This document shows positions 1-64,000 of a stretch of 64,000 nt of DNA, in pieces. The notes under the pieces were generated by a model that was not told the origin of the DNA, ran no database searches, and saw only the letters and a program-made list of their open reading frames with translations. This stretch comes from Profundicola chukchiensis. GTDB lineage: Bacteria > Bacteroidota > Bacteroidia > Flavobacteriales > Weeksellaceae. Positions within the stretch are counted from its first letter, which is position 1; every line of letters begins with the position of its first letter. The stretch covers positions 240,038 to 304,037 of the forward strand of contig NZ_JANAIE010000004.1 in NCBI RefSeq assembly GCF_029664245.1, in the 5' to 3' direction. Made by a program: the position numbers and the translations under genes.

Positions 1-88
1 AAAAATCAAAGAAATAAATGTAAATATAAATAAGAGAACAAGTAATTTATTCCCTTATTATGCTGGAAAAATTGAAAAAATAAACTAA

Positions 89-170
89 TTGATCACACGA
101 GAAACTAAAAGTTAAATAGATAGAATATGGAACGACTTCTGTACAAGAGGTATTTCTACTCCTTAAACTA
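89..170 (+). pseudogene. 5' remnant of a type I methyltransferase gene (hsdM)
   Basis: This stretch aligns without gaps to the first 82 bases of the intact hsdM at 58635; I count about 70 identical positions. Read in the matching frame it keeps the residues IDRIWNDF, but the start is TTG, codon 9 (AAA in hsdM) is TAA, and a second stop follows where hsdM reads NPLT. Similarity stops near 170. It is therefore an eroded copy of the beginning of an hsdM-like gene, perhaps from a type I locus that was replaced or that lay left of the window. I see no hsdS or hsdR remnant in the following 430 bases. Confidence 0.75.
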
Positions 171-600
171 CATAACCCCGCTGAGACTTTTACTTGTATT
201 TTTCTTAGAAATGAAATAATACATTACGGTAAAATATAAAACAGTTGTTCTCAAGTGCTTCAATGAAAGTAGTTTGTAATTCTTGGTTTCAAAGCGATTG
301 GTAGTCGAACTTTGAAAGGAAAAGAAACCTATATAGAAATAATACACTTTGAGATGTCAATTTCAAATATTAAGTATAGAATTAGCTAGTTTTGTTTCTT
401 TATAATTCGAATTGATGTTGTTTATGATTGGGCAAGAGTGTTTAAATAACTATTTATAAATAGAATACTTTTTTAATATGAGATATTAAAAACTATAAGT
501 ATCAGGTATTAATACTTCTAGAGCTTTCTAAAGTAATAAAGCGTAAATTCAACATCCTCTGATTTGAAATTAATAATGTATTTTTACGGTCAATGAACTA
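171..600. other. Non-coding stretch before the DpnII-type locus
   Basis: This AT-rich interval separates the hsdM remnant from the first methylase. I found no convincing open frame, tRNA or strong hairpin in it. It presumably contains the promoter of the restriction-modification genes, but I cannot place a convincing minus-33/minus-7 pair. Confidence 0.5.
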
Positions 601-1503
601 ATGATTATGACAAAAATAGTTGCAAAACCATTTCTAAAATGGGCTGGAGGAAAAACTCAAATGATTGAACAAATTGAAAACTTATTACCGGAAAATATCT
701 TTGAGAAAAACTTCACCTACATTGAGCCTTTTGTGGGAAGTGGTGCAGTTTTATTTTGGATGTTGGAAAAGTTTCCCAATTTGCAAAGTGCAATTATAAA
801 TGACATAAATCAAGACTTAACAAATTGCTACATATCAATAAAAGAAGATGTGGATGGTTTAATTACAATTCTTTCAGATTGGCAAAACGAATATTATTTA
901 GCTTCAGAAAATGAGGTAGAAAAAAAGGAATACTATTATGCCAAACGAACCCAATATAATTTAAGGAATTCTAATCAAACCACTCAAAGTGCTTTATTTA
1001 TTTTTTTGAATAGAACTTGTTTCAATGGTCTTTATAGAGTTAATCGTAAAAACGAATTTAATGTTCCTATTGGTAGTTATAAAAAACCACTGATATGTAA
1101 CAAAGAAAACTTAATAGCTGTTTCTGAAGTGCTTCAAAGAGTGGAAATATTAAATGGAGATTATTCTGATACGCTTAATTTTGCAAGCGATAATACATTT
1201 TTCTATTTTGATCCACCATATAAACCATTAAGTGAAACATCAAGTTTTAATTCTTATGCCAAAGACGAATTTAATGATCTAGAACAAATACGGTTAAAAG
1301 AATTTTGTGTTAAATTGGATAACTTGAACCATCAATGGATATTGAGTAATTCAGATGTTAAAGGGAAAAATCCAAACGATAACTTCTTTGATGATTTATA
1401 TGCAGATTTTAATATTCATAGAGTAAATGCTCGAAGAAGTATTAATGCAAATCCAAATAAAAGAGGAAAATTAACCGAATTATTGATAACTAATAACAAA
1501 TAA
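601..1503 (+). CDS. D12-class DNA adenine methyltransferase (DpnM-like)
   Basis: This is a 300-residue N6-adenine methyltransferase of the D12 (alpha) class. It transfers a methyl group from S-adenosylmethionine to adenine, and its neighbours suggest the target is GATC. The N-terminus carries FLKWAGGK, the AdoMet-binding motif of this class, followed by the EPFVGSGAV segment. The catalytic DPPY motif lies near residue 204 and is followed by the SSFNSYAKDEF segment typical of Dam/DpnM enzymes. Length matches the family. A second ATG at 607 is an alternative start. The DpnII-like nuclease gene begins 3 nt after its stop, so it should protect the host against that enzyme. GATC specificity is inferred from family and context, not read from the sequence. 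Confidence 0.93.
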   Translation: MIMTKIVAKPFLKWAGGKTQMIEQIENLLPENIFEKNFTYIEPFVGSGAVLFWMLEKFPNLQSAIINDINQDLTNCYISIKEDVDGLITILSDWQNEYYLASENEVEKKEYYYAKRTQYNLRNSNQTTQSALFIFLNRTCFNGLYRVNRKNEFNVPIGSYKKPLICNKENLIAVSEVLQRVEILNGDYSDTLNFASDNTFFYFDPPYKPLSETSSFNSYAKDEFNDLEQIRLKEFCVKLDNLNHQWILSNSDVKGKNPNDNFFDDLYADFNIHRVNARRSINANPNKRGKLTELLITNNK

Positions 1504-1506
1504 AAT

Positions 1507-2328
1507 ATGCCTAAATCTTTTGAGGAATTTCTATCACAATTAAGTACAACAAATTCTACTCTTGACTATTTTGTTGATTTTGATAAGATCATAAGGAATG
1601 TAGATTCGATTTCTATTAAATTAAATCAATTGAATTATTTGATTGGTCAAGAAAATTTAGAATCTGCTGTAGTCAATCTTTTCAAGGAAAACAAAAGTTG
1701 TTTTTCTGTTTTGGACATAATAATTGCAGTTAGAGACAATCGAGCGGTTCTGGATGATGATGGAAATATAAGAGAACTTTACAGCTATTTTGAAACACCT
1801 GAATTGGTTTATGAATATTTAGTGAAAACAGGGCTTGCTGATGTGTTTAAAAATAAACAGGTGAAGAACTTAGTTGATTTTGTTTTTGGAATTGAGGTTG
1901 GGCTTGATACCAATGCACGTAAGAATAGAGGAGGTAAAAATATGGAAAAAGCTATAGGGAAAATGTTTTCTAAAAATAATATTCCCTATCAGGCAGAGGT
2001 TAGACATACAAATTTTCCAGAATTAATTCATTTTGGTAAAGATGTGAAACGCTTTGATTTTGTTATTAAAACCAAAGAAAACACCTATCTCATTGAAACA
2101 AATTTTTATAACTCTGGAGGTTCAAAGCTTAATGAAGTTGCAAGATCATACACGGATCTTGCGCCTAAAATTAATCAGTATGACAAATTTGAATTTGTTT
2201 GGATAACAGATGGCAAAGGTTGGAAAACCGCTAAAAATAAATTACAAGAAGCCTATACGCATATTCCTCATGTGTATAATTTAAAAACTTTACCTAATTT
2301 TATAAATAGAGTAAAAAACGAGTTATAG
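1507..2328 (+). CDS. Type II restriction endonuclease, DpnII/MboI family
   Basis: This 273-residue protein resembles DpnII-type endonucleases, which cut unmethylated GATC. Recognisable segments are the GLDTNARKNRGG stretch after residue 135, the acidic/lysine stretch with KRFDFVIKTK, the IETNFYNSGGSKLNE segment and FVWITDGKGW near the C-terminus, in the order expected for the family. It sits between two DNA methylases, with only a few bases separating the three genes, which supports a complete restriction-modification set. The gene looks intact and is of normal length. In the classic pneumococcal DpnII locus the nuclease is encoded last; here it is in the middle. Confidence 0.88.
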   Translation: MPKSFEEFLSQLSTTNSTLDYFVDFDKIIRNVDSISIKLNQLNYLIGQENLESAVVNLFKENKSCFSVLDIIIAVRDNRAVLDDDGNIRELYSYFETPELVYEYLVKTGLADVFKNKQVKNLVDFVFGIEVGLDTNARKNRGGKNMEKAIGKMFSKNNIPYQAEVRHTNFPELIHFGKDVKRFDFVIKTKENTYLIETNFYNSGGSKLNEVARSYTDLAPKINQYDKFEFVWITDGKGWKTAKNKLQEAYTHIPHVYNLKTLPNFINRVKNEL

Positions 2329-2331
2329 AAA

Positions 2332-3210
2332 TTGTTAAAACCATACTACATATCGAACGATAAGAATTTCTATCTCCTTCATGGAGATTCAATGGAGATA
2401 TTGCCAAAAATTAATCATAAATTCGATATGATTTTTGCAGATCCTCCTTATTTTTTATCAAATGATGGTTTATCTATTCAAAGTGGTAAGATTGTTTCAG
2501 TAAATAAAGGTAAGTGGGATAAATCACTTGGTGCAGAGTATATAAATAAATTTAATAGGCAATGGCTTTCATTTGCTCGAGAAATAATGAAAGAGGATGC
2601 TACGATTTGGATAAGTGGAACATTGCATAACATTTTCAGCGTTGGCCAGATACTTACAGAATTAAATTTCAAAATCTTGAATATAGTTACTTGGCAGAAA
2701 TCCAATCCACCACCGAACTTTTCTTGTCGATATTTCACGCATTCAACGGAACAAATAATTTGGGCAAGAAAGAATGATAAAACTCCACATTACTTCAACT
2801 ATGAATTAATGAAACAACTTAATGGGGGTAAGCAAATGAAAGATGTGTGGAAGCTGCCAGCCATTGCACCGTGGGAAAAGAGCTGTACAAAACATCCTAC
2901 ACAAAAACCCTTATCAGTATTGACTCGCTTAATTTTAGCTTCAACCAAGCCAAATGCTTGGATTTTAGACCCCTTTACTGGCAGTAGTACTACAGGAATT
3001 GCTGCGAATTTAGCAAACAGACGTTTTTTGGGTATAGATCAAGAAGAAGAATACTTGAAGATTAGCACAAATCGAAAATTAGAAATTGAAGATCCAAAAA
3101 TTGCATCAAAATATAAAAGCAAAATTCAAGGATTTAATAACCAAACTGAATTAGACTTATTTTTAGCAAATGAATCAACTCCAGAGTATAAAACCGAATT
3201 GGTTTTATGA
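2332..3210 (+). CDS. DNA methyltransferase, beta class (DpnA-like)
   Basis: This 292-residue amino-methyltransferase is the second methylase of the DpnII-type set. The catalytic DPPY motif comes first (near residue 37), then a variable middle, the HPTQKP segment, and the AdoMet motif DPFTGSSTTG near residue 217, the motif order of the beta class. In the pneumococcal system the matching enzyme, DpnA, can methylate single-stranded DNA and protects incoming plasmid strands; that role is inferred here. The start is TTG, two codons after the in-frame stop of the nuclease, so no ATG further upstream is possible. The next in-frame ATG would remove the family N-terminus. Confidence 0.87.
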   Translation: MLKPYYISNDKNFYLLHGDSMEILPKINHKFDMIFADPPYFLSNDGLSIQSGKIVSVNKGKWDKSLGAEYINKFNRQWLSFAREIMKEDATIWISGTLHNIFSVGQILTELNFKILNIVTWQKSNPPPNFSCRYFTHSTEQIIWARKNDKTPHYFNYELMKQLNGGKQMKDVWKLPAIAPWEKSCTKHPTQKPLSVLTRLILASTKPNAWILDPFTGSSTTGIAANLANRRFLGIDQEEEYLKISTNRKLEIEDPKIASKYKSKIQGFNNQTELDLFLANESTPEYKTELVL

Positions 3211-3654
3211 TAGGTTAACACTGAGATTAATCTAAAATTATATTTCGTCTCTATCTAAATGTATATTTTGATTTGCAGTAGTTTAAATGCTTTTTAATAG
3301 TAATTATCAAAGTTATTGGTGAATTTACCAATATCTTTTTCATTGTTTGATGTCCATTACCAAGCTCAAAGCCAAGTATGAGCATATCTCGAGTTAAGGG
3401 ATTAATATTATAAATTGCAAAAGAGTGATGCAGAGGATGGATTTAATTGTTAGATTTATAAGTTAAGAATGGAAATAAGCGGGCTAATTTATTCTTTAAT
3501 TGACATTTAAATTAAGCTAAAGTTGAATTTATATTAAGATTGCCAGGGTAATTATTAAAGATTTTACTAGCCCGATGGCTCGTCCGATAGGAACAGCTTT
3601 CTAAACAGCTAGATTTAATTCAGGTTGTACTCATAATAATTAAAAAAATGAAAT
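3211..3654. other. Gap without a recognised gene
   Basis: About 440 AT-rich bases separate the DpnII-type locus from the CAAX protease gene. A 44-codon frame on the minus strand (roughly 3258-3392) has no supporting signal. I see no tRNA, strong terminator or repeat of the other elements in this window. Confidence 0.45.
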
Positions 3655-4317
3655 TTGAATAAATTTAGCTTAAGACAAATAGTAATTCCATTAATCACGT
3701 TAGCGATTATTGGTTTTATGTATTTTGGGCCTATCATCCGAACTGCTTTTGAAAATATAATTATCGCTATCATCATTATTATAGCCAATTATATAGAATA
3801 CAAGGGAAAGCCATTTTCTGCACTTGGGTTTAAACGAGAAAACTTCAATGCTAAAAATCTCCTTGTACATGCGCCGTTAGTTGCACTAGGATTATTTATC
3901 TTTTATGTCATTGCCGTAGTTCCTGGGATTGAGATGCTGACAGGAGTGCCTATTGATTATTCAAGCATGAGCCAATTGGAAGGTAACCTTGAAGTCACCA
4001 TCGTTTGGTTATTAATCGTTTGGGCGACTGCGGGATTTGGAGAAGAAATTATTTTTAGAGGGTATCTAATGCAACAGTTCATTAAATTCTTCGGAGATAG
4101 TAAACTAAGTTTGGCAATTAATATTTTATTAATTTGTAGCTTTTTCGGATACATGCACATGCAGCAAGGGATTACGGGGCAACTTGTTGTTATGATTATC
4201 GGAGCACTTTTATCCATAATATTCTACCTTCGAAAATATGATTTGTGGTTTTTGATTATGATACATGGCTTTTTTAATACTTTAGGAATACTCAGTTTTT
4301 ACTTTGGATTGGCTTAA
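3655..4317 (+). CDS. CPBP-family intramembrane metalloprotease (CAAX protease-like)
   Basis: This 220-residue multi-pass membrane protein carries the three hallmarks of the CPBP/Abi family: the EExxxR motif (GFGEEIIFRGYL near residue 125), a histidine-containing FxxxH-type segment (FFGYMHMQ), and a third histidine/asparagine motif (HGFFN near the C-terminus). Family members cleave prenylated or other membrane substrates or act in bacteriocin immunity; the substrate here is unknown. The start is TTG because an in-frame TGA lies at 3649-3651 and the nearest in-frame ATG would cut into the first membrane segment. It is flanked by unrelated genes and looks monocistronic. Confidence 0.85.
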   Translation: MNKFSLRQIVIPLITLAIIGFMYFGPIIRTAFENIIIAIIIIIANYIEYKGKPFSALGFKRENFNAKNLLVHAPLVALGLFIFYVIAVVPGIEMLTGVPIDYSSMSQLEGNLEVTIVWLLIVWATAGFGEEIIFRGYLMQQFIKFFGDSKLSLAINILLICSFFGYMHMQQGITGQLVVMIIGALLSIIFYLRKYDLWFLIMIHGFFNTLGILSFYFGLA

Positions 4318-4430
4318 CTTAGTGAATAATTTAATTAGCCATGGCCTTTCGTCAGATCTGATCTACAGTAATATTTTTCATCTATAGAATTAGTCTACTC
4401 GTATAGGTTAGTTCACTTAAAAACCACCCC

Positions 4431-5051
4431 ATGAACCATAAAAGTATATTTGTAATCGGCATCATCGGGGTGCTATTGTTCGTAGCCAGCTGCGTGGCAG
4501 GAGGACTTTTAATTGAGGATTATAGTGTAAGTCGTCAGTTTATAAGCGAAACATTTGCCATAGACACGGCCTACGGCTTTTGGTTAAGATTTTTAGGATA
4601 TATACCCAGTGGAATCTTATTGACATGGTTTTGCTTTTTAGTCGTTCGTTATTTTCCTTCATCTAGCATGATTAAGGTTGGATTTTATGGAGTAGGCATT
4701 TTCTACGGTATCGGAACGGTTGTGGTTTCCATCTTTCCCTGTGATAGTGGCTGCAACCCAGAATTTATTAATCCCAGTATGTCGCAAGTGATACATAATC
4801 TATCAGCTCTCATGATTTATACATTTGTACCCATAAGCATTATTATAGCTGGTATTGGTTTAATTAAGTTCTCGAACTATAAAACCTTTGCTTATATCTC
4901 GTTCGCTTTAGGCCTACTTAGTTCTGTTTTTGTGTTTATATTCACCTCTAATCTGACATCGGCCTATGTGGGATTATATCAACGAATGATAGAGTTGTTG
5001 ATTTTAGCTTGGATTGTTGTCTGTGCGTTTAAGATAAGGGGAACAGTTTAA
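4431..5051 (+). CDS. DUF998-type membrane protein
   Basis: This 206-residue integral membrane protein has about six hydrophobic segments. It shows the features I associate with DUF998: a first helix followed by GGLLIEDYSVSRQFISE, a glycine-rich third helix, and the loop IFPCDSGCNP with two cysteines before PSMSQVIHNLSA. No catalytic role is established for the family. The gene starts at an ATG preceded by ACCACCCC, not a clear Shine-Dalgarno sequence. It is separated from its neighbours by more than 100 bases on each side and is probably transcribed alone. Confidence 0.75.
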   Translation: MNHKSIFVIGIIGVLLFVASCVAGGLLIEDYSVSRQFISETFAIDTAYGFWLRFLGYIPSGILLTWFCFLVVRYFPSSSMIKVGFYGVGIFYGIGTVVVSIFPCDSGCNPEFINPSMSQVIHNLSALMIYTFVPISIIIAGIGLIKFSNYKTFAYISFALGLLSSVFVFIFTSNLTSAYVGLYQRMIELLILAWIVVCAFKIRGTV

Positions 5052-5087
5052 AAGCTAGTATAATATTTTAACAATAGCGCATGGGTT

Positions 5088-5134
5088 TTAACAAAATATT
5101 AATTATTTTTGTGGGCTACATGTTTAATTGTTAA
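5088..5134 (+). repeat. Bipartite repeat, copy A (TTAACAAAATATTAA-N20-TTTAATTGTTAA)
   Basis: The two blocks are identical to those at 42502 and 52605 and have exactly the same 20-base spacing. The blocks are partly inverted relative to each other (TTAACAA against TTGTTAA). In this copy the similarity ends after the second block. A minus-7-like box (TATTTTTG, 5104-5111) falls inside the spacer, and the secreted-protein gene at 5229 follows. Confidence 0.6.
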
Positions 5135-5228
5135 TTTTATTAAATAATTTAATTAAGGATTTATTGAGCTTAACTTAAGAAGTGTGTAGAAATAGAATTT
5201 AAATATTATTGTATAGGAGTTAATAAAT

Positions 5229-5840
5229 ATGAATAGAGTAAAACTAATCTTGCTAGTAATTATTACTTGCGTTTTCCAAAAATCAAATGCTCAAAAGTTT
5301 GTTACAGTCAAACCATTCGTTAAATCTACAAATGTTTCATCGTTTACAATTGAAAGAGTAGAAATATATGAGAATAAAACTAAAATACTAATACAAGTAC
5401 CAAGTCAAAAGAGGGGAAGGCCTATTTTCTCATTAAGTCGATGGACTATGATGGTGGAATCTGAACTTGGAAAAAGCATGGAATCACAGGGACTATTCGA
5501 TTATGAAATGGAAATGCCTAAATTAACTACTAGTACCATGCCTAGTGAATATTTACTTAAACTTTATCATCAAACAGCTCAAAAGAAAGTTGAAGTACAG
5601 GATCTCCTTTTGTCTACCTATGGCTATGGCTATAAATGGGAGAATGGAGGTAGTATTATTACAGATTTAGGTAATGACAAATTGAATACTAGATATTCAA
5701 TAAAAAGTAAAAAGCCAAAGGTTTTTAATTTCTGGTTAACATTTCCCAAAATTCAAGAAGGTGTTGAGAGTGTATCAATTTATGAATTTGGTAAGAGTGG
5801 ATATATTTGGCGAGGTATAAGAATAAAAAATCCCGAATAA
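5229..5840 (+). CDS. Secreted protein of unknown function
   Basis: I do not recognise this 203-residue protein. It has a clear signal peptide (MNRVKLILLVIITCVFQ, cleavage probably after SNA near residue 21) and no later membrane segment, so it should be exported to the periplasm or beyond. The mature part is rich in beta-strand-forming stretches and lysines, with no cysteine pairs and no catalytic motif I can name. Its stop codon lies inside an imperfect hairpin (CCCGA at about 5832 pairing with TCGGG near 5866). Upstream lies repeat copy A, so it may belong to a mobile cassette. Its secreted neighbour at 6032 has no clear similarity to it. Confidence 0.65.
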   Translation: MNRVKLILLVIITCVFQKSNAQKFVTVKPFVKSTNVSSFTIERVEIYENKTKILIQVPSQKRGRPIFSLSRWTMMVESELGKSMESQGLFDYEMEMPKLTTSTMPSEYLLKLYHQTAQKKVEVQDLLLSTYGYGYKWENGGSIITDLGNDKLNTRYSIKSKKPKVFNFWLTFPKIQEGVESVSIYEFGKSGYIWRGIRIKNPE

Positions 5841-6031
5841 TCATTATTTAGTATTAATGAAAATCGGGACAAGACTTAATGGAATTAGATTAGATTGGAA
5901 ATGTTGAATGGATTCAAAGAGTTATATCTTTAGACGAACCTATTTTAAATGTTAGGTATAATTGACTCTAACACAATACTTTTACAAAGTATAAATCTTA
6001 GAAGATTATTTATTAAAAAATAATAAACAAA

Positions 6032-6538
6032 ATGAAGAGAGTATCAAAAATTTTAATGCTTTTACTACTATTATCATTATTCCCTATAAATTTATTGGGG
6101 CAAACCAAAAATGAAACAAAAGTTTGGATAGAGTCAACCATCAATAACCACTCTTATAGATCTCTTTATCCACGTCATTTAGAATTTCATGGCAACTACT
6201 TGGTTTATATAACCAAAATTGGAGATACAAATTTTTACGGTAAAATTGAAATAGCTAAAATTAATCAATTTGAAATTCAATCTTTTAAAGGTAATAATAC
6301 TCAGGATGGATACAAGATATATTTATTTTGTAAAAACAATATTAAATGTATTGAAGAAGGAAAGATTATAAATAATAAATTTATTCCTTCTAAAGATCCC
6401 AATATAAATTATCTTCTTCCTATCTATTTGGAATTAACTTTTTCTGAAAACAATCTTCCAAAGAGAATGGAAAAAGCAATTAAACATTTAGTCAAAATAT
6501 ATGGTGGAAATGCTTCTATATATAAGGAGGTATTTTAA
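6032..6538 (+). CDS. Secreted protein of unknown function
   Basis: This 168-residue protein starts with a strong signal peptide (two lysine/arginine residues, then a leucine-rich core ending LLGQ near residue 23). It has no further membrane segment. The mature protein contains two cysteines (FCKNNIKC) that could pair, and is basic and asparagine-rich. I see no known domain. It lies between intergenic stretches with cassette-like repeats and is not closely coupled to another gene. The AAACAAA before its ATG gives only a weak translation signal, as for most genes here. Confidence 0.6.
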   Translation: MKRVSKILMLLLLLSLFPINLLGQTKNETKVWIESTINNHSYRSLYPRHLEFHGNYLVYITKIGDTNFYGKIEIAKINQFEIQSFKGNNTQDGYKIYLFCKNNIKCIEEGKIINNKFIPSKDPNINYLLPIYLELTFSENNLPKRMEKAIKHLVKIYGGNASIYKEVF

Positions 6539-6693
6539 TGTGTTGATTTTCTAATGTTTATTTCTAGTTAAAGAAGATTTTTTTATTAGTTATATTGTTT
6601 TTGTCGATAAAAGCATTAAATGTTGAATCAAAACTATTGGCAGTTCCGTATATTATTAATTGCTTGGTTTTAGCCAATTTACGAAAGTACTCG

Positions 6694-6738
6694 CGGATTA
6701 TCAATCAGTTATTTATTTGCTAACTTTGGTGCTTGAAG
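6694..6738 (+). repeat. Imperfect direct repeat, left copy
   Basis: This 45-base stretch aligns ungapped with 7176-7219/7220 at about 33 of 45 positions, including CGGATT, TATTTGCTAA and TGCTT. The pair brackets the remnant frame at 6862-7119, as expected for an inserted cassette or a small mobile unit. Confidence 0.5.
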
Positions 6739-6861
6739 CACGAAACAAATCATACAATAACACGTTATACAATACTGAGAATGAAAAATCGTATTGAATT
6801 AATATAAATTAACGTGCCTAAATTAATTGTCAAACGAAAAAATGAATTCCCCTTTTGATTA

Positions 6862-7119
6862 GTATGTGTAAATATTTATTTAGATAATAAGAGAATTGGT
6901 TGTTTAAATAGAGGAGAAATCAAAAAATGGAACATTTGCAAAGGGAAACATACACTATTTGCAAAAGGCGGATTACTTCTAAAGAGTCATAAAATAACTT
7001 TTGAGGCGAATGAGAATGAAATAATTGTCTTGGAAATCAAAAGTTTTGGAAATGGATATGTGAAATCATTTTTACAAATACAAAGATTACAACCTAGTCA
7101 GTTAGAAGAGAATTTTTAA
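6862..7119 (+). pseudogene. Remnant of a small protein gene without a start codon
   Basis: An 85-codon open frame runs from just after a TGA at 6856-6858 to a TAA at 7117-7119 but contains no ATG, GTG or TTG near its beginning. The translation looks protein-like (KGKHTLFAKGGLLLKSHKI, then an alternation typical of beta strands), so it is more likely the 3' end of a decayed gene than random sequence. I do not recognise the family. It lies between the imperfect direct repeats at 6694 and 7176. Confidence 0.35.
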
Positions 7120-7175
7120 AAAAATTAAACTTCTTAATGAAAGCGGCTTAAACAATCCTATCTCAAACGAAACAA

Positions 7176-7220
7176 CGGATTTTCTATTCGGTTTGTATTT
7201 GCTAATTTAGTTGCTTAAAC
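7176..7220 (+). repeat. Imperfect direct repeat, right copy
   Basis: Partner of the repeat at 6694-6738 (about 73 percent identity over 45 bases). It lies about 55 bases upstream of the proteasome-fold-like gene at 7274 and downstream of the remnant frame. Confidence 0.5.
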
Positions 7221-7273
7221 TCGTGACCGTTCATATTCATGATCCATTTACCATCTAAAAACACTAAACAAGC

Positions 7274-8005
7274 ATGTCATTGATCATTACCACCTATGCG
7301 CCTGAAGGAATTATTTTAGCGGGAGATAGCAGATTGACCTTAAATTGGAATCAAGAAAATAATGGAATTAATAATAACTATTCCATCACGGCCAGTGATT
7401 CAAACAATAAAGTTTTTCAGATCAAGGAAAAGTTTGGCCTGGCTACTTTTGGTGCAGCGGATATCAATGGTATTCCGATTTCGGGTTATATCAATCAATT
7501 TATAGAGGAGAAAATCAAAACAGATACTGAAATTGATGAAATCCCTCAATCTCTTCATGAGTTTTTCGGAGATTATTTAGCTAAGCCTGAAACATGTTTT
7601 TATTTGTGTGGTTATAAATTAGAGAATGGAATTTCTATTCCTCATATTTATTTTATAGATATTCATCATGGCATCACTACAAGGCTTAATTATTCGGGTG
7701 GTCAAATACAGTATGGAGCAAACTGGGGCGGAGAAACTGAAGTCATGACACGATTATTAAACGATATTAAAATTCATAATGGAGAGGAGTGGACAGATGT
7801 AAATGCAACGAATATCCCTTTCAACTTTTTCACTCTACAGGATGCCATTGACTTTTCTATTTATGCTGTGAGGACGACTATTGAGACTTTTAAGTTTCAA
7901 CAAAGAATTAAAACCGTTGGAGGTCCTATCGATATTCTAGCCATTAAGCCAAATGAAGTACAATGGATTAGGAAGAAGGAACTCAGTGCTACAAATCCTA
8001 TATAG
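7274..8005 (+). CDS. Proteasome-fold (Ntn-hydrolase-like) protein
   Basis: The beginning of this 243-residue protein, SLIITTYAPEGIILAGDSRLT, matches the first two beta strands of 20S-proteasome beta, HslV and Anbu subunits, in which an N-terminal nucleophile is followed by a strand and the (A/S)DSR motif. Here the residue after Met is serine, which could serve as nucleophile after Met removal; no propeptide is visible. Further glycine-rich strands (FGLATFGAADINGIPISGY and GPIDILAIKP near the C-terminus) fit the fold. Length is close to that of proteasome-like subunits. No ATPase partner is nearby, so it may be a stand-alone peptidase or a catalytically inactive relative. The function is not established. 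Confidence 0.6.
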   Translation: MSLIITTYAPEGIILAGDSRLTLNWNQENNGINNNYSITASDSNNKVFQIKEKFGLATFGAADINGIPISGYINQFIEEKIKTDTEIDEIPQSLHEFFGDYLAKPETCFYLCGYKLENGISIPHIYFIDIHHGITTRLNYSGGQIQYGANWGGETEVMTRLLNDIKIHNGEEWTDVNATNIPFNFFTLQDAIDFSIYAVRTTIETFKFQQRIKTVGGPIDILAIKPNEVQWIRKKELSATNPI

Positions 8006-8237
8006 ATTCATACGGATGCAGGCTAGCGTACTTTCAACATAAATTAATTGGAAAAGTTCGCTGTGCCAAAAAACAATATACTAGTTTTAAGAGTTTAAAG
8101 GATTTTTAAGCATTAGAAAACTCAACATTAAACGGGGGATAATCTCTAGTTTTATAGCCTTTTATAAAATAATACAGGAAAAATGTATCTTTTTTAAGTT
8201 CCGCTGGTCTACTTAATGAACTTAAAAATTAAAAGAA

Positions 8238-8351
8238 ATGAATTCATGTAAATGCACCAACTGCGAATGTACACAATGTAATTGCGGAAATTGTTTAGAA
8301 GCCAATTGTTCATGCACGAAATGTGAATGCACAAAATGCGAATGTTGTTAA
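8238..8351 (+). CDS. Metallothionein-like Cys-rich mini-protein (37 aa)
   Basis: This short gene encodes 37 residues, 14 of them cysteine, arranged as repeated CxC and CxxC units (C4, 6, 9, 11, 14, 16, 19, 24, 26, 29, 31, 34, 36, 37) with mostly Thr, Lys, Glu and Asn between. The two halves resemble each other (CxCTxCECTxC), suggesting internal duplication. Such density of cysteines without aromatic residues is typical of metallothioneins, which bind soft metals such as Zn, Cu or Cd; I cannot assign it to a named family. It starts at an ATG after AAAAGAA, and its stop is followed within 10 bases by a strong terminator hairpin. The next gene is a SigZ-like sigma factor whose tail is also Cys-rich. 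Confidence 0.7.
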   Translation: MNSCKCTNCECTQCNCGNCLEANCSCTKCECTKCECC

Positions 8352-8360
8352 ATAAAACAA

Positions 8361-8395
8361 AGCTTAGTCGAAAGACTAGGCTTTTATTTATTTTT
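8361..8395 (+). terminator. Rho-independent terminator after the Cys-rich mini-gene
   Basis: AGCTTAGTC and GACTAGGCT form a 9-bp stem (one G-U pair) closed by a GAAA tetraloop and followed by a T-rich run up to 8395. It ends five bases before the sigma-factor ATG, so transcription of the sigma gene probably depends on read-through or on a start within this region. Confidence 0.8.
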
Positions 8396-8399
8396 GGAT

Positions 8400-8933
8400 A
8401 TGGAGACTCAAAATATTTGGGATAATTTTAATGAAGAACTCTATTTCTTTATCTTAAAAAGGGTGAAGGATAAGGATATCACCAACGATATTTTTCAGAA
8501 TACTTTCTTTAAAATTCATAAGAATTTATCCAGCCTCGAAAAAGAAGAGAAGGCGAGGGCTTGGGTTTTTCAAATTGCACGTAATGAGATTTCTAATCAT
8601 TTCAACAAAGAATCTATTTATGTAGATGAACTGCATTCCCCTAAGGAAGCTCTTTTAGAAAAGTATGAGCATATCTGCTGTTTTGATCAATTCATTGACG
8701 ATTTACCTGAAATTTATAATCAAGTGATTGAATTGATTTATATCAAAGGTTTAAAGCAAAAAGAGGTGGCAGAGGCTTTAGATATCAGCCTTGAGAATGT
8801 TAAGGCTAGGGTAAGTAGGGCAAAGGAAATTTTAAAGAAAAAGTTCAATGAATGCTGTCAATATGAACTAGACGAACAGGGTAGGCTAAGAGGAGAGGCG
8901 AATTGCTCGCAATGTAGTCCAAGCGTTAAATAA
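8400..8933 (+). CDS. sigZ: RNA polymerase sigma factor, SigZ-like ECF type
   Basis: This 177-residue ECF sigma factor has region 2 at its N-terminus (DIFQNTFFKIHKNL, then RAWVFQIARNEI for promoter melting) and region 4 (VIELIYIKGLKQKEVAEALDISLENVKARVSRAKEIL), the helix-turn-helix that reads the minus-35 element. The C-terminal tail holds two adjacent cysteines and a final CSQC, as in SigZ-type factors of Bacillus and Bacteroidota. I place the start at ATG 8400 rather than the in-frame TTG at 8394, because the latter lies in the terminator T-run. No anti-sigma gene is adjacent. The Cys tail next to a metallothionein-like gene suggests metal or thiol sensing; this is inference. Confidence 0.82.
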   Translation: METQNIWDNFNEELYFFILKRVKDKDITNDIFQNTFFKIHKNLSSLEKEEKARAWVFQIARNEISNHFNKESIYVDELHSPKEALLEKYEHICCFDQFIDDLPEIYNQVIELIYIKGLKQKEVAEALDISLENVKARVSRAKEILKKKFNECCQYELDEQGRLRGEANCSQCSPSVK

Positions 8934-9058
8934 GAAAATGAATAAGCAGGATTATTTAAAGTACATCTTGTACGACTTGCTTTAATAGTGTGAATTATAA
9001 AAGCGAATTATAAACCATAATTAAATTAAAATTCTGATCTTTAACTAAATAACTACTC

Positions 9059-9523
9059 ATGGAAATAAAAGAACTAAAAGATAGACCTGGCATAAATCAG
9101 TCGACAAAGCTGAATAGTGTTTATGTTCAATTCAATAACCTATTAAATGAGTTGAAGACGAAAAAGTTATCAAATGAAACGCTAAAAGCCATTAATAATG
9201 GAATTGAAAAGTTAAACGCTGTTTCGGATTCAGATAAAGACTTAGCAAAAGAAATAAAAAGTACTCAATCTCATATCATTAAACTCCTTGAAAAAGAGCA
9301 TAAGTTGGTAACCAAAAATCATTATCGCAATCTTTGGTTGGCTCTAGGTATGGCTGCTTTTGGTATTCCGCTAGGAGTAGCATTTGGTGCTGTCCTCGAT
9401 AATATGGCTTTATTGGCGATAGGCTTACCTATTGGAATGCTGATAGGAATTGCCGTTGGTACGCGTTTGGACAAAAAAGCTCTTGCAGAGGGTAGACAGA
9501 TTGATGTAGAAGTAAGGCTTTAA
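9059..9523 (+). CDS. Membrane protein with coiled-coil N-terminus, unknown function
   Basis: This 154-residue protein has a lysine/glutamate-rich, probably coiled-coil N-terminal half (residues about 15-85) followed by two hydrophobic helices (LWLALGMAAFGIPLGVAFG and LLAIGLPIGMLIGIAVGT) rich in glycine-zipper spacing. There is no signal peptide, so the N-terminal half is likely cytoplasmic. I do not recognise a named family. It is flanked by the sigma factor and a MarR regulator but separated from both by more than 120 bases, so it is probably its own unit. Confidence 0.6.
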   Translation: MEIKELKDRPGINQSTKLNSVYVQFNNLLNELKTKKLSNETLKAINNGIEKLNAVSDSDKDLAKEIKSTQSHIIKLLEKEHKLVTKNHYRNLWLALGMAAFGIPLGVAFGAVLDNMALLAIGLPIGMLIGIAVGTRLDKKALAEGRQIDVEVRL

Positions 9524-9608
9524 GGTTATTTGAATTTGGATATTATTTAAGGGTGATATAAGACATTTGCTCAATGTCGCATAAAGCATATAATTGAATT
9601 TAGAGAAT

Positions 9609-9639
9609 TTTGAAGAATTAAACTATAGCCTTAACTTTG
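9609..9639 (+). promoter_or_regulatory. Predicted promoter of the marR-type gene
   Basis: TTTG (9609-9612) and TAACTTTG (9632-9639) are separated by 19 bases, matching the Bacteroidota minus-33/minus-7 consensus. The transcript would start a few bases downstream, about 15-20 bases before the ATG at 9662. Confidence 0.6.
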
Positions 9640-9661
9640 TTGCGCACTTAACAATCTAGAG

Positions 9662-10093
9662 ATGGACTTTAATTTTGAAGAATCTTTTGGAAGGATGTTG
9701 AATTTAGCTCATACGGCTATGTTTAGGCATTTGAGTAAGTTGATGAAAGAAGTTGATTTACCCATTACACCAGATCAGTTTCGTGTGTTGGCGCACCTAT
9801 GGATTACAGATGGTCTGGTGCAAACCGAGCTGGCACAATCTACCAATCGCAATCGTGCCAACGTAACACGTATTTTAGATATTTTAGAAAAGAAAGGCTT
9901 GGTGGAGCGAAGAGATGACCCGAATGACAAACGAGTTTTTAGAATTTATTTAACCGACTTAGGAAAATCTCTTAAAAAAGAAACTGCGAAATGTGCAGCC
10001 CAGTCCAACGAAGATGCGTTAAGAGGTGTATCTGCTGAGGAGCGTGAAATAGCCTTTGGAGTGCTACAAAAGATACTCAAGAACCTAGAATAA
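9662..10093 (+). CDS. MarR-family transcriptional regulator
   Basis: This 143-residue protein has the winged helix-turn-helix of MarR regulators: ITPDQFRVLAHLWITDGLVQTELAQSTNRNRANVTRILDILEKKGLVERRDDPNDKRVFRIYLT covers the helices, recognition helix and the wing with the conserved DxRD-like segment (DPNDKR). Long helices at both ends fit the dimer interface. It is likely a dimeric repressor relieved by a small ligand. A perfect 15-base palindrome lies 20 bases after its stop, just before the next gene, and is a candidate operator; the downstream envelope protein at 10195 would be the target. Confidence 0.9.
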   Translation: MDFNFEESFGRMLNLAHTAMFRHLSKLMKEVDLPITPDQFRVLAHLWITDGLVQTELAQSTNRNRANVTRILDILEKKGLVERRDDPNDKRVFRIYLTDLGKSLKKETAKCAAQSNEDALRGVSAEEREIAFGVLQKILKNLE

Positions 10094-10113
10094 ATTTTAA
10101 GAGAATTGGCGTG

Positions 10114-10128
10114 TGGAATTAAATTCCA
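10114..10128. promoter_or_regulatory. Palindrome TGGAATT-A-AATTCCA, candidate operator
   Basis: A perfect 7-bp dyad with one central base lies between the MarR gene and the envelope-protein gene at 10195. Size and position suit a MarR-dimer binding site. I see no exact second copy at the regulator's own promoter. Confidence 0.45.
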
Positions 10129-10194
10129 TAGCGACATCTCAACCTTTTACAATCTAAATTTTTAACTATAATTTAAATATTAAACCTTAAATAA

Positions 10195-10851
10195 ATGAAA
10201 AAGAACCTTTTGACCTTACTCATGTTCTTGACTCTCCACAGCCTCTGGGCACAGGAATCACCTCAACCTGTAAAAAATCCGCCCGTAAACCTAGAAACCT
10301 TGATCAGCGATAGAGGTGTGAGTGTAGATTTGATGGTAAATAAAAAGTTTCAGAGTATTCCGAGATTGGGCTTTTTTAGTGTTACCAACGTGGTTGGAGA
10401 ATGGGATCAAAGAGAGATTAAAGACCTAATGACACAAGGACAATTGACCTATCAAATCATCAAAGGATTAGATGTTTTAGCAGGGTTTCATGTGACCAAT
10501 GTAACTGGATTTAGACCTACTGCTGGATTGATGTATTCTTATAAGACACCTGAGTTTTTGTTGGTGGTTTCTCCGCGTGTAGACCTCATGAAAGATGGTG
10601 TGATTGAAGGATTAACCATTTTGGAATACACTCCCAAAATAAACGATAATTGGAATTTATATACCCGTTTGCAAGCATTGTATGGACAAAATTTGAATCC
10701 TGATTCGCATGCTAGAAGTTATATTCAAGCACGTGCTGGGGTGAACTATAAAGAATTCAAATTTGGTGTTGGAACGAATTTAGATCGCTACGGACCTATG
10801 AAAGAAAACATCAATAGTTTTGGTGCATTTTTGGGCGTAGCCCTGTTTTAA
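10195..10851 (+). CDS. Predicted outer-membrane or periplasmic beta protein
   Basis: This 218-residue protein has a signal peptide (cleavage after LWAQ near residue 20). The mature part alternates hydrophobic and polar residues in strands such as LTYQIIKGLDVLAGFHVTN, EFLLVVSPRVDL and FKFGVGTNLDRYG, and ends in FLGVALF with a terminal phenylalanine, a typical signal for outer-membrane insertion. It is probably a small beta-barrel. I do not recognise a named family or substrate. It follows a MarR regulator and the 10114 palindrome and may be controlled by them. Confidence 0.6.
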   Translation: MKKNLLTLLMFLTLHSLWAQESPQPVKNPPVNLETLISDRGVSVDLMVNKKFQSIPRLGFFSVTNVVGEWDQREIKDLMTQGQLTYQIIKGLDVLAGFHVTNVTGFRPTAGLMYSYKTPEFLLVVSPRVDLMKDGVIEGLTILEYTPKINDNWNLYTRLQALYGQNLNPDSHARSYIQARAGVNYKEFKFGVGTNLDRYGPMKENINSFGAFLGVALF

Positions 10852-10907
10852 AACTTGAAGAGAATCCGTAAGTATTTAGCTTTAAGCGTCTAAAAAAAAT
10901 TAGAGAC

Positions 10908-10968
10908 AGCCCTATAAAAACATTGAATTTCTGGTAACAATTTACCGAATTTGATGACTTATAGGGCT
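10908..10968. repeat. Long inverted repeat with nested hairpin
   Basis: AGCCCTATAA (10908-10917) is perfectly complementary to TTATAGGGCT (10959-10968). The loop contains a second dyad (GGTAA with TTACC plus partly pairing AATT flanks). TTTTAA follows, so it may act as a terminator for 10195-10851, but the extended nested structure is unusual for one. Confidence 0.5.
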
Positions 10969-10988
10969 ATTTTAATCTAAGATATTCG

Positions 10989-11561
10989 ATGAGAGAAGGA
11001 TTCGTTAGAGCTACTTATGAGCTATTTATCAAAGAGATTCAAACTATTTTAACAGCTTCTTATGTGATTGCTGTGGGCATAGGCATGTTGTTTAACTATC
11101 AGAAATATTCTCAATTTGAGATTAACATATTTAATTATTCAGATGTCTTTGACTTTCTGATAGCTCCTTTTTCTGATTTTTATATTCTACTATTTGCAAC
11201 AACATCTATCTTGTTTGTTTTGCTATTGATAAAACTAGATTTAGTTTGGAAACAATATTGGCCAAAATCCTATTCAAAAGCCAACTTAGGGCATGATCAA
11301 AAACCATGGTACAAAACTTATAAACTAGTTGCTTTTGTTCTTACTTTTATGCTCTATTTATACTTGTCGGCCAATTATTATGGTAGATACACCAAAGAAA
11401 GAATTGTAAAGCAAAATGATATATCTATAAAATTAGTAGACAATGAAATCAATACCGGAAAATTAATTGGAAAAACCAAAGATGTTATCTTTTTAGTAAA
11501 AGGTAAAAATGTTTTAGTCATTCCTATTTCTTCCTTGGTCAAGGAGATTAGAATAAAATAA
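10989..11561 (+). CDS. Small membrane protein, unknown function
   Basis: This 190-residue protein has three hydrophobic segments (around residues 17-32, 57-78 and 112-130) and a C-terminal soluble tail of about 55 residues that looks like a short beta-rich domain (INTGKLIGKTKDVIFLVKGKNVLVIPISSL). I do not recognise the family; similar tails occur in small bacterial membrane proteins of unknown role. It follows the long inverted repeat at 10908 and precedes a 250-base gap, so it is probably transcribed singly. Confidence 0.6.
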   Translation: MREGFVRATYELFIKEIQTILTASYVIAVGIGMLFNYQKYSQFEINIFNYSDVFDFLIAPFSDFYILLFATTSILFVLLLIKLDLVWKQYWPKSYSKANLGHDQKPWYKTYKLVAFVLTFMLYLYLSANYYGRYTKERIVKQNDISIKLVDNEINTGKLIGKTKDVIFLVKGKNVLVIPISSLVKEIRIK

Positions 11562-11808
11562 AATCTTAAGTATATTATTTTTCTGATGACTTTAATTTAA
11601 AAGGTTGAAGGCTTTTGTTTGTTTATAATGCATTAAACCTTTTGGCTAACTTTTTGTCAGATATAGGATAACATTCGTGATTCATTTCAATAAACTTTAA
11701 TGCAAGCTTTCTGTGTAAGATGCTTTAGCTCTGTTCTGACATGGCTTGGTATTTAGCGCGAAAGCGAATTAAATTCAAATGATCACATCCTATAAAATGA
11801 CTTAAGTA

Positions 11809-13620
11809 TTGAAAAAAAATAAAAAAGAAAAACCTCAACAATCTTTATTAGACCTGATTAAAAAACTCTGGTCTTATGTATTGCCGTATAAAAACTTGGT
11901 GATTGCCTCGCTTATTTTGACCGTTGTTGGTTCATTTTTAGCTCAGGTGAATGCTTTGGTTTTGCGCTATACCGTCGATGAACTGACTTTATTGACCGAG
12001 TCTGATGATGCGTTAAAACAAGGTCTCACTTTATTGACGACGATTAGTATCATCCTCTTATTGAAAGAGGCAGTGTATGCTTTTGTTCAGTTCGGACAGA
12101 AGTTCTACGGCGAAAAGATGAAGATTTATATTTCTAAAGATTTTGCGCAAAACATTGTAGATAAAATCTTGACTTATCGCATGGCTTTCTATAGTTCGCC
12201 CACCAATGAAAGTGGTAAACTACAAACCCGAATTGATTTAGGAGTTTCGAGTCTTACCCAATTGGTAAAGAATTTCTTTATCGACATTTTACCTTTGTTT
12301 TTTAATGCGATTGTGGCCTTGGTAATTATGTTCAATGCTAATGTGTATATAGGTTTGGTGAGTTTGGCGATCATCCCGCTGTTTTTTTATATCAGTAGTT
12401 TGCAAGCCAAGAAGTTGAAAGGCTTTAGGCGAACCATGAGGAAGTATAGAGAGACTAAAAATAATAGTATTATTAGTCTGATTAACTCGATTACGGTAAT
12501 TAAATCCTTTACCAGGGAGGATTTTGAGAGCAAGAAACACGAGGCGATTCAATTAGATATTACCGAAAATCAACTAGAAACCAGGAAGTTGAGTTTCTTG
12601 TTTGATGGTTTGAAGAAACTAACCGAACAATTTGGGGTGGTGATCATCATTATCCTTACGGCTTATTTTGTACTGAATGGAAGTATGACGATAGGTGCGA
12701 TTATGTTTCATATTCTATTGTTTAATAATGTTTCAGCGCCGATTCAGCAATTGCATCGAATTTATGATGAAGTGCAGGATGCGATTATTTATTCGGATGC
12801 CTTCTTTGAGATTATGGATGCGGACGAAGAAACGGAGTTTAGTGGGAAATATATCCCAACTGATTTCAAAGGTTCTTTTGAGGTTAAAAATGTGGATTTT
12901 GCATATCCGAATGGAACTAAGGCCTTGTATGATGTGTCGATGAAAATACAACCGAATACCATCAATGCCCTGGTGGGATTGAGTGGGGCAGGTAAGAGTA
13001 CGGTGATTAATTTATTGGATAAATTCTATGCACCGACATCGGGTCAGATTCTATTAGATGGCGTTGATTTACAAGAGTACGATACTGAGTGGTTAAGGAA
13101 TAACATCGGTTTGGTCTTGCAAAAGAATCATATTTTTAATGGAAGTATTCGTGAAAACATTCTGTATGGTCAGGTCAATGCCACCGATGAGGAGATTATC
13201 ACTGCGGCTAAGAAGGCTTATATCCACGATCAAATTATGCAGCTGCCCGATGCTTATGATTCTAAAGCAACGCTACTCTCGGGCGGACAGCAACAACGTG
13301 TGTCTATTGCACGTTTGTTTTTGAAGAATCCTCCAATAATCTTCTTAGACGAACCTACCGCCAGTCTAGATGCCATCGCCACCGAACAGATTAAGAAGAG
13401 TATAGACGCCATTAAAAAGGGGAGAACCGTAATTGTGATATCCCACAGTATTTCTCAGATCATCGATGCCGAGCACGTGATTGTGATGGAACAAGGGAAA
13501 GTAATCGAACAAGGTACCCACGAAGATTTATATGAAAACGAGAGTACCTATTACGAAATCTTCAACGCCATGGCCAACAGCCTCAACATCGACAAAATCA
13601 AAAGCACGATGGAGGTGTAA
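11809..13620 (+). CDS. ABC exporter half-transporter (fused permease and ATPase)
   Basis: This 603-residue protein joins a six-helix exporter membrane domain (about residues 25-335) to an ATPase domain. The ATPase shows Walker A GLSGAGKST (390-398), the Q-loop (LVLQKN), signature LSGGQQQR, Walker B IIFLDEPTA and the switch histidine in VISHS. It should work as a homodimer exporting a lipid, peptide or drug; the substrate is not evident. The start is TTG, because an in-frame TAA lies two codons upstream and no ATG occurs for over 100 codons. The 250 bases upstream hold no gene. No partner permease is adjacent. Confidence 0.92.
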   Translation: MKKNKKEKPQQSLLDLIKKLWSYVLPYKNLVIASLILTVVGSFLAQVNALVLRYTVDELTLLTESDDALKQGLTLLTTISIILLLKEAVYAFVQFGQKFYGEKMKIYISKDFAQNIVDKILTYRMAFYSSPTNESGKLQTRIDLGVSSLTQLVKNFFIDILPLFFNAIVALVIMFNANVYIGLVSLAIIPLFFYISSLQAKKLKGFRRTMRKYRETKNNSIISLINSITVIKSFTREDFESKKHEAIQLDITENQLETRKLSFLFDGLKKLTEQFGVVIIIILTAYFVLNGSMTIGAIMFHILLFNNVSAPIQQLHRIYDEVQDAIIYSDAFFEIMDADEETEFSGKYIPTDFKGSFEVKNVDFAYPNGTKALYDVSMKIQPNTINALVGLSGAGKSTVINLLDKFYAPTSGQILLDGVDLQEYDTEWLRNNIGLVLQKNHIFNGSIRENILYGQVNATDEEIITAAKKAYIHDQIMQLPDAYDSKATLLSGGQQQRVSIARLFLKNPPIIFLDEPTASLDAIATEQIKKSIDAIKKGRTVIVISHSISQIIDAEHVIVMEQGKVIEQGTHEDLYENESTYYEIFNAMANSLNIDKIKSTMEV

Positions 13621-13644
13621 GGTCTAGGGAAAGATTAATTCATG

Positions 13645-13675
13645 TTTAATACTCTTAGCTATATTAGTATTTTTG
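13645..13675 (+). promoter_or_regulatory. Predicted promoter of the DUF417 gene
   Basis: TTTA (13645-13648) and TATTTTTG (13668-13675) are spaced by 19 bases, close to the Bacteroidota consensus. This puts the transcript start downstream of the in-frame TTG at 13673 and so supports the ATG at 13694 as the true start. Confidence 0.55.
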
Positions 13676-13693
13676 CGTTTAATCTATTTAAGA

Positions 13694-14293
13694 ATGAATC
13701 AAATAATTAATTTATTAAGCAGCAGTCAATCTCAGTATATTAACTTTTTGCGCATCGCTATTTTTGTGGTTATGGCGTGGATAGGAGGACTGAAAGCCTT
13801 TCAATATGAGGCAGATGGCATTGTTCCTTTTGTAATCAATAGTCCATTCATGAGTTTCTTTTATCAAAATACGGGTAACACCGCTGTCAATGATAAGGGC
13901 GAAACGGTAGCTGAGTATACATTACATAAAAATCCGGAGGGTAAGATGGTTCAAAAGAAAATTGAGTGGCATAAATCAAATGGCACTTATTTATTTTCTT
14001 ATGGTTTAGGAACAGTCATTGTGATCATCGGAATTTTTGTATTGCTGGGAATCTGGATGCCAAAAGTTGGACTCATCGGAGGATTATTAACCTTTGGAAT
14101 GTCTATCGTAACCTTATCTTTCTTGATTACCACGCCAGAGGTTTATGTGCCCAATTTAGGAGGAGATATGCCAACACCACATTATGGGTTTCCTTATCTA
14201 TCGGGAGCAGGTAGATTAGTTTTGAAAGACATTATTATGATGGCAGCCGGATTGGTGATTGCTTCGGATGCTGCGAGTAGGATTAAATTGTAG
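13694..14293 (+). CDS. DUF417 (YkgB/RclC-like) inner-membrane protein
   Basis: This 199-residue protein has four hydrophobic segments and matches the DUF417 family: LRIAIFVVMAWIGGLKAFQYEADGIVPFVINSPFMSFFY at the N-terminus, a polar loop, and a C-terminal GAGRLVLKDIIMMAAGLVIASDAA. The Escherichia coli relative RclC belongs to the reactive-chlorine resistance operon; such a role here is only suggested by family. The start at ATG 13694 is chosen because the in-frame TTG at 13673 overlaps the promoter box. A strong terminator follows at 14332. Confidence 0.83.
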   Translation: MNQIINLLSSSQSQYINFLRIAIFVVMAWIGGLKAFQYEADGIVPFVINSPFMSFFYQNTGNTAVNDKGETVAEYTLHKNPEGKMVQKKIEWHKSNGTYLFSYGLGTVIVIIGIFVLLGIWMPKVGLIGGLLTFGMSIVTLSFLITTPEVYVPNLGGDMPTPHYGFPYLSGAGRLVLKDIIMMAAGLVIASDAASRIKL

Positions 14294-14331
14294 ATGATTT
14301 AGATTTAAAACATCATATTTATATATGAGTT

Positions 14332-14367
14332 AAAAGCGCTGGATTAAAATATTCAGCGCTTTTTTTA
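14332..14367 (+). terminator. Rho-independent terminator after the DUF417 gene
   Basis: AAAAGCGCTG (14332-14341) pairs perfectly with CAGCGCTTTT (14354-14363) across a 12-base loop and is followed by more T residues. It isolates the upstream genes from the SrfB-like operon. Confidence 0.88.
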
Positions 14368-14464
14368 TGGGTTTAAAATACTGTTAATCAATGCTGTTTG
14401 TGATGTTATAGATTTAAATTTCTGATTAAAAATGGAAGTAGATTGCTAGATTTTTAATCTTTTC

Positions 14465-14514
14465 AAATTGGACAACTTTGGACTTTTTCTAGAACTTTCA
14501 ATATGTTAATTTTG
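14465..14514 (+). promoter_or_regulatory. Tandem TTGGAC operator plus minus-7 box, site 1 (SrfB-like operon)
   Basis: Two direct TTGGAC repeats with 10-base period (first at 14468) are followed by a T run. From the TTTG of the second repeat (14477-14480) there are exactly 26 bases to TAATTTTG (14507-14514). The same arrangement, with 24 of 24 and 22 of 24 identical bases in the repeat region, occurs at 31466 and 58301. The 5' leader to the ATG at 14753 would be about 230 bases. Confidence 0.65.
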
Positions 14515-14752
14515 TTGGCCATTTTAAAATAAAAAGTAAATTTTTACAATAAATGTATAATTCGTTGATTATAAGTGTGGATGTGTTCAATATCATGATA
14601 TTTTAGTATTTATTTGTTAATTTTAAGATAATTTTAGTAATATTGAAGTTCAGTAGAGCTTAATCGCAACTCCATTAATAATCATAAAAACTATTAAAAT
14701 TTCTTATTGTAGATAATAGGAGATATAACGTTTGAGAAACAAGTATGTATAA

Positions 14753-17700
14753 ATGAAAAGAATTTCTTTAATAGCAAATTCAAGTATTCAATACTATAAA
14801 TTTAAATCAAAAATAGACCTTGATTTTGGTAAACAAAATAGGGTTTACTACCATGAGCCTTTTGATGAAGTCTCATTTAGTTTTATTTTAGATCCACTTT
14901 TATTGGTCAAGAAAAATGGCACTGATTTATATTATCGTAAGCAAGATTTACTAGATAAGAACCAGTTAATAAATGGTAATTTAATTGGGAATAGTGATTT
15001 AGATGATTTAACTAGTTATCACAATGTTTATGTAGAAGGTAATTTAAAGAATGCGCTAAAACATTATCAAAGGAAATGGATTCCTTTACCCTTTTTTAAA
15101 AATAATATGATCAATAGAGATACATTGTATCCTACGGATTGGGTACGTGTCTATATTGATTGTGATGATAATTTTGAGAGTGCAAAAATTGTACTTTCGA
15201 TAGACACTGCACTTGCTCGTAGTGAAAATGATTATACAGGACCAAAACTAAGTTTAAATCCAGAGGAGAATAAATTTAGACTTTATCATGATGATTTAAA
15301 TCTTACCAAATATTTAGCGAATAAGGAGTCCTCTAGTTCATGGATAGAGATGTACTTATCTCAGATGTATTACGAGAAAAATCCAGAACTTCAATATGAT
15401 AAGCCTGTTAAGCAATTTGAAGCTAGTTATATACTTTTAATTCATTGGCTAAGTTCACTAATTGATATGCCAGAAATTCAACTTTTTGCTAATGAAGGGA
15501 AAAAGAAATCTGTTGATTTAGTGATTGATATTGGTAATTCAGCTACTTGTGCATTGTTATTTGAAAATAACGATAATGATTCATCGTTTGAGTTTGAAAA
15601 TGTTAAAAAATTAAAGATTCAAGATTATTCTAATCCTCATTTGGAGTATGATGATCCATTTCCGATGAATTTAATATTTTCCGAGCCCAATTATGGTGAC
15701 TTAGATAATGAATTCTATCATAATAATAAGTTTATAACACCAAGTTTTGTTAGAATTGGATTTGAAGCAGAAAGATTAATTAATCAATCCATCACGGATT
15801 TAAGTTTGGGTTATGAATTAAAAACTTATAATTCGAGCCCTAAAAGATATTTATGGGATCATGCGCCAGCTGAAAGAGAGTGGGAGTTCAATCCACAATC
15901 TAATAAGCAGGTTAAGAAAGTTTATCTAAGTGGGATTTCTGACCAAATCAAAATAGATGGTGAATTAGTTGAGGGTAATCAACTGTCGGGATCTAAATCT
16001 TTATTCTCAAGAAGTTCGTTAATGAAGTTTGTGTTTCTAGAGATGTTAGTTCATGCTTATATTCAAATTAACTCTTTTGAATTCAGGCAAGAACATGGTA
16101 ATATGACTGTTCCTAGAAGATTAGATAGAATTACTATCTCGTGTCCAACTGGAATGATTCAACATGAGCAAATTATGTTGAGAAAAGCCGCTGAAGATGC
16201 ATGTAAGCTACTTAATAACTATGCTGATTATTATTATGAATTAAAATCAGATAGCTTTTGGTTCGAGGTTCCAGAAATCACACCTTCTGTTAAAGATTTA
16301 TCCAAAGACCTATCTCAGTTAGAAGAAAAGGTTGATTGGAATTATGACGAGGCTACAAGTAGTCAGTTGGTTTTCTTGTATAGCATGTTTGCAAAGAAAT
16401 TAAAGTCTAACAATTATGTTATAGACCATTATTTCTTTAAAAATAAGGAATATATCACTTTGGGCTCAATTGATATTGGAGCGGGAACTACCGACATCAT
16501 GATCAATAGATACAGCCTCAAAAAAGAAAATGAAATAGATTTCTTAAATCCACAACCTTTGTTTTGGGATACTTTTAAAAATGCTGGAGATGATATGTTA
16601 CGTGAGATTATTCAACGTATAGTAATTGAAGGTGACCCTAACAGAAATATAGATGGCGGTGATGTAGTAGATGGTGTAGGGCAATATGCTAAATCTATCG
16701 GCATAAGCGATGTTGCAGAAAAGCTAAACGGATTCTTTGGTAAGGATAGCAACCAAATGGGGTATAAGGCTAGGGTTGTTAGGAAAGCATTTATTCAACA
16801 AATTGCAATTCCAATAGCTATGGAGTTTTTAAAAGCGGCCAACTCCGATGAGCAAAAGATTAAAACTTTTGAGGAGATTATAGATCGTCCTTTCAAAAAC
16901 AAGGAAATCTTAAAATATTTCGAAAAGCATTTTGGCTTTAACATATTAGATATTAAATGGTTGATTACCAAAGAAAGAGTAAATGAAACCGTTGAGGCTG
17001 TTTTTGATAGTCTTATACGACAAATCAGTGTAGTCATGAACCAATTTGATTGTGATTATGTGGTGCTTTCTGGGAAACCAGCTTCTTTGAATAGTCTAGA
17101 AAATATGTTTAGAAAATACTTAAGTATTTCGCCTGTTAATTTGGTGAATCTAAATAATTATTGGATTGGAAGATGGTATCCTTTTGCTGATAATAATGGT
17201 TACATAGAAGAGCCTAAAACGGTGGTTAGCGTTGGGGCATTGATTGCCTTGATGACGGGTAAAACTATGAAAATAAATGATTTGAGGCTTAATACAGTTC
17301 CTTTGCGCGAAAAATTAGTTTCTACGGCGGATTATATTATTAACAATGAGAACAGTGTTAAAAAGGAAATTCTAACCCCTAAGAAAAACGATCATATGTT
17401 AAGTGTGCCTAAGCTACCATTCCAAATAGGCTATTCTAAATATTTAGAGAAAAACTATCCTTATTCTGATTTGTACAGTATTCAATTGAATAGCTCAGAA
17501 ATAGATAGACGAGTACGCATGAAATATCCTGGGCGAGACGAAAGGTATATTGAGGATCAAATTAATGTAGAAAAGGGAGCGATTCTAACCAATATGCCTT
17601 TGAAGATTAGTTTAATTCGTGAATTTGATGAGAGTAAGGAAATATTACAAATTGAAAGTGTGGAAGATGCTGAAGGAAACGATAAGCCTGTAAACTACTT

Positions 17701-17779
17701 TTCACTCAATTTCCAAACTTTACCAGATGAGGCTGGATATTGGTTAGATACCTGTGAATATATATTAAAAGTTAATTAA
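14753..17779 (+). CDS. SrfB-like protein with Hsp70/actin-type ATPase fold
   Basis: This 1008-residue protein matches the length and layout of the SrfB family. After an N-terminal domain of about 250 residues the actin-fold motifs appear: phosphate-1 loop DIGNSATC (from residue 259), phosphate-2 loop DIGAGTTD (from residue 574) and an adenosine-type motif VLSGKPASL (near 773). SrfB is encoded with SrfC in enterobacterial srfABC loci and was named as a putative virulence factor; its biochemical role is not settled. It heads an operon of at least twelve genes, and the next gene, encoding an SrfC-like P-loop protein, starts 6 bases after its stop. I infer a cytoplasmic nucleotide-driven component of an envelope machine. 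Confidence 0.82.
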   Translation: MKRISLIANSSIQYYKFKSKIDLDFGKQNRVYYHEPFDEVSFSFILDPLLLVKKNGTDLYYRKQDLLDKNQLINGNLIGNSDLDDLTSYHNVYVEGNLKNALKHYQRKWIPLPFFKNNMINRDTLYPTDWVRVYIDCDDNFESAKIVLSIDTALARSENDYTGPKLSLNPEENKFRLYHDDLNLTKYLANKESSSSWIEMYLSQMYYEKNPELQYDKPVKQFEASYILLIHWLSSLIDMPEIQLFANEGKKKSVDLVIDIGNSATCALLFENNDNDSSFEFENVKKLKIQDYSNPHLEYDDPFPMNLIFSEPNYGDLDNEFYHNNKFITPSFVRIGFEAERLINQSITDLSLGYELKTYNSSPKRYLWDHAPAEREWEFNPQSNKQVKKVYLSGISDQIKIDGELVEGNQLSGSKSLFSRSSLMKFVFLEMLVHAYIQINSFEFRQEHGNMTVPRRLDRITISCPTGMIQHEQIMLRKAAEDACKLLNNYADYYYELKSDSFWFEVPEITPSVKDLSKDLSQLEEKVDWNYDEATSSQLVFLYSMFAKKLKSNNYVIDHYFFKNKEYITLGSIDIGAGTTDIMINRYSLKKENEIDFLNPQPLFWDTFKNAGDDMLREIIQRIVIEGDPNRNIDGGDVVDGVGQYAKSIGISDVAEKLNGFFGKDSNQMGYKARVVRKAFIQQIAIPIAMEFLKAANSDEQKIKTFEEIIDRPFKNKEILKYFEKHFGFNILDIKWLITKERVNETVEAVFDSLIRQISVVMNQFDCDYVVLSGKPASLNSLENMFRKYLSISPVNLVNLNNYWIGRWYPFADNNGYIEEPKTVVSVGALIALMTGKTMKINDLRLNTVPLREKLVSTADYIINNENSVKKEILTPKKNDHMLSVPKLPFQIGYSKYLEKNYPYSDLYSIQLNSSEIDRRVRMKYPGRDERYIEDQINVEKGAILTNMPLKISLIREFDESKEILQIESVEDAEGNDKPVNYFSLNFQTLPDEAGYWLDTCEYILKVN

Positions 17780-17785
17780 GAGAGT

Positions 17786-20560
17786 ATGAATCATTATACT
17801 GAAAATCAGATAAACGAAATCAAATCTTATATTGATGATAAGTCTAACCTAATTCAGCAAACTATTGATTGGGTAGATTTAAACTTGAAGTATGAGGATA
17901 GGAGTGATTTGTTACTCAAATTAAAAGGTGCAAACAATACTTTAAAGAAAATCTCAACAAATATCCATAGCAAACCAGTTATGGCTGTTTTTGGGGCGAG
18001 TCAAGTGGGTAAGTCCTATTTAATCAAAAGTTTATTAAGTTCTGAAAGTGAACCCTTCTTAATTAAATATGGTGATAAAAGTTTTGACTTTTTAAAAGAT
18101 ATTAACCCTCCTGGTACTGGCGCTGAAAGTACAGGAATTGTTACAAGGTTTAGTATAGATAATGTTGTCAAGTTTCAGGATTTTCCGATTAAGGTAAAGT
18201 TACTGAGCCCTAAAGACATCTTAATTATTATTTTGGATGCTTATTTCTTGGATCTGAAAGAGATTACTTCTTTTATCAATAGAAATGATATAGAAGTTCA
18301 CATAAAGAAACTAGAATTAGCTAAAGATGAATTCAAACAGAATGTGCTTTCGGAGTATGATGTTTTAGAAATTAAAAGCTATTTCGAGAATCACTTATCT
18401 AAGCATAGCATTATTTTCGAAGGGTTGAATGAAACTCGATTTTTTGAAAGAATAGCTAGAATTATAGGCTATTTTGATAAGGATATGTGGGTGCAAATCT
18501 TTGGGATTTTATGGAATAAAAACGAAGATCTAACTCAACTTTTTAATCGATTAATAAATCATTTACACCAAGTTAATTATGCTAAAACAGGATTTCTACC
18601 TATAGAAAGCGTTTTGCGTGGGCATGGTGAAATATTAGATGTAAAGAATTTACTGAATCTGAATGCTGATAGTGCTTATATCACATTTAAAGCTGATAAC
18701 GGAGAAGAATGTCAGATTAACAAGACTTATTTATCTGCCTTGATTTCTGAGTTGATTTTTACCATTCCAGAAGAGCTAAAGAATAAAAAGGAATTCCTTG
18801 AAAACTCAGATTTATTAGATTTTCCTGGTGCTAGAACAAGATTAGGAATTGAAGCTAATAGTATTCATAAGAATATATCTCAAATGCTATTGAGAGGTAA
18901 GGTTTCTTACTTATTTAATAAGTATACAGATGACTTTAGTATAAATAATTTATTATTCTGTATTAACGACAAGCAGTTGGAGATTAATGAGTTATCCTAC
19001 TTGTTGTTTAACTGGATATCTAGAAATATTGGGAAATCGGTTGAGGAAAGAACTTATTCATTAGCAGATGTAGAGATTCCACCATTGTTTGTCATTTTCA
19101 CCTTCTTCAATAATCAATTGAGGTATGATACGACTAATGATGAAGGCTTTTTGACGAATTCTGAAGTTTTAAATAATAAATGGCAAACGAGGTTCATTAG
19201 ATTCTTTGAAAATGAAATCGTGACTAATGCTAGGAACTGGCATAAGAAGTGGAGTTTATCTTCTGGTAGTTTTAAGAACTTTTATTTACTCCGAGATTAT
19301 AAATACTCTGATGATACTTATGCTGGTTTTGAGAATGAAGGAAGAGAGCTGAAAATTAGAGACGAAAGAGTTAGTTTTTTACAGGCTCTTAAGGAATCAT
19401 TTACAAACTTTGGTTTTGTCAAGGTACATTTTAGAAATCCGCAAAAATCTTGGGATGAGGCTACTGAGTTAAATAAAGACGGATCTAATTTGATCATTGA
19501 AAATTTAGCTAAAGTTTCGAACAATAAGGCTAAAATCAATCATTATCTCAATTTATTGAATTCTACAATTGAGGAGTTAAAGTTAGACTTGGTGAAATTT
19601 ATCCATACAGATGATATCACTGAATTGCGTAAGAAAAACATGAATGCTGTTACACAGTTTCAGTTACAATTCACCATGGCGCTTACCAAAGATTTTAATT
19701 TGTTCAATAAATTTATAGACATACTTTCCATTCAACCGGTAGATATTTTCAACTTATTGAATGAAAATATGGTAGTGGATGTAGGTCAAGTTGATGAAGT
19801 AAAAGAAAATTCTACAGCGCAACTTTTAATGATTACATATCCAGAGTTAGAAAATGCACAATCTCAAGAAGAAGTTTACGATATTTTAAAATCTAGATTG
19901 TGGTTAAGTTCTAATGAAGAGGTAGAAACTCACTTAGATTCAATGGAGGTTAAGGTTACAGATTTATTTAAAAGTAGAGCTAATACTAAAACAAAATCTG
20001 AAATCTATACAGAATTGGTCTTAGATCACTGGGAAGACTATATAGATGATCTTGATAATTTTGAAGTTCTTATTCAAAATGGTGTAAATCAGTCGAATAT
20101 TGAGTTTGTTTTAAATCATTTTAAAACCATTTTACAAAAGCGTAATATTTCTAATAAACTTGTGAAAATCTTAAATGAAGTTGTATCTGAAATAGATGTG
20201 AATAGAGGACAAGAAGAGTTCTTAGCTGAGACATTTGCGCTTATTATAAATGATGTTGTATATAACCTAGATTTAAACTTCATAACTGAAGATGAGAAGC
20301 AAGAGATTAGAAAAATGACTTCAGACAGAATTGGCTCTAGTTTCGAGTATAAACATCCTGTTGATGATCAGACTATAGCAGCTTTATTTAATAATGAAAA
20401 TTTAGATGTTAGAACTTTAGCCATGGAGAAGTATAAGCGCTGGATGGACTTTTTGAGAATCTCATTCATTATCAATAGTGGTTTTGTGAACTATAATGAA
20501 AAAGCTAATGATGAATTAAAGAGTCTAACTCAAAAATATCAAATCTATAATCCAAACTGA
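17786..20560 (+). CDS. SrfC-like P-loop NTPase
   Basis: This 924-residue protein begins with a P-loop NTPase core: Walker A GASQVGKS (from residue 70), a switch-like TGAESTGIVTRFS segment, and DFPGART (Asp345), which resembles the DxxG motif of GTPases. Large helical regions follow. Size, motif spacing and position directly after an SrfB-like gene support the SrfC family, which is distantly dynamin-like in organisation. There is no signal peptide or membrane segment, so it is cytoplasmic. Which nucleotide it uses cannot be told; no clear NKxD motif is visible. It probably works with the SrfB-like ATPase. Confidence 0.75.
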   Translation: MNHYTENQINEIKSYIDDKSNLIQQTIDWVDLNLKYEDRSDLLLKLKGANNTLKKISTNIHSKPVMAVFGASQVGKSYLIKSLLSSESEPFLIKYGDKSFDFLKDINPPGTGAESTGIVTRFSIDNVVKFQDFPIKVKLLSPKDILIIILDAYFLDLKEITSFINRNDIEVHIKKLELAKDEFKQNVLSEYDVLEIKSYFENHLSKHSIIFEGLNETRFFERIARIIGYFDKDMWVQIFGILWNKNEDLTQLFNRLINHLHQVNYAKTGFLPIESVLRGHGEILDVKNLLNLNADSAYITFKADNGEECQINKTYLSALISELIFTIPEELKNKKEFLENSDLLDFPGARTRLGIEANSIHKNISQMLLRGKVSYLFNKYTDDFSINNLLFCINDKQLEINELSYLLFNWISRNIGKSVEERTYSLADVEIPPLFVIFTFFNNQLRYDTTNDEGFLTNSEVLNNKWQTRFIRFFENEIVTNARNWHKKWSLSSGSFKNFYLLRDYKYSDDTYAGFENEGRELKIRDERVSFLQALKESFTNFGFVKVHFRNPQKSWDEATELNKDGSNLIIENLAKVSNNKAKINHYLNLLNSTIEELKLDLVKFIHTDDITELRKKNMNAVTQFQLQFTMALTKDFNLFNKFIDILSIQPVDIFNLLNENMVVDVGQVDEVKENSTAQLLMITYPELENAQSQEEVYDILKSRLWLSSNEEVETHLDSMEVKVTDLFKSRANTKTKSEIYTELVLDHWEDYIDDLDNFEVLIQNGVNQSNIEFVLNHFKTILQKRNISNKLVKILNEVVSEIDVNRGQEEFLAETFALIINDVVYNLDLNFITEDEKQEIRKMTSDRIGSSFEYKHPVDDQTIAALFNNENLDVRTLAMEKYKRWMDFLRISFIINSGFVNYNEKANDELKSLTQKYQIYNPN

Positions 20561-20565
20561 TTGTT

Positions 20566-21285
20566 ATGAAATTATTTTATCATATTTCTACTGAAAGTTA
20601 CGCACCTATATCTCATGACAACAGTTATTTATTCAATCATTATGATAGGGTTAATAACTTCATCAAGACTAAACTAGACGCTAAGTATAGAAATGTTTTA
20701 GCTAAACCAGTACAAAGAAATTATAATATTGAGTGGTTCTCTCCTTATGATGGATTGCAAAAACATGATGCTGTTGAAGGAGAATTTGCATTACGTGAGT
20801 ATTGGAAGTTTAAAAAGACTTTGGACAGCTTTATCCAAAATTTAAACGTAGCCCAAGATAAAGATGCTCAAAATTGGGCAGATTTATTAAATAAAGTATT
20901 TAATGCAGAAGACAACATCATCTTTACGAATGGAAAGGAGATAAGTCTCATATGGGGATGGAAGTTTGAAGAAAATAATAATTATACTCCTCAAATTTTA
21001 GAACCAGAACCGTTTGTAGAAGAACCTATTGAGGTTGAGGAAATAGAAGAGCCAATCTCTATACCTGAACCAATTGAAGAAAAATTCGAGCCTGAGCCTA
21101 AAGAGGAAGAGTTAGACTTATTCTTAGTAGAGGAAGTACCAGTTGAAGATGAACCAGTTGAAGAAGAGAAGGGGTTTTTAGAGTTTTTAAAAGAGTTTGC
21201 AGCTAATTATTGGTGGTTATTAATCGTCTTACTTAGTCTTATTGCGCTGATATTCATATATTATTTAATAGTATCATATTCCTAA
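20566..21285 (+). CDS. Single-pass membrane protein with acidic Pro/Glu linker
   Basis: This 239-residue protein has a soluble N-terminal domain (about 1-135), a long proline/glutamate-rich linker (about 140-205), and one C-terminal membrane helix (WWLLIVLLSLIALIFIYYL). There is no signal peptide, so the soluble domain faces the cytoplasm, tethered by the acidic linker. I do not recognise the domain. It starts 6 bases after the SrfC-like gene, and a 178-residue protein with an N-terminal membrane helix follows 12 bases after its stop. It is likely the adaptor that docks the cytoplasmic ATPases on the inner membrane; this is inference from topology and order. Confidence 0.65.
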   Translation: MKLFYHISTESYAPISHDNSYLFNHYDRVNNFIKTKLDAKYRNVLAKPVQRNYNIEWFSPYDGLQKHDAVEGEFALREYWKFKKTLDSFIQNLNVAQDKDAQNWADLLNKVFNAEDNIIFTNGKEISLIWGWKFEENNNYTPQILEPEPFVEEPIEVEEIEEPISIPEPIEEKFEPEPKEEELDLFLVEEVPVEDEPVEEEKGFLEFLKEFAANYWWLLIVLLSLIALIFIYYLIVSYS

Positions 21286-21296
21286 AACCCAATTAA

Positions 21297-21833
21297 ATGA
21301 GAAGTAACTTTTTTTATAGAAACTGGTGGCTGTTTTATCTCCTAATGTTTGTGCTTTTGGGAGTGTTGATTTATGCCTTATTGTGGGGTAGGAATTTAGA
21401 TAATAATGCTATTCAAAATAGAAATTTAATAGGTCAAAACAAGGATTTAATTCAGAGGTTAAATGATGCTGATAGACTAAATCAAAATTTAATCAATGCA
21501 TTAGAAGAATGTCAGAATAACCAAACAACTGATATTGTTCAATGTAATGCAGAGGTGAATTCTGGAGGACATGGGTTTACATCGACTAAACATGATTTAG
21601 GAAATAGATCTGGGATGGTTGTTATAAGTTATCATGCACAAACAATTCCCGATAAATTTGAGGTGATTTATAATGGACAAAAAGTAGCCTCAACCAACGA
21701 CTTTGTATCTGGTCAGGGCCAATTATCATTTAGATATGAGGCAGGCCAGGGTAAACCTAACTTTTGTATAGTTCAAGTAACCGGACCAGACGAATCTACT
21801 GCTTGGGATTATGTAGTTAATTGCCCTCAATGA
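21297..21833 (+). CDS. Membrane-anchored periplasmic protein with coiled coil
   Basis: This 178-residue protein has an N-terminal membrane helix (WWLFYLLMFVLLGVLIYALLW, residues 9-29), an asparagine/leucine-rich coiled coil (about 35-75), and a C-terminal beta-rich domain of about 85 residues with cysteines that could pair. The beta domain (ISYHAQTIPDKFEVIYNG, then WDYVVNCPQ) looks like a small beta sandwich of the kind that accompanies secreted peptidases; I cannot name it. Its stop overlaps the start of the subtilisin gene by 4 bases (ATGA), pointing to coupled translation and probably to a physical partnership with that protease. Confidence 0.65.
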   Translation: MRSNFFYRNWWLFYLLMFVLLGVLIYALLWGRNLDNNAIQNRNLIGQNKDLIQRLNDADRLNQNLINALEECQNNQTTDIVQCNAEVNSGGHGFTSTKHDLGNRSGMVVISYHAQTIPDKFEVIYNGQKVASTNDFVSGQGQLSFRYEAGQGKPNFCIVQVTGPDESTAWDYVVNCPQ

Positions 21834-23227
21834 GAAAGTTTCCCTTAACATATTATTTTATACTAGGCTTAATTTTTTTACTAGCCATAGCACTTTGGGT
21901 ATTCATGTTTTGGAATTCTAATCATGGGGCAAATCAACAATATGATTATGATCAAAATAACCCTATTAGTAGAATTGGTAATAATCCAATTATTCCCATA
22001 GGAGGAGGAAATAATACAGGAAATAATACAGGAAATATTCCCCCTAATTTAATTGGTTATAGACCTATTCAGAACCCAAACTTAATAGATGATGACGAGA
22101 GTAAAAGACAAATAGTTTCTGATTTGGTGAATGTTGCAATAAAAGATTCCGTGAATAGAATTGAAGATTTTATTCAAAGTTTTAATTCTACATACGACAC
22201 CAATGATTATGTTATCAATTACGTAGATACATTAATTAATTATGCTCAAATTAAAGTACCTGAGGCGGAGCGAGTTAATTTTAAAACGGGTATAAAGTCA
22301 AAACTAGATCAGTTTAGTCTATTAGTTTGGGATGAAACAATTTTTAAATCAAACGCAACTAAGTCGACATTACAACCCAATTGGCATTTGGATAAAACTG
22401 GCATTTCTAGATTGAATTATGTGTTTCAACCTGATTCAGTGACCATAGCTATAATAGATAATGGCTTTGATTTATCTCATCCATCTTTCACTAGAAAGAA
22501 CCCAAAAACATTTAATGCAACAGATGGTTCAAGTGATGTTTCACCGGGTCCAAAAAACCATGGAACTCATGTAGCTTCTATAGCATTAGGGAGTAATATA
22601 AACGATATAGAAGGGGTATGCCCTAGTTGTAATATTATGCCGATTAAAGTAGAGGATAATAATGGTATTTTGAGTTCTAATTATATTATTAAAGGAATTT
22701 TATATGCCATTAAAAACAAGGCGGATGTTATAAATCTGTCTTTAGGAGCTAGCATTGGGACTTCGAATATTCCAATTGCTTATCAAGAAAACTTTATAGG
22801 TAATGGCGCAAAGGATGAAGAAGCTTTTTGGAAAGAACTATTTGAATATGCTGAAAACAATAAGACTATTTGCGTTTTAGCCGCTGGTAATGATAATATA
22901 TTAACAGGCTTTGATCCGTTTCAGAGATCAAAAGAAACTATAAAAGTTGGAGCGATTGATTCTAATGGACAAAAAGCAAGTTTTTCAAACTTTGGAAAGA
23001 ATACTACGATTTATGCTCCTGGAGTAGAGATTTTTGGAGCTAAACCCAATCGTCAATTTGAGCCACAAAGTGGTACAAGTATGGCAGCTCCCATAGTTTC
23101 GGGATTTGTTGGACTTCTTAAAAGTGTTGATAAAAATCGAGACTTCGATCAAATAAATAAATTACTAATTAAAAACTCAGAAATACAAAATGGGTTAAGA
23201 GTGTTAACCTACAAAACATTGAATTAA
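21830..23227 (+). CDS. Membrane-anchored subtilisin-family (S8) serine protease
   Basis: This 465-residue protease has an uncleaved N-terminal membrane helix (residues about 8-26), a Gly/Asn-rich linker, a pro-like region, and an S8 catalytic domain with Asp210 (IIDNGFD), His247 (HGTHVAS), the oxyanion Asn in AAGND, and Ser417 (GTSMAAP). All three catalytic residues are present. The domain should lie in the periplasm. I choose ATG 21830, which forms ATGA with the preceding stop, over the in-frame TTG at 21821. It could process substrates or components of the surrounding cluster, or act as an effector. Subtilisins are uncommon inside SrfB/SrfC neighbourhoods as far as I know. Confidence 0.9.
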   Translation: MRKFPLTYYFILGLIFLLAIALWVFMFWNSNHGANQQYDYDQNNPISRIGNNPIIPIGGGNNTGNNTGNIPPNLIGYRPIQNPNLIDDDESKRQIVSDLVNVAIKDSVNRIEDFIQSFNSTYDTNDYVINYVDTLINYAQIKVPEAERVNFKTGIKSKLDQFSLLVWDETIFKSNATKSTLQPNWHLDKTGISRLNYVFQPDSVTIAIIDNGFDLSHPSFTRKNPKTFNATDGSSDVSPGPKNHGTHVASIALGSNINDIEGVCPSCNIMPIKVEDNNGILSSNYIIKGILYAIKNKADVINLSLGASIGTSNIPIAYQENFIGNGAKDEEAFWKELFEYAENNKTICVLAAGNDNILTGFDPFQRSKETIKVGAIDSNGQKASFSNFGKNTTIYAPGVEIFGAKPNRQFEPQSGTSMAAPIVSGFVGLLKSVDKNRDFDQINKLLIKNSEIQNGLRVLTYKTLN

Positions 23228-23228
23228 T

Positions 23229-24194
23229 ATGAAACAAGAAAACTTTTTATTTGTTGACATTGTGTCGGCAATCTTTTTATTGCTTTTAATGGTCGGGAAT
23301 TTATTTGGCCTATTATATATTACAGACGGCAACTTCCCGGTAAGTGTTTTAATAAGTTTGTTTATAGTTGTATGCTACTACTTTGTGATACAGTTATTAA
23401 AACGAAATAAAGAAAAAATGGTGAATAAATCATTTATGGTGCCTGAAACCTTATTTTTCTTTGTGTTCATAATCTTTGGCTTGGCGAGTTTATTTTTCTT
23501 GACTCATTTTATTAATGTTGAAATGAATGCGAAAGATAAAATTATAGCTGATACCGATGCTAAAATTCAAGAGTTAATTAATTTACCAGAAGCGTATAAA
23601 GAAGTTGCAGAGAATGAAGTTTTAGAATTCGACGGAGACTTATCTAGCAAGCTACAGGCTTATAAAAGCAATCCAACAAATGAACTAAAGAGCACTTTGC
23701 TTTCGACTCCATATTCTATAGATTCGCTGGTGTTAAATACGCCAAGTTATATTAATGTAAGAGAGGTTACTGATTCTAGATTAGAGCATTTAAACTACCA
23801 GATAAATCAGAACTATAAGGAACTTGATGAGTCTATAGTCTTTCCTGCTGAACAGTATCAAAATGTCTTTTTAAACTGGCAAAGAATGAATGTCGTTTCT
23901 TCATATGAGGGACTAAACTCATTTATAGAAAGAAGCTACGCTTCGGTAAATGAAAAATTAGATGAGTTGCCTAGAGATGTTGCACACTTTGAATATGAAG
24001 AAGGCATGGATACATTACCATTGAATGATCCTATTGCTTTAAATGAAATGTACAAACCTGACTATATCATTCCTAGTGTTAGTGTTGTTTTATTGCATCT
24101 TTTCATATTAATACCATTCTTTACGCATAGGGTTAGAAAATATAATAAAACGAATAGAGAAAAAGGCGAAATTAAAGGTGGACATAGAATCTAA
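23229..24194 (+). CDS. Four-pass membrane protein with periplasmic domain
   Basis: This 321-residue protein has three hydrophobic helices in its first 95 residues, a helical soluble region of about 185 residues that should lie outside the cytoplasm, and one more helix (about 280-300) before a short basic tail. I do not recognise the family. It begins one base after the protease stop. Its end overlaps or closely abuts the GTPase gene, depending on which start that gene uses. Topology suggests a transmembrane link between the cytoplasmic NTPases and the periplasmic parts. Confidence 0.65.
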   Translation: MKQENFLFVDIVSAIFLLLLMVGNLFGLLYITDGNFPVSVLISLFIVVCYYFVIQLLKRNKEKMVNKSFMVPETLFFFVFIIFGLASLFFLTHFINVEMNAKDKIIADTDAKIQELINLPEAYKEVAENEVLEFDGDLSSKLQAYKSNPTNELKSTLLSTPYSIDSLVLNTPSYINVREVTDSRLEHLNYQINQNYKELDESIVFPAEQYQNVFLNWQRMNVVSSYEGLNSFIERSYASVNEKLDELPRDVAHFEYEEGMDTLPLNDPIALNEMYKPDYIIPSVSVVLLHLFILIPFFTHRVRKYNKTNREKGEIKGGHRI

Positions 24195-24204
24195 AAAAAT
24201 TGAA

Positions 24205-25461
24205 ATGGAAAAACATGTAAAGGAGCAAGTTCTTAGAAATTGTAATTTATTACCTATAAGTTCACTAGACAAAATAGTGGCTGAAGGTCATGTAACAATA
24301 GAAGAGTTTAAAAATTATAATCTAGAAATTTCTAAAGTCAATGAACTTTTAGAATTAGAAGCAAAAAGAAATGGAACATTTATTCCAGAAGAAGTAGTTG
24401 AAGAAGAAGATTTCTTTGTGCCTAACCATATAGACCAACCTAAATCTTCGGCTGCTAATAAACAGGATTTGCTAAATAAAATTCTTGAAGAAACCATAGA
24501 TGCAGATGATATAAAAGATCTACTAATATCTAATGTATTAAGCTTTGATGATTTATTAGAGGGTGGAATTAATCCAAGAATTGTAAATTCTTTAAGGCAT
24601 TTTATTCAACCTGCATTAGTAAAGACCTATACAGTTGATAAGTTACCTATCATGGAAGAAGGTCGTACTGACTTGTTTTTTATTGGGGTTCCCGCCGCTG
24701 GTAAATCTACTATGTTAGCAGGTATGATGAAATATGTTCATCAAGAAGGTATTATGATACCAGATTCTTATAATAATGCGGGGAATGTTTATAGTGAATA
24801 CCTTATAAGTGGTATCAACAAAGGATTATTACCAAGAGGTACTGTAGCTGGATCTTATAATTACATTGCAGCATCGATTAAGGATAAGGGAGGAAAGTCC
24901 CATCCATTTAATATAGTGGAAGTGGCCGGTGAAAATTATATTAAAATTTTTAATGATGGTCTGCAATCACAGGAAGTAAAGGGATTTGTTGATTATATTA
25001 AAAATAGAAATAAGAAGATTTTAATATTTGTAATTGATTCCTTAGCTCACCATACTCAAATGGAAACATTCACTGATAACGTTGATCAGAGTATTGCATA
25101 CTCAAACATTATTAGCATGTTTAAAGATTCAGGTGTATTAAAAAACGTGGATGCTATTTATTTAGTAGCTAATAAATTCGATGCCATAATGAATACCAAA
25201 TATTTTGGTAGTGCTGAAAAGGAAAGCGACTTAGCTGTACAATTTTTAAATGAGGAATTTAAAAGTTTAATCAATATTTGTAAAGACGCTAGAGATAATA
25301 GTAAACATAAATTTGAAATTAAGGTCTTTCCATTTTCTATTGGATCCGTTAGTTATGATAAAATTTTAACTCACTTCGAACCTAAGTATTCTGAGGTTAT
25401 TGTTAGCAATGTTCTAGAAGATAGCTTTGTCGTAAAAGGAGGGAAATTTTGGAAATTTTAA
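24205..25461 (+). CDS. GTPase-like P-loop protein
   Basis: This protein (418 residues from ATG 24205; a GTG at 24178 would overlap the previous gene by 17 bases and add 9 residues) carries a P-loop GVPAAGKST (around residue 161), a VEVAGE segment in the place of the DxxG motif, and VANKFDAI, which fits the NKxD guanine-specificity motif. This combination is typical of divergent Ras-like GTPases found in bacterial multi-gene conflict or signalling clusters. The N-terminal 140 residues are helical and acidic. It lacks a signal peptide and is cytoplasmic. It is the second P-loop protein of the operon, next to the SrfC-like one, and probably controls assembly or recruitment. Confidence 0.75.
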   Translation: MEKHVKEQVLRNCNLLPISSLDKIVAEGHVTIEEFKNYNLEISKVNELLELEAKRNGTFIPEEVVEEEDFFVPNHIDQPKSSAANKQDLLNKILEETIDADDIKDLLISNVLSFDDLLEGGINPRIVNSLRHFIQPALVKTYTVDKLPIMEEGRTDLFFIGVPAAGKSTMLAGMMKYVHQEGIMIPDSYNNAGNVYSEYLISGINKGLLPRGTVAGSYNYIAASIKDKGGKSHPFNIVEVAGENYIKIFNDGLQSQEVKGFVDYIKNRNKKILIFVIDSLAHHTQMETFTDNVDQSIAYSNIISMFKDSGVLKNVDAIYLVANKFDAIMNTKYFGSAEKESDLAVQFLNEEFKSLINICKDARDNSKHKFEIKVFPFSIGSVSYDKILTHFEPKYSEVIVSNVLEDSFVVKGGKFWKF

Positions 25462-25482
25462 AATTTAATAAAAAGTAGTAAA

Positions 25483-27042
25483 ATGAGTAATATCGCGATA
25501 ATAATTCAGAGAACGTATAATGGTTTGTCGACTGAATATTCTACAATGCCTAAGAATCAATTATCAAACTTCAGTTCAGTATTAATTGATGAGCGTACAG
25601 ATTCAGCGCAAATTGCTCCGAATGGAGTCTATTATTCTGTCATGAATTACAATAACATAAAAGTATATTCTTTTATCAATGCATCTATTAAAGACGTAAG
25701 TAAGCGTGATGGTTTTTATGCCGTTCGTTTACTTGTTGGAGCTAGCTCTAATATTAAGAATGTAGAAAATGTATTAAATAAAATAGCTCAGAGATATCAT
25801 AATTCAATTCAGACCAATAGTCAAGCTATTCAAGACTATAAAGATATTTTGGCTGAAGCTCAGGTAGAGACTAATAAAATAATTAAGTCAAGAGAATTAA
25901 GTAGCTCAGACAAATACTATTTTCTAAAAGATGCAGGTCAAAGTGTAAGTGAGTTATTGAATTCTAAAGCTGCTAGCTATGTCAACCTACTTTATATCTT
26001 TAAAAATGGAGAGGCTATACCAAACGCAATCTCTCATTTTAACTTTCAGCCAGCACAGCAATTAGAAACTCGTTTAAATATAATTTCTGTTGATAACTCA
26101 TCGGCTCATTTAAGTAAAATATTGATCAATAATCAGGAGGTTAGTGGAAGTCTTGGTGAGCAAATTAAATTACTCGTTCACCAAAATGATGAAATAATAT
26201 CTATAAATAAGGATAATGAAAGAACATTACACAGTCCAAATCACTCTCATATAAAAATAGCGGGTCCTCGGTTAAGAGATATACCTGAATCTAGAAGTAA
26301 TAATCAAAGAAATATGGAAGACTTCAGTCCAAGGTCATTTATGTTAGGAGCAGGATTAGTTTTATTATTAGCTGCTCTATCGCTTGGTGGCTTGTATTTT
26401 TTAAAGTACAAACCATTGCAAAAAGAGATTAAAGAAAAGCAAAACGAAATTTCCAATTTAGATGAAGTCAAAAAGGAATTAGAAAATTATGAAAAAGCTG
26501 ATGCATTAGGTATAATAAAAGACGAACAGGGTAATAAATATGCTATTGTTAATGGGGTTGTGTTAAAAGGGAATGTTAATGGTAAATATGAATACATTCT
26601 GACAAATAAATTTTATGCTATAGATGAAAATACTATAACTAAAGTATCTAAAGATAACAAGATTAAAAAAATTGAAAAGGAATTTGGGTTTGATTTAATT
26701 AAATCATCTAATAATCAAGTCAATACTGATAGTGGTTCAAGTAATAAAGAAAATGATTCTAACCCTAGTGGAAATTCAGGTAATAATAGCACTCAAACAT
26801 CTGGAAAAGATTCTAACGATGGATCTGAAAATAGAAAAACTAACGGAAGTAATTTGCATAACAATGCAAAAAGTTCTAGTAATACAGGAAGTGGACCTAA
26901 AAGTAGTAAGGAAAAATCTGGAGGTGAGACAGGTGGTTCAAAGGATGGTGCAACCGATAAAAATACATCTACATCAGATGGTGACAACTCTAATAACAAT
27001 AAAGACATGTTAGAAGAGGCAGGGGATATAATGGATAAATAA
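25483..27042 (+). CDS. Membrane protein with long Ser/Asn-rich tail, partner of the GTPase
   Basis: This 519-residue protein has a soluble N-terminal part (about 280 residues, no signal peptide), one membrane helix (about 285-308, FMLGAGLVLLLAALSLGGLY), a short coiled coil, a compact domain of about 60 residues, and a low-complexity tail (about residues 405-510) almost entirely of Ser, Asn, Gly, Asp, Lys and Thr. The soluble part should be cytoplasmic and the tail periplasmic. Its position right behind the GTPase gene suggests a GTPase-interacting membrane component; I cannot assign a family. The tail could be a flexible spacer through the periplasm. Confidence 0.65.
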   Translation: MSNIAIIIQRTYNGLSTEYSTMPKNQLSNFSSVLIDERTDSAQIAPNGVYYSVMNYNNIKVYSFINASIKDVSKRDGFYAVRLLVGASSNIKNVENVLNKIAQRYHNSIQTNSQAIQDYKDILAEAQVETNKIIKSRELSSSDKYYFLKDAGQSVSELLNSKAASYVNLLYIFKNGEAIPNAISHFNFQPAQQLETRLNIISVDNSSAHLSKILINNQEVSGSLGEQIKLLVHQNDEIISINKDNERTLHSPNHSHIKIAGPRLRDIPESRSNNQRNMEDFSPRSFMLGAGLVLLLAALSLGGLYFLKYKPLQKEIKEKQNEISNLDEVKKELENYEKADALGIIKDEQGNKYAIVNGVVLKGNVNGKYEYILTNKFYAIDENTITKVSKDNKIKKIEKEFGFDLIKSSNNQVNTDSGSSNKENDSNPSGNSGNNSTQTSGKDSNDGSENRKTNGSNLHNNAKSSSNTGSGPKSSKEKSGGETGGSKDGATDKNTSTSDGDNSNNNKDMLEEAGDIMDK

Positions 27043-27052
27043 TTAAATTACA

Positions 27053-27754
27053 ATGAACAATCAAAATAGAATATATTATATAGTAGGAGGAACTATTGCT
27101 GTAGGTTTATTATTAGCTTTCCTAGTATTTGCCTTTTCCGGAGGATTAGATTCCCCAGTTACCAAACTTCCAAGTAGGGTGGATTCTTCTTCCTCTACAA
27201 TAAGTCATCATGTTGTTATTGAGAAAAAAATCGATTCTTTATCACAACATAATGTGACACCAACTAAGTATACGACGTTGAAATCCGAAATATCTTCTGG
27301 TCTCAATGCTGGAATGTACCCTAACAGTATTAAAACTAATTTAGATAATAGATTAGCAGATGCGTATTCAAAAGCAGTGATAGCTAAGATAAATAATGAG
27401 TTAAGTAAAAATCCAATTAATCAAAATGAAGTTGAAATTTATTTAACTCATTTAAATACTATTGGATTAGCAAATAATGAAGTTTTAAATTTTAGAAGAA
27501 TATTAAAAGAATATAATTATTGGACAGTAAGCGTTCCATCTAAAGTTGAAACATTTGTGAAAAAATCGTTTGCAAATTATAACTCTGATCAATATTTAAG
27601 TTTGAAAAACGAACTTGAAGGGAGTAGCAATATATCCCCAATTATTTTATCCCATCCAGCAGTTAAATCTTCTAGGAAATCTTCTCTTGCAAGGTTGCAA
27701 AAATATTACAATGATTATGTTCAATATCAAATGGCTATGTCAGGCTTCGATTAA
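27053..27754 (+). CDS. Single-pass periplasmic helical protein
   Basis: This 233-residue protein has one N-terminal membrane helix (about residues 7-30, ending in FAFSGGLD) that is probably not cleaved, followed by a helical periplasmic domain. No motif is recognisable. It starts 11 bases after the previous stop in the SrfB-like operon, with the same low-GC composition. It is likely a structural subunit of the predicted envelope complex. Confidence 0.6.
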   Translation: MNNQNRIYYIVGGTIAVGLLLAFLVFAFSGGLDSPVTKLPSRVDSSSSTISHHVVIEKKIDSLSQHNVTPTKYTTLKSEISSGLNAGMYPNSIKTNLDNRLADAYSKAVIAKINNELSKNPINQNEVEIYLTHLNTIGLANNEVLNFRRILKEYNYWTVSVPSKVETFVKKSFANYNSDQYLSLKNELEGSSNISPIILSHPAVKSSRKSSLARLQKYYNDYVQYQMAMSGFD

Positions 27755-27764
27755 AATTTAAAAA

Positions 27765-28769
27765 ATGAAAAAACTTATAACTTTAATTTTCATTAGCTAT
27801 CAGTTAGTTAATTTAAATGCCCAATCTGTAGAAAATACATCAAATCAAAATAATAAGGAATCTAAGCCTATTGCTAACGAGGAACTTAAAATTAACGAGA
27901 ATATAAATTCTATCGATGAATATAAATACATTATAAAGAATATTAATGATGCGTTATTATATACTTTATTTTCAAACAAATACTTAAAAGATCCTGATTT
28001 TCACAAAGCATCTTTAGCTAAAGAGGATTTAACAAAATCAATGAATAATTACAATGCCATTTTACATTGTATAGTAATTGATAAAGATCAGTCAGAAAAA
28101 GATAGACTTATTGCTCAAAAAGCCTTTAAGTTTAATGTTGTTCACACAAAATTTTTTAAGCTCAATCAAGAATATAAAGAGTTTTTTGACAATAAATATA
28201 CGCTCTCCACAGCCGAAGACTATATTCAAAAATTAGAAAGTTTGGATTTACAGGATTTTTCAGGCTTATCCAATGATAGAGATAAATTGATAAAGAATAT
28301 TTTAAAATATAAAGAAGAATCTTGCCAATTAAAAAAAGAGTTAGATAAATTAAAAATCTTTGCTAAAGATGATAACAATGCCCTTCGTTCCAAATATCTT
28401 GAGATTGAGAAAAAGTATCAATTTCCATATTTAAAAACTGTTGTTAGGAACATGAGTAATAACTTATCTAGTTATACAGCCGATTCTTTAGAAGACAACT
28501 GCGCTGTAGCGGAAAAAGAACAAAGCACAAAAGCTGAAGAAGCTGCAAATAACGAAAAGGATACTCCAACATCAGTGGTAGAGGAATCTCAAGAAGTGGT
28601 TAAAGAGAATACAAATGAAGCTTCTAAAGAGGAAACTAAAAATGAAGTAAAAGAGGATAAAAATAAAAAGAAAAATTCAAAAAAAGGAAAGGTAAAAGAG
28701 GAAGGTGAGGATAAAAAGAAGGACACTAATCCTACTCAGGAACAAGAAAATGGTTTAACAATAGATTAA
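27765..28769 (+). CDS. Exported protein with shared helical domain and Lys/Glu-rich tail
   Basis: This 334-residue protein has a signal peptide (cleavage after LNAQ near residue 20), a helical middle and a charged C-terminal tail (about residues 248-330) dominated by Lys and Glu. Residues about 130-245, including YKEFFDNKYT, SCQLKKELDKLK and the segment FPYLKTVVRNMS, are clearly related to the C-terminal half of the next protein (YKYFFRSKYT, SCELKEYLDRIK, FPYLKFIIKKMS). The two therefore share a duplicated domain. Location should be periplasmic. No enzyme motif is visible. Confidence 0.65.
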   Translation: MKKLITLIFISYQLVNLNAQSVENTSNQNNKESKPIANEELKINENINSIDEYKYIIKNINDALLYTLFSNKYLKDPDFHKASLAKEDLTKSMNNYNAILHCIVIDKDQSEKDRLIAQKAFKFNVVHTKFFKLNQEYKEFFDNKYTLSTAEDYIQKLESLDLQDFSGLSNDRDKLIKNILKYKEESCQLKKELDKLKIFAKDDNNALRSKYLEIEKKYQFPYLKTVVRNMSNNLSSYTADSLEDNCAVAEKEQSTKAEEAANNEKDTPTSVVEESQEVVKENTNEASKEETKNEVKEDKNKKKNSKKGKVKEEGEDKKKDTNPTQEQENGLTID

Positions 28770-28771
28770 TT

Positions 28772-29605
28772 ATGTTAAAAAAAACAACACTTTTAGTTCT
28801 GCTTTTTTTTTCTATCCATCTTCAGTCCCAAACTAAAACTGATATGGCTTTAATGAATGCTGCTAAAAGTATTAAAGCCAATGATAATGTATCTGCTTTA
28901 AAACTCCTTAACGATGCAGATAAGAATGATTACAGGGTTAACTTCTTTAAGATAATAGCGGGTAATAACTTGGTAGAAAAGGGTTTATATGATGTAGATA
29001 AAATCCAAGATTTATATAGTTTGGCCAGCGCTTATATCATTAAATATCCTAAGAATAATACGAATTATACCAGCCAGGTTAGACAGATTCGAAATAGTCT
29101 CGAGGAGAAGCTTTTAGGAAGTACAGATTATCAGAAATCTGTACAGCCGAAAAAAACTAGTAGTGATACTGTAAAGGAGGATACTACAGTTAATATTGTA
29201 GCAGAAGACGACCCTAGAGTTGTAACATCTTTAACTTATAAGAGTGTTGAATTCGAAGAATTGCAAGAGGAGTATAAATATTTTTTTAGAAGTAAATATA
29301 CCGAAAGAGAAGCCAGGATTTATAAATACAAGCTAAAACAATTAAATATTGAAGGCTTAGAAGTGTACGAGAATCAGCGAGATAAAATTCTAGAGGATAT
29401 TGATAAATTTAAAAATCAATCATGTGAATTGAAGGAGTATTTAGATAGGATTAAGAATGTCGGAAATGAAAACAACTCGAGTCTCTCTGCCGTATATGAA
29501 AAATTAGAAGATGAATATGACTTCCCATATCTCAAGTTTATTATAAAAAAGATGAGCACAGATGTTAGAACTTATACGTCTAAATCTTTAGATTCATGTA
29601 ATTAA
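28772..29605 (+). CDS. Exported two-domain protein linking its neighbours
   Basis: This 277-residue protein has a signal peptide and two recognisable halves. The N-terminal half (TKTDMALMNAAKSIKANDN, then ALKLLNDADKNDYRV) is related to the N-terminus of the following 560-residue protein (TKTDIAVMEAAKNIKSGNY, then NQTDYRV) and looks TPR-like. The C-terminal half is related to the preceding protein (FPYLK segment). It thus combines the domains of its two neighbours. It starts 2 bases after the previous stop. A scaffolding role in the periplasm is likely. Confidence 0.68.
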   Translation: MLKKTTLLVLLFFSIHLQSQTKTDMALMNAAKSIKANDNVSALKLLNDADKNDYRVNFFKIIAGNNLVEKGLYDVDKIQDLYSLASAYIIKYPKNNTNYTSQVRQIRNSLEEKLLGSTDYQKSVQPKKTSSDTVKEDTTVNIVAEDDPRVVTSLTYKSVEFEELQEEYKYFFRSKYTEREARIYKYKLKQLNIEGLEVYENQRDKILEDIDKFKNQSCELKEYLDRIKNVGNENNSSLSAVYEKLEDEYDFPYLKFIIKKMSTDVRTYTSKSLDSCN

Positions 29606-29677
29606 CTCATTAACAATTGCTTTAACTACAAATCTTTAGTTGTAAAAATATTTAGAACTATCAACACATTAAATAAT

Positions 29678-31360
29678 ATGAAAAACTTTTTATTACTAAT
29701 TTTTATTTTTATTTCCCTTGGTTTGAAAGGACAAACAAAAACCGATATTGCAGTAATGGAGGCAGCGAAAAATATTAAAAGTGGGAATTATGAATCGGCT
29801 TTATCACTTTTAAAGAATGCTAACCAAACAGATTATAGAGTTCAATATTTTCAAATATTAGCTACTGAAAAAGTCTATGAAATTTATGGAATTGAGGATT
29901 TTGAAGAAATTCATAGCCTAAGAATAAAACTTAAAAACTATTTGAATTTATATAGGTCTAAAAATGAGAATTATTCAAATGACCTTATGATGATTTTAGA
30001 TAGACTCAATAGTGCTCAACCCGCCCAATCTTATGAAGAATATTTGGCAATCAAAGAGGAGCAGGAAAGGCAAAAGCGACTGAAATTGAAGACTCAAAAA
30101 CTTAATGAGTTAAAAAACAATTTTCAAGATGGTAATTACAATTTAATTTTACAGGAAATTTCTAGCTTAAGAAGAGACGATTTAATAGATGATTATCACT
30201 TAGATTATTATCAAGCTAATTCGGTTTATAAGCTGCTTGAGAATAGGACTAATTTGAGTTTTAATGATATAGAAAATTCAAGAAAGATATTCAGATCCTA
30301 TTTGACAAATTACTCATCCAAAGATATAAATTACACAAATCAGATTAAAGATAATTTAAACATTTTAAATACTAACTATCCTGCTACAATAGATGAATTC
30401 ACGGCTTATAAGCAAGACATGGAAAGAAAGAGGATAGAGCAAGAGTTAAAAGATAAGATGGCAAGAATTGAAAATGCATATGAAAAAGCTAATTATTATC
30501 AATTGGACTTAATGTTATCAGAATTTCCAGAAGGAACTAAATATCAAAAAGATGTTTTATTTTATCGTACTATGTATGATTATTGGGAGTTTAATCAAAA
30601 AAGCTATAAGAGTTTTAACGATATATCCACTATTCGACATTTAGTAGAGAATAGAATAAATAATAAAGAATTAAAGAATAGTAAACATTATGGGGAGTTA
30701 TTAAGAGTTAGTAACATCTTAAAAAATAATTATCCAAAAGATATTAAAGCCTTTAAGGAATTAGAAGAAAAGAAACGCCAAGCAACTTTAGCAAGACTAA
30801 AAGCAGAAGAGAAACAGCGAATTGAAAGAGAGAAGAGAGAAGAAGCTCAAAGGCGAAAAGCAAAAAGGCAACGAAAATTTAATCGAGGATATACTGCATT
30901 AGGTTTTGAAGGTGGCACTATAGCTAAATATGGGTTAAGGTTTGAGTTGAATGGTTATAGAGATTTAGGCTTCTTTATAAATGCAAGGACTAATTTAATG
31001 GACTTGACAGAATTAGAAAATACTGAAGAGTTTGTCGACAATAAAAATGAAGCAGTATTAGGTATGAGTGTGAATCTAACTAAATGGTTTATATTAAATA
31101 TTGGTGGAGGTTATGGATTCTATAAATTTAAAAATGGTCAGGATCATTATGCCTCATATAAATATGTTGATTCATACTATAACGAAAACTCTTATTCTAA
31201 TGTATTGATAGATGAAGAGTACTATACAGGGTATGGAGGGGTGACTGTTAGATTAGGTAATCGCTTTAATTTAATCGGTGGAGTTTCTATAATGAACTTT
31301 ATGGATGACTTTCAAGTTGACCCTGAATTTACATATGGTTTAACAATTAACCTGAAATAG
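29678..31360 (+). CDS. TPR-like periplasmic protein with C-terminal outer-membrane barrel
   Basis: This 560-residue protein has a signal peptide, an N-terminal domain shared with the preceding protein, two further helical repeats of the same type (each with an internal ALxxL-like pattern and an NYP(A/K)xI motif), a highly charged Arg/Lys/Glu helix (about 365-400), and a C-terminal region of about 155 residues with amphipathic strands, such as GYTALGFEGGTIAKYGLRFE and GGVSIMNFMDD, ending in TYGLTINLK. The C-terminal part resembles a small eight-strand-type outer-membrane barrel. It would anchor the complex in the outer membrane. It is the last gene of the operon, followed by a strong terminator. 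Confidence 0.7.
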   Translation: MKNFLLLIFIFISLGLKGQTKTDIAVMEAAKNIKSGNYESALSLLKNANQTDYRVQYFQILATEKVYEIYGIEDFEEIHSLRIKLKNYLNLYRSKNENYSNDLMMILDRLNSAQPAQSYEEYLAIKEEQERQKRLKLKTQKLNELKNNFQDGNYNLILQEISSLRRDDLIDDYHLDYYQANSVYKLLENRTNLSFNDIENSRKIFRSYLTNYSSKDINYTNQIKDNLNILNTNYPATIDEFTAYKQDMERKRIEQELKDKMARIENAYEKANYYQLDLMLSEFPEGTKYQKDVLFYRTMYDYWEFNQKSYKSFNDISTIRHLVENRINNKELKNSKHYGELLRVSNILKNNYPKDIKAFKELEEKKRQATLARLKAEEKQRIEREKREEAQRRKAKRQRKFNRGYTALGFEGGTIAKYGLRFELNGYRDLGFFINARTNLMDLTELENTEEFVDNKNEAVLGMSVNLTKWFILNIGGGYGFYKFKNGQDHYASYKYVDSYYNENSYSNVLIDEEYYTGYGGVTVRLGNRFNLIGGVSIMNFMDDFQVDPEFTYGLTINLK

Positions 31361-31378
31361 GAAGTTTGATTTACATAA

Positions 31379-31418
31379 AAAGTTGTCATTCATTTTATAA
31401 TGAATGACAACTTTTTTT
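31379..31418 (+). terminator. Strong rho-independent terminator closing the SrfB-like operon
   Basis: A perfect 16-bp stem (AAAGTTGTCATTCATT with AATGAATGACAACTTT) with a TTAT loop is followed by a run of T. It separates the first long operon from the lipoprotein operon. Confidence 0.93.
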
Positions 31419-31465
31419 TGTAATTACTTGAAAATGATTTTTATATACCAATTTGAAGATGTCCT

Positions 31466-31515
31466 AAATTGGACAACTTTGGACTTTTTTATTAATAAAG
31501 TATTTAATTACTTTG
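31466..31515 (+). promoter_or_regulatory. Tandem TTGGAC operator plus minus-7-like box, site 2
   Basis: The repeat core is identical to site 1 over 24 bases (TTGGAC-N4-TTGGAC with flanking A and T runs). Exactly 26 bases separate the second TTTG (31478-31481) from TTACTTTG (31508-31515). The following ATG at 31615 is 100 bases downstream. It implies that the lipoprotein/VanY operon is co-regulated with the SrfB-like operon. Confidence 0.65.
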
Positions 31516-31614
31516 ATTTTTAAGATTATATAAACATTCAAATACAATAATTTATAAACAGCAATTACTTTTTTGGAAAAATTTCTAAAAAGCTAATGTT
31601 TTAAATATATTCAT

Positions 31615-32226
31615 ATGAGAAGAATATTTTATTCAGGTTTAATTCTAACTTCAATTTTGTTTATAGGTTGTGATAAAGATAATAAAGCAAAAGAATTAGA
31701 ATTAAAAGAGAGGGAATTAGAACTTAAGGAAAAGGAATTAAAAATTGCAGAAAAAGCTGAAAAGCAAGCTCAAAAAGCTGAATCGAACTCAGAAGCAGAT
31801 TTTGCTACAAAAAAGACCATTGAAAAGGAAAATAACTATGGAGTGATTACTGGAAACAAAGTTATTATTAGGTCTAATCATACAACTAAATCCAATAATA
31901 TGGGTAATTATGTTAAAGGAGAAAGAGTTGAGATTTTAGATGAATATTATCCAGCAAATAACACCGAGGCAATAGCAAAAAAGCAAATTTATTTATATAA
32001 TGATTATGGTAGGTTTCTTTATACTTTGGTTCCTGGTAAAGCCGTAGAGATTCTAGAAGAAACCCATGGTGAATATTGGGTTAGTTTTGATCATCCTGAA
32101 TATGGTAAATTGACAGCTACAGTTAATGGGAGTGATTTAGATTTTATTTCAGGAGATAAGTGGTACAAGGTGAGAAGAAATAACGGACAAACAGGTTGGG
32201 TGTTTTCTAAATTTTTAAAACGATGA
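31615..32226 (+). CDS. Lipoprotein with coiled coil and SH3-like domain
   Basis: This 203-residue lipoprotein has a signal peptide ending in the lipobox LFIGC (Cys about residue 19). A regular heptad-like stretch of repeated ELxLKE units (about 25-60) forms a coiled coil. The rest looks like bacterial SH3 modules (NNYGVITGNKVIIRSNHTTKSNNMG; then WYKVRRNNGQTGWVFSKFLK at the end), which usually bind cell-wall peptides. It is lipid-anchored in the envelope and could contact peptidoglycan. Its stop overlaps the VanY-like gene by 4 bases (ATGA), suggesting joint function. Confidence 0.78.
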   Translation: MRRIFYSGLILTSILFIGCDKDNKAKELELKERELELKEKELKIAEKAEKQAQKAESNSEADFATKKTIEKENNYGVITGNKVIIRSNHTTKSNNMGNYVKGERVEILDEYYPANNTEAIAKKQIYLYNDYGRFLYTLVPGKAVEILEETHGEYWVSFDHPEYGKLTATVNGSDLDFISGDKWYKVRRNNGQTGWVFSKFLKR

Positions 32227-33113
32227 AAAAAATAATATATACGTGCTTAGTTGCATTCTTGATTTCTTGTGGATCTGAGAATAAAGAGTTATCAGAAAAC
32301 AATCATGCTATTGAAGAAGAAATAGTCATTGAAAATGATATGGAACTGGAAAATGAAGATGAGATTATATTATCTTCTGAAAGACCAAGTGGATCTATAA
32401 ACGAGGATGTCCAAATGGAGAGATCAGAAGGCACAGTTCGAAGTGGTAAAGGGGCAATAAATACCATCAACTTAGGTAATGTAGAAGATATAAATAAGTA
32501 TCTGATAGGAAACCTAGAGTTTCATAATGATGATAAATTCGCCAAAATTCCATCAAATCTCTCTAGTAAATCAATTTATGTTAGAAAGGAGACCTTAAAT
32601 GCTTTTCTAGAAATGGCTAAGCAAGCTGAAAAGGATGGTATTAAACTAACCGTAATTTCAGGAGCAAGAAACTTTAACCACCAAAAATCTATTTGGGAAA
32701 GAAAGTGGAATTCTTCAAATATTAAAGACCCGGTAGCTAGAGCTAAAGATATTTTGAGATATAGTTCTATGCCAATGACTTCTAGGCATCACTGGGGGAC
32801 GGATATAGATATTAATAGTTTACAAAACAGCTATTTTGAATCTGGTAAAGGACTCAAAGAGTACAAATGGTTGGTAGAGAATGGGCCTAAATACGGATTC
32901 TGTCAAGTTTACACGGATAAAAAGGAAAAGAACCGTAAAGGTTATGAAATGGAAAAATGGCACTGGTCTTATATGCCTTTAGCTAGTCAACTTTTAAGTC
33001 AGTATAAAAAAGAATTAAGCTATGATCAAATTTCTGGATTTGAAGGTAGTGAAGTTGCTAAAGACTTGGATGTGATAAATGTTTATGTTGGTGGAATTGC
33101 TGATTGTAACTAG
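32223..33113 (+). CDS. VanY-like D-alanyl-D-alanine carboxypeptidase lipoprotein
   Basis: This 296-residue lipoprotein (lipobox LISC, Cys about residue 16) has an acidic linker and a peptidase M15B/VanY domain. The zinc-binding pattern is complete: SRHHWGTDIDI gives the first His and the Asp, and EKWHWSYMP near residue 244 gives the catalytic Glu and the final His. Family enzymes remove the terminal D-Ala of peptidoglycan stem peptides or related peptides. Upstream and overlapping is an SH3-like lipoprotein that may target it to the wall. In this cluster it could open or remodel the wall to let an envelope complex pass; that is inference. Confidence 0.88.
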   Translation: MKKIIYTCLVAFLISCGSENKELSENNHAIEEEIVIENDMELENEDEIILSSERPSGSINEDVQMERSEGTVRSGKGAINTINLGNVEDINKYLIGNLEFHNDDKFAKIPSNLSSKSIYVRKETLNAFLEMAKQAEKDGIKLTVISGARNFNHQKSIWERKWNSSNIKDPVARAKDILRYSSMPMTSRHHWGTDIDINSLQNSYFESGKGLKEYKWLVENGPKYGFCQVYTDKKEKNRKGYEMEKWHWSYMPLASQLLSQYKKELSYDQISGFEGSEVAKDLDVINVYVGGIADCN

Positions 33114-33194
33114 TAGAATCCAATAAGTGAATAACTGATCTCTGGAGAAGTAATAAAATGATAATATTAGTTTTAAAAAAATAAACAAATCAAA

Positions 33195-34211
33195 ATGAAA
33201 TATTTGTTATCGATATCGCTTGTCTTAAATTTATCTCTTTTAATGGGCCAAAGTAAAAAGGAATTAAGACAATCTATCAGTGATTTGAACATGCAAAAAA
33301 CTGTTCTAGAGAGTCAAATAAACAAAAAAGATAGTTTAATTTCTAATATTAGTTTAAAATTAAAAACTACTGAAGAACAACTTGCTAAGGCAGAGCTAGA
33401 TGTCCATAATTTGGGAGAGAGTTTTAGTGAAGCAACTTTAGAAAATATGAATTTAACTTCTGAGTTAAAGGAATTAAATAAGACAATTGAAAAGCTGAAA
33501 TCTGGAAATACCTCTAAATTAGTTCACTTGGATTACAATAATCCAATAAATGGCTTTAATGTATCTATAATTTGGCGTCCAGAAATTAAGTTTGGAGAAC
33601 ACTTACAAGGTCCAGGTATAATTTCCTTTGAACATCCTGATAAAGAAAAAAACTTCTCTATAGCACATCAATATATTAGTATATTAGAAAAGGATGTGCC
33701 TTTCATTAAAGTAGACGAAAGTAGTGGAGTCGTTCAATTATTAGAGAATAAGGCGACCTTATCCTATGATAAAAGTTCCACATCAAAAAGCAATCCCTTC
33801 CTTATAGACGAAGTTCCATTTTTTTTCAAGAATATAGATTTTTCTAATTTCAACGATGAAGAATTAGTATTGTTAGAGGTAGGAAAAGGAACAAGATCAC
33901 GAAATAGTTTTAAAGTCTTTGATCTAGAATATCAGCATCCTAAGGAATTAAAACATAGTCCATTTAACGAATTGCAGAGTTCTTCAGAAATCAATTATTC
34001 AAAGCGTACAATTTCAAACTATTTTGATATAGGATATTGTGCAAATGTTTATGAAGTCTATGGCTTTGAAAAAGTATCCGAATATTCCGAATTTTTACAA
34101 CTACGTTTCATTATAAAAGAAGAAAGGGGGAATTATGGTAGATGCTATTGGAACACGTATAAAGTCGGAGATAGAAAGTTGACTTTTGTTAGAAAAAGTG
34201 TTTCTAATTAA
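33195..34211 (+). CDS. Exported coiled-coil protein, unknown function
   Basis: This 338-residue protein has a signal peptide (ending LLMGQ near residue 19), a coiled coil (about 20-98, with repeated Leu/Lys heptads) and a C-terminal domain of about 230 residues with mixed strands. No catalytic motif is visible. It lies 81 bases after the VanY-like gene and 20 bases before the first SHOCT gene, in the same orientation, so it probably belongs to the same transcription unit. Confidence 0.6.
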   Translation: MKYLLSISLVLNLSLLMGQSKKELRQSISDLNMQKTVLESQINKKDSLISNISLKLKTTEEQLAKAELDVHNLGESFSEATLENMNLTSELKELNKTIEKLKSGNTSKLVHLDYNNPINGFNVSIIWRPEIKFGEHLQGPGIISFEHPDKEKNFSIAHQYISILEKDVPFIKVDESSGVVQLLENKATLSYDKSSTSKSNPFLIDEVPFFFKNIDFSNFNDEELVLLEVGKGTRSRNSFKVFDLEYQHPKELKHSPFNELQSSSEINYSKRTISNYFDIGYCANVYEVYGFEKVSEYSEFLQLRFIIKEERGNYGRCYWNTYKVGDRKLTFVRKSVSN

Positions 34212-34231
34212 ATAGAAATATTCGAAATTAG

Positions 34232-35197
34232 ATGGACAATAATATTCAAAAAATTAAAGAGCTTCACGAACTATATCAGAATGGTATTTTAAGTAAGGAA
34301 GACTTTGAGATAAAAAAAAGAGAATTATTGGATTTATCTCAAGAGGTACAGCACTCTGAAGTAGAATCTAAATCAGATGTATTATTTCCAGAAGAGGAGA
34401 CCAGGGAGCAGTTAGTGAAGGACGACAATCATCATGATACTAGTACAAATAGTGCAATTAAAGATAAAAAGAAGGAAGATTTAAATAAAAGTTCTAATAA
34501 TTCTTCGAATAAAAAGAGTTATATCGTTTTCGCAATAGGTGCGCTTTTTATTTTAGCCTATTGGTATTATGATTCATATATGAAACAGGTCGATATTGGC
34601 TCATCTGTAATTTTTAAAGTTTATGAAAACCATGACCAGGATATCGTTGCAGTACCAATAGCTCTGTATACAAATCAAAAAATATTCCTAGAACCTCCTT
34701 ATACCATGGATGACGAGGCGACCTTTGAATTATCTAAATTACACGAAGGTCATGATTCTATGAATGCCCATAGTATTGCTGACACTCTAAGTAATGTGAT
34801 TTCTAAGGCTGATTCTTTATATTTATTAGAAAATGGAAGGAGAATAGGTTCAATTGCGATAAAAGGAAAAACTTTATTTCATTTATCTGACCCTGGGTAT
34901 ATTTCAGCAAAGCTTGATGAAAAGCCTAAGTCTTCAATATTGACTGATAATCCTATCATAGGTACAAATCGAATTAAAGATATAGAGGATTTAGGAAAAC
35001 CAGAATTGGAATCTAGAAAAGATGGAGAAGGAAACCTATTAGACGATACACTTATAGCACAAATAGATATTGATGGAGATGGGATTCCAGAATTAATCTA
35101 TGAATGCTCTACATATGAGGGAAGCTTTTATAAAATATTCTCATATGCTAATGGAACTTGGTATATGATATATTCCGGAACCTACTTAGGATATTAA
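34232..35197 (+). CDS. SHOCT-domain membrane protein
   Basis: This 321-residue protein begins with a SHOCT domain (IKELHELYQNGILSKEDFEIKKRELL, residues 5-30), an oligomerisation module usually found at protein ends. After an acidic, serine-rich linker comes one membrane helix (about 94-112) and a soluble domain of about 200 residues on the other side. Near the C-terminus a DIDGDGIPELIYE segment resembles an EF-hand-like or VCBS-type calcium loop. The gene is followed 19 bases later by a second SHOCT protein of similar layout. The role is unknown; the pair may sense or anchor. Confidence 0.68.
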   Translation: MDNNIQKIKELHELYQNGILSKEDFEIKKRELLDLSQEVQHSEVESKSDVLFPEEETREQLVKDDNHHDTSTNSAIKDKKKEDLNKSSNNSSNKKSYIVFAIGALFILAYWYYDSYMKQVDIGSSVIFKVYENHDQDIVAVPIALYTNQKIFLEPPYTMDDEATFELSKLHEGHDSMNAHSIADTLSNVISKADSLYLLENGRRIGSIAIKGKTLFHLSDPGYISAKLDEKPKSSILTDNPIIGTNRIKDIEDLGKPELESRKDGEGNLLDDTLIAQIDIDGDGIPELIYECSTYEGSFYKIFSYANGTWYMIYSGTYLGY

Positions 35198-35216
35198 ACA
35201 ACTTGAATAAATACTT

Positions 35217-36320
35217 ATGAACGACGAAATATTTACTGTTTTAAAAGAATTATTTTCTTTGCTTAATGCAGGAATAATTGATAATAAGGAATATGATCAG
35301 AAGAAATTAGAATTATTAAACTCATTTAATCAATTTGACATAGAGGACAAATCTGTTTTCTTAGACGAGTTAAATGGTTTATTAAATTCTGGGATTATAA
35401 ATTCCAAGGACTTAGATGATCTTAAAAATAGATTAAATCTAGTAGAAGGTCAAGCAAAATTTAATGAGGAAAGTCTATTATTTGATAGTGGATTAACTAA
35501 TGATAACGTACCTGAAGTTGAAGTTGATAGTGATCTTCAAGATTATGCTCCAAATGAAGGAAAAATTCGATGGAAAATCTTAGTTATTATAGCTTTATTA
35601 ATTGGAGGATATTTTGTTTGGCAAAACTGGGATGAAATAAAATATTCAGAATTTTATCAGCGTATTGAAACTTTAGTGAATAATGATGATTCTGATCAGA
35701 TGTATGTACCAGAGATTCCAATTTTCTCAGATGATACTCATTCAGCAATTGAAGAAATAGATTCATCTGAAACTCTATATACTGGAAATTCAAATTTTGA
35801 TAATTTACTTAAAGTCGAATCCAAAAGAGCAATAGAAGAATTAAATCTAACGATTTCGCAATATGATCTTAGCGTTTTAATTTATGAACATTGCAAAGAA
35901 TATTGGGCTTCAGATATTGAAGATGGCGGAATTGAGCACGTAACAATTGAAGTTATGAAACTAAATGAAGATTTGTTGCAAATTAATACATCCTGGGGAA
36001 CAGCAAGCTCTAATAGATATTCCTTAATCAAGAATACCGATAACTATTATCATTTAATTGATGAAATGGAAGCTCTACAGCCAGTTTTCGCAAAGCTTTA
36101 CAATATTGTTGGTACAACTAAGAGTTTCAATGGAGCCTATTTAGAAACTATAGATGGCAAATCATGGTTGGTTTTTGAGTTTTATATGCGCGAGGACGCT
36201 GCGTGTTGCCCAAGTATTAAAGTTGCTACAATAGGGCAATTAGATTCTTATAATAGATTTAAAACCGATGGGTTAATGTATTACAATCAAAAATATAGTC
36301 CTTATTGGGAGGTATTATAA
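35217..36320 (+). CDS. Membrane protein with two SHOCT-like helices
   Basis: This 367-residue protein has two SHOCT-like hairpins in its first 72 residues (LKELFSLLNAGIIDNKEYDQKK and LDELNGLLNSGIINSKDLDD), one membrane helix (about 120-137, ILVIIALLIGGYFVW), and a soluble C-terminal domain of about 225 residues. Its N-terminus is related in plan to the preceding SHOCT protein. It is the last gene of the second operon; an inverted repeat at 36403 follows. No enzyme motif is visible in the C-terminal domain. Confidence 0.65.
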   Translation: MNDEIFTVLKELFSLLNAGIIDNKEYDQKKLELLNSFNQFDIEDKSVFLDELNGLLNSGIINSKDLDDLKNRLNLVEGQAKFNEESLLFDSGLTNDNVPEVEVDSDLQDYAPNEGKIRWKILVIIALLIGGYFVWQNWDEIKYSEFYQRIETLVNNDDSDQMYVPEIPIFSDDTHSAIEEIDSSETLYTGNSNFDNLLKVESKRAIEELNLTISQYDLSVLIYEHCKEYWASDIEDGGIEHVTIEVMKLNEDLLQINTSWGTASSNRYSLIKNTDNYYHLIDEMEALQPVFAKLYNIVGTTKSFNGAYLETIDGKSWLVFEFYMREDAACCPSIKVATIGQLDSYNRFKTDGLMYYNQKYSPYWEVL

Positions 36321-36402
36321 ATACTAACTCAATATATATCAGTTATATGAGAGTAACGGTTTCTAGTTTTATGTAAACTCAAAATATAAAATTTTAAAAA
36401 TA

Positions 36403-36438
36403 AAATAGCCGCCTAAAATATAAGAAAGACGGCTATTT
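36403..36438. terminator. Bidirectional terminator between convergent genes
   Basis: AAATAGCCG (36403-36411) pairs with CGGCTATTT (36430-36438) around an 18-base loop, with A-rich sequence on one side and T residues on the other. It can serve both the SHOCT operon (plus) and the glucosaminidase gene (minus). Confidence 0.75.
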
Positions 36439-36489
36439 AATATTAAAGATTTAATTAATTCAAGTTAACTCAATTGACTAAAAGTATAA

Positions 36490-36954
36490 TTATAAATTAT
36501 GAAGATTAAATGTATCATAAATCAAATGCAATCTACGTTTCCATTCATCTGGTTGTGTGGAATATCCAGCAGATGCAATAGCTTTTACCCAAGTCGAAAA
36601 ATCATCTGTACCTTTTAATCTCTTATAGTATTTTTTACGAGTGAGTAACTTACAAAACCCCTCGTAACTTGCTCTAACAGAACTGTATTGTTTATAGACG
36701 GATTTTCCACCAGTGTTGTTTTTACCAATGATTCCGAAGTGATTATTCAACATTTTAGAGTTTTTACTTGTACCACCACCGGTTTCCACAAAAGCAACGG
36801 CTAAAATTACAGAACTAGGTATTTCATATTGTTGTGATAATTCTTCTGCAATCGGTTTATACTTTTTGATGTACTTGTGATGTTGTGCAGTCGCAGTTCC
36901 TAAAGAAAGAACAAAAACTAAACTTACGATGACTAATTTAAATACTTTCAACAT
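36490..36954 (-). CDS. Secreted glucosaminidase-domain muramidase (GH73-like)
   Basis: This 154-residue exported enzyme has a signal peptide (ending TATAQ near residue 23) and a glucosaminidase domain: ELSQQYEIPSSVILAVAFVETGGG carries the catalytic Glu, followed by NHFGIIG (the NxFGI/K motif) and YSSVRASYEGFCKLL, then AIASAGYSTQPDEW. Family members cleave the N-acetylglucosaminyl linkage in peptidoglycan. It is the only minus-strand protein gene in the region and converges on the SHOCT operon. A minus-7-like box (TAATTTTG on the minus strand, 36978-36985) lies upstream. A separate housekeeping wall hydrolase is likely, though its place next to the VanY-like operon is notable. Confidence 0.87.
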   Translation of the reverse strand: MLKVFKLVIVSLVFVLSLGTATAQHHKYIKKYKPIAEELSQQYEIPSSVILAVAFVETGGGTSKNSKMLNNHFGIIGKNNTGGKSVYKQYSSVRASYEGFCKLLTRKKYYKRLKGTDDFSTWVKAIASAGYSTQPDEWKRRLHLIYDTFNLHNL

Positions 36955-36977
36955 AACTTTTATTAGAAATAATATCG

Positions 36978-36985
36978 CAAAATTA
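36978..36985 (-). promoter_or_regulatory. Minus-7-like box of the glucosaminidase gene
   Basis: On the minus strand the sequence reads TAATTTTG, matching TAnnTTTG, 24 bases before the ATG. A minus-33 element at the ideal spacing is not evident, so this is tentative. Confidence 0.35.
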
Positions 36986-37220
36986 TGAATTATATAATAG
37001 AACTTGATTTTTTAACAAATAATAACAATTTCATGCGAGAATTAGGTAGAATTGACTATCTATTTTGTTAAAATAATTAACGATTTAACTAAATTTACCT
37101 CTACTTAATTTAGCTTTGGAATCACTAGGTAATCGTAATAGAATCATTGAGTTAACATAGTATTACAATTAAAATATTGAATTAAAAGCTGATTTAATTC
37201 CTTTTATAAAAATTAAAACA

Positions 37221-38627
37221 TTGGAAGAGAACAAGAATAGAAATTATAAGGTTTTCGCATTGGTAGTTTATTGTTTTATAATTTACCTGATAGTTTCCTT
37301 AGTTGCTCAATATTATGGGACAAATTGGAAACCTTTGGCGAATGTAAATCTAGTTTCAGACATCTTTAGAGCAGAAGTGATGTCAGATTCTATTTTAATA
37401 AATAATCCAAATATTGAGAATGATGAAATAATGGCGGAATCTATTGTAATGGAAGAAAATGTAATAGAAGAAGTTATTGAAGAAGAGGTAGATGATTTCA
37501 ATTTATATTTGGAACCCCACCTTATAACCGATTTCACGCGTAACTCTCAACAGCCTGCTATGCCTAATTTCATTAAGAAATTGGTAGAATTAAAAAATAC
37601 CAAGAAAGGTAAAATTCGTATCGCTTATTTGGGAGATAGTATGATAGAAGGTGACTTGTTGACGATGACATTGAGAGAGTTGCTACAAGATGAGTTTGGG
37701 GGTGAAGGGGTTGGCTTTGTGCCAATTTACTCTAATATTGCTGGTTTCAGAACTACCGTTACGGCAAATTCAAGTGGTTGGAAAGATGATCATTTCATGA
37801 ACAAATCTTCTAAAGGCTATTATATATCTGGACATGTTTTTACTGGAAATGGAAAGGCATCATTCAATGATAGAACTATAAAAAATAATCAAATACCAAT
37901 TGAGAAATCAATTATCTATGGTAAGGTAGATAACGGTAAATTAAACCATAATGGGACTGAAAAAACATTGGATGGGGCAGAGGCAGTGAACAAGACAGTC
38001 TTAGCCAACGATACATCAACGCGTTTGTCAATAAGCTCTAAAACGGCAGAGATGCCTCTTTTTGGGGTGAGCTTTGAGTCGGAAGATGGTATTTTTATCG
38101 ATAATTTTTCTTTTAGAGGATCTACTGGTTTTGAACTAGGCAAAGTAAATAGCCAAATATTAAATACGATTCAAAGTGTTAATAATTACGATTTGATTGT
38201 TTTACAATATGGTGTGAATCTATTATTTAGACCAAAAGATACCAATTACGACTACTATCAAACAGGAATGCAGCCTGTGATAGAAAAATTAAAAAAATCC
38301 TTTGAAGGTGCCGACTTTTTATTGGTGAGTAGTGCTGATCGTGCTTTTAGATATAACGGAGAGTTCAAAACTGCCATTGGTTTGCCTAATTTGATAAAAT
38401 TACAAGCTACCATGGCTAAGGAAAATGATATGGCTTTTTATAATCAATTTGCAAGCATGGGTGGCGAAAATAGCATTGTGGATTGGGCCAGTCAAAAACC
38501 TTCTTTGGCCAATAAAGATCATGTACATCCTAACCATCGAGGAACAAGAATTTTAGCGAATAATTTGTTTAATGCTATTCTTGATGATTATAAAAAGTTT
38601 GATAACAATAAACTAGAAGAAAATTAA
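37221..38627 (+). CDS. SGNH-hydrolase-like membrane-anchored protein (O-acetylation partner)
   Basis: This 468-residue protein has an N-terminal membrane helix (about residues 9-28), an acidic linker and an SGNH/GDSL-type domain: IRIAYLGDSMIEGD supplies block I with Ser, and DHVHPNHRG near the C-terminus supplies the Asp-x-x-His pair. Proteins of this type work with MBOAT acyltransferases to place acetyl groups on extracellular polysaccharides. The MBOAT gene starts directly after its stop. The start is TTG; no in-frame ATG lies upstream, and the next ones fall after the membrane helix. Confidence 0.8.
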   Translation: MEENKNRNYKVFALVVYCFIIYLIVSLVAQYYGTNWKPLANVNLVSDIFRAEVMSDSILINNPNIENDEIMAESIVMEENVIEEVIEEEVDDFNLYLEPHLITDFTRNSQQPAMPNFIKKLVELKNTKKGKIRIAYLGDSMIEGDLLTMTLRELLQDEFGGEGVGFVPIYSNIAGFRTTVTANSSGWKDDHFMNKSSKGYYISGHVFTGNGKASFNDRTIKNNQIPIEKSIIYGKVDNGKLNHNGTEKTLDGAEAVNKTVLANDTSTRLSISSKTAEMPLFGVSFESEDGIFIDNFSFRGSTGFELGKVNSQILNTIQSVNNYDLIVLQYGVNLLFRPKDTNYDYYQTGMQPVIEKLKKSFEGADFLLVSSADRAFRYNGEFKTAIGLPNLIKLQATMAKENDMAFYNQFASMGGENSIVDWASQKPSLANKDHVHPNHRGTRILANNLFNAILDDYKKFDNNKLEEN

Positions 38628-40289
38628 ATGGAATCTATCTTAAAGCTATTTAACTCCTTTGACTGGGCGGCTTTCGGGCAACAATTTTTATATGATAGTA
38701 AAAATCCTCTTTTATTTAATAATGGGTTTTTCGTTTATTTCTTTTCTTTATTTATTGTTTTATTCTTTGCATTAAGACATCGCCACCAAGCACGTAGATA
38801 TGTGTTTTGTCTTTTTTCACTTTACTTTTTTTATAAAGCAAGTGGGGCGTTTGTGGGATTGGTAATTATTTCTGCAATCGTAGATTTTTACTTATCCAAT
38901 GCGATTTATAGGACCAAAACTAAGTCTAAGAAAACGGGTTTATTGGTGCTGAGTATTATATTTAATTTAGGAATGTTATTCTATTTTAAATATACCGACT
39001 TCTTTATAGAAATCTCCAATAATTGGTTAGAAACAGATTTTAACCCACTAAACCTCATCTTACCTATTGGTATTTCATTCTATACTTTTGAAAATTTAAG
39101 TTATACCATAGATGTTTATAGAGGAGATTTTAAACCCGCTAAAAAGTTCACGGATTATCTACTATTTCTTGCCTTCTTCCCTAAATTAATGATGGGACCT
39201 ATTGTTAGAGCACATGATTTTGTTCCGCAAATTAATAAGCCTTATTTTGTAAGCGATAGAGATTTTGCAAAAGGTTTTTATTTAATCATAGCCGGACTTA
39301 TTAAAAAGCTCATTATCTCAGACTTTATCACCCTTAATATGGTCGATTATGTTTTTGATAATCCAAATTTATATACAGGGCTAGAAAACTTATTTGCGGT
39401 TTACGGTTATGCCATGGTCATTTATTGTGATTTTAGCGGCTACAGTGATATTGCTATTGGTATAGCTTTATGGCTTGGTTTTCATATACCTGCAAACTTC
39501 CTTTCACCATATCAAAGTTCAAGCATTACAGAGTTCTGGAGACGTTGGCATATTTCATTATCAACTTGGTTAAAAGATTATCTCTATATTCCTTTAGGAG
39601 GTAACCGTAAATTCTCCATTTCATCCTTCATATTTGTTGGTTTATTCCTAGTAGGAGCTTTTTTTATGAGTAAGAACCTATTTGGTTTTTCTGATTTGGT
39701 AGCCTTAGGTATATCCATTGGTTTGCTCATATTGTTTTTAATTCCGGCGATAATTACCAAGAATCCAAAAGGAATTGCTGCGAATTTTAATTTATTGACA
39801 ACCATGCTTTTAGGTGGTTTTTGGCATGGTGCGAGTTGGAATTTCATAATTTGGGGAGCTATTCATGGAATTGGTTTAGCGATACACAAAATTTGGATGT
39901 TGCTAACAGGTAAAGCATTAGGAAGCATAAACAATTCTATGCCTTATAAAATAGTAATGGGCTTGATCACCTTTCATTTCGTATGTTTTGGTTGGGTTTT
40001 CTTTAAGGCAGCTGATTTTGAAATCGCAGTTAATATGCTCCAGCAAATTTTCTTTAATTTTGATACGTCGGTGTTCTTGCCATTTTACGCAAACTACCAA
40101 AGCGTCATTTGGATGATTGCTTTAGCTATGGCACTTCATTTAATCCCAGATGATTTGATTGATAAGATTTTAGACAAACCCAAAAAGGTTTCCCTCGTTT
40201 ATTATGTAACTGTATTTTTTGGTTTCTTGATTTTGTATGGATATTTTAAATCTTCGGAACAGGTGTTACCTATTTATTTGCAATTCTAA
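38628..40289 (+). CDS. MBOAT-family O-acyltransferase (AlgI-like)
   Basis: This 553-residue multi-pass membrane protein is an AlgI/DltB-type acyltransferase. The family core is visible: LILPIGISFYTFENLSY, the MMGPIVR segment, YCDFSGYSDIAIG, FWRRWHISLSTWLKDYLYIPLGG with a conserved His, and LGGFWHGASWNFIIWG with the catalytic His. It should carry acetyl groups across the inner membrane for transfer to a surface polysaccharide. It follows one SGNH protein without a gap and precedes another, forming a three-gene acetylation unit. Confidence 0.92.
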   Translation: MESILKLFNSFDWAAFGQQFLYDSKNPLLFNNGFFVYFFSLFIVLFFALRHRHQARRYVFCLFSLYFFYKASGAFVGLVIISAIVDFYLSNAIYRTKTKSKKTGLLVLSIIFNLGMLFYFKYTDFFIEISNNWLETDFNPLNLILPIGISFYTFENLSYTIDVYRGDFKPAKKFTDYLLFLAFFPKLMMGPIVRAHDFVPQINKPYFVSDRDFAKGFYLIIAGLIKKLIISDFITLNMVDYVFDNPNLYTGLENLFAVYGYAMVIYCDFSGYSDIAIGIALWLGFHIPANFLSPYQSSSITEFWRRWHISLSTWLKDYLYIPLGGNRKFSISSFIFVGLFLVGAFFMSKNLFGFSDLVALGISIGLLILFLIPAIITKNPKGIAANFNLLTTMLLGGFWHGASWNFIIWGAIHGIGLAIHKIWMLLTGKALGSINNSMPYKIVMGLITFHFVCFGWVFFKAADFEIAVNMLQQIFFNFDTSVFLPFYANYQSVIWMIALAMALHLIPDDLIDKILDKPKKVSLVYYVTVFFGFLILYGYFKSSEQVLPIYLQF

Positions 40290-40358
40290 ATTTAAAAATC
40301 CAACAATTTAAATCAGGGTATAAAACTTGAATACACCATTGAAATCTAAACATCGTTT

Positions 40359-41666
40359 ATGAAAAATTCTTTTTATTTAATATTCCTATCCATGTTTGTC
40401 TCATTTCAAACTCATGCACAAATAATAAATGCAGAGAATCTATCACCATTTTTAGATAGACTGAAAGAGAATAATTCGGTTACGCAAATATTATTTATTG
40501 GAGATTCTCATATACAAGCGGGATGGTTTACGGATTATTTAAGAATTGAACTACAACAAAAGTTTGGCAATGCAGGAAGAGGACTGGTTTTCCCATATTC
40601 TATTGCTAATTCTAATGGATTAGATGATATCAAAACAGTAAGTAATACCACTTGGGAGAACTTTAGATTGGTTTATGATCAGGATGTATTTCCACAAATG
40701 GGCATCAGTGGATTTGTGATGGGAAATAAAGAACCTTCTTTAATTGAGTTTTCCTTGAAACCAGAAGAAGCTTTTGACAAAGTTGTCATTTTTCATGATC
40801 GTGAAATGGCCGATGATTCTTTCGAAGTTTGGGATACCTACAAAAGTTTAAAAGATTATATCAAAAAAGATAAGCAAGTAAAAACCATTCAAGTTCAAGA
40901 AGATGTTACTTTCCCAGAGTTAGCCTCTAATAGTTATACTACAACCACGCGACTATATCAGCTAAATAGATCGACACCATACAAAGCTGGTAATTCATAT
41001 AAAACTGAGTTAACTAAAATAATATACAACACCGATTTTGAGCAAGGAGTAAACAAGATACTCAAATCTAAATTCGATCATGGGATCACCACTGTTGAAC
41101 TACCAACGAAGCGCAATCAATTCTTGCTTCATACAGAAGGTTTTGGAAATAATGTTTTTTATGGATTTCAATTTTTAAATAATACTGACAAAGGAGTAGT
41201 TTTAAACACGGTAGGAGTGAATGGAGCTACCTACGCCGACTTTACTAAATATTCGCTTACACTAGAACAAATGAATGCCCTGAATGCAAACCTTGTGGTT
41301 ATTGCACTAGGTACTAATGAATCCTTAAGTGATATTACTGAAGAAACTTTTAAAGCAGATGCAAGACAATTAATTGCTGGGTTTAAAGAAAAAGATGAGA
41401 AGCAACCTATTCTTTTGATATCACCAACTGACAATATAAAATCTGCTCAAAAAATAGCCTTAATTAATCAATGGATAGCTGAAATCGCTCAAGAAGAGAA
41501 TGTTGCTTATTTGGATTTTTATAATGCAATGGGCGGACAAGGATATTTCAGAAAAGCACTGGCTAGAAAAGAAGCAAATCGTGACGGAGTACATTTTTTA
41601 AAGCCAGGTTATGAAAAGCAAGCTCAAAAGTTATATCAAGAACTAATCAAGCTTTTAGGAAATTAA
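40359..41666 (+). CDS. Secreted SGNH/GDSL hydrolase-family protein
   Basis: This 435-residue protein has a signal peptide (cleavage after HAQ near residue 21) and an SGNH domain: ILFIGDSHIQAG (block I Ser), VVIALGTNES (block III Asn) and DGVHFLKPGYE (Asp and His). Like the AlgJ/AlgX group it may accept acetyl groups from the MBOAT protein and transfer them to a polysaccharide; its beginning resembles the SGNH protein at 37221 in plan. The gene is followed by a hairpin at 41751 that ends the unit. Confidence 0.84.
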   Translation: MKNSFYLIFLSMFVSFQTHAQIINAENLSPFLDRLKENNSVTQILFIGDSHIQAGWFTDYLRIELQQKFGNAGRGLVFPYSIANSNGLDDIKTVSNTTWENFRLVYDQDVFPQMGISGFVMGNKEPSLIEFSLKPEEAFDKVVIFHDREMADDSFEVWDTYKSLKDYIKKDKQVKTIQVQEDVTFPELASNSYTTTTRLYQLNRSTPYKAGNSYKTELTKIIYNTDFEQGVNKILKSKFDHGITTVELPTKRNQFLLHTEGFGNNVFYGFQFLNNTDKGVVLNTVGVNGATYADFTKYSLTLEQMNALNANLVVIALGTNESLSDITEETFKADARQLIAGFKEKDEKQPILLISPTDNIKSAQKIALINQWIAEIAQEENVAYLDFYNAMGGQGYFRKALARKEANRDGVHFLKPGYEKQAQKLYQELIKLLGN

Positions 41667-41750
41667 GTTTAAATTCTTAAAGATTGTATTTAAGGAGCAT
41701 TACGATTCATTCGATACGTATCTACCATATACCCATAGTATTAAACAAAA

Positions 41751-41776
41751 AAAAGCTGTTCTTTCAAACAGCTTTT
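41751..41776. terminator. Bidirectional terminator next to tRNA-Leu
   Basis: AAAAGCTGTT (41751-41760) and AACAGCTTTT (41767-41776) form a perfect 10-bp stem with a 6-base loop, with an A run on the left and TTTT on the right. It serves the SGNH gene on the plus strand and the tRNA on the minus strand. Confidence 0.82.
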
Positions 41777-41777
41777 G

Positions 41778-41861
41778 TACCCCAGGCGGGACTTGAACCC
41801 GCACGCTCTAATGAGCACAGGATTTTAAGTCCTGCGTGTCTACCAATTCCACCACCAGGGC
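41778..41861 (-). tRNA. tRNA-Leu (anticodon UAA)
   Basis: The minus strand folds as an 84-base class II tRNA: 5' GCCCTGG acceptor strand, D-arm with GGAATTGGTAGACAC, anticodon stem GGACT/AATCC around the loop containing TAA, a variable arm TGCTCATTAGAGCG, T-arm GCGGG-TTCAAGT-CCCGC, and discriminator A. The CCA end is not encoded. A terminator follows directly. Confidence 0.95.
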
Positions 41862-42145
41862 ATCTTTCCATTGATTTAACGAGGTAAAACCTTTTATAAA
41901 ATCAATTTCTTAGAATTGAAGTTGCGAATATAATGTCCCATTTTAAATTACACAATTATTTTAGCTAAAGAATTCAGTATTAAAAATTGTTTTAGACATT
42001 CAATAAGACGTATGATTCTCATATGTAGTTGTTTAAATGTTAAAATAATTATTTATCTTAGAAGATATTTTTATTGATTTACTTAAAGTTTTTCTGAAGT
42101 TTAAAGGTCATTAAATTATTCTCAACACTAAATACAATAATTGAT

Positions 42146-42289
42146 ATGAAAAGGATTTTAATTTTTTCAATGCTAATCAAGCCAACTGAATCAGGTAGAA
42201 ATAAAATAAAAGGAGTGGATCTAGAATCATTACCCAAGGAACTAAGGGATCAATTGCTCGTTCACTTGAAGAAAAGTGATCAAGGGTAG
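42146..42289 (+). CDS. Small protein, 47 aa, unknown
   Basis: A 47-residue open frame starts with ATG at 42146 (MKRILIFSMLIKP) and ends with the basic, leucine-containing helix ELRDQLLVHLKKSDQG. A perfect terminator hairpin lies 30 bases after its stop, which argues for a real transcript. No family is recognised; a small peptide, or simply the transcript of a small RNA, are both possible. Confidence 0.42.
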   Translation: MKRILIFSMLIKPTESGRNKIKGVDLESLPKELRDQLLVHLKKSDQG

Positions 42290-42319
42290 GGTATCTCAAT
42301 TAAATATGTAATTATATTA

Positions 42320-42349
42320 ATGACTGCCATAGGGCGGTCATTTTTTTTT
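42320..42349 (+). terminator. Rho-independent terminator
   Basis: ATGACTGCC (42320-42328) pairs with GGCGGTCAT (42333-42341; one G-U pair) around ATAG and is followed by eight more T residues. It ends the transcript that carries the 47-residue frame. Confidence 0.85.
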
Positions 42350-42853
42350 ATTATAGGTATCTTGATTTAGTTTCAGCCTATGTAGGCTAGATCCTAAGAA
42401 AGACTGATTGTATGATACTCGTTAATATTAAGATCGTTCGTTTTTATAATACAGCATAACCCAGAAAAGAGGAGGGAAATTTAACAAAGCTACCACTTGA
42501 ATTAACAAAATATTAAAAGCTCTTGTTCGCAATTTATTTAATTGTTAAATTTATAAACTTATAATAAAAATAATTCACCCTAGGGAGTCTGTTCGGTTAT
42601 TATAGGCGAAGCTAAAAAGACATAGGCACATAAATAAATGGATTAATATTTTGAAGGAAGGGAAAGACAATATTGGCTCATTGATCGAAGGTTGGTGCAA
42701 GAAAATAATAGTTTTTTCCCGCCGGCTTTTTCCCTTTGGTACAGTTAAGGAAGTCATCGTACATTGGATACATTTTCAATTCGCACAGACTGTTTTACAA
42801 ACCGAGATTTGTGAAAGTGTGCAATCAATGACTACGCTCAAAAAGATTCGCAC
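42350..42853. other. Leader region of the helicase-DarT operon
   Basis: About 500 bases separate the terminator at 42320 from the helicase ATG. It holds repeat copy B (42502-42610). The remaining 240 bases before the ATG show no recognised gene; a 68-codon frame at 42651 is not credible. The sequence between 42710 and 42760 is less AT-rich than its surroundings. Confidence 0.5.
42502..42610 (+). repeat. Direct repeat copy B, left of the helicase-DarT operon
   Basis: Over its first 59 bases I count about 51 identities with copy C at 52605, including both conserved blocks at 20-base spacing. The similarity continues through CCCTA-N2-GAGT, TTC and GTT-N-TTA to a GGC-N-AA end. Copies B and C enclose the complete helicase, DarT and macrodomain genes. 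Confidence 0.7.
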
Positions 42854-45800
42854 ATGAATGATTTTGAAGTTTGGAAATCATATATAGATGCTTTAGATAT
42901 ATTGACAAATCAATATTCTGAACCCTTCGATATTAAGATATTAGAGGCTAAGAAAGATTCGTCAGTTGTTTATAGATATATTGATTCTAATCAAAGAGAC
43001 AAAATATTTAAAGGTTTATTAAAGGTGTTTCCAAATTTAAATAAAGAGAATGTCAATTATCAAGACAACCATCTATTATATCCTTTAGTGGAGGAAATTA
43101 ATAATTCTGAAATTGAGGATTTAAAGTCCTTTGCAGATTCAAACCATTTTGAGTTTTCATCAAAGCCAGCTTTTTCGGGTACTTTCAAATACCCAAAAAC
43201 CCCTTTAATAGATTTTTTAAGAGAACATGTCGTAACAGAAGAGGCTGGACAACAAGAAAAATCATTAACTCATCACATAAAAAAGAAATATCCCAATTCC
43301 ACATACAAGGAGAAAAACAAAGGGAAAATTGTGGTTTTGGATGAGACCTATTTAGAGGGAGTAACAATTAAGGAGTGGGGAACTACGTATTCTTTTGAAT
43401 ACAGACTTTCTGTTAAGGGAATATCTACACCTATTGATATTTCAATATCGTCCGACAATGTTCTAGCTATCACTCATTCTAAGAGAAAAAACAAGTTAAG
43501 CATTAAGCTTCATGAAAGGATTAGTAAAGCTGAGATTGGAGAAATAAGACATAAAATAGCTAAAATCTTAACCGAAAAGATTGGAAGAGTACCCCAAATT
43601 AGCCTGAACACGGTTTTTACAAGAACTAATTTTACTCGCAGGCATAGAGAACAAAATACAACTGTTAATCAAAACCTCGGTAAAACTCAATTTTTAACTC
43701 TAGATGAGTTGAAACATATTGATTCTAAGTTGGAAACGAATCAGGAAGTTTATCGCGAAGAGGTTCTTGGTGCAATTTATAAAATTGATGCAAGTGAAAG
43801 CTTTATAAATAAGCAATTTGATATTGCTGTTAGGTACCTAAAGGAAAATGTTGGATTATTACCTTATAAGGTTGAGGGTTTCTTAAAGCAAATACATTTA
43901 AAGAATGTATTTCTAAAAAAGGAAGCGTTTGAAGCTTTTCAAGAAAACACCTTCTATTCAAATTCATTTCATCTCGTTTCTTACACAATTACTCCAGATG
44001 AGTTTGACAAATTTGAACAGATTAGAAAGCAAAGGAAGATCTATTATAAATCAGAGTACAGACCTAATCTTGAAGGTGTAATATTACCTAATCCGGATAA
44101 CAATGTTTTCATCCAAACCTTTTCCGCATCCATTTCATTAAGTGACTTACAATTTGAAATCTTCTTTTTTCTAAATACGCTTAAACGATATTTTGGAAAA
44201 GAGCATATACAGATTGTTCATGAGCACATTTTTAGAATTGATAAACAAAGGTTCTTCGAACATATTAAAGAAGTTATTCCTTATGAAGAATTTCAGATAA
44301 GTTCAGATGCAAAGACGATTTCTTTCGATTTTAAAACGAAGGAAGAACTAAGTGAAAAACTACAAAAGTTGGACACCTATGATTCTTTGAACTATTTAGG
44401 CTTTGGAGACGATCATAAATACAAAGTAACCTTTGGAAATATAACTCCATTATTCCTAGTCAAGGAGAAATTGGATAAGCTGAACTTTACTAAAACAATT
44501 CTTAATGAATCAGGTAATCAGCTAAAAGTTTATGGGTTGATGTCGGATATTAGTTTACTCCCTATTGTTAGAGCTAATATCGAGAATGCTGCCGGCAATT
44601 TCACTCAAGACAATATACAATTGAATTGGGATGATTTTGATAGAGGTTTCGTAAAATACTATTTCCAATTTGACGAGGAAAGCTACAAAGAAGAAGTGCA
44701 AAAAAAGTTAGAAAATCTTAGAGGTGAGTCATTAACCCATGTTGATTCGAAGAAGACTTTAGGTGTTTTAAAATCCATTTCATATCCCAACTTAACACTT
44801 CTAGTTGAAGACAAAAGTCTTCTTGAAGAAGGGGATTATCTAACAGTTAAAAGTGCCTTAAAGGGTGAAAAAGATAAAGTAAAGCGATTAAGAGATGCTG
44901 TTGAGAAAATATATTCAGATTCGGGAAATTCAATTTGCAATAAGAATTTGAAACAAGCTCTGATTGATTCATCCTCATTGGAATCTTTTATTGATGGAGA
45001 CATTACTCGTACAAATGAATACCAGGAATTATATCAAAAGGTAAATGGTGACCTATTAAGCCCTTATATCAATGAAAGACAAAAGGATGCAATAGTTAAG
45101 TGTTTATTAAGTGATGATCTGTTTATTGTTCAAGGTCCTCCAGGAACAGGTAAGTCAACTGCTATTGCAGAGCTTATTTGGCAACATTTAGCAAATAATG
45201 ATAGCGATAAACGGTACAGAATATTAGTTACTTCGGAAACCAACTTAGCCGTAGATAATGCATTAGATAAGCTCAGAAGTAAGACGCACCTGTTAATGAA
45301 ATCTATACGATTTGGTAGTGAGGAAAAGCTTGATAATGAGGGGAGAAGGTTTTCTTTGGAAGCAATTAATCACTGGAAAAATAATGAATGGGATGGTAGT
45401 GATTCTTTGATTTTAGATGACTGGGTTGATTTAATAAACAGCAGATGTATAAACCAAAGTAATGATTCATTTATTAAGCTTTGGAAAGAGCATTTATCGG
45501 AGAAAGGAAAAGTCCTTAGAGAGAATGTCTATTCTTCTTATATAAAGAATTGTAACGTAATTGGAGCTACTTGTAGTTCAATAGGAAAAATAAACTCAGA
45601 GGGTAGATTTACGCGGTTCTTTCAAGATTTCTCCAATGTTTTTTATCCTAATGAGTTCAAAAAATTCAAATCATCTCCAAGCAGGTCATCCGCAAGTATT
45701 CTTAAAAACAAGAAAATTGAGTTTGAGTTAGTTATTCAGGATGAGGCTTCAAAGGCTTCTCCACCTGAGTTAGCACTACCTTTTACTTTCGCAAAAAAAG

Positions 45801-46774
45801 CCGTGATCATTGGAGACCATAGACAATTACCTCCAATGATTGATACTAATGAGTTTATTGAAAGCTTGATTTATTTAAAGGATAAAAGTAAGGACGATAA
45901 TCAAGTCATAAAAATCAATAAGCTTATTCGTTTTATTAAGCAGCATAGAGAAAGTTTTGAGCTTTCACACTTTGAAAAACTCTTTACAAATATTGATACT
46001 AATCTCAAATCAACATTCGATACTCAGTATAGAATGCACCCAGCTATTAATGAAACTATCAAACAATTCTATAAAGGTGATTTCGAGGATGGAATAGATT
46101 TAGAATGTGGACTTCCATTGGATTCTGTAGATGATCCGAATCTTAACAATCCCATGTCTAGATATCATGGTATCACCAAGAAAAAGGATACACATGTAAT
46201 GTGGTTTGATGTACAAACTCCGGAAATTAAGAAAGGGACAAGTAGAATAAATCCCGGAGAAGTTAAAGCAATTGAATGGATAATTAACACCATTACGTCC
46301 AATGAAAATTATTCTACGTTCATCAATCATTGGAAAGAGAATGAAAAGGATCAAAAAGAATTAGGTGTTATCACTTTTTACGGTGCACAAGCCGGATTAA
46401 TTAAGAAAAATATTCCTGAAGGTATTGATGTTAGAGTGTCTCCTGTTGATAGATTCCAGGGGATGGAAAGAAATATTGTGATAGTTTCTCTAGTAAGAAG
46501 CAACATCATTGCTGAAAACGAGCATCAAGTTCCAGACTATGAAACTTTTGATAATGATTATGGATATGCACTAAATGATTCTCTAGGCTTTGCTGAATCT
46601 CCAAACAGATTAAATGTTGCACTTTCGAGAGCTAAACGTCTATTAATAGTGGTTGGAAACTCGAAACATTTTAGTAGAAAGGAAATCTATAAGAATGTTT
46701 TTGAAACAATGAAGAATCATCCTCAAGGAGAAGTTTGGGATTTTGAAAAACTTATGAAACGTATTGAAAAATAG
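42854..46774 (+). CDS. Superfamily 1 helicase (UPF1/Dna2-like), first gene of a DarT operon
   Basis: This 1306-residue protein has about 750 N-terminal residues of unknown fold followed by a complete SF1 helicase core: Q-like NERQKDAI, Walker A GPPGTGKST (from residue 761), motif Ia with TSETNLAVDN, motif II QDEASKAS (Asp963), motif III GDHRQLPP, motif IV-like QYRMHPAI, motif V with DRFQGMERNIVIVS, and motif VI NVALSRAKRLLIVVG. The order is that of UPF1/Dna2-like 5'-to-3' helicases. The next gene starts one base after its stop, so both are cotranslated. I infer it detects or unwinds nucleic acid of an invader and hands it to the ADP-ribosyltransferase. Confidence 0.87.
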   Translation: MNDFEVWKSYIDALDILTNQYSEPFDIKILEAKKDSSVVYRYIDSNQRDKIFKGLLKVFPNLNKENVNYQDNHLLYPLVEEINNSEIEDLKSFADSNHFEFSSKPAFSGTFKYPKTPLIDFLREHVVTEEAGQQEKSLTHHIKKKYPNSTYKEKNKGKIVVLDETYLEGVTIKEWGTTYSFEYRLSVKGISTPIDISISSDNVLAITHSKRKNKLSIKLHERISKAEIGEIRHKIAKILTEKIGRVPQISLNTVFTRTNFTRRHREQNTTVNQNLGKTQFLTLDELKHIDSKLETNQEVYREEVLGAIYKIDASESFINKQFDIAVRYLKENVGLLPYKVEGFLKQIHLKNVFLKKEAFEAFQENTFYSNSFHLVSYTITPDEFDKFEQIRKQRKIYYKSEYRPNLEGVILPNPDNNVFIQTFSASISLSDLQFEIFFFLNTLKRYFGKEHIQIVHEHIFRIDKQRFFEHIKEVIPYEEFQISSDAKTISFDFKTKEELSEKLQKLDTYDSLNYLGFGDDHKYKVTFGNITPLFLVKEKLDKLNFTKTILNESGNQLKVYGLMSDISLLPIVRANIENAAGNFTQDNIQLNWDDFDRGFVKYYFQFDEESYKEEVQKKLENLRGESLTHVDSKKTLGVLKSISYPNLTLLVEDKSLLEEGDYLTVKSALKGEKDKVKRLRDAVEKIYSDSGNSICNKNLKQALIDSSSLESFIDGDITRTNEYQELYQKVNGDLLSPYINERQKDAIVKCLLSDDLFIVQGPPGTGKSTAIAELIWQHLANNDSDKRYRILVTSETNLAVDNALDKLRSKTHLLMKSIRFGSEEKLDNEGRRFSLEAINHWKNNEWDGSDSLILDDWVDLINSRCINQSNDSFIKLWKEHLSEKGKVLRENVYSSYIKNCNVIGATCSSIGKINSEGRFTRFFQDFSNVFYPNEFKKFKSSPSRSSASILKNKKIEFELVIQDEASKASPPELALPFTFAKKAVIIGDHRQLPPMIDTNEFIESLIYLKDKSKDDNQVIKINKLIRFIKQHRESFELSHFEKLFTNIDTNLKSTFDTQYRMHPAINETIKQFYKGDFEDGIDLECGLPLDSVDDPNLNNPMSRYHGITKKKDTHVMWFDVQTPEIKKGTSRINPGEVKAIEWIINTITSNENYSTFINHWKENEKDQKELGVITFYGAQAGLIKKNIPEGIDVRVSPVDRFQGMERNIVIVSLVRSNIIAENEHQVPDYETFDNDYGYALNDSLGFAESPNRLNVALSRAKRLLIVVGNSKHFSRKEIYKNVFETMKNHPQGEVWDFEKLMKRIEK

Positions 46775-46775
46775 T

Positions 46776-49700
46776 ATGCAAAATATTTTTATCATAGAGC
46801 CAATAAAGATTAGACTTAGAGGGTATAAAACGCTTTTTAGGCGTGCTTTACCTTTGGAAAAATATGAGAAGGCAATTTTAGGGTTGATTCACCAAAATAA
46901 TAGTGTTTTTGGATTTAGTGAACTTGGTGCTGTTTTAGGATTTGCTGTTGAGGATAATCCTAATCTTCATATACGAAAGGATATCGCTGAAATACAACTC
47001 TTTGAATCATATCTTAAAAAACTAAAGACCAGTCATTTAATTGAATACAACAGCCAAAGTATTCAATTAACTTTTTGGGGAGAGAAAGCAATAAATGACG
47101 ATTGTAAATATTCGTTTTACTCAGGAAACATTCAAATTCCGGAGTTTTTTGATATTGAGCTCTCGAATGAAGCATCCAATTTCACATTTAAAGAAATTGG
47201 TGTTGATGTTAGATTAACAAATGAGCAGAATCTAAATAAGGCTTGGGACTTAGCCGAATTAGAAGCTCCAGACACTAATCTTGTTAATCAATTCCAAATG
47301 AATAGGTTAAAAAAGAATGATGAGATAATATTTGATAATATTGAACCTCTATCAAACCTGGAATTGATAGAAACGAATTTACAGTTTTCAGAAAGTAATA
47401 ATTCGGTTAATGTAATATATGAGAGCAAACTTCATGAACAACTATCAAAAGAAATTAATAAAGATCCTAACATTTTAAAAGCGGATTATCTCAAACTAAT
47501 GATTAGATGTAAAAGATTGGTTGAATCTAAAGAGGCTTTTTTAATTGATGAATTAACTGATTTTATATCAATTATTGATTGGAGTGAAGTTCTTGAAAAA
47601 CCAAATATTATATGGAACAATAACTCTATTGATTTACTTGAAAAATTTCAGGTTAATTGGAATCTTATAAGTTCTAAGACACCTGTTTCCATAATTCAAG
47701 ATACAATAGATTCTTATATTGAAAAATTTGATTGGCTAGAATTAACTAATCGCCTAAATATTGATTTTATACTAGAAAATATTGACAAGTATCCTTGGGA
47801 TGTTGATGTTTTAACTGATAGAGTAACATTAGACAATTTTAAAGACCATTTTTCAAGTATCACAAAGCTACAAGGTATTGATCTTAACAGTTTCTATGAA
47901 CAAGTTGATAACGAATTTATAAAACAGAATTTCGATCAATTGCCTAACATTACAACTTACTTATCAATTAATAACACGAATAAACTTCTAGAATTTCTTT
48001 TAGAACATGCAGATGCTCATTGGAACAAAACTTTAATATCTCAGAAATTAAGTTTGTCAGAAATTGAATCTAATTTTTCAGCACTCAAACAGAATTTGAA
48101 TTTCGATATTGTAATTGAACGCTTTATTACTAATAGCTATGATTGTAATATTGAAATTTTTAAAGAAACAATTTCTTTATTATCATCTTCTGATAATTCT
48201 AAAATCCTCAATAGATTTTCAAAATGCAATCTTAGCTTAGATAAACTACAAATTTTAAACAACCATGGATTAATATATTGGGGGAATGAAGTTGCTCCGG
48301 GATTCGAGTTAAACGCTTTTCAGGATTGGTCCATGGAAATCGTAAAAACATTTGAGGGTAAATGGGACTATGATGAGTCTATCAAATATTTGAGTGGTAA
48401 TATAACTGATCCGAAGATAATAGATGAGTTAAATTTTGAGTGGGATTTTGTAGCTATATCAAAAAATAGTCATTTAGTAAATCATGAAAACTTTTTCGAA
48501 GAGAATAAAAGTAGGTTAGATGTTAATTCAGCGATTCATGTATTTGAAAAGAATACCCTTAAATCCAATTTAAGAAGTCTTTTTCTGCTAGATCAGGTAA
48601 AGAAGATAGAAGACCTGCCAGTCGTAATCTCTAGGCTATTTAGTCTTAATGATATAATAGAAACAAATACCAACCTTGGAGATTTATTACTTGGTATTTC
48701 AAGTGAAATTGATTGGGAGCAAATCTGGTCAAAAACACCGAAATCTTTTGTTAAACAACATATCGAAGAAACGTTTTACCTTATAGAAAGCATATCTTCC
48801 TTTAGTTCATTATTGACAAATATCTCTAATTGCTTTGATGTAGGGGAAGTATTTGAATTACTAGATTTTGGATGGGATTGGAGCAGTATTACCGAAAGAG
48901 CAATTGAAGAGGGCTTAGTCGATGATGAAACATTAGTGAGCTATTCAGGGTATTGGGATTGGGAAGTATTGATTAAAAATTATTTCGATCCAGAAGATTT
49001 GCAAATTGAAGGTAGGCTTTCAGAGATTGCAGATTTGATTTCACAAGCTTCAGATGAAGTAATTGAGAAATCATGGAAGCTTATTACGGACTTTTATCCT
49101 TCTCACTCTATTTGGCATGCTATCAGCACGACAGAAACAAATGTAAAATTCAAGTGGGATTGGAATAGTATTAGTTCCTCAAGTAAAATATCCTTAAATC
49201 TTAATTCACTTCATAGATATAAAGAAAGAATTAATTGGTCATTATTATCTAGTAACTCTTTCTTGAACGGGTTTTTTAGGTACAACCGTGATATATATGG
49301 CTCTAGAAGACAATGGGAAAATTATGTTTTATCCTACTTATCAGAGTTTGCAGAGTTATGGGATTTTAAACAATTATCTAAGCTAAACAACATTACACGT
49401 AGCCAGACCATTGTAAATAACTTTAAAGAAAAATGGGATTGGGATATTCTGTCTTCTGAAAAATCTAAACTTCTTACAATTAAAAATAAGGAAGGAGTAT
49501 TTTTTAATGAACGCTTATTCCAAAAATTCGAGAGGTTTATCAATTTTGAAGTCATATCCCGTCGCAAGGATGCCTTGCTTGATGTTGAAATACTGAATAA
49601 GTTCAATGATAAAAATTGGGATTGGAAAGTATTATCTAGCAACGCAAGTTTAAAAATTAAGAAGGAAATCTTACTGAATGAATTGTTTGAAAAACCTTGG

Positions 49701-51533
49701 GATTGGAAGATCTTATCTAATAATCCTACTATTCCATTTACAAATGATGATTTACTACAATTAAGAGATAAAGATCTTGATTGGAGCTATTTCTCTACGA
49801 AAGAATGGCTGGATAACTCAACGATTATTGAATTGTCTCATAAAAATTGGGATTGGTATGCTATTTCAAGTAATAATCAATTAATTTTTGATCAGAATTT
49901 ATTAAGAGTATTATGTAACAAGGAAGTTGTTAATTGGGGTAATATTTTAAGTTCGAAAAACTTACACTGCAATGAAAAGACCATTGGAATAATTGCAACA
50001 ACTATTAAAGATTCGCAAGAGTATTGGTCCACTCTTTCTAGCAATCAAAATCTAAGTTTTGAAAATAAAATTTTATTAGATAAGTATAGAGAGTTTTGGG
50101 ATTGGGATATTCTTATTGAGTCAAACAAAATTGACGTAAACTCTGAATTAATTCTAAGGGAATACCAAAGTTATATTAATTGGACTGCTCTTTCCTCTGC
50201 TTCAAGTTTTAATGCAGATATCTCAATTCTTAATGAATTTAAAAACCTGTTGGATTGGAAGTATGTTACAGCTAAAATTCCTTTGAGTGATCAACTACTT
50301 GAGAAATTCAAATCGCATATAGACTGGGAAATTTTATCAAGGATGCATGATTTCAGTGGTAAATTATCTTTAATAAAACGGTATTCTGAATTTATTGATT
50401 TTGAGAAACTAGAAAACAACCCAACAATTGACTACGAAATAAGTCTTTATATAGGAAAGTATCTAGAAGAGAATACCAAAGCAAGATTTTTATACTCAAT
50501 TCAGAAACAAAACAATGAATGGGCTGGTAATGCGTTTCATTTCACTCATATTGATAACGCTGTTAAAATAATAAGAGAGGGTAGAATTAAATGTAGAAAA
50601 GAAGCTGAGCAGCTTTCGGATTCTGCAGGAAACGTAGTTTGGTCAAACTTAAAACCACACAATTATGCACGATTTTATTTTAGACCACATACGCAAACGC
50701 AATTTTATAATGAATTCCTAGGAGTTGACATAGACAAAGGATACTACAATAGTATGCGTGAATATCATTCATTTTATGATAGTGAATATACAATGTTAGG
50801 TTTTCCAAAATGTCCCATACCAATTTATTTTATTTTTCCTTTGAATGAAATATTTCAAACCCACCGGATTAAAATTAGTTCAGGAAATATGCAGAAAAAT
50901 AGTACTAAATTCGGATATCTAAATGAAATGTATAGCCAGTTTAACTTCAATGATTTATTTATTTATCCAGAAAAAAGTAAGGAAGATTGGAAAAAATACA
51001 GAAATTATGCTCAACAAGAATTGCTTATTGAAAGTGAGTTTGATTTTTCGTTGTTGAATAATTACAAAATTGTTTGTCACAATGAGCAACATAGACAATT
51101 ATTAATAGAACTATTAGGCGCTGATAGTATCGATTATATAAATAAAATAAAAGTTGATTCATCTTATTTCAGAAATGAAAATCCAAGTGTTTCCATATTA
51201 AAAAAGAACAATACATTTTCTATTTCTACAAATCGTAAAGCAAAGGGGTATTTCGAAATGAACTTTACCGATTCAAATGATATTCATAATTTAGAAGGTG
51301 ATGTAATAGATAAACAAGATAAGCAAGTCAGATTCAGATCTCATCTTAACCTTACAATTTCGAAAAGGATTGCTGAATTTGAAATTTATTATTGTGATGA
51401 AAATAAACAAAAATGGTTTATTCATGCAAATCATGAACTTGACAATAACTTGAAGGACTCAATCAGCCATTTGAAAATAAAAAAATCACATTATTTATTA
51501 TCTCGAGAGAAAATTGCTGAACATTTATGGTAG
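46776..51533 (+). CDS. WDW-repeat protein with C-terminal DarT-like ADP-ribosyltransferase domain
   Basis: This 1585-residue protein has three parts. Residues 1-110 look like a winged-helix domain. Residues about 190-1245 are built from at least 20 degenerate units of about 35-45 residues, each with a W/I/L-D/N-W-x-x-(L/I)-S core (for example WDWKVLSSN, WDWKILSNN, INWTALSSA). Residues about 1250-1440 match DarT: HFTHIDNAVKIIREGRI, the NYARFYFRPHTQT segment, ISSGNMQKNST, and QQELLI with Glu1415 at the catalytic position. DarT enzymes ADP-ribosylate thymidine in single-stranded DNA. A DarG-like macrodomain gene overlaps its 3' end by 7 bases. I chose ATG 46776 over the in-frame TTG at 46764, which lies inside the helicase gene. 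The long repeat array is unlike stand-alone DarT, which is about 200 residues. Confidence 0.82.
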   Translation: MQNIFIIEPIKIRLRGYKTLFRRALPLEKYEKAILGLIHQNNSVFGFSELGAVLGFAVEDNPNLHIRKDIAEIQLFESYLKKLKTSHLIEYNSQSIQLTFWGEKAINDDCKYSFYSGNIQIPEFFDIELSNEASNFTFKEIGVDVRLTNEQNLNKAWDLAELEAPDTNLVNQFQMNRLKKNDEIIFDNIEPLSNLELIETNLQFSESNNSVNVIYESKLHEQLSKEINKDPNILKADYLKLMIRCKRLVESKEAFLIDELTDFISIIDWSEVLEKPNIIWNNNSIDLLEKFQVNWNLISSKTPVSIIQDTIDSYIEKFDWLELTNRLNIDFILENIDKYPWDVDVLTDRVTLDNFKDHFSSITKLQGIDLNSFYEQVDNEFIKQNFDQLPNITTYLSINNTNKLLEFLLEHADAHWNKTLISQKLSLSEIESNFSALKQNLNFDIVIERFITNSYDCNIEIFKETISLLSSSDNSKILNRFSKCNLSLDKLQILNNHGLIYWGNEVAPGFELNAFQDWSMEIVKTFEGKWDYDESIKYLSGNITDPKIIDELNFEWDFVAISKNSHLVNHENFFEENKSRLDVNSAIHVFEKNTLKSNLRSLFLLDQVKKIEDLPVVISRLFSLNDIIETNTNLGDLLLGISSEIDWEQIWSKTPKSFVKQHIEETFYLIESISSFSSLLTNISNCFDVGEVFELLDFGWDWSSITERAIEEGLVDDETLVSYSGYWDWEVLIKNYFDPEDLQIEGRLSEIADLISQASDEVIEKSWKLITDFYPSHSIWHAISTTETNVKFKWDWNSISSSSKISLNLNSLHRYKERINWSLLSSNSFLNGFFRYNRDIYGSRRQWENYVLSYLSEFAELWDFKQLSKLNNITRSQTIVNNFKEKWDWDILSSEKSKLLTIKNKEGVFFNERLFQKFERFINFEVISRRKDALLDVEILNKFNDKNWDWKVLSSNASLKIKKEILLNELFEKPWDWKILSNNPTIPFTNDDLLQLRDKDLDWSYFSTKEWLDNSTIIELSHKNWDWYAISSNNQLIFDQNLLRVLCNKEVVNWGNILSSKNLHCNEKTIGIIATTIKDSQEYWSTLSSNQNLSFENKILLDKYREFWDWDILIESNKIDVNSELILREYQSYINWTALSSASSFNADISILNEFKNLLDWKYVTAKIPLSDQLLEKFKSHIDWEILSRMHDFSGKLSLIKRYSEFIDFEKLENNPTIDYEISLYIGKYLEENTKARFLYSIQKQNNEWAGNAFHFTHIDNAVKIIREGRIKCRKEAEQLSDSAGNVVWSNLKPHNYARFYFRPHTQTQFYNEFLGVDIDKGYYNSMREYHSFYDSEYTMLGFPKCPIPIYFIFPLNEIFQTHRIKISSGNMQKNSTKFGYLNEMYSQFNFNDLFIYPEKSKEDWKKYRNYAQQELLIESEFDFSLLNNYKIVCHNEQHRQLLIELLGADSIDYINKIKVDSSYFRNENPSVSILKKNNTFSISTNRKAKGYFEMNFTDSNDIHNLEGDVIDKQDKQVRFRSHLNLTISKRIAEFEIYYCDENKQKWFIHANHELDNNLKDSISHLKIKKSHYLLSREKIAEHLW

Positions 51534-52219
51534 TAAAAACTATTAAAGGAAATTTTTTTAACTCTAAGGCCCAAACGATTGTAAATACAGTCAATTGTGT
51601 TGGCGTGATGGGAAAAGGAATCGCTTTAGTATTTAAATTAAGATACCCTAAAATGTTTGATTTGTATAAGGATCATTGCCAATCAAAGCTTATTGGAATA
51701 GGAAAATTATGGCTGTACAAAGGTGAAGAAAATGCACCTTGGGTTTTAAATTTTCCAACTAAATTTCACTGGAAGCATCCGAGTAAAATGGAATATATAG
51801 AAAAAGGGTTAAAGAAATTTTGTTCAAGCTATAAAGACCAAGGAATTACTTCCATTGCCTTTCCACTTCTTGGAACAGAAAATGGTGGATTAGATAAAAA
51901 AACTGTTTTAAATTTAATGGAAAAGTATTTAAGCAAGTGTGATATTGATGTAGAGATTTATGATTACGTGCCAGAAGCAGATGATGACCTGTATGAATAT
52001 TTTGCTTCTAAATGGTTAAAATTGAGTCTCGAGGAAATCAAATTAAAAACAGGAATGAGAAAAGATAAAATTGAGAAGATTACTGAATTGGTAGAATCTG
52101 GCGCGGTTAAATCAATGATAGGATTAATTAACGAAAAAGGGATAGGTATTAAGACTATGGAAAAGTGCTTTCAATTCGTAATGAATAATAAAAATGAACA
52201 ATTGACATTGTTTGAATAA
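51527..52219 (+). CDS. DarG-like macrodomain protein (antitoxin)
   Basis: The first 155 residues of this 230-residue protein form a macrodomain of the DarG type: IKGNFFNSKAQTIVNTVNCVGVMGKGIALVFK, then PTKFHWKHPSKMEYIEKGL and IAFPLLGTENGGLD. DarG hydrolases remove ADP-ribose from thymidine in DNA and so counter DarT. The last 75 residues are helical and end in QLTLFE; the long C-terminal domain of classic DarG is missing. Its ATG overlaps the toxin-domain gene by 7 bases, so translation is likely coupled, keeping antitoxin in step with toxin. Antitoxin function is inferred from the family. Confidence 0.87.
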   Translation: MVVKTIKGNFFNSKAQTIVNTVNCVGVMGKGIALVFKLRYPKMFDLYKDHCQSKLIGIGKLWLYKGEENAPWVLNFPTKFHWKHPSKMEYIEKGLKKFCSSYKDQGITSIAFPLLGTENGGLDKKTVLNLMEKYLSKCDIDVEIYDYVPEADDDLYEYFASKWLKLSLEEIKLKTGMRKDKIEKITELVESGAVKSMIGLINEKGIGIKTMEKCFQFVMNNKNEQLTLFE

Positions 52220-52725
52220 ACGCAAATCAGACATACAGGTATAATTGAAATTCTCAAGAACCATCGCTTTTTTAACAATTCTAAAAAAAAGAACTAATTT
52301 TTTTGAAAATCAAAGGATTTGAAATACATGTAAAATCAATTACAAATGGCATTGTAAACAACTCGTTTATCAATTAATTAAAGCTTAGTCTGCATCTTTT
52401 CAAAATCTCACCAATTCCTTCAGAAAGCTCTTTTTTTAGAGAATTTCGAGCTCACAAAGCTTCAAACTTGAACTGTTTTGCGAGATTTCTATAAAATTTA
52501 GCGCGTGTTTTTGGTTCTTTAGAGGAAGAGTTTTAGGCGTTTTGGGTTAAAACATATAAAACATACCGCAGCATTGTGGGAGGGTAGCAAAACCTCTGTT
52601 TGTTTTAACAAAATATTAAAAACTGATCTTGGTAATGTTTTTAATTGTTAAATTTATAAACTTTTAGTCTGAATAAACTCCCTAAAGAGTTTATTCCGTT
52701 GTTAGGCAACATTTGAGTATAACCA
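52220..52725. other. Gap after the DarT operon with repeat C
   Basis: About 500 bases without a recognised gene. The first part is AT-rich and holds short A and T runs; the last 120 bases contain repeat copy C and its hairpin just before the next ATG. It probably marks the right end of the inserted operon. Confidence 0.5.
52605..52709 (+). repeat. Direct repeat copy C, right of the helicase-DarT operon
   Basis: Counterpart of copy B at 42502 (blocks TTAACAAAATATTAAAA and TTTAATTGTTAAATTTATAAACTT region identical, same spacing, related GTT-N-TTA end). In this copy bases 52671-52696 form a perfect 10-bp hairpin (GAATAAACTC, loop CCTAAA, GAGTTTATTC); copy B has lost this pairing. Confidence 0.7.
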
Positions 52726-53592
52726 ATGGAGGAAACAATAAATTTGGGAAAAGTAAGAGAAGGAAAGGTTGAGTATCTTCAAGAATTATCTAAAGAACAA
52801 ATTGAACTTTATGACAAATATTCAAAAGAATTAATCGAAATAAATAAAACGACTTGGCCATTTTTAATTGCTAAAGAAAATTATTTTCTTTTTATGGAAG
52901 AAACTTTAGCGGATTTTAAAAATGTCAATTTTGCGGGAGAAGTTCCTTGGGAATTTATGCAAGAAAAAACTATACAATCTAATCGTAGATTATTTAACTT
53001 TTTAGGTTCCTTCTTTTCTTATGTCGACCACACAAAAACTTATTTGTCAAGAAAATTTGGAAAAGATTCCAAAGAACTTCTTGAATTTAAAAAGGAAACT
53101 TCTTTTCATTTTGACTACACATTTGGTTATCGTTTTTTTTGCAAATTAAGAGATTACACTATTCATTGCGGTATGCCTATGGGAAATATATCTGCTACTG
53201 CAACACGGAACGAAAAAAGAAAAGTTTATGAGAATTCTGTAACATTAAAATTCGGTAGAAACGAACTATTACAAAAGTTTCCGACTAAAAAATGGGGAAA
53301 TATTGTTGGACCTGAATTGGAAAAAAAGGAAGAATTCTTTAGCGTTTCAAATTTAGTTTATGATACTATGTTATGTATTCAAAATTTAAATGAAAAACTG
53401 GTTGAATTCAATAAAACATTAATAGATGAAGCAACTGAAAATATCTTGAAAGCATTAGAAATAAACTCTAATTGGGACGAAAATTATTGCTTGCTTCTAT
53501 GGAAAGAGCAAAACGGAGAAAAAAGCATTCAAATTTCACAAATACCATTTCACTTAATGCGAACGAAAAAAAAGTTGCCTAATACAGTATAA
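52726..53592 (+). CDS. Helical protein with Rx4H motif, unknown (possibly HEPN-like)
   Basis: I do not recognise this 288-residue protein by name. It is predicted all-helical and soluble, with a conserved-looking segment FFCKLRDYTIHCGMP: Arg142 and His147 give an R-x4-H pattern, as in HEPN ribonucleases. That motif is short and could be coincidental. The gene starts 17 bases after repeat C and its hairpin and precedes an Avs-like STAND gene, so it sits in defence context. Proteins of this plan often occur as single cassette genes. It may be a stand-alone defence factor or a partner of the neighbouring operon. Confidence 0.55.
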   Translation: MEETINLGKVREGKVEYLQELSKEQIELYDKYSKELIEINKTTWPFLIAKENYFLFMEETLADFKNVNFAGEVPWEFMQEKTIQSNRRLFNFLGSFFSYVDHTKTYLSRKFGKDSKELLEFKKETSFHFDYTFGYRFFCKLRDYTIHCGMPMGNISATATRNEKRKVYENSVTLKFGRNELLQKFPTKKWGNIVGPELEKKEEFFSVSNLVYDTMLCIQNLNEKLVEFNKTLIDEATENILKALEINSNWDENYCLLLWKEQNGEKSIQISQIPFHLMRTKKKLPNTV

Positions 53593-53789
53593 AGGCTATA
53601 ACTTGATCTGTCCACACTTGGAAAATTCTACGGATTTTCTAAAGCTGGTTTTCATCTGTAGAGGTGTGTGCCGAAACACGTCACAGTTTATATACATAAA
53701 CGTTATATGCCATGCTGCGAAGCTACCGCACAAATAGCACTTTTGGTTTTTGCAATCCTTGGTTAGGAAATGATAATATTTAAAATTAT
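53593..53789. other. Short cassette-like spacer before the STAND gene
   Basis: About 200 bases, clearly richer in G and C than the surroundings in its middle part, with AACGTTATATGCC and GCTACCGCACAAATAG segments that look like cassette-boundary sequence. ACGTTATA also occurs at 6761-6769, next to the imperfect repeats of the left region. No gene is credible here. Confidence 0.4.
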
Positions 53790-56700
53790 ATGGAGCCAGT
53801 ATCAATTACAATTATAACATACGTATCTCTCAAGTTTGTTGATCAATTTATAAAAGAAGAAGGTTACGGACCGCTAAAGAAATTTTTCTTCCCAACAAAA
53901 AAGTATCAAAATAGACTGGTTAAAATTATATATGAAACAGTTGAGGAATTTGAGAGAAAAAATCCAACAAAAACCGCTTCCAACAAGTTCCCTTTTTATC
54001 ACTCCCAAATATTGTTTGATGAACTAAACAAGTATATTCTATTCAACAATTCACAAACCGATTATGGTTCTGTAATTGAATTATTGAAAGATAACTCCAA
54101 CATTTTGATTCCTAGAACTAATGAATTGGAAGCATTTTATGGAATTTTCACAGAAAAGATTAACAATGACAGCAATCTGAAGAAGCTATTTATTGAAGAA
54201 AATTACAAGGCCAAAATCTTTGATTTAGGTGAAAGTATCAATAGGATAGAAAGAAAACTTGATACAATAAGTTCAACTGTTCAAACTCTTCACTCCGAAA
54301 CGACATTTCAACCTGATCAAAAATGGTTCATTGAGCAATGTAAATCATCAATTGATGACCTTGGAAAAAGGTACACTCCTGAGCTAAATGTAAAACTTGA
54401 AGTATCTGAAATATTCGAAGGCCTAGGAAGAACCGAACAATTTAAAAGGAAAGTAACAAAGCAATTTGATCAGTTTCTGATAAAAGGAAAAAAAGTATTA
54501 AAGAATCAACCTGAAATTAAAGAAAGTCTTGAGAGTTTAGAAAATGCCTTTGATGAATTACAGACTTTGTTTCAAAGTACTGATTTCTTAGGAACTGCAC
54601 CAATTCCGATAAATGACTTTGAAGACTTATTGAACAAGTCTGAAAGCTCTGTTCAAGGTATTTATGACTATTATATAACTGAAGAACATAAAGTCCAAAA
54701 AGAAAAAAATGACTACCAATATTATCATAAACACGGTACTGAATTAAGAATTATTAGAGAGTTTGAACACGAGCTTTCTACTTTTAAAAATTTAATTCAT
54801 AGCTCCTCATTCAAACTTGCGAACAATCCTTTTTTATTACTAGATGGTGAAGCTGGCATTGGGAAATCACATTTGATTGGAGATATAGTTTCAAGGAGAA
54901 TTAATAAAGAACATGAAAGTGTTTTTCTTCTCGGTCAACATTTTGTTACGGAAGAAGATCCATGGACACAAATTTTCAAAAGACTTCAAATAAACTCTAA
55001 GTCCGCAGATTTTCTCAGAAAATTAAATAAACGAGCGGAAGAGTCAGGAAAGAGAATGGTCCTTTTTATTGATGCAATCAATGAAGGAAAAGGGAACTAC
55101 TTCTGGAATGAGTTTATAAAAAGCTTCATTAATGAGATAAAGAAATATGAATGGCTTGGTCTTGTATTGACTATAAGAACCTCTTACAAGAAGTTAATTT
55201 TCCCTGAAGAAGAAAGAACTGGCTTAGGCATTGTTGAACATCATCATTATGGATTTAGGAATATCGAATATGAAGCAAGCAAATTGTTTTTTGACAATTA
55301 CAGCATTGAACTGCCTAATGTACCACTGTTGCATCCAGAATTTAAAAATCCACTCTTCTTAAAACTATTTTGTGAGGGAATTAATAAAGCAGGATTAACC
55401 CGTATCCCAGATGGTCTTCAAGGCATAACTTCAATTATTAACTTTTTCGTCAAAAACGTCAATGTTGTTTTATCAAAACCAAAAAGAGTTGGGTTCTCAG
55501 ATAGTTTAAACTTAGTACAAAAATCCATTAATGCTTTAATAAAGTACAAAGTAGATAATGAACTTAGATATGTTCCATATGAACAAGCTTATGAAGTCGT
55601 CAATGAATCTATTTCAAGTTTTATCGACAAAAAAGGATTTATAGATGAATTAATTACAGAAGGTGTATTATCAAAAAACCTCTTTTGGAAAGAATCGGAT
55701 GATTATGAAGAAGGAGTTTATTTGGCCTACGAGCGATTTGAGGACCATTTAACTGTTCAGTACCTGCTTGAGCAATATCCTGAATTAGAGAAAGAGTTTA
55801 AAGAAAATGGCAAACTCTATAAATATGTAGAAAATGAAAACGCAGTTTATAGGTATAAAGGACTAATTGAGGCTTTGTCAATTCAGATTCCTGAAATCAA
55901 AGGTTATGAGTTTTATAGCCTTATTCCTGATCTAAAGGATAAATATCCAATTGTTGAGTCTTTTGTTGAAAGTTTACTTTGGAGAAAGGTAGATACCATT
56001 AATGAAGAGTCAAAGAAATATGTAAATGAACATGTATTATCCTACCAAAGTACACATGATTATTTCTGGGAAACTATTCTTGCAGTTACAGCAATCCCAG
56101 ACCATTTCTTCAATGCCCGCTCTTTACATAATCATTTACTAAAGTTCACACTTCCTGACCGAGATGCAAATTGGACACAATTGCTCAAATACAAATATGA
56201 TAATGAATCATCAGTAAAAAGGCTTATTGATTGGGCATGGAGTGAAACAGACAAATCGCACATCTCGGATGAATCAGTTTTACTTTCGAGCATTACCTTA
56301 GCATGGTTTCATACTTCTACAAACAGAGAGCTTCGAGACTGTTCTACAAAAGCAATGATTTGTTTGCTTCAAAACAGAGTTCATTTACTTATTGAATTAC
56401 TCCAAAAGTTTGAAACGGTAAATGACCCATACGTTTATGATCGTTTGTTTGCCGTTGCTTACGGTTGTGCAGTGAGAACAAATAAGAAAGAGGAATTAGT
56501 AGACCTAAGTGATTATATATACGTAACCATATTTAAGGATAAAGATGAAGTTTATCCCCATGTTCTACTTCGTGATTATGCAAGGGGAGTAATTGAGTTT
56601 ACAAGTTTTTCGGGTATTGAGTTACCTTTTGATATTGAAGATGTAAGACCTCCATACAAAAGTTCATTTCCTCAAAAAATCATGACTAATGAGGAGATTG

Positions 56701-58034
56701 ACAAAAAATACAAATTCGATTATGACGCCAAGGATTTCAAAAAGCACTATTGGTCTCAGAATTCGATTCTTAGTTCAATGACAACCGAGTACGGTCGAGG
56801 TACTGGTGGATACGGAGATTTTGGAAGATACACTTTTGAAAGTGCTTTAAGGTCATGGGATGTTAATACTAACCAGCTTAGTAATCTTGCTATAGAGTGG
56901 ATTTTTGAAAAATATGGTTATGACGTAGAAAAACATGGTAAATACGATAGTAACACAAGCTCATCTGACAGAAGAGCATCAACAATTGAGAGAATTGGCA
57001 AAAAGTACCAGTGGATTGCTCTTTACGAGATGATAGCGCGAGTTTCGGACAATTTCAAGAAATATGAAAGATGGAGTTTTGAAAAGGAAAAAGAAGTGCC
57101 ATACCAAGGTCCTTGGGACCCTTACATAAGAGATATTGATCCGACATTGCTTATTAGCGAAACAGGAAGTTATGATGATGACGAGCCTCAAGATTTCTGG
57201 TGGGTTAATAACAAATTATTTAATTGGGACTGTACAAACGAAAGCTGGGTAAATGATTCAAGTGTACTGCCTAAAATGGAAGAAATCATCCAGGTTAAAG
57301 ATGATATGGGAGAAGAATGGTTGGTATTGGAGGGATACCCATCTTGGTCAGAACCAAAAAAAATTGGAGAAGAAAAATGGGATCAACCACATAAAGAGCT
57401 ATGGTGTCATATTAGAAGTTATCTAGTTAAAGATGATGAGTACAACTCGTTTAAAGATTGGGCTATCGAACAGGAATTCATGGGGCGTTGGATGCCTGAA
57501 AGTGGTGACAGATACGAGATGTTCAGCAGAGAATATTATTGGTCACCTGCTCAGGACTATTTTATGACTGAATATTTTGGAGGCACGGAATGGACAGAAG
57601 TCTACGACAGAGAATCAGGTAAATTTGTTGCAGAGGTAAATGTAACCGCACAAGGTTTTTTATGGGAGGAAGAATTTGACAACTCGAAAGAGGAAACGAT
57701 TAGCTTTTTAAAACCAAGTACTGTTATTCACAAGGGTATGGATTTAAAATATAGCCAAAGAGAGGGTGAGTTTATAGACAATTCAGATATGGTTCAATGT
57801 TTTGCAGCAAATGTTTATCATGATTCAAAATCTTATCTTCTTGTTAGGAAACGTTCTTTTTTAAAGTTTCTATGTGAAAACAAATTAAAGGTTATTTGGA
57901 CGATACTAGGAGAAAAGCGAATTATTGGCGGACGATCATTCGGAATTGAAAATCAAGGAAGATTAGAAATTAGCGGTGCTTATTATTTTGAGAATGAAGA
58001 ATTGGACGGAACTATTACAACAAAGAAAACCTAA
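53790..58034 (+). CDS. STAND NTPase, Avs-like defence protein
   Basis: This 1414-residue protein has an N-terminal helical region (1-300, including a coiled coil near 150-170), a STAND/NACHT-type P-loop domain with Walker A GEAGIGKSH (from residue 353) and Walker B FIDAINEGKG (Asp428), a sensor-like LVLTIRTSY, and a long C-terminal part. The DAxNE form of Walker B and the size fit the Avs group, which recognises phage proteins with the C-terminal half and triggers an N-terminal effector. Here the N-terminal effector is not a recognised nuclease or protease. The C-terminal 400 residues are unusually rich in tryptophan and acidic residues. It appears to be a single-gene unit. Confidence 0.78.
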   Translation: MEPVSITIITYVSLKFVDQFIKEEGYGPLKKFFFPTKKYQNRLVKIIYETVEEFERKNPTKTASNKFPFYHSQILFDELNKYILFNNSQTDYGSVIELLKDNSNILIPRTNELEAFYGIFTEKINNDSNLKKLFIEENYKAKIFDLGESINRIERKLDTISSTVQTLHSETTFQPDQKWFIEQCKSSIDDLGKRYTPELNVKLEVSEIFEGLGRTEQFKRKVTKQFDQFLIKGKKVLKNQPEIKESLESLENAFDELQTLFQSTDFLGTAPIPINDFEDLLNKSESSVQGIYDYYITEEHKVQKEKNDYQYYHKHGTELRIIREFEHELSTFKNLIHSSSFKLANNPFLLLDGEAGIGKSHLIGDIVSRRINKEHESVFLLGQHFVTEEDPWTQIFKRLQINSKSADFLRKLNKRAEESGKRMVLFIDAINEGKGNYFWNEFIKSFINEIKKYEWLGLVLTIRTSYKKLIFPEEERTGLGIVEHHHYGFRNIEYEASKLFFDNYSIELPNVPLLHPEFKNPLFLKLFCEGINKAGLTRIPDGLQGITSIINFFVKNVNVVLSKPKRVGFSDSLNLVQKSINALIKYKVDNELRYVPYEQAYEVVNESISSFIDKKGFIDELITEGVLSKNLFWKESDDYEEGVYLAYERFEDHLTVQYLLEQYPELEKEFKENGKLYKYVENENAVYRYKGLIEALSIQIPEIKGYEFYSLIPDLKDKYPIVESFVESLLWRKVDTINEESKKYVNEHVLSYQSTHDYFWETILAVTAIPDHFFNARSLHNHLLKFTLPDRDANWTQLLKYKYDNESSVKRLIDWAWSETDKSHISDESVLLSSITLAWFHTSTNRELRDCSTKAMICLLQNRVHLLIELLQKFETVNDPYVYDRLFAVAYGCAVRTNKKEELVDLSDYIYVTIFKDKDEVYPHVLLRDYARGVIEFTSFSGIELPFDIEDVRPPYKSSFPQKIMTNEEIDKKYKFDYDAKDFKKHYWSQNSILSSMTTEYGRGTGGYGDFGRYTFESALRSWDVNTNQLSNLAIEWIFEKYGYDVEKHGKYDSNTSSSDRRASTIERIGKKYQWIALYEMIARVSDNFKKYERWSFEKEKEVPYQGPWDPYIRDIDPTLLISETGSYDDDEPQDFWWVNNKLFNWDCTNESWVNDSSVLPKMEEIIQVKDDMGEEWLVLEGYPSWSEPKKIGEEKWDQPHKELWCHIRSYLVKDDEYNSFKDWAIEQEFMGRWMPESGDRYEMFSREYYWSPAQDYFMTEYFGGTEWTEVYDRESGKFVAEVNVTAQGFLWEEEFDNSKEETISFLKPSTVIHKGMDLKYSQREGEFIDNSDMVQCFAANVYHDSKSYLLVRKRSFLKFLCENKLKVIWTILGEKRIIGGRSFGIENQGRLEISGAYYFENEELDGTITTKKT

Positions 58035-58634
58035 TACAAGTATCCATACTCATTGGCAAGTCGCTCAATACAACCACACAAACAAAAATTTGCTAAAAAA
58101 TATGGCTGCCTCAAACACTTAAAAATATTGAAGAATTAAAAAACAGAAAAACAGCTAGCAATATGTATACTGCTAAGCACTCGGCAGGTTATACAAAACC
58201 CCAATCAACCCCAACTTAAAATTTAGCCCCATAAACCCCAAAGCCAAATATCCTGCTTTTAAAAATAGAGGTCCTTTTCCATCCCTCCATCTTTCCAAGC
58301 AAATTGGACTATTTTGGACTTTTTAATGATGCTTGGTCTGCTTATATTTAGCCACGTTTATCTTTTATACATAGGCAGGTCTTAGGGTGATGGTAAATTC
58401 ATTGCTAATAAGACTTTAAAAACCTATGGTAGAGGATGAACTATCTTAAAAATTCAATTAAAATTTGGATGATTTAATGCGTTATGCGGTATTAGAACTT
58501 ATGAGATCTTCTGATGTCGTAGTGCTTGCGCAGTCTATTATCCCATATATTTTAAGGCTTGGGTAGGGGAATGCTTACCAAAGTTTGCCGAAGAGATTTT
58601 TAAGAATTACATTTAAAACCCAAAACATTAAAAC
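58035..58634. other. Gap between the STAND gene and hsdM
   Basis: About 600 bases without a recognised gene. It contains the TTGGAC site 3 at 58301-58350. The part at 58190-58260 is rich in short C tracts. The roughly 285-base leader between site 3 and hsdM shows no gene. Confidence 0.5.
58301..58350 (+). promoter_or_regulatory. Tandem TTGGAC operator plus minus-7-like box, site 3 (type I R-M operon)
   Basis: TTGGAC-N4-TTGGAC with 22 of 24 bases identical to sites 1 and 2; again 26 bases lie between the second TTTG (58313-58316) and the box TATATTTA (58343-58350). It precedes the hsdM-hsdS-hsdR operon by about 285 bases. Confidence 0.6.
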
Positions 58635-60119
58635 ATGATTACTGGAGAAACTAAAAGTAAAATAGATAGAATATGGAACGACTTCTGGACTGGAGGTATT
58701 TCTAATCCATTAACTGTCGTAGAGCAGTTTACCTATCTTATCTTCATAAAACAATTAGACGACAAACAGATTCTAATGGAAAAGCAGGCCAACCTATTGG
58801 GTGTGCCGATTGAGAAGCCTATCTATACCGAAGAGCAAAGTCCATTGCGTTGGTCTAATTTTAAGAATAAGGATCCAGAAACCATGTTTGACTTGTTTAC
58901 CAAGCAACAGCGTGAACTGAATGACATTACAGCTTTTGATTTTATGAAAACCATCGGAGCTGAAGGTGGTGAGTTTGCAAGGTTTATGAAGGGGGCTATT
59001 TTTATGATTCAATCGCCTAAGTTGTTAGATAAAGTGGTGCAACAGATAGATGAGCTACCTCTAGACAACAGAGATACCAAAGGTGATTTATATGAATACA
59101 TGCTTTCTAAGATTGCTGAAGCAGGTACCAACGGACAGTTCCGTACGCCGCGCCATATCATCAATATGATGGTAGAAATGACGCAGCCTAAAAAAGATGA
59201 TATCATTTGCGACCCAGCATGTGGTACAGCAGGGTTTCTAGTTTCTGCGGGTGAGTATATTTATCATAACCACAACGATTGGTTTCAAGACAAAACTTTT
59301 AGAGAGCACTTTAGCGAAAAGATGTTTAACGGTATCGAATTCGATCCTTCTATGTTGCGTATTGCAGCTATGAATTTGCAATTGCACGGTATCGAAACGC
59401 CTGTGCTTATTGGTAAAGATGCCTTGAGCGAGGCCAATGCTGGCATTGAAAACGAATACACCATAATTCTAGCCAATCCACCTTTTAAAGGAAGTTTGGA
59501 CTATGATGAAGTAGAGAGTAGTTTGTTGCAAACCACCAAAACCAAGAAAACAGAATTACTGTTTTTGAGTTTAATGTTGCGTACCCTAAAGGTAGGAGGA
59601 CGAGCTGCTGTAATTGTACCCGATGGAGTTTTGTTTGGAAGTTCTAGAGCCCACAAGAGCATAAGAGAAGAATTGGTCAACAACCAAAAACTAGAAGCCG
59701 TTATTTCTATGCCTTCTGGTGTGTTTAAACCTTATGCTGGAGTTAGTACGGCCATTTTATTCTTTACCAAAACCAATTCTGGCGGAACAGACAAGGTTTG
59801 GTTTTATGATATGCAGGCCGATGGATATAGTTTAGATGATAAGCGTTCTGAGATTAAAGACAATGATATACCTGACATCATAGAACGTTTTAAAAATTTA
59901 GAAGCCGAAGCCCATAGAGAGCGCACCGACCAAAGTTTCATGGTACCTCTAGAGGAGATTAAAGAAAACGATTGGGATTTATCTATCAACCGATATAAGG
60001 AAATTGTTTACGAGGAAATTGAGTATGATGCTCCTGAAACTATAATTGATTCTATTAAGAATATAGATAAGTCTAGGAAGGATGCAATGTCTAATTTGGA
60101 AAAAATGATGAACTTATGA
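58635..60119 (+). CDS. hsdM: Type I restriction-modification methyltransferase subunit HsdM
   Basis: This 494-residue adenine methyltransferase subunit has the N-terminal HsdM helical domain, the AdoMet motif DPACGTAGFLVSAGEY (near residue 196) and the catalytic NPPF motif (ILANPPFKGSLD, near residue 280). With HsdS it methylates the recognition site; with HsdR the complex cuts unmodified DNA. Its last four bases overlap the hsdS start. An eroded copy of its first 82 bases lies at 89-170. The long leader carries the TTGGAC site 3. Confidence 0.96.
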   Translation: MITGETKSKIDRIWNDFWTGGISNPLTVVEQFTYLIFIKQLDDKQILMEKQANLLGVPIEKPIYTEEQSPLRWSNFKNKDPETMFDLFTKQQRELNDITAFDFMKTIGAEGGEFARFMKGAIFMIQSPKLLDKVVQQIDELPLDNRDTKGDLYEYMLSKIAEAGTNGQFRTPRHIINMMVEMTQPKKDDIICDPACGTAGFLVSAGEYIYHNHNDWFQDKTFREHFSEKMFNGIEFDPSMLRIAAMNLQLHGIETPVLIGKDALSEANAGIENEYTIILANPPFKGSLDYDEVESSLLQTTKTKKTELLFLSLMLRTLKVGGRAAVIVPDGVLFGSSRAHKSIREELVNNQKLEAVISMPSGVFKPYAGVSTAILFFTKTNSGGTDKVWFYDMQADGYSLDDKRSEIKDNDIPDIIERFKNLEAEAHRERTDQSFMVPLEEIKENDWDLSINRYKEIVYEEIEYDAPETIIDSIKNIDKSRKDAMSNLEKMMNL

Positions 60120-61246
60120 AGTATGTTACTTTAAAAGAAATTTCAAATAATGGATTGTTTAAAGACGGGGATTGGATTGAAAGTAAAGATCAAGATAAAG
60201 ATGGTAATGTTAGATTATTGCAGTTAGCAGATATTGGTGTTGGGATTTTTTTAGATAAGTCTTCAAAGTTTATTAATCAAAATACCTTTGAATCTTTAAA
60301 ATGTACAGAAATTAAGAAAGGTGATATTCTCATTGCAAGGATGCCCGATCCTATTGGAAGAGCTTGTTTATTCCCTATTGAGAGTTCTGAATTTAGATAT
60401 ATTACAGCTGTTGATGTTGCAATATTAAGAGTTAATAATGATGTTGACAATAGGTATGTATGTTATATATTGAATAGCCCTTCTATGCTCTCAGAAAGTT
60501 CTAGACAAAGTACTGGAGCTACTAGGAAAAGAATTTCAAGAAGCAAATTAGCTAAATTCAAAATCCCTCTTCCCCCATTAGAAACCCAAAAGAAAATTGC
60601 GGCCATTTTAGACGAAGCCGATAAACTTCGCCAACTAGACCAACAACTCATCGAAAAATATGACGAGCTAATACAAAGTTTATTTTTGGATATGTTTGGG
60701 GATCCTGTAACGAATCCAAAGGGATGGGAGAAGCTTAAGTTCTTAGAAATATTCAATTATACAACAGGTAAGCTTGATAGCAATATGGCTGATATTGATG
60801 GTAAATATCCCTTTTTTACCTGCGCTAAAGATGTTTTCAGAATTAATCAATTCGCTTTTGATCAGGAGGCTCTGCTATTGGCAGGGAACAATGCAGCTGG
60901 AATATATGACGTTAAATATTATAAAGGAAAGTTTAATGCCTACCAAAGAACATATGTCTTAACATTAATTAATAAAAAATCAACCTATCCATTTTTTAGG
61001 TTTCATTTAGAAAGTAAACTAAAGCAACTTCAAAATGTATCTATAGGTTCAGGAACTAAATATTTAACGTTAAAAATTTTGAGCCGATTAGAATTTATCA
61101 ATCCACCGATCGAATTACAAAACCAATTCGCAGAACGTGTTGAAGCGATAGAAGCCCAGAAAGCTTTAGCTCAACAAAGTTTAGAAAAAAGCGAAGAATT
61201 GTTCAATAGCTTGTTACAAAAAGCTTTTAAAGGAGAATTGGTATGA
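60116..61246 (+). CDS. hsdS: Type I restriction-modification specificity subunit HsdS
   Basis: This 376-residue specificity subunit has two target-recognition domains (about 1-150 and 200-330), each followed by the conserved helical repeat: PLPPLETQKKIAAILDEADKLRQLDQQL after the first and PPIELQNQFAERVEAIEAQKALAQQSL after the second. The linker GDPVTNPKGWE marks the start of the second domain. The recognised sequence cannot be deduced. The start overlaps hsdM by 4 bases, and its stop overlaps the lipoprotein gene by 4 bases, so the three are coupled. Confidence 0.94.
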   Translation: MKYVTLKEISNNGLFKDGDWIESKDQDKDGNVRLLQLADIGVGIFLDKSSKFINQNTFESLKCTEIKKGDILIARMPDPIGRACLFPIESSEFRYITAVDVAILRVNNDVDNRYVCYILNSPSMLSESSRQSTGATRKRISRSKLAKFKIPLPPLETQKKIAAILDEADKLRQLDQQLIEKYDELIQSLFLDMFGDPVTNPKGWEKLKFLEIFNYTTGKLDSNMADIDGKYPFFTCAKDVFRINQFAFDQEALLLAGNNAAGIYDVKYYKGKFNAYQRTYVLTLINKKSTYPFFRFHLESKLKQLQNVSIGSGTKYLTLKILSRLEFINPPIELQNQFAERVEAIEAQKALAQQSLEKSEELFNSLLQKAFKGELV

Positions 61247-61836
61247 ATCTGCTAAGGATAATCTTTGTTTGCTTCCTATTCATCTGTACACAGGCTTGTA
61301 AAGAGTCTTCAGCTAGTTCTTATAGCAATTTTGATGATGAAGAAAGCTATACTTATGAAGAGGAAGAAGAAGCCTATCCAGATGATACCTATTGTGCTGA
61401 TGTTAAATACTACAATCCAGATACAGGAGCCAGAAGTAATTTTACTTTAAATGTGGAAGTTGAGGATAATGAAGTTACGGTTATCCATTTTTTTACGGGT
61501 TGGTTAGATGGTAGCGAATTTTCTTCTCAAGACTTAGATAGCAATGGATACTGTTCTATAAGACTATATGATGGTAGAAAGTTTGAAGTCCAAATTACAG
61601 GATCAGAATGCAGCTATACGGATGGTTATAAAATTCAAAATGATATTGATGACGAAATAGCAGAAGTTACTTGTCCGAGATGTGGATCTTCCAAATACAG
61701 TTATGATGATTATTGTGATTCATGTGAAGACGAGATAGAAAATACTTGTTCTAGATGTGGTGGTTATGAGTATTATGTAAATGGAGGACTTTGTAGCGAC
61801 TGTAAGCGTGATGACGAAGAAAATGATGATTGGTAG
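61243..61836 (+). CDS. Predicted lipoprotein with zinc-ribbon tail inside the hsd operon
   Basis: This 197-residue protein has a signal peptide with lipobox-like CTQAC (about residue 19) and a run of acidic residues, then a small beta-rich domain, and a C-terminal part with two CxxC pairs (CPRCGSS with CDSCE, and CSRCGG with CSDC) that look like zinc ribbons. Its start overlaps the hsdS stop by four bases (ATGA). A lipid-anchored zinc-ribbon protein is unexpected between hsdS and hsdR. It may be a passenger gene or an accessory factor. Whether zinc ribbons function outside the cytoplasm here is doubtful, so the signal-peptide reading needs caution. Confidence 0.7.
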   Translation: MNLLRIIFVCFLFICTQACKESSASSYSNFDDEESYTYEEEEEAYPDDTYCADVKYYNPDTGARSNFTLNVEVEDNEVTVIHFFTGWLDGSEFSSQDLDSNGYCSIRLYDGRKFEVQITGSECSYTDGYKIQNDIDDEIAEVTCPRCGSSKYSYDDYCDSCEDEIENTCSRCGGYEYYVNGGLCSDCKRDDEENDDW

Positions 61837-61961
61837 TAGCTAAGCTTAATTAGCCCAAGTTGAATTAATATATTTTTCGTGAAAAGCTTTGGTTTTTAGT
61901 TCAATAAATATGGTTATCAAATCTTTTCTTAGTAATTTAAAACTTTAATTAGCCAAAAGTT

Positions 61962-64000
61962 ATGCAGAGCAACTTTGAATTTATCAAAAATGACTTTCCA
62001 GAACTCTACCGTGAGGCAGTAGAGGCAGAGAATTATGTATATAAAGCACCCAAGTACGCTGCATTGCAAACTAGGGTAGTCCTAGAGCTTACGCTGAATT
62101 GGCTATATGACAACGATCCCGATTACGAAAGACCTTATGATACCAAACTAGCTTCCTTATTATATCACGATTCTTTTAAGAATGATATAAAAATCTCTTT
62201 ATTAAACGAGCTTACACTGGTTAGAAGAATAGGTAACAATGCAGCCCATGGTAAAAAGGTAAGTAATCAAGAAGCCTTAATTTGTCTGAGAAGTATCTTT
62301 AGATTGCTCTCTTTTATTGGACTTAATTACAACGAAGAAGAGCCAGACATTCCATTTTTTGAAGAGGCCTATATTCCAACAGGAGAGCTCAACGAAAAAA
62401 CTTTAACACAGCTACAAGCCAAATCTGACGCTGTAGATAAATTACTAGAGGACAAGAAAAAACAACAAGAAAAAACAGAAGAACTTCAGAAGGAGAATGA
62501 GTTATTAAGACTTAGGATTGAGCAGCAAGAACAAGAATTAAAAGAGCGTAAAGAAGAGCGCCAAGTAAATGTAGATTTTGACGAGAAGATTCCAGAGCTA
62601 ACCTCTGAAATGGAGACGCGCAAAATGTACATAGATGTGCTGTTAAAAGAAGCGGGATGGGATGATTTAAGAATGCATAGCGACCTAGAGTTTAAAGTTA
62701 CAGGTATGCCTAGCTCGGTGAATGCATCGGGAAATGGTTATGTAGACTATGTATTGTGGGGAGACAACGGTAAGCCTTTGGCAGTCGTAGAAGCTAAGAA
62801 AACGCTACACGACCCCAAGAGAGGAAAACATCAAGCTTTTTTATATGCCAACTGTCTAGAGCAAATGACAGGGCAGAGACCTATTATATTCTATAGTAAT
62901 GGTTTCGAAACCCATGTGTGGGACGATACTTTCTATCCAGAGCGAGAAGTAAGTGGATTCTATACCAAAGATGAGCTACAATATCTCATAGAACGAAGAA
63001 AAACAAGAAAAGACTTACGAGAGTTTCAGGTAGATAGAGACATTGCAGGTCGACCGTATCAATTAGAAGCCATTAAGCGTGTGGCAGAAGCATTAGTCAC
63101 CACACACGACAACGAACTTAGAGGGAAATCTAGAAAAGCCTTGTTGGTAATGGCCACAGGAAGTGGAAAGACCAGAGTATCCGCAGCTATTGTAGACATG
63201 CTCACGAAGTCCAATTGGGCTAAGCGAGTGCTGTTCCTAGCTGATAGAAATGCCTTGGTGACACAGGCCAAAAACTCGTTTAAAGAGCATGTGCCACATC
63301 TAAGTTCCATAGACTTGACTAAGGAGAAGGAAGACAATGGTACGAGGCTGGTTTTTTCTACCTATCCGACCATCATGAACCGTATTGATAGTCAAAAAAA
63401 TGAAGACGGTAGATTCTATGGTCCTGGACATTTCGATGTCATTATTATAGACGAAGCACACCGATCGGTGTATCAAAAATACCGTGCTATATTTGAATAC
63501 TTCGATGCTATATTGATTGGATTAACGGCAACGCCTAAAAAAGATATAGACCATAATACCTATACACTCTTTAATATTGAGGATGATAACCCAACCTTTG
63601 CGTATGAGCTTAATCAAGCCGTACAAGATAAGTTCTTAGTTCCACCAAAAGCCATCAATCTGCCCGTTAAGTTTGTTCATGAAGGCATTAAGTACAGTGA
63701 ATTATCAGAGGCAGATAAAGCTAAATACGAAGAGACTTTTTTTGATGGAGAAACAGAGGTAGAAGATTCTGAAATAAGTAAAACAGCCATTAATAAGTTT
63801 TTATTTAATAATAATACCATTGATGAGGTTTTAGATTATTTAATGAATCACGGAATCAAAGTAGAAGGAGGTGATAAGCTAGGTAAAACCATCATTTTTG
63901 CTAAAAACCATAAGCACGCTGTATTTATAGAAGAACGATTCAATAAAAACTATCCAGAATATTCGGGTAAGTTTCTGAGAGTTATAGATAACTATGAATC
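61962..64000 (+). CDS. hsdR: Type I restriction endonuclease subunit HsdR (partial)
   Basis: The open frame from ATG 61962 runs off the window end after 679 codons. It shows, in order, an N-terminal DUF4145-like domain (about 1-130), a coiled coil rich in Glu, Lys and Gln (about 140-205), the HsdR nuclease domain with a PD-(D/E)xK-type core (AVVEAKKTL near residue 277), and the SF2 translocase with Walker A MATGSGKTR (near 397), the FSTYPTIMN segment, DEAH (near 497) and LTATPKK. It is intact as far as visible. It cuts DNA after translocation in complex with HsdM and HsdS. Confidence 0.95.
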   Translation, partial: MQSNFEFIKNDFPELYREAVEAENYVYKAPKYAALQTRVVLELTLNWLYDNDPDYERPYDTKLASLLYHDSFKNDIKISLLNELTLVRRIGNNAAHGKKVSNQEALICLRSIFRLLSFIGLNYNEEEPDIPFFEEAYIPTGELNEKTLTQLQAKSDAVDKLLEDKKKQQEKTEELQKENELLRLRIEQQEQELKERKEERQVNVDFDEKIPELTSEMETRKMYIDVLLKEAGWDDLRMHSDLEFKVTGMPSSVNASGNGYVDYVLWGDNGKPLAVVEAKKTLHDPKRGKHQAFLYANCLEQMTGQRPIIFYSNGFETHVWDDTFYPEREVSGFYTKDELQYLIERRKTRKDLREFQVDRDIAGRPYQLEAIKRVAEALVTTHDNELRGKSRKALLVMATGSGKTRVSAAIVDMLTKSNWAKRVLFLADRNALVTQAKNSFKEHVPHLSSIDLTKEKEDNGTRLVFSTYPTIMNRIDSQKNEDGRFYGPGHFDVIIIDEAHRSVYQKYRAIFEYFDAILIGLTATPKKDIDHNTYTLFNIEDDNPTFAYELNQAVQDKFLVPPKAINLPVKFVHEGIKYSELSEADKAKYEETFFDGETEVEDSEISKTAINKFLFNNNTIDEVLDYLMNHGIKVEGGDKLGKTIIFAKNHKHAVFIEERFNKNYPEYSGKFLRVIDNYE

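Follow-up and report, generated by a model that had tools for sequence, protein, structure and literature searches.

DarT toxins are known as toxin-antitoxin partners. Among the systems closest to the locus considered here, a NERD domain is given for Mokosh type I in the available part of PMC10952713, and Hachiman is described, in the accessible part of PMC12278908, as a sensor helicase keeping a separate effector in check before activating it. In the window (the whole 64,000-nucleotide stretch analysed, positions 240,038 to 304,037 of contig NZ_JANAIE010000004.1 of Profundicola chukchiensis), a DarT domain appears as the replaceable end part of a larger machine, which includes a helicase of a type familiar from Mokosh. 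Three genes with open frames on the + strand encode this machine: an SF1 helicase gene (gene 1, 42854..46774; 1306 aa), a gene for an adaptor-solenoid-DarT protein (gene 2, 46776..51533; 1585 aa from its ATG, or 1589 aa from a TTG located 12 bases before it), and a macrodomain protein gene (gene 3, 51527..52219; 230 aa). Their tight coupling, which the original prediction had stressed, is borne out by the ORF coordinates, with a gap of 1 base followed by an overlap of 7 bases. The trio is real and conserved, has the character of a defence system and proves more modular than previously read; it combines traits of Mokosh and DarTG and, by the membership tests made, belongs to neither.

Like Mokosh type I, the trio has a helicase whose best PADLOC match is MkoA and a partner gene directly downstream, and one relative (L069) joins an MkoA-type helicase and the same adaptor to a PLD-like partner matching MkoB. 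The window effector differs in being a DarT carried on a repeat region of ~1000 residues, and the third gene encodes a macrodomain protein; no MkoB match was found in the 1585-aa protein, nor a PLD or NERD domain in any of the three proteins at E 1. With DarTG2 the trio shares the DarT fold, equivalents of H13, Y71 and E160, and a macrodomain partner with the catalytic Lys, whereas the 1585-residue carrier, the upstream helicase, the Asn at the Arg51 position and a macrodomain protein lacking the C-terminal DarT-binding domain of DarG set it apart. The restraint of an effector by a sensor helicase, as in Hachiman (HamAB), also serves as the working model for the trio; the Hachiman effector is, however, a nuclease, and no HamA or HamB model was among the PADLOC matches at E 0.1. 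Avs2 lies in the same cluster, but it is a STAND-type ATPase encoded 1.6 kb downstream, beyond another ORF and outside the trio. The trio is unnamed, among the matches listed, in the literature on DarT/DarTG, Mokosh and UPF1-like helicases, a coverage that leaves most subscription journals and bioRxiv outside. Additions to the original prediction are the kinship with MkoA, the HD domains of relatives, the altered residue at the Arg51 position, and the tail of the macrodomain protein, which is unlike the DarT-binding domain of DarG.

Gene 1 encodes an MkoA-like helicase of the UPF1/IGHMBP2 type. Its core (residues 739-1271, 45068..46666) comprises AAA_11 (residues 739-912, 3e-34) and AAA_12 (residues 1036-1271, 7e-38) and contains the motifs GPPGTGKS (761), DEASK (963), GDHRQLPP (987), QYRMHP (1058), RFQGMERN (1200) and NVALSRAK (1254), which are highly conserved across 29 aligned helicases, that of the window among them. 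The best PADLOC model was MkoA (PDLC03920; 3.2e-95, 318 bits), matched in two stretches. The earlier label of 'UPF1-like' proved right in kind, the IGHMBP2-family model TIGR00376 matching at 8e-58, under that model's cut-off. Comparison with relatives revealed a variable block in the N-terminal half (residues ~101-280, 43154..43693): residues 141-280 show 14-24% identity or a gap in P0139, P0141, P0143, P0146, P0147 and P0149, the remoter parts of whose helicases are mostly 70-99% identical to the window.

A search with the gene 2 protein yielded 132 homologues, and among the 120 listed, 111 align over at least 91% of the query; NCBI records already carry relatives under the name 'DarT ssDNA thymidine ADP-ribosyltransferase family protein'. 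The protein begins with an adaptor domain (residues 10-150, 46803..47225), which is winged-helix-like by weak matches, followed by a region of W-D/N-W repeats (W-D-W pattern, residues ~250-1235, 47523..50480) with invariant Trp residues (alignment A1). The description of the protein as 'repeat-armed' is thus correct at the protein level, the repeats being helical within the modelled part (residues 1085-1235), and no DNA tandem repeat was found. A dimorphic block with two alleles occupies residues ~721-800 (48936..49175), and a drop in identity marks a recombination boundary between the chassis and the DarT cassette at residues ~1240-1250 (50493..50525). As had been proposed, the last part of the protein is a DarT: PF14487 matched residues 1254-1453 (50535..51134) above gathering (2.8e-11), the only Pfam match in the protein at E 1. 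A model of residues 1240-1466, a test that could have overturned this reading, has the DarT fold, and the closest folds are those of DNA-modifying DarTs. With the residue correspondence taken from the accessible part of PMC9967889, which also gave the Lys and Trp of the partner macrodomain, H1255, T1257, N1261, H1295, Y1301 and E1415 align with H13, T15, N19, H65, Y71 and E160 of DarT2, so that Glu1415, singled out beforehand for mutation, is equivalent to E160. The catalytic Arg51 of DarT2 corresponds to N1291 in the window, an assignment that depends on the alignment. Among the 120 listed relatives (window included), an Arg occupies this position in 108 of 115 readable rows and is absent from seven (P0001-P0007), namely the window and its six nearest relatives, all with Asn. 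The protein ends with a beta domain (residues ~1470-1553, 51183..51434), after which HD domains follow in relatives.

The gene 3 product carries a macrodomain (residues 3-149; Pfam Macro PF01661, 8e-18), and its predicted likeness to DarG is upheld by PADLOC, in which DarG was the only match at 0.1 (6e-57). The Lys (K80) and Trp (W83) of the DarTG2 partner macrodomain are present as K79 and W82 in FPTKFHW, and the catalytic Lys, as in DarG/TARG1, is kept in all 29 aligned rows. The homology to the DarG models is confined to model positions 2-149 of 338 and 2-147 of 329, and the C-terminal DarT-binding domain of DarG was not found in the tail. This tail bears a GIG motif in 23 of the 26 aligned chassis rows (GVG in one and IIG in two) and differs from that of the DarG-like proteins of L040, L041 and L045. 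In our reading it looks helix-hairpin-helix-like and DNA-binding-like, the Pfam and NCBIfam matches being sub-threshold.

Many relatives carry a further domain. Tails of >80 residues past the alignment occur in 49 of the 120 listed gene 2 homologues, and 48 of these 49 contain HD[ILV]GK; a Pfam search with two of these relatives gave a sub-threshold HD match for P0019 (0.0049) and no match for P0008. In two loci a related HD domain, rather than ending the DarT protein, lies at the N-terminus of the macrodomain protein (L012:8685-10037 and L020:8728-10080), the Pfam HD match of the L012 protein being below gathering (0.0016). The HD domain, attached to either protein, probably adds a second enzyme; the window has it on neither.

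Scanning of GTDB species genomes gave 44 loci, comprising 37 with the chassis (L002-L035 and L037-L039), one with the DarT part only (L036), and six with small DarTs (L040-L045), all six of which have a macrodomain gene in the locus. The proposed co-occurrence of the three genes was confirmed among the chassis loci: the helicase lies upstream in 32 of 32 testable loci (L013, L015, L025, L033 and L037 were left out, their contigs being too short), and the macrodomain gene lies downstream in 34 of 35 (L013 and L032 were left out for the same reason), L027 being the exception. The three-gene arrangement is therefore not a product of chance. Across the 26 loci whose ORFs are clean, the first gap spans -104 to +8 bases and the second -50 to +46 bases (longest-ORF starts); in L029 the helicase is about 0.8-1 kb away from the gene 2 homologue, and the frames are broken in L035 and L038. 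In L033, only 1.2 kb of contig precedes gene 2 and carries an open frame of 392 residues without a match to gene 1; as the helicases of its near relatives L023 and L024 run on for that length beyond the matching part, we read the frame as such an extension. On a Hymenobacter plasmid, the helicase and the DarT protein are present, and no macrodomain match was found on the entire plasmid. The Spirosoma genome of L027 contains, by eye, an apparently ordinary DarT-DarG pair elsewhere.

Comparison of relatives indicates that the DarT domain is a cassette, as deduced from the identity drop at the boundary, conflicting trees and allele combinations. Against P0008-P0027, the window chassis mostly shows about 65-90% identity apart from the variable blocks, falling to about 50, 37 and 30% over the DarT domain and the end, whereas against P0002-P0006 an identity of 70-86% is maintained over residues 1281-1440. 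P0002 and P0009 are 95-100% identical to residue ~1200, then 72% and finally 29-38%. Trees were made from 34 of the 120 rows, the chassis tree being a quick one without a mixture model in which long branches that meet were flagged (P0033 with P0034, and P0074 with the rest); they imply seven changes of DarT type. The chassis group was rejected on the DarT tree (AU p 5.5e-37), and the chassis tree rejected both the window-type DarT group (p 1.8e-44) and its joining with P0035, P0037 and P0038, which have its nearest DarTs (p 7e-5).

The exchange is also visible at the DNA level. L003 and L059 share 88-100% identity in sampled 20-codon windows at residues 641-860 and 1161-1240, and the value is 80% at residue 1241 and 52-73% from residue 1251. 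The amino acid identities of this pair are 98.7% for the helicases and 97.0% for the macrodomain proteins; neither protein changes when the DarT changes. Between the window and L059, the synonymous fraction is 0.84 in the DarT domain, 0.76 in residues 721-800 and 0.34-0.41 in the remaining chassis. All four combinations of the alleles at residues 721-800 with DarT type occur among 29 rows (A with window-type, 3; A with other, 19; B with window-type, 3; B with other, 3; unclear, 1). The constancy of the macrodomain protein across DarT types, based on one locus pair and the window, suggests that the products of both types can be removed by it. A chassis carrying another effector was also sought in the protein database with residues 250-1240, and none of the 43 proteins listed held one; those without a precomputed DarT Pfam domain were P0028 (1137 aa, ending before the DarT), P0124 (stopping early in the DarT) and P0129, in which the DarT and HD are readable by eye.

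The same helicase type occurs with other effectors. In G281 (L063), A1, a profile built without PIN proteins, matched the N-terminal part of a protein of 740 residues (1.1e-17), the C-terminus of which is a PIN domain (PIN_4, 7.4e-22) and the gene for which follows a helicase gene. This helicase shares 37% identity with gene 1 in the core (MkoA, 329 bits), and since the helicases of DarT systems outside the near relatives show 36-52% identity, it is about as near as many of them. Adaptor profile A4 added a fifth genome, G273 (L069), with a helicase matching MkoA (4.4e-112, 374 bits) and a partner of 754 residues, the PLD-like part of which matches MkoB (6.3e-7); as Pfam had no match to this part at E 1, the PLD assignment comes from MkoB and from inspection by eye. 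Rebuilt without L063, the adaptor profile found L063 (2.9e-24) and L069 (3.5e-12), the best other of 169 entries scoring 0.41. The adaptor thus occurs in five of 395 sampled genomes (three with DarT, one with PIN and one with PLD-like), and a separate draw of 395 genomes from the order returned the same five. In both non-DarT operons (L063:9794-12016 and L069:7260-9524), the last two genes encode a ~210-residue protein of no clear family and an IetA-like AAA ATPase, and no macrodomain match was found in either.

L069 is the sole link between the adaptor and Mokosh, because comparison of A4 with the N-termini of L070 and L071, two near-identical sequences with a better MkoB match, gave an hhalign probability of 0.4%. 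The MkoA model matched 76 of 296 genomes, mostly in frames of 630-690 residues, and the MkoB model 40 of 296, mostly over its second half; most of these were taken for housekeeping helicases and generic PLD domains, respectively. In seven stretches around long helicases chosen from the MkoA matches (L130-L136), the adaptor was absent (best E 0.12). DarT domains also occur on other carriers: in G426 (L061:9195-16351), a protein with a sacsin/HSP90-like ATPase domain (2.2e-8) bears a DarT together with what reads by eye as an HD domain; its gene is followed by that of a macrodomain protein fused to HsdM_N. In L036 a DarT lies on a Sel1-repeat protein accompanied by a macrodomain gene.

The reading that we favour, and place just on the probable side, is that the Mokosh-type helicase is the likely infection sensor, that the adaptor-repeat protein holds DarT inactive until a signal arrives, and that the macrodomain protein erases stray ADP-ribose. 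A trigger, viral or damaged nucleic acid, would engage the helicase; an ATP-driven change would travel via the adaptor and repeats; and the released DarT would ADP-ribosylate thymidines in single-stranded DNA and so stop the phage, or the cell as a whole, from replicating. Removal of stray ADP-ribose from host nucleic acid is the predicted task of the macrodomain protein, which has a DNA-binding-like tail and would set the threshold. Since this helicase type is also found with PIN and PLD-like proteins, the swap data agree better with a sensor whose effector can be exchanged than with a helicase dedicated to exposing the DarT substrate.

The original prediction had the helicase unwinding invader DNA and handing single strands to DarT, positioned by the repeats, so that only invader DNA is modified. 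DarT does act on single-stranded DNA, according to the available part of PMC11543638, the helicase motifs are intact, and in G392 (L062:8973-11465) a PIF1-type helicase is joined to W-D-W repeats resembling those of gene 2. Given its PIN and PLD-like partners, however, this helicase type does not have the exposure of thymidines as its general role; moreover, the findings give no sign of discrimination of invader DNA, and the dedicated macrodomain eraser suggests a risk to host nucleic acid. We consider this reading unlikely.

A version based on RNA, in which a UPF1/Mokosh-like helicase senses or tracks viral RNA, DarT modifies RNA at uracil and the macrodomain removes U-ADP-ribose, is decidedly improbable. 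It agrees with the proximity of the helicase to MkoA, with the description of Mokosh as degrading viral transcripts in the accessible part of PMC11291487, with the changed Arg51 position, and with the reversal of uracil ADP-ribosylation by TARG1-like macrodomains including DarG, reported in the part of PMC13036486 available. The same part of that source, however, has DarG weaker than TARG1 on uracil and reads it as DNA-directed, and the folds closest to the modelled domain and, in our reading, the tail of the macrodomain protein likewise point to DNA.

It is highly doubtful that the locus is an ordinary DarTG toxin-antitoxin pair whose toxin has gained a long regulatory part, with the helicase as a passenger. 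The DarT does adjoin a DarG-type macrodomain, and DarTG systems are often found beside phage defence elements, according to the available part of PMC11543638, but the helicase is present in every testable locus, the adaptor accompanies it even without DarT, the C-terminal domain of DarG is missing, and two systems have no macrodomain gene in cis.

More broadly, and with slightly less than even confidence, we propose that the favoured sensor-effector arrangement represents a plug-in warhead class, in which one SF1 helicase type and adaptor drive DarT, PIN and PLD-like effectors, DarT-macrodomain pairs also move onto sacsin-like and Sel1-repeat sensors, effectors are exchanged at a fixed seam, and one macrodomain partner serves both DarT types; the window DarT, lacking Arg51, may use a new chemistry or base. 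If so, the trio would be a testable case of a helicase licensing a DNA-tagging effector, L003 and L059 would form a natural allele pair differing chiefly in the effector, the seam would reveal where evolution swaps immune effectors, and the Arg51 change would offer a test of the proposed DarT mechanism.

The distribution of the system is patchy. Among 59 relatives, it occurs in the window's own genome only, and six of 395 genomes of the phylum had any match, a full-length one being found in three (its own, G185 and G253). Of the 37 chassis loci, 33 are labelled Bacteroidota, and in our judgement the other-group labels of L003, L012, L031 and L034 may be binning errors; for L003 this is likely. 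L003 is labelled Erysipelothrix, and its helicase shares 98.7% identity with the one in G253, a genome from the order that the window comes from. No match was found in phage records; one viral contig matched (L046), with the middle gene split over two frames. Two plasmid matches, L047 (Acinetobacter) and L048 (Salinibacter), were rejected as trios, the repeats alone matching.

The defence context that had been expected is evident from the neighbours. Downstream of the trio lie a full-length Avs2 gene (53790..58034, + strand; NCBIfam NF041813 above cut-off and PADLOC Avs2) and, cut by the window end, type I restriction genes on the + strand (58635..63998) encoding HsdM (N6_Mtase, 2e-68), HsdS (Methylase_S, 7e-36), a small ORF (61243-61836) and a helicase-type subunit called HsdR by eye. 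A 288-residue ORF between the trio and Avs2 (52726-53592) had no Pfam, PADLOC or NCBIfam match. From 171 candidate neighbours of the loci, 133 were retained (at most five per locus and 1000 residues), or 128 after removal of five from L036; the control set comprised 77 proteins from eight stretches of four genomes, a system of the same class being present in three of these genomes. At 1e-10, 313 PADLOC families were matched among the 128 neighbours versus three among the 77 controls, a comparison that counts families, not proteins with a match, between sets of different size. The best 25 of the 313 include BrxL and PglZ (BREX), Argonautes, type I restriction-modification and GajB. A role in host repair or growth control, for which UPF1/IGHMBP2-type helicases and TARG1-like macrodomains, also found in housekeeping, might speak, is scarcely credible given these neighbours, the mosaic alleles and the patchiness.

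Upstream of the operon, a terminator-like hairpin (42319..42342, + strand) was picked up by a consensus scan only, in which four were found versus 4.5 expected by chance, other + strand matches (46830 and 49564) falling within gene 2. A tRNA-Leu (taa) gene lies farther upstream (41777..41861, - strand), and beyond it the segment 37221-41666 encodes, by eye, two SGNH-hydrolase-like proteins and an MBOAT-like acyltransferase.
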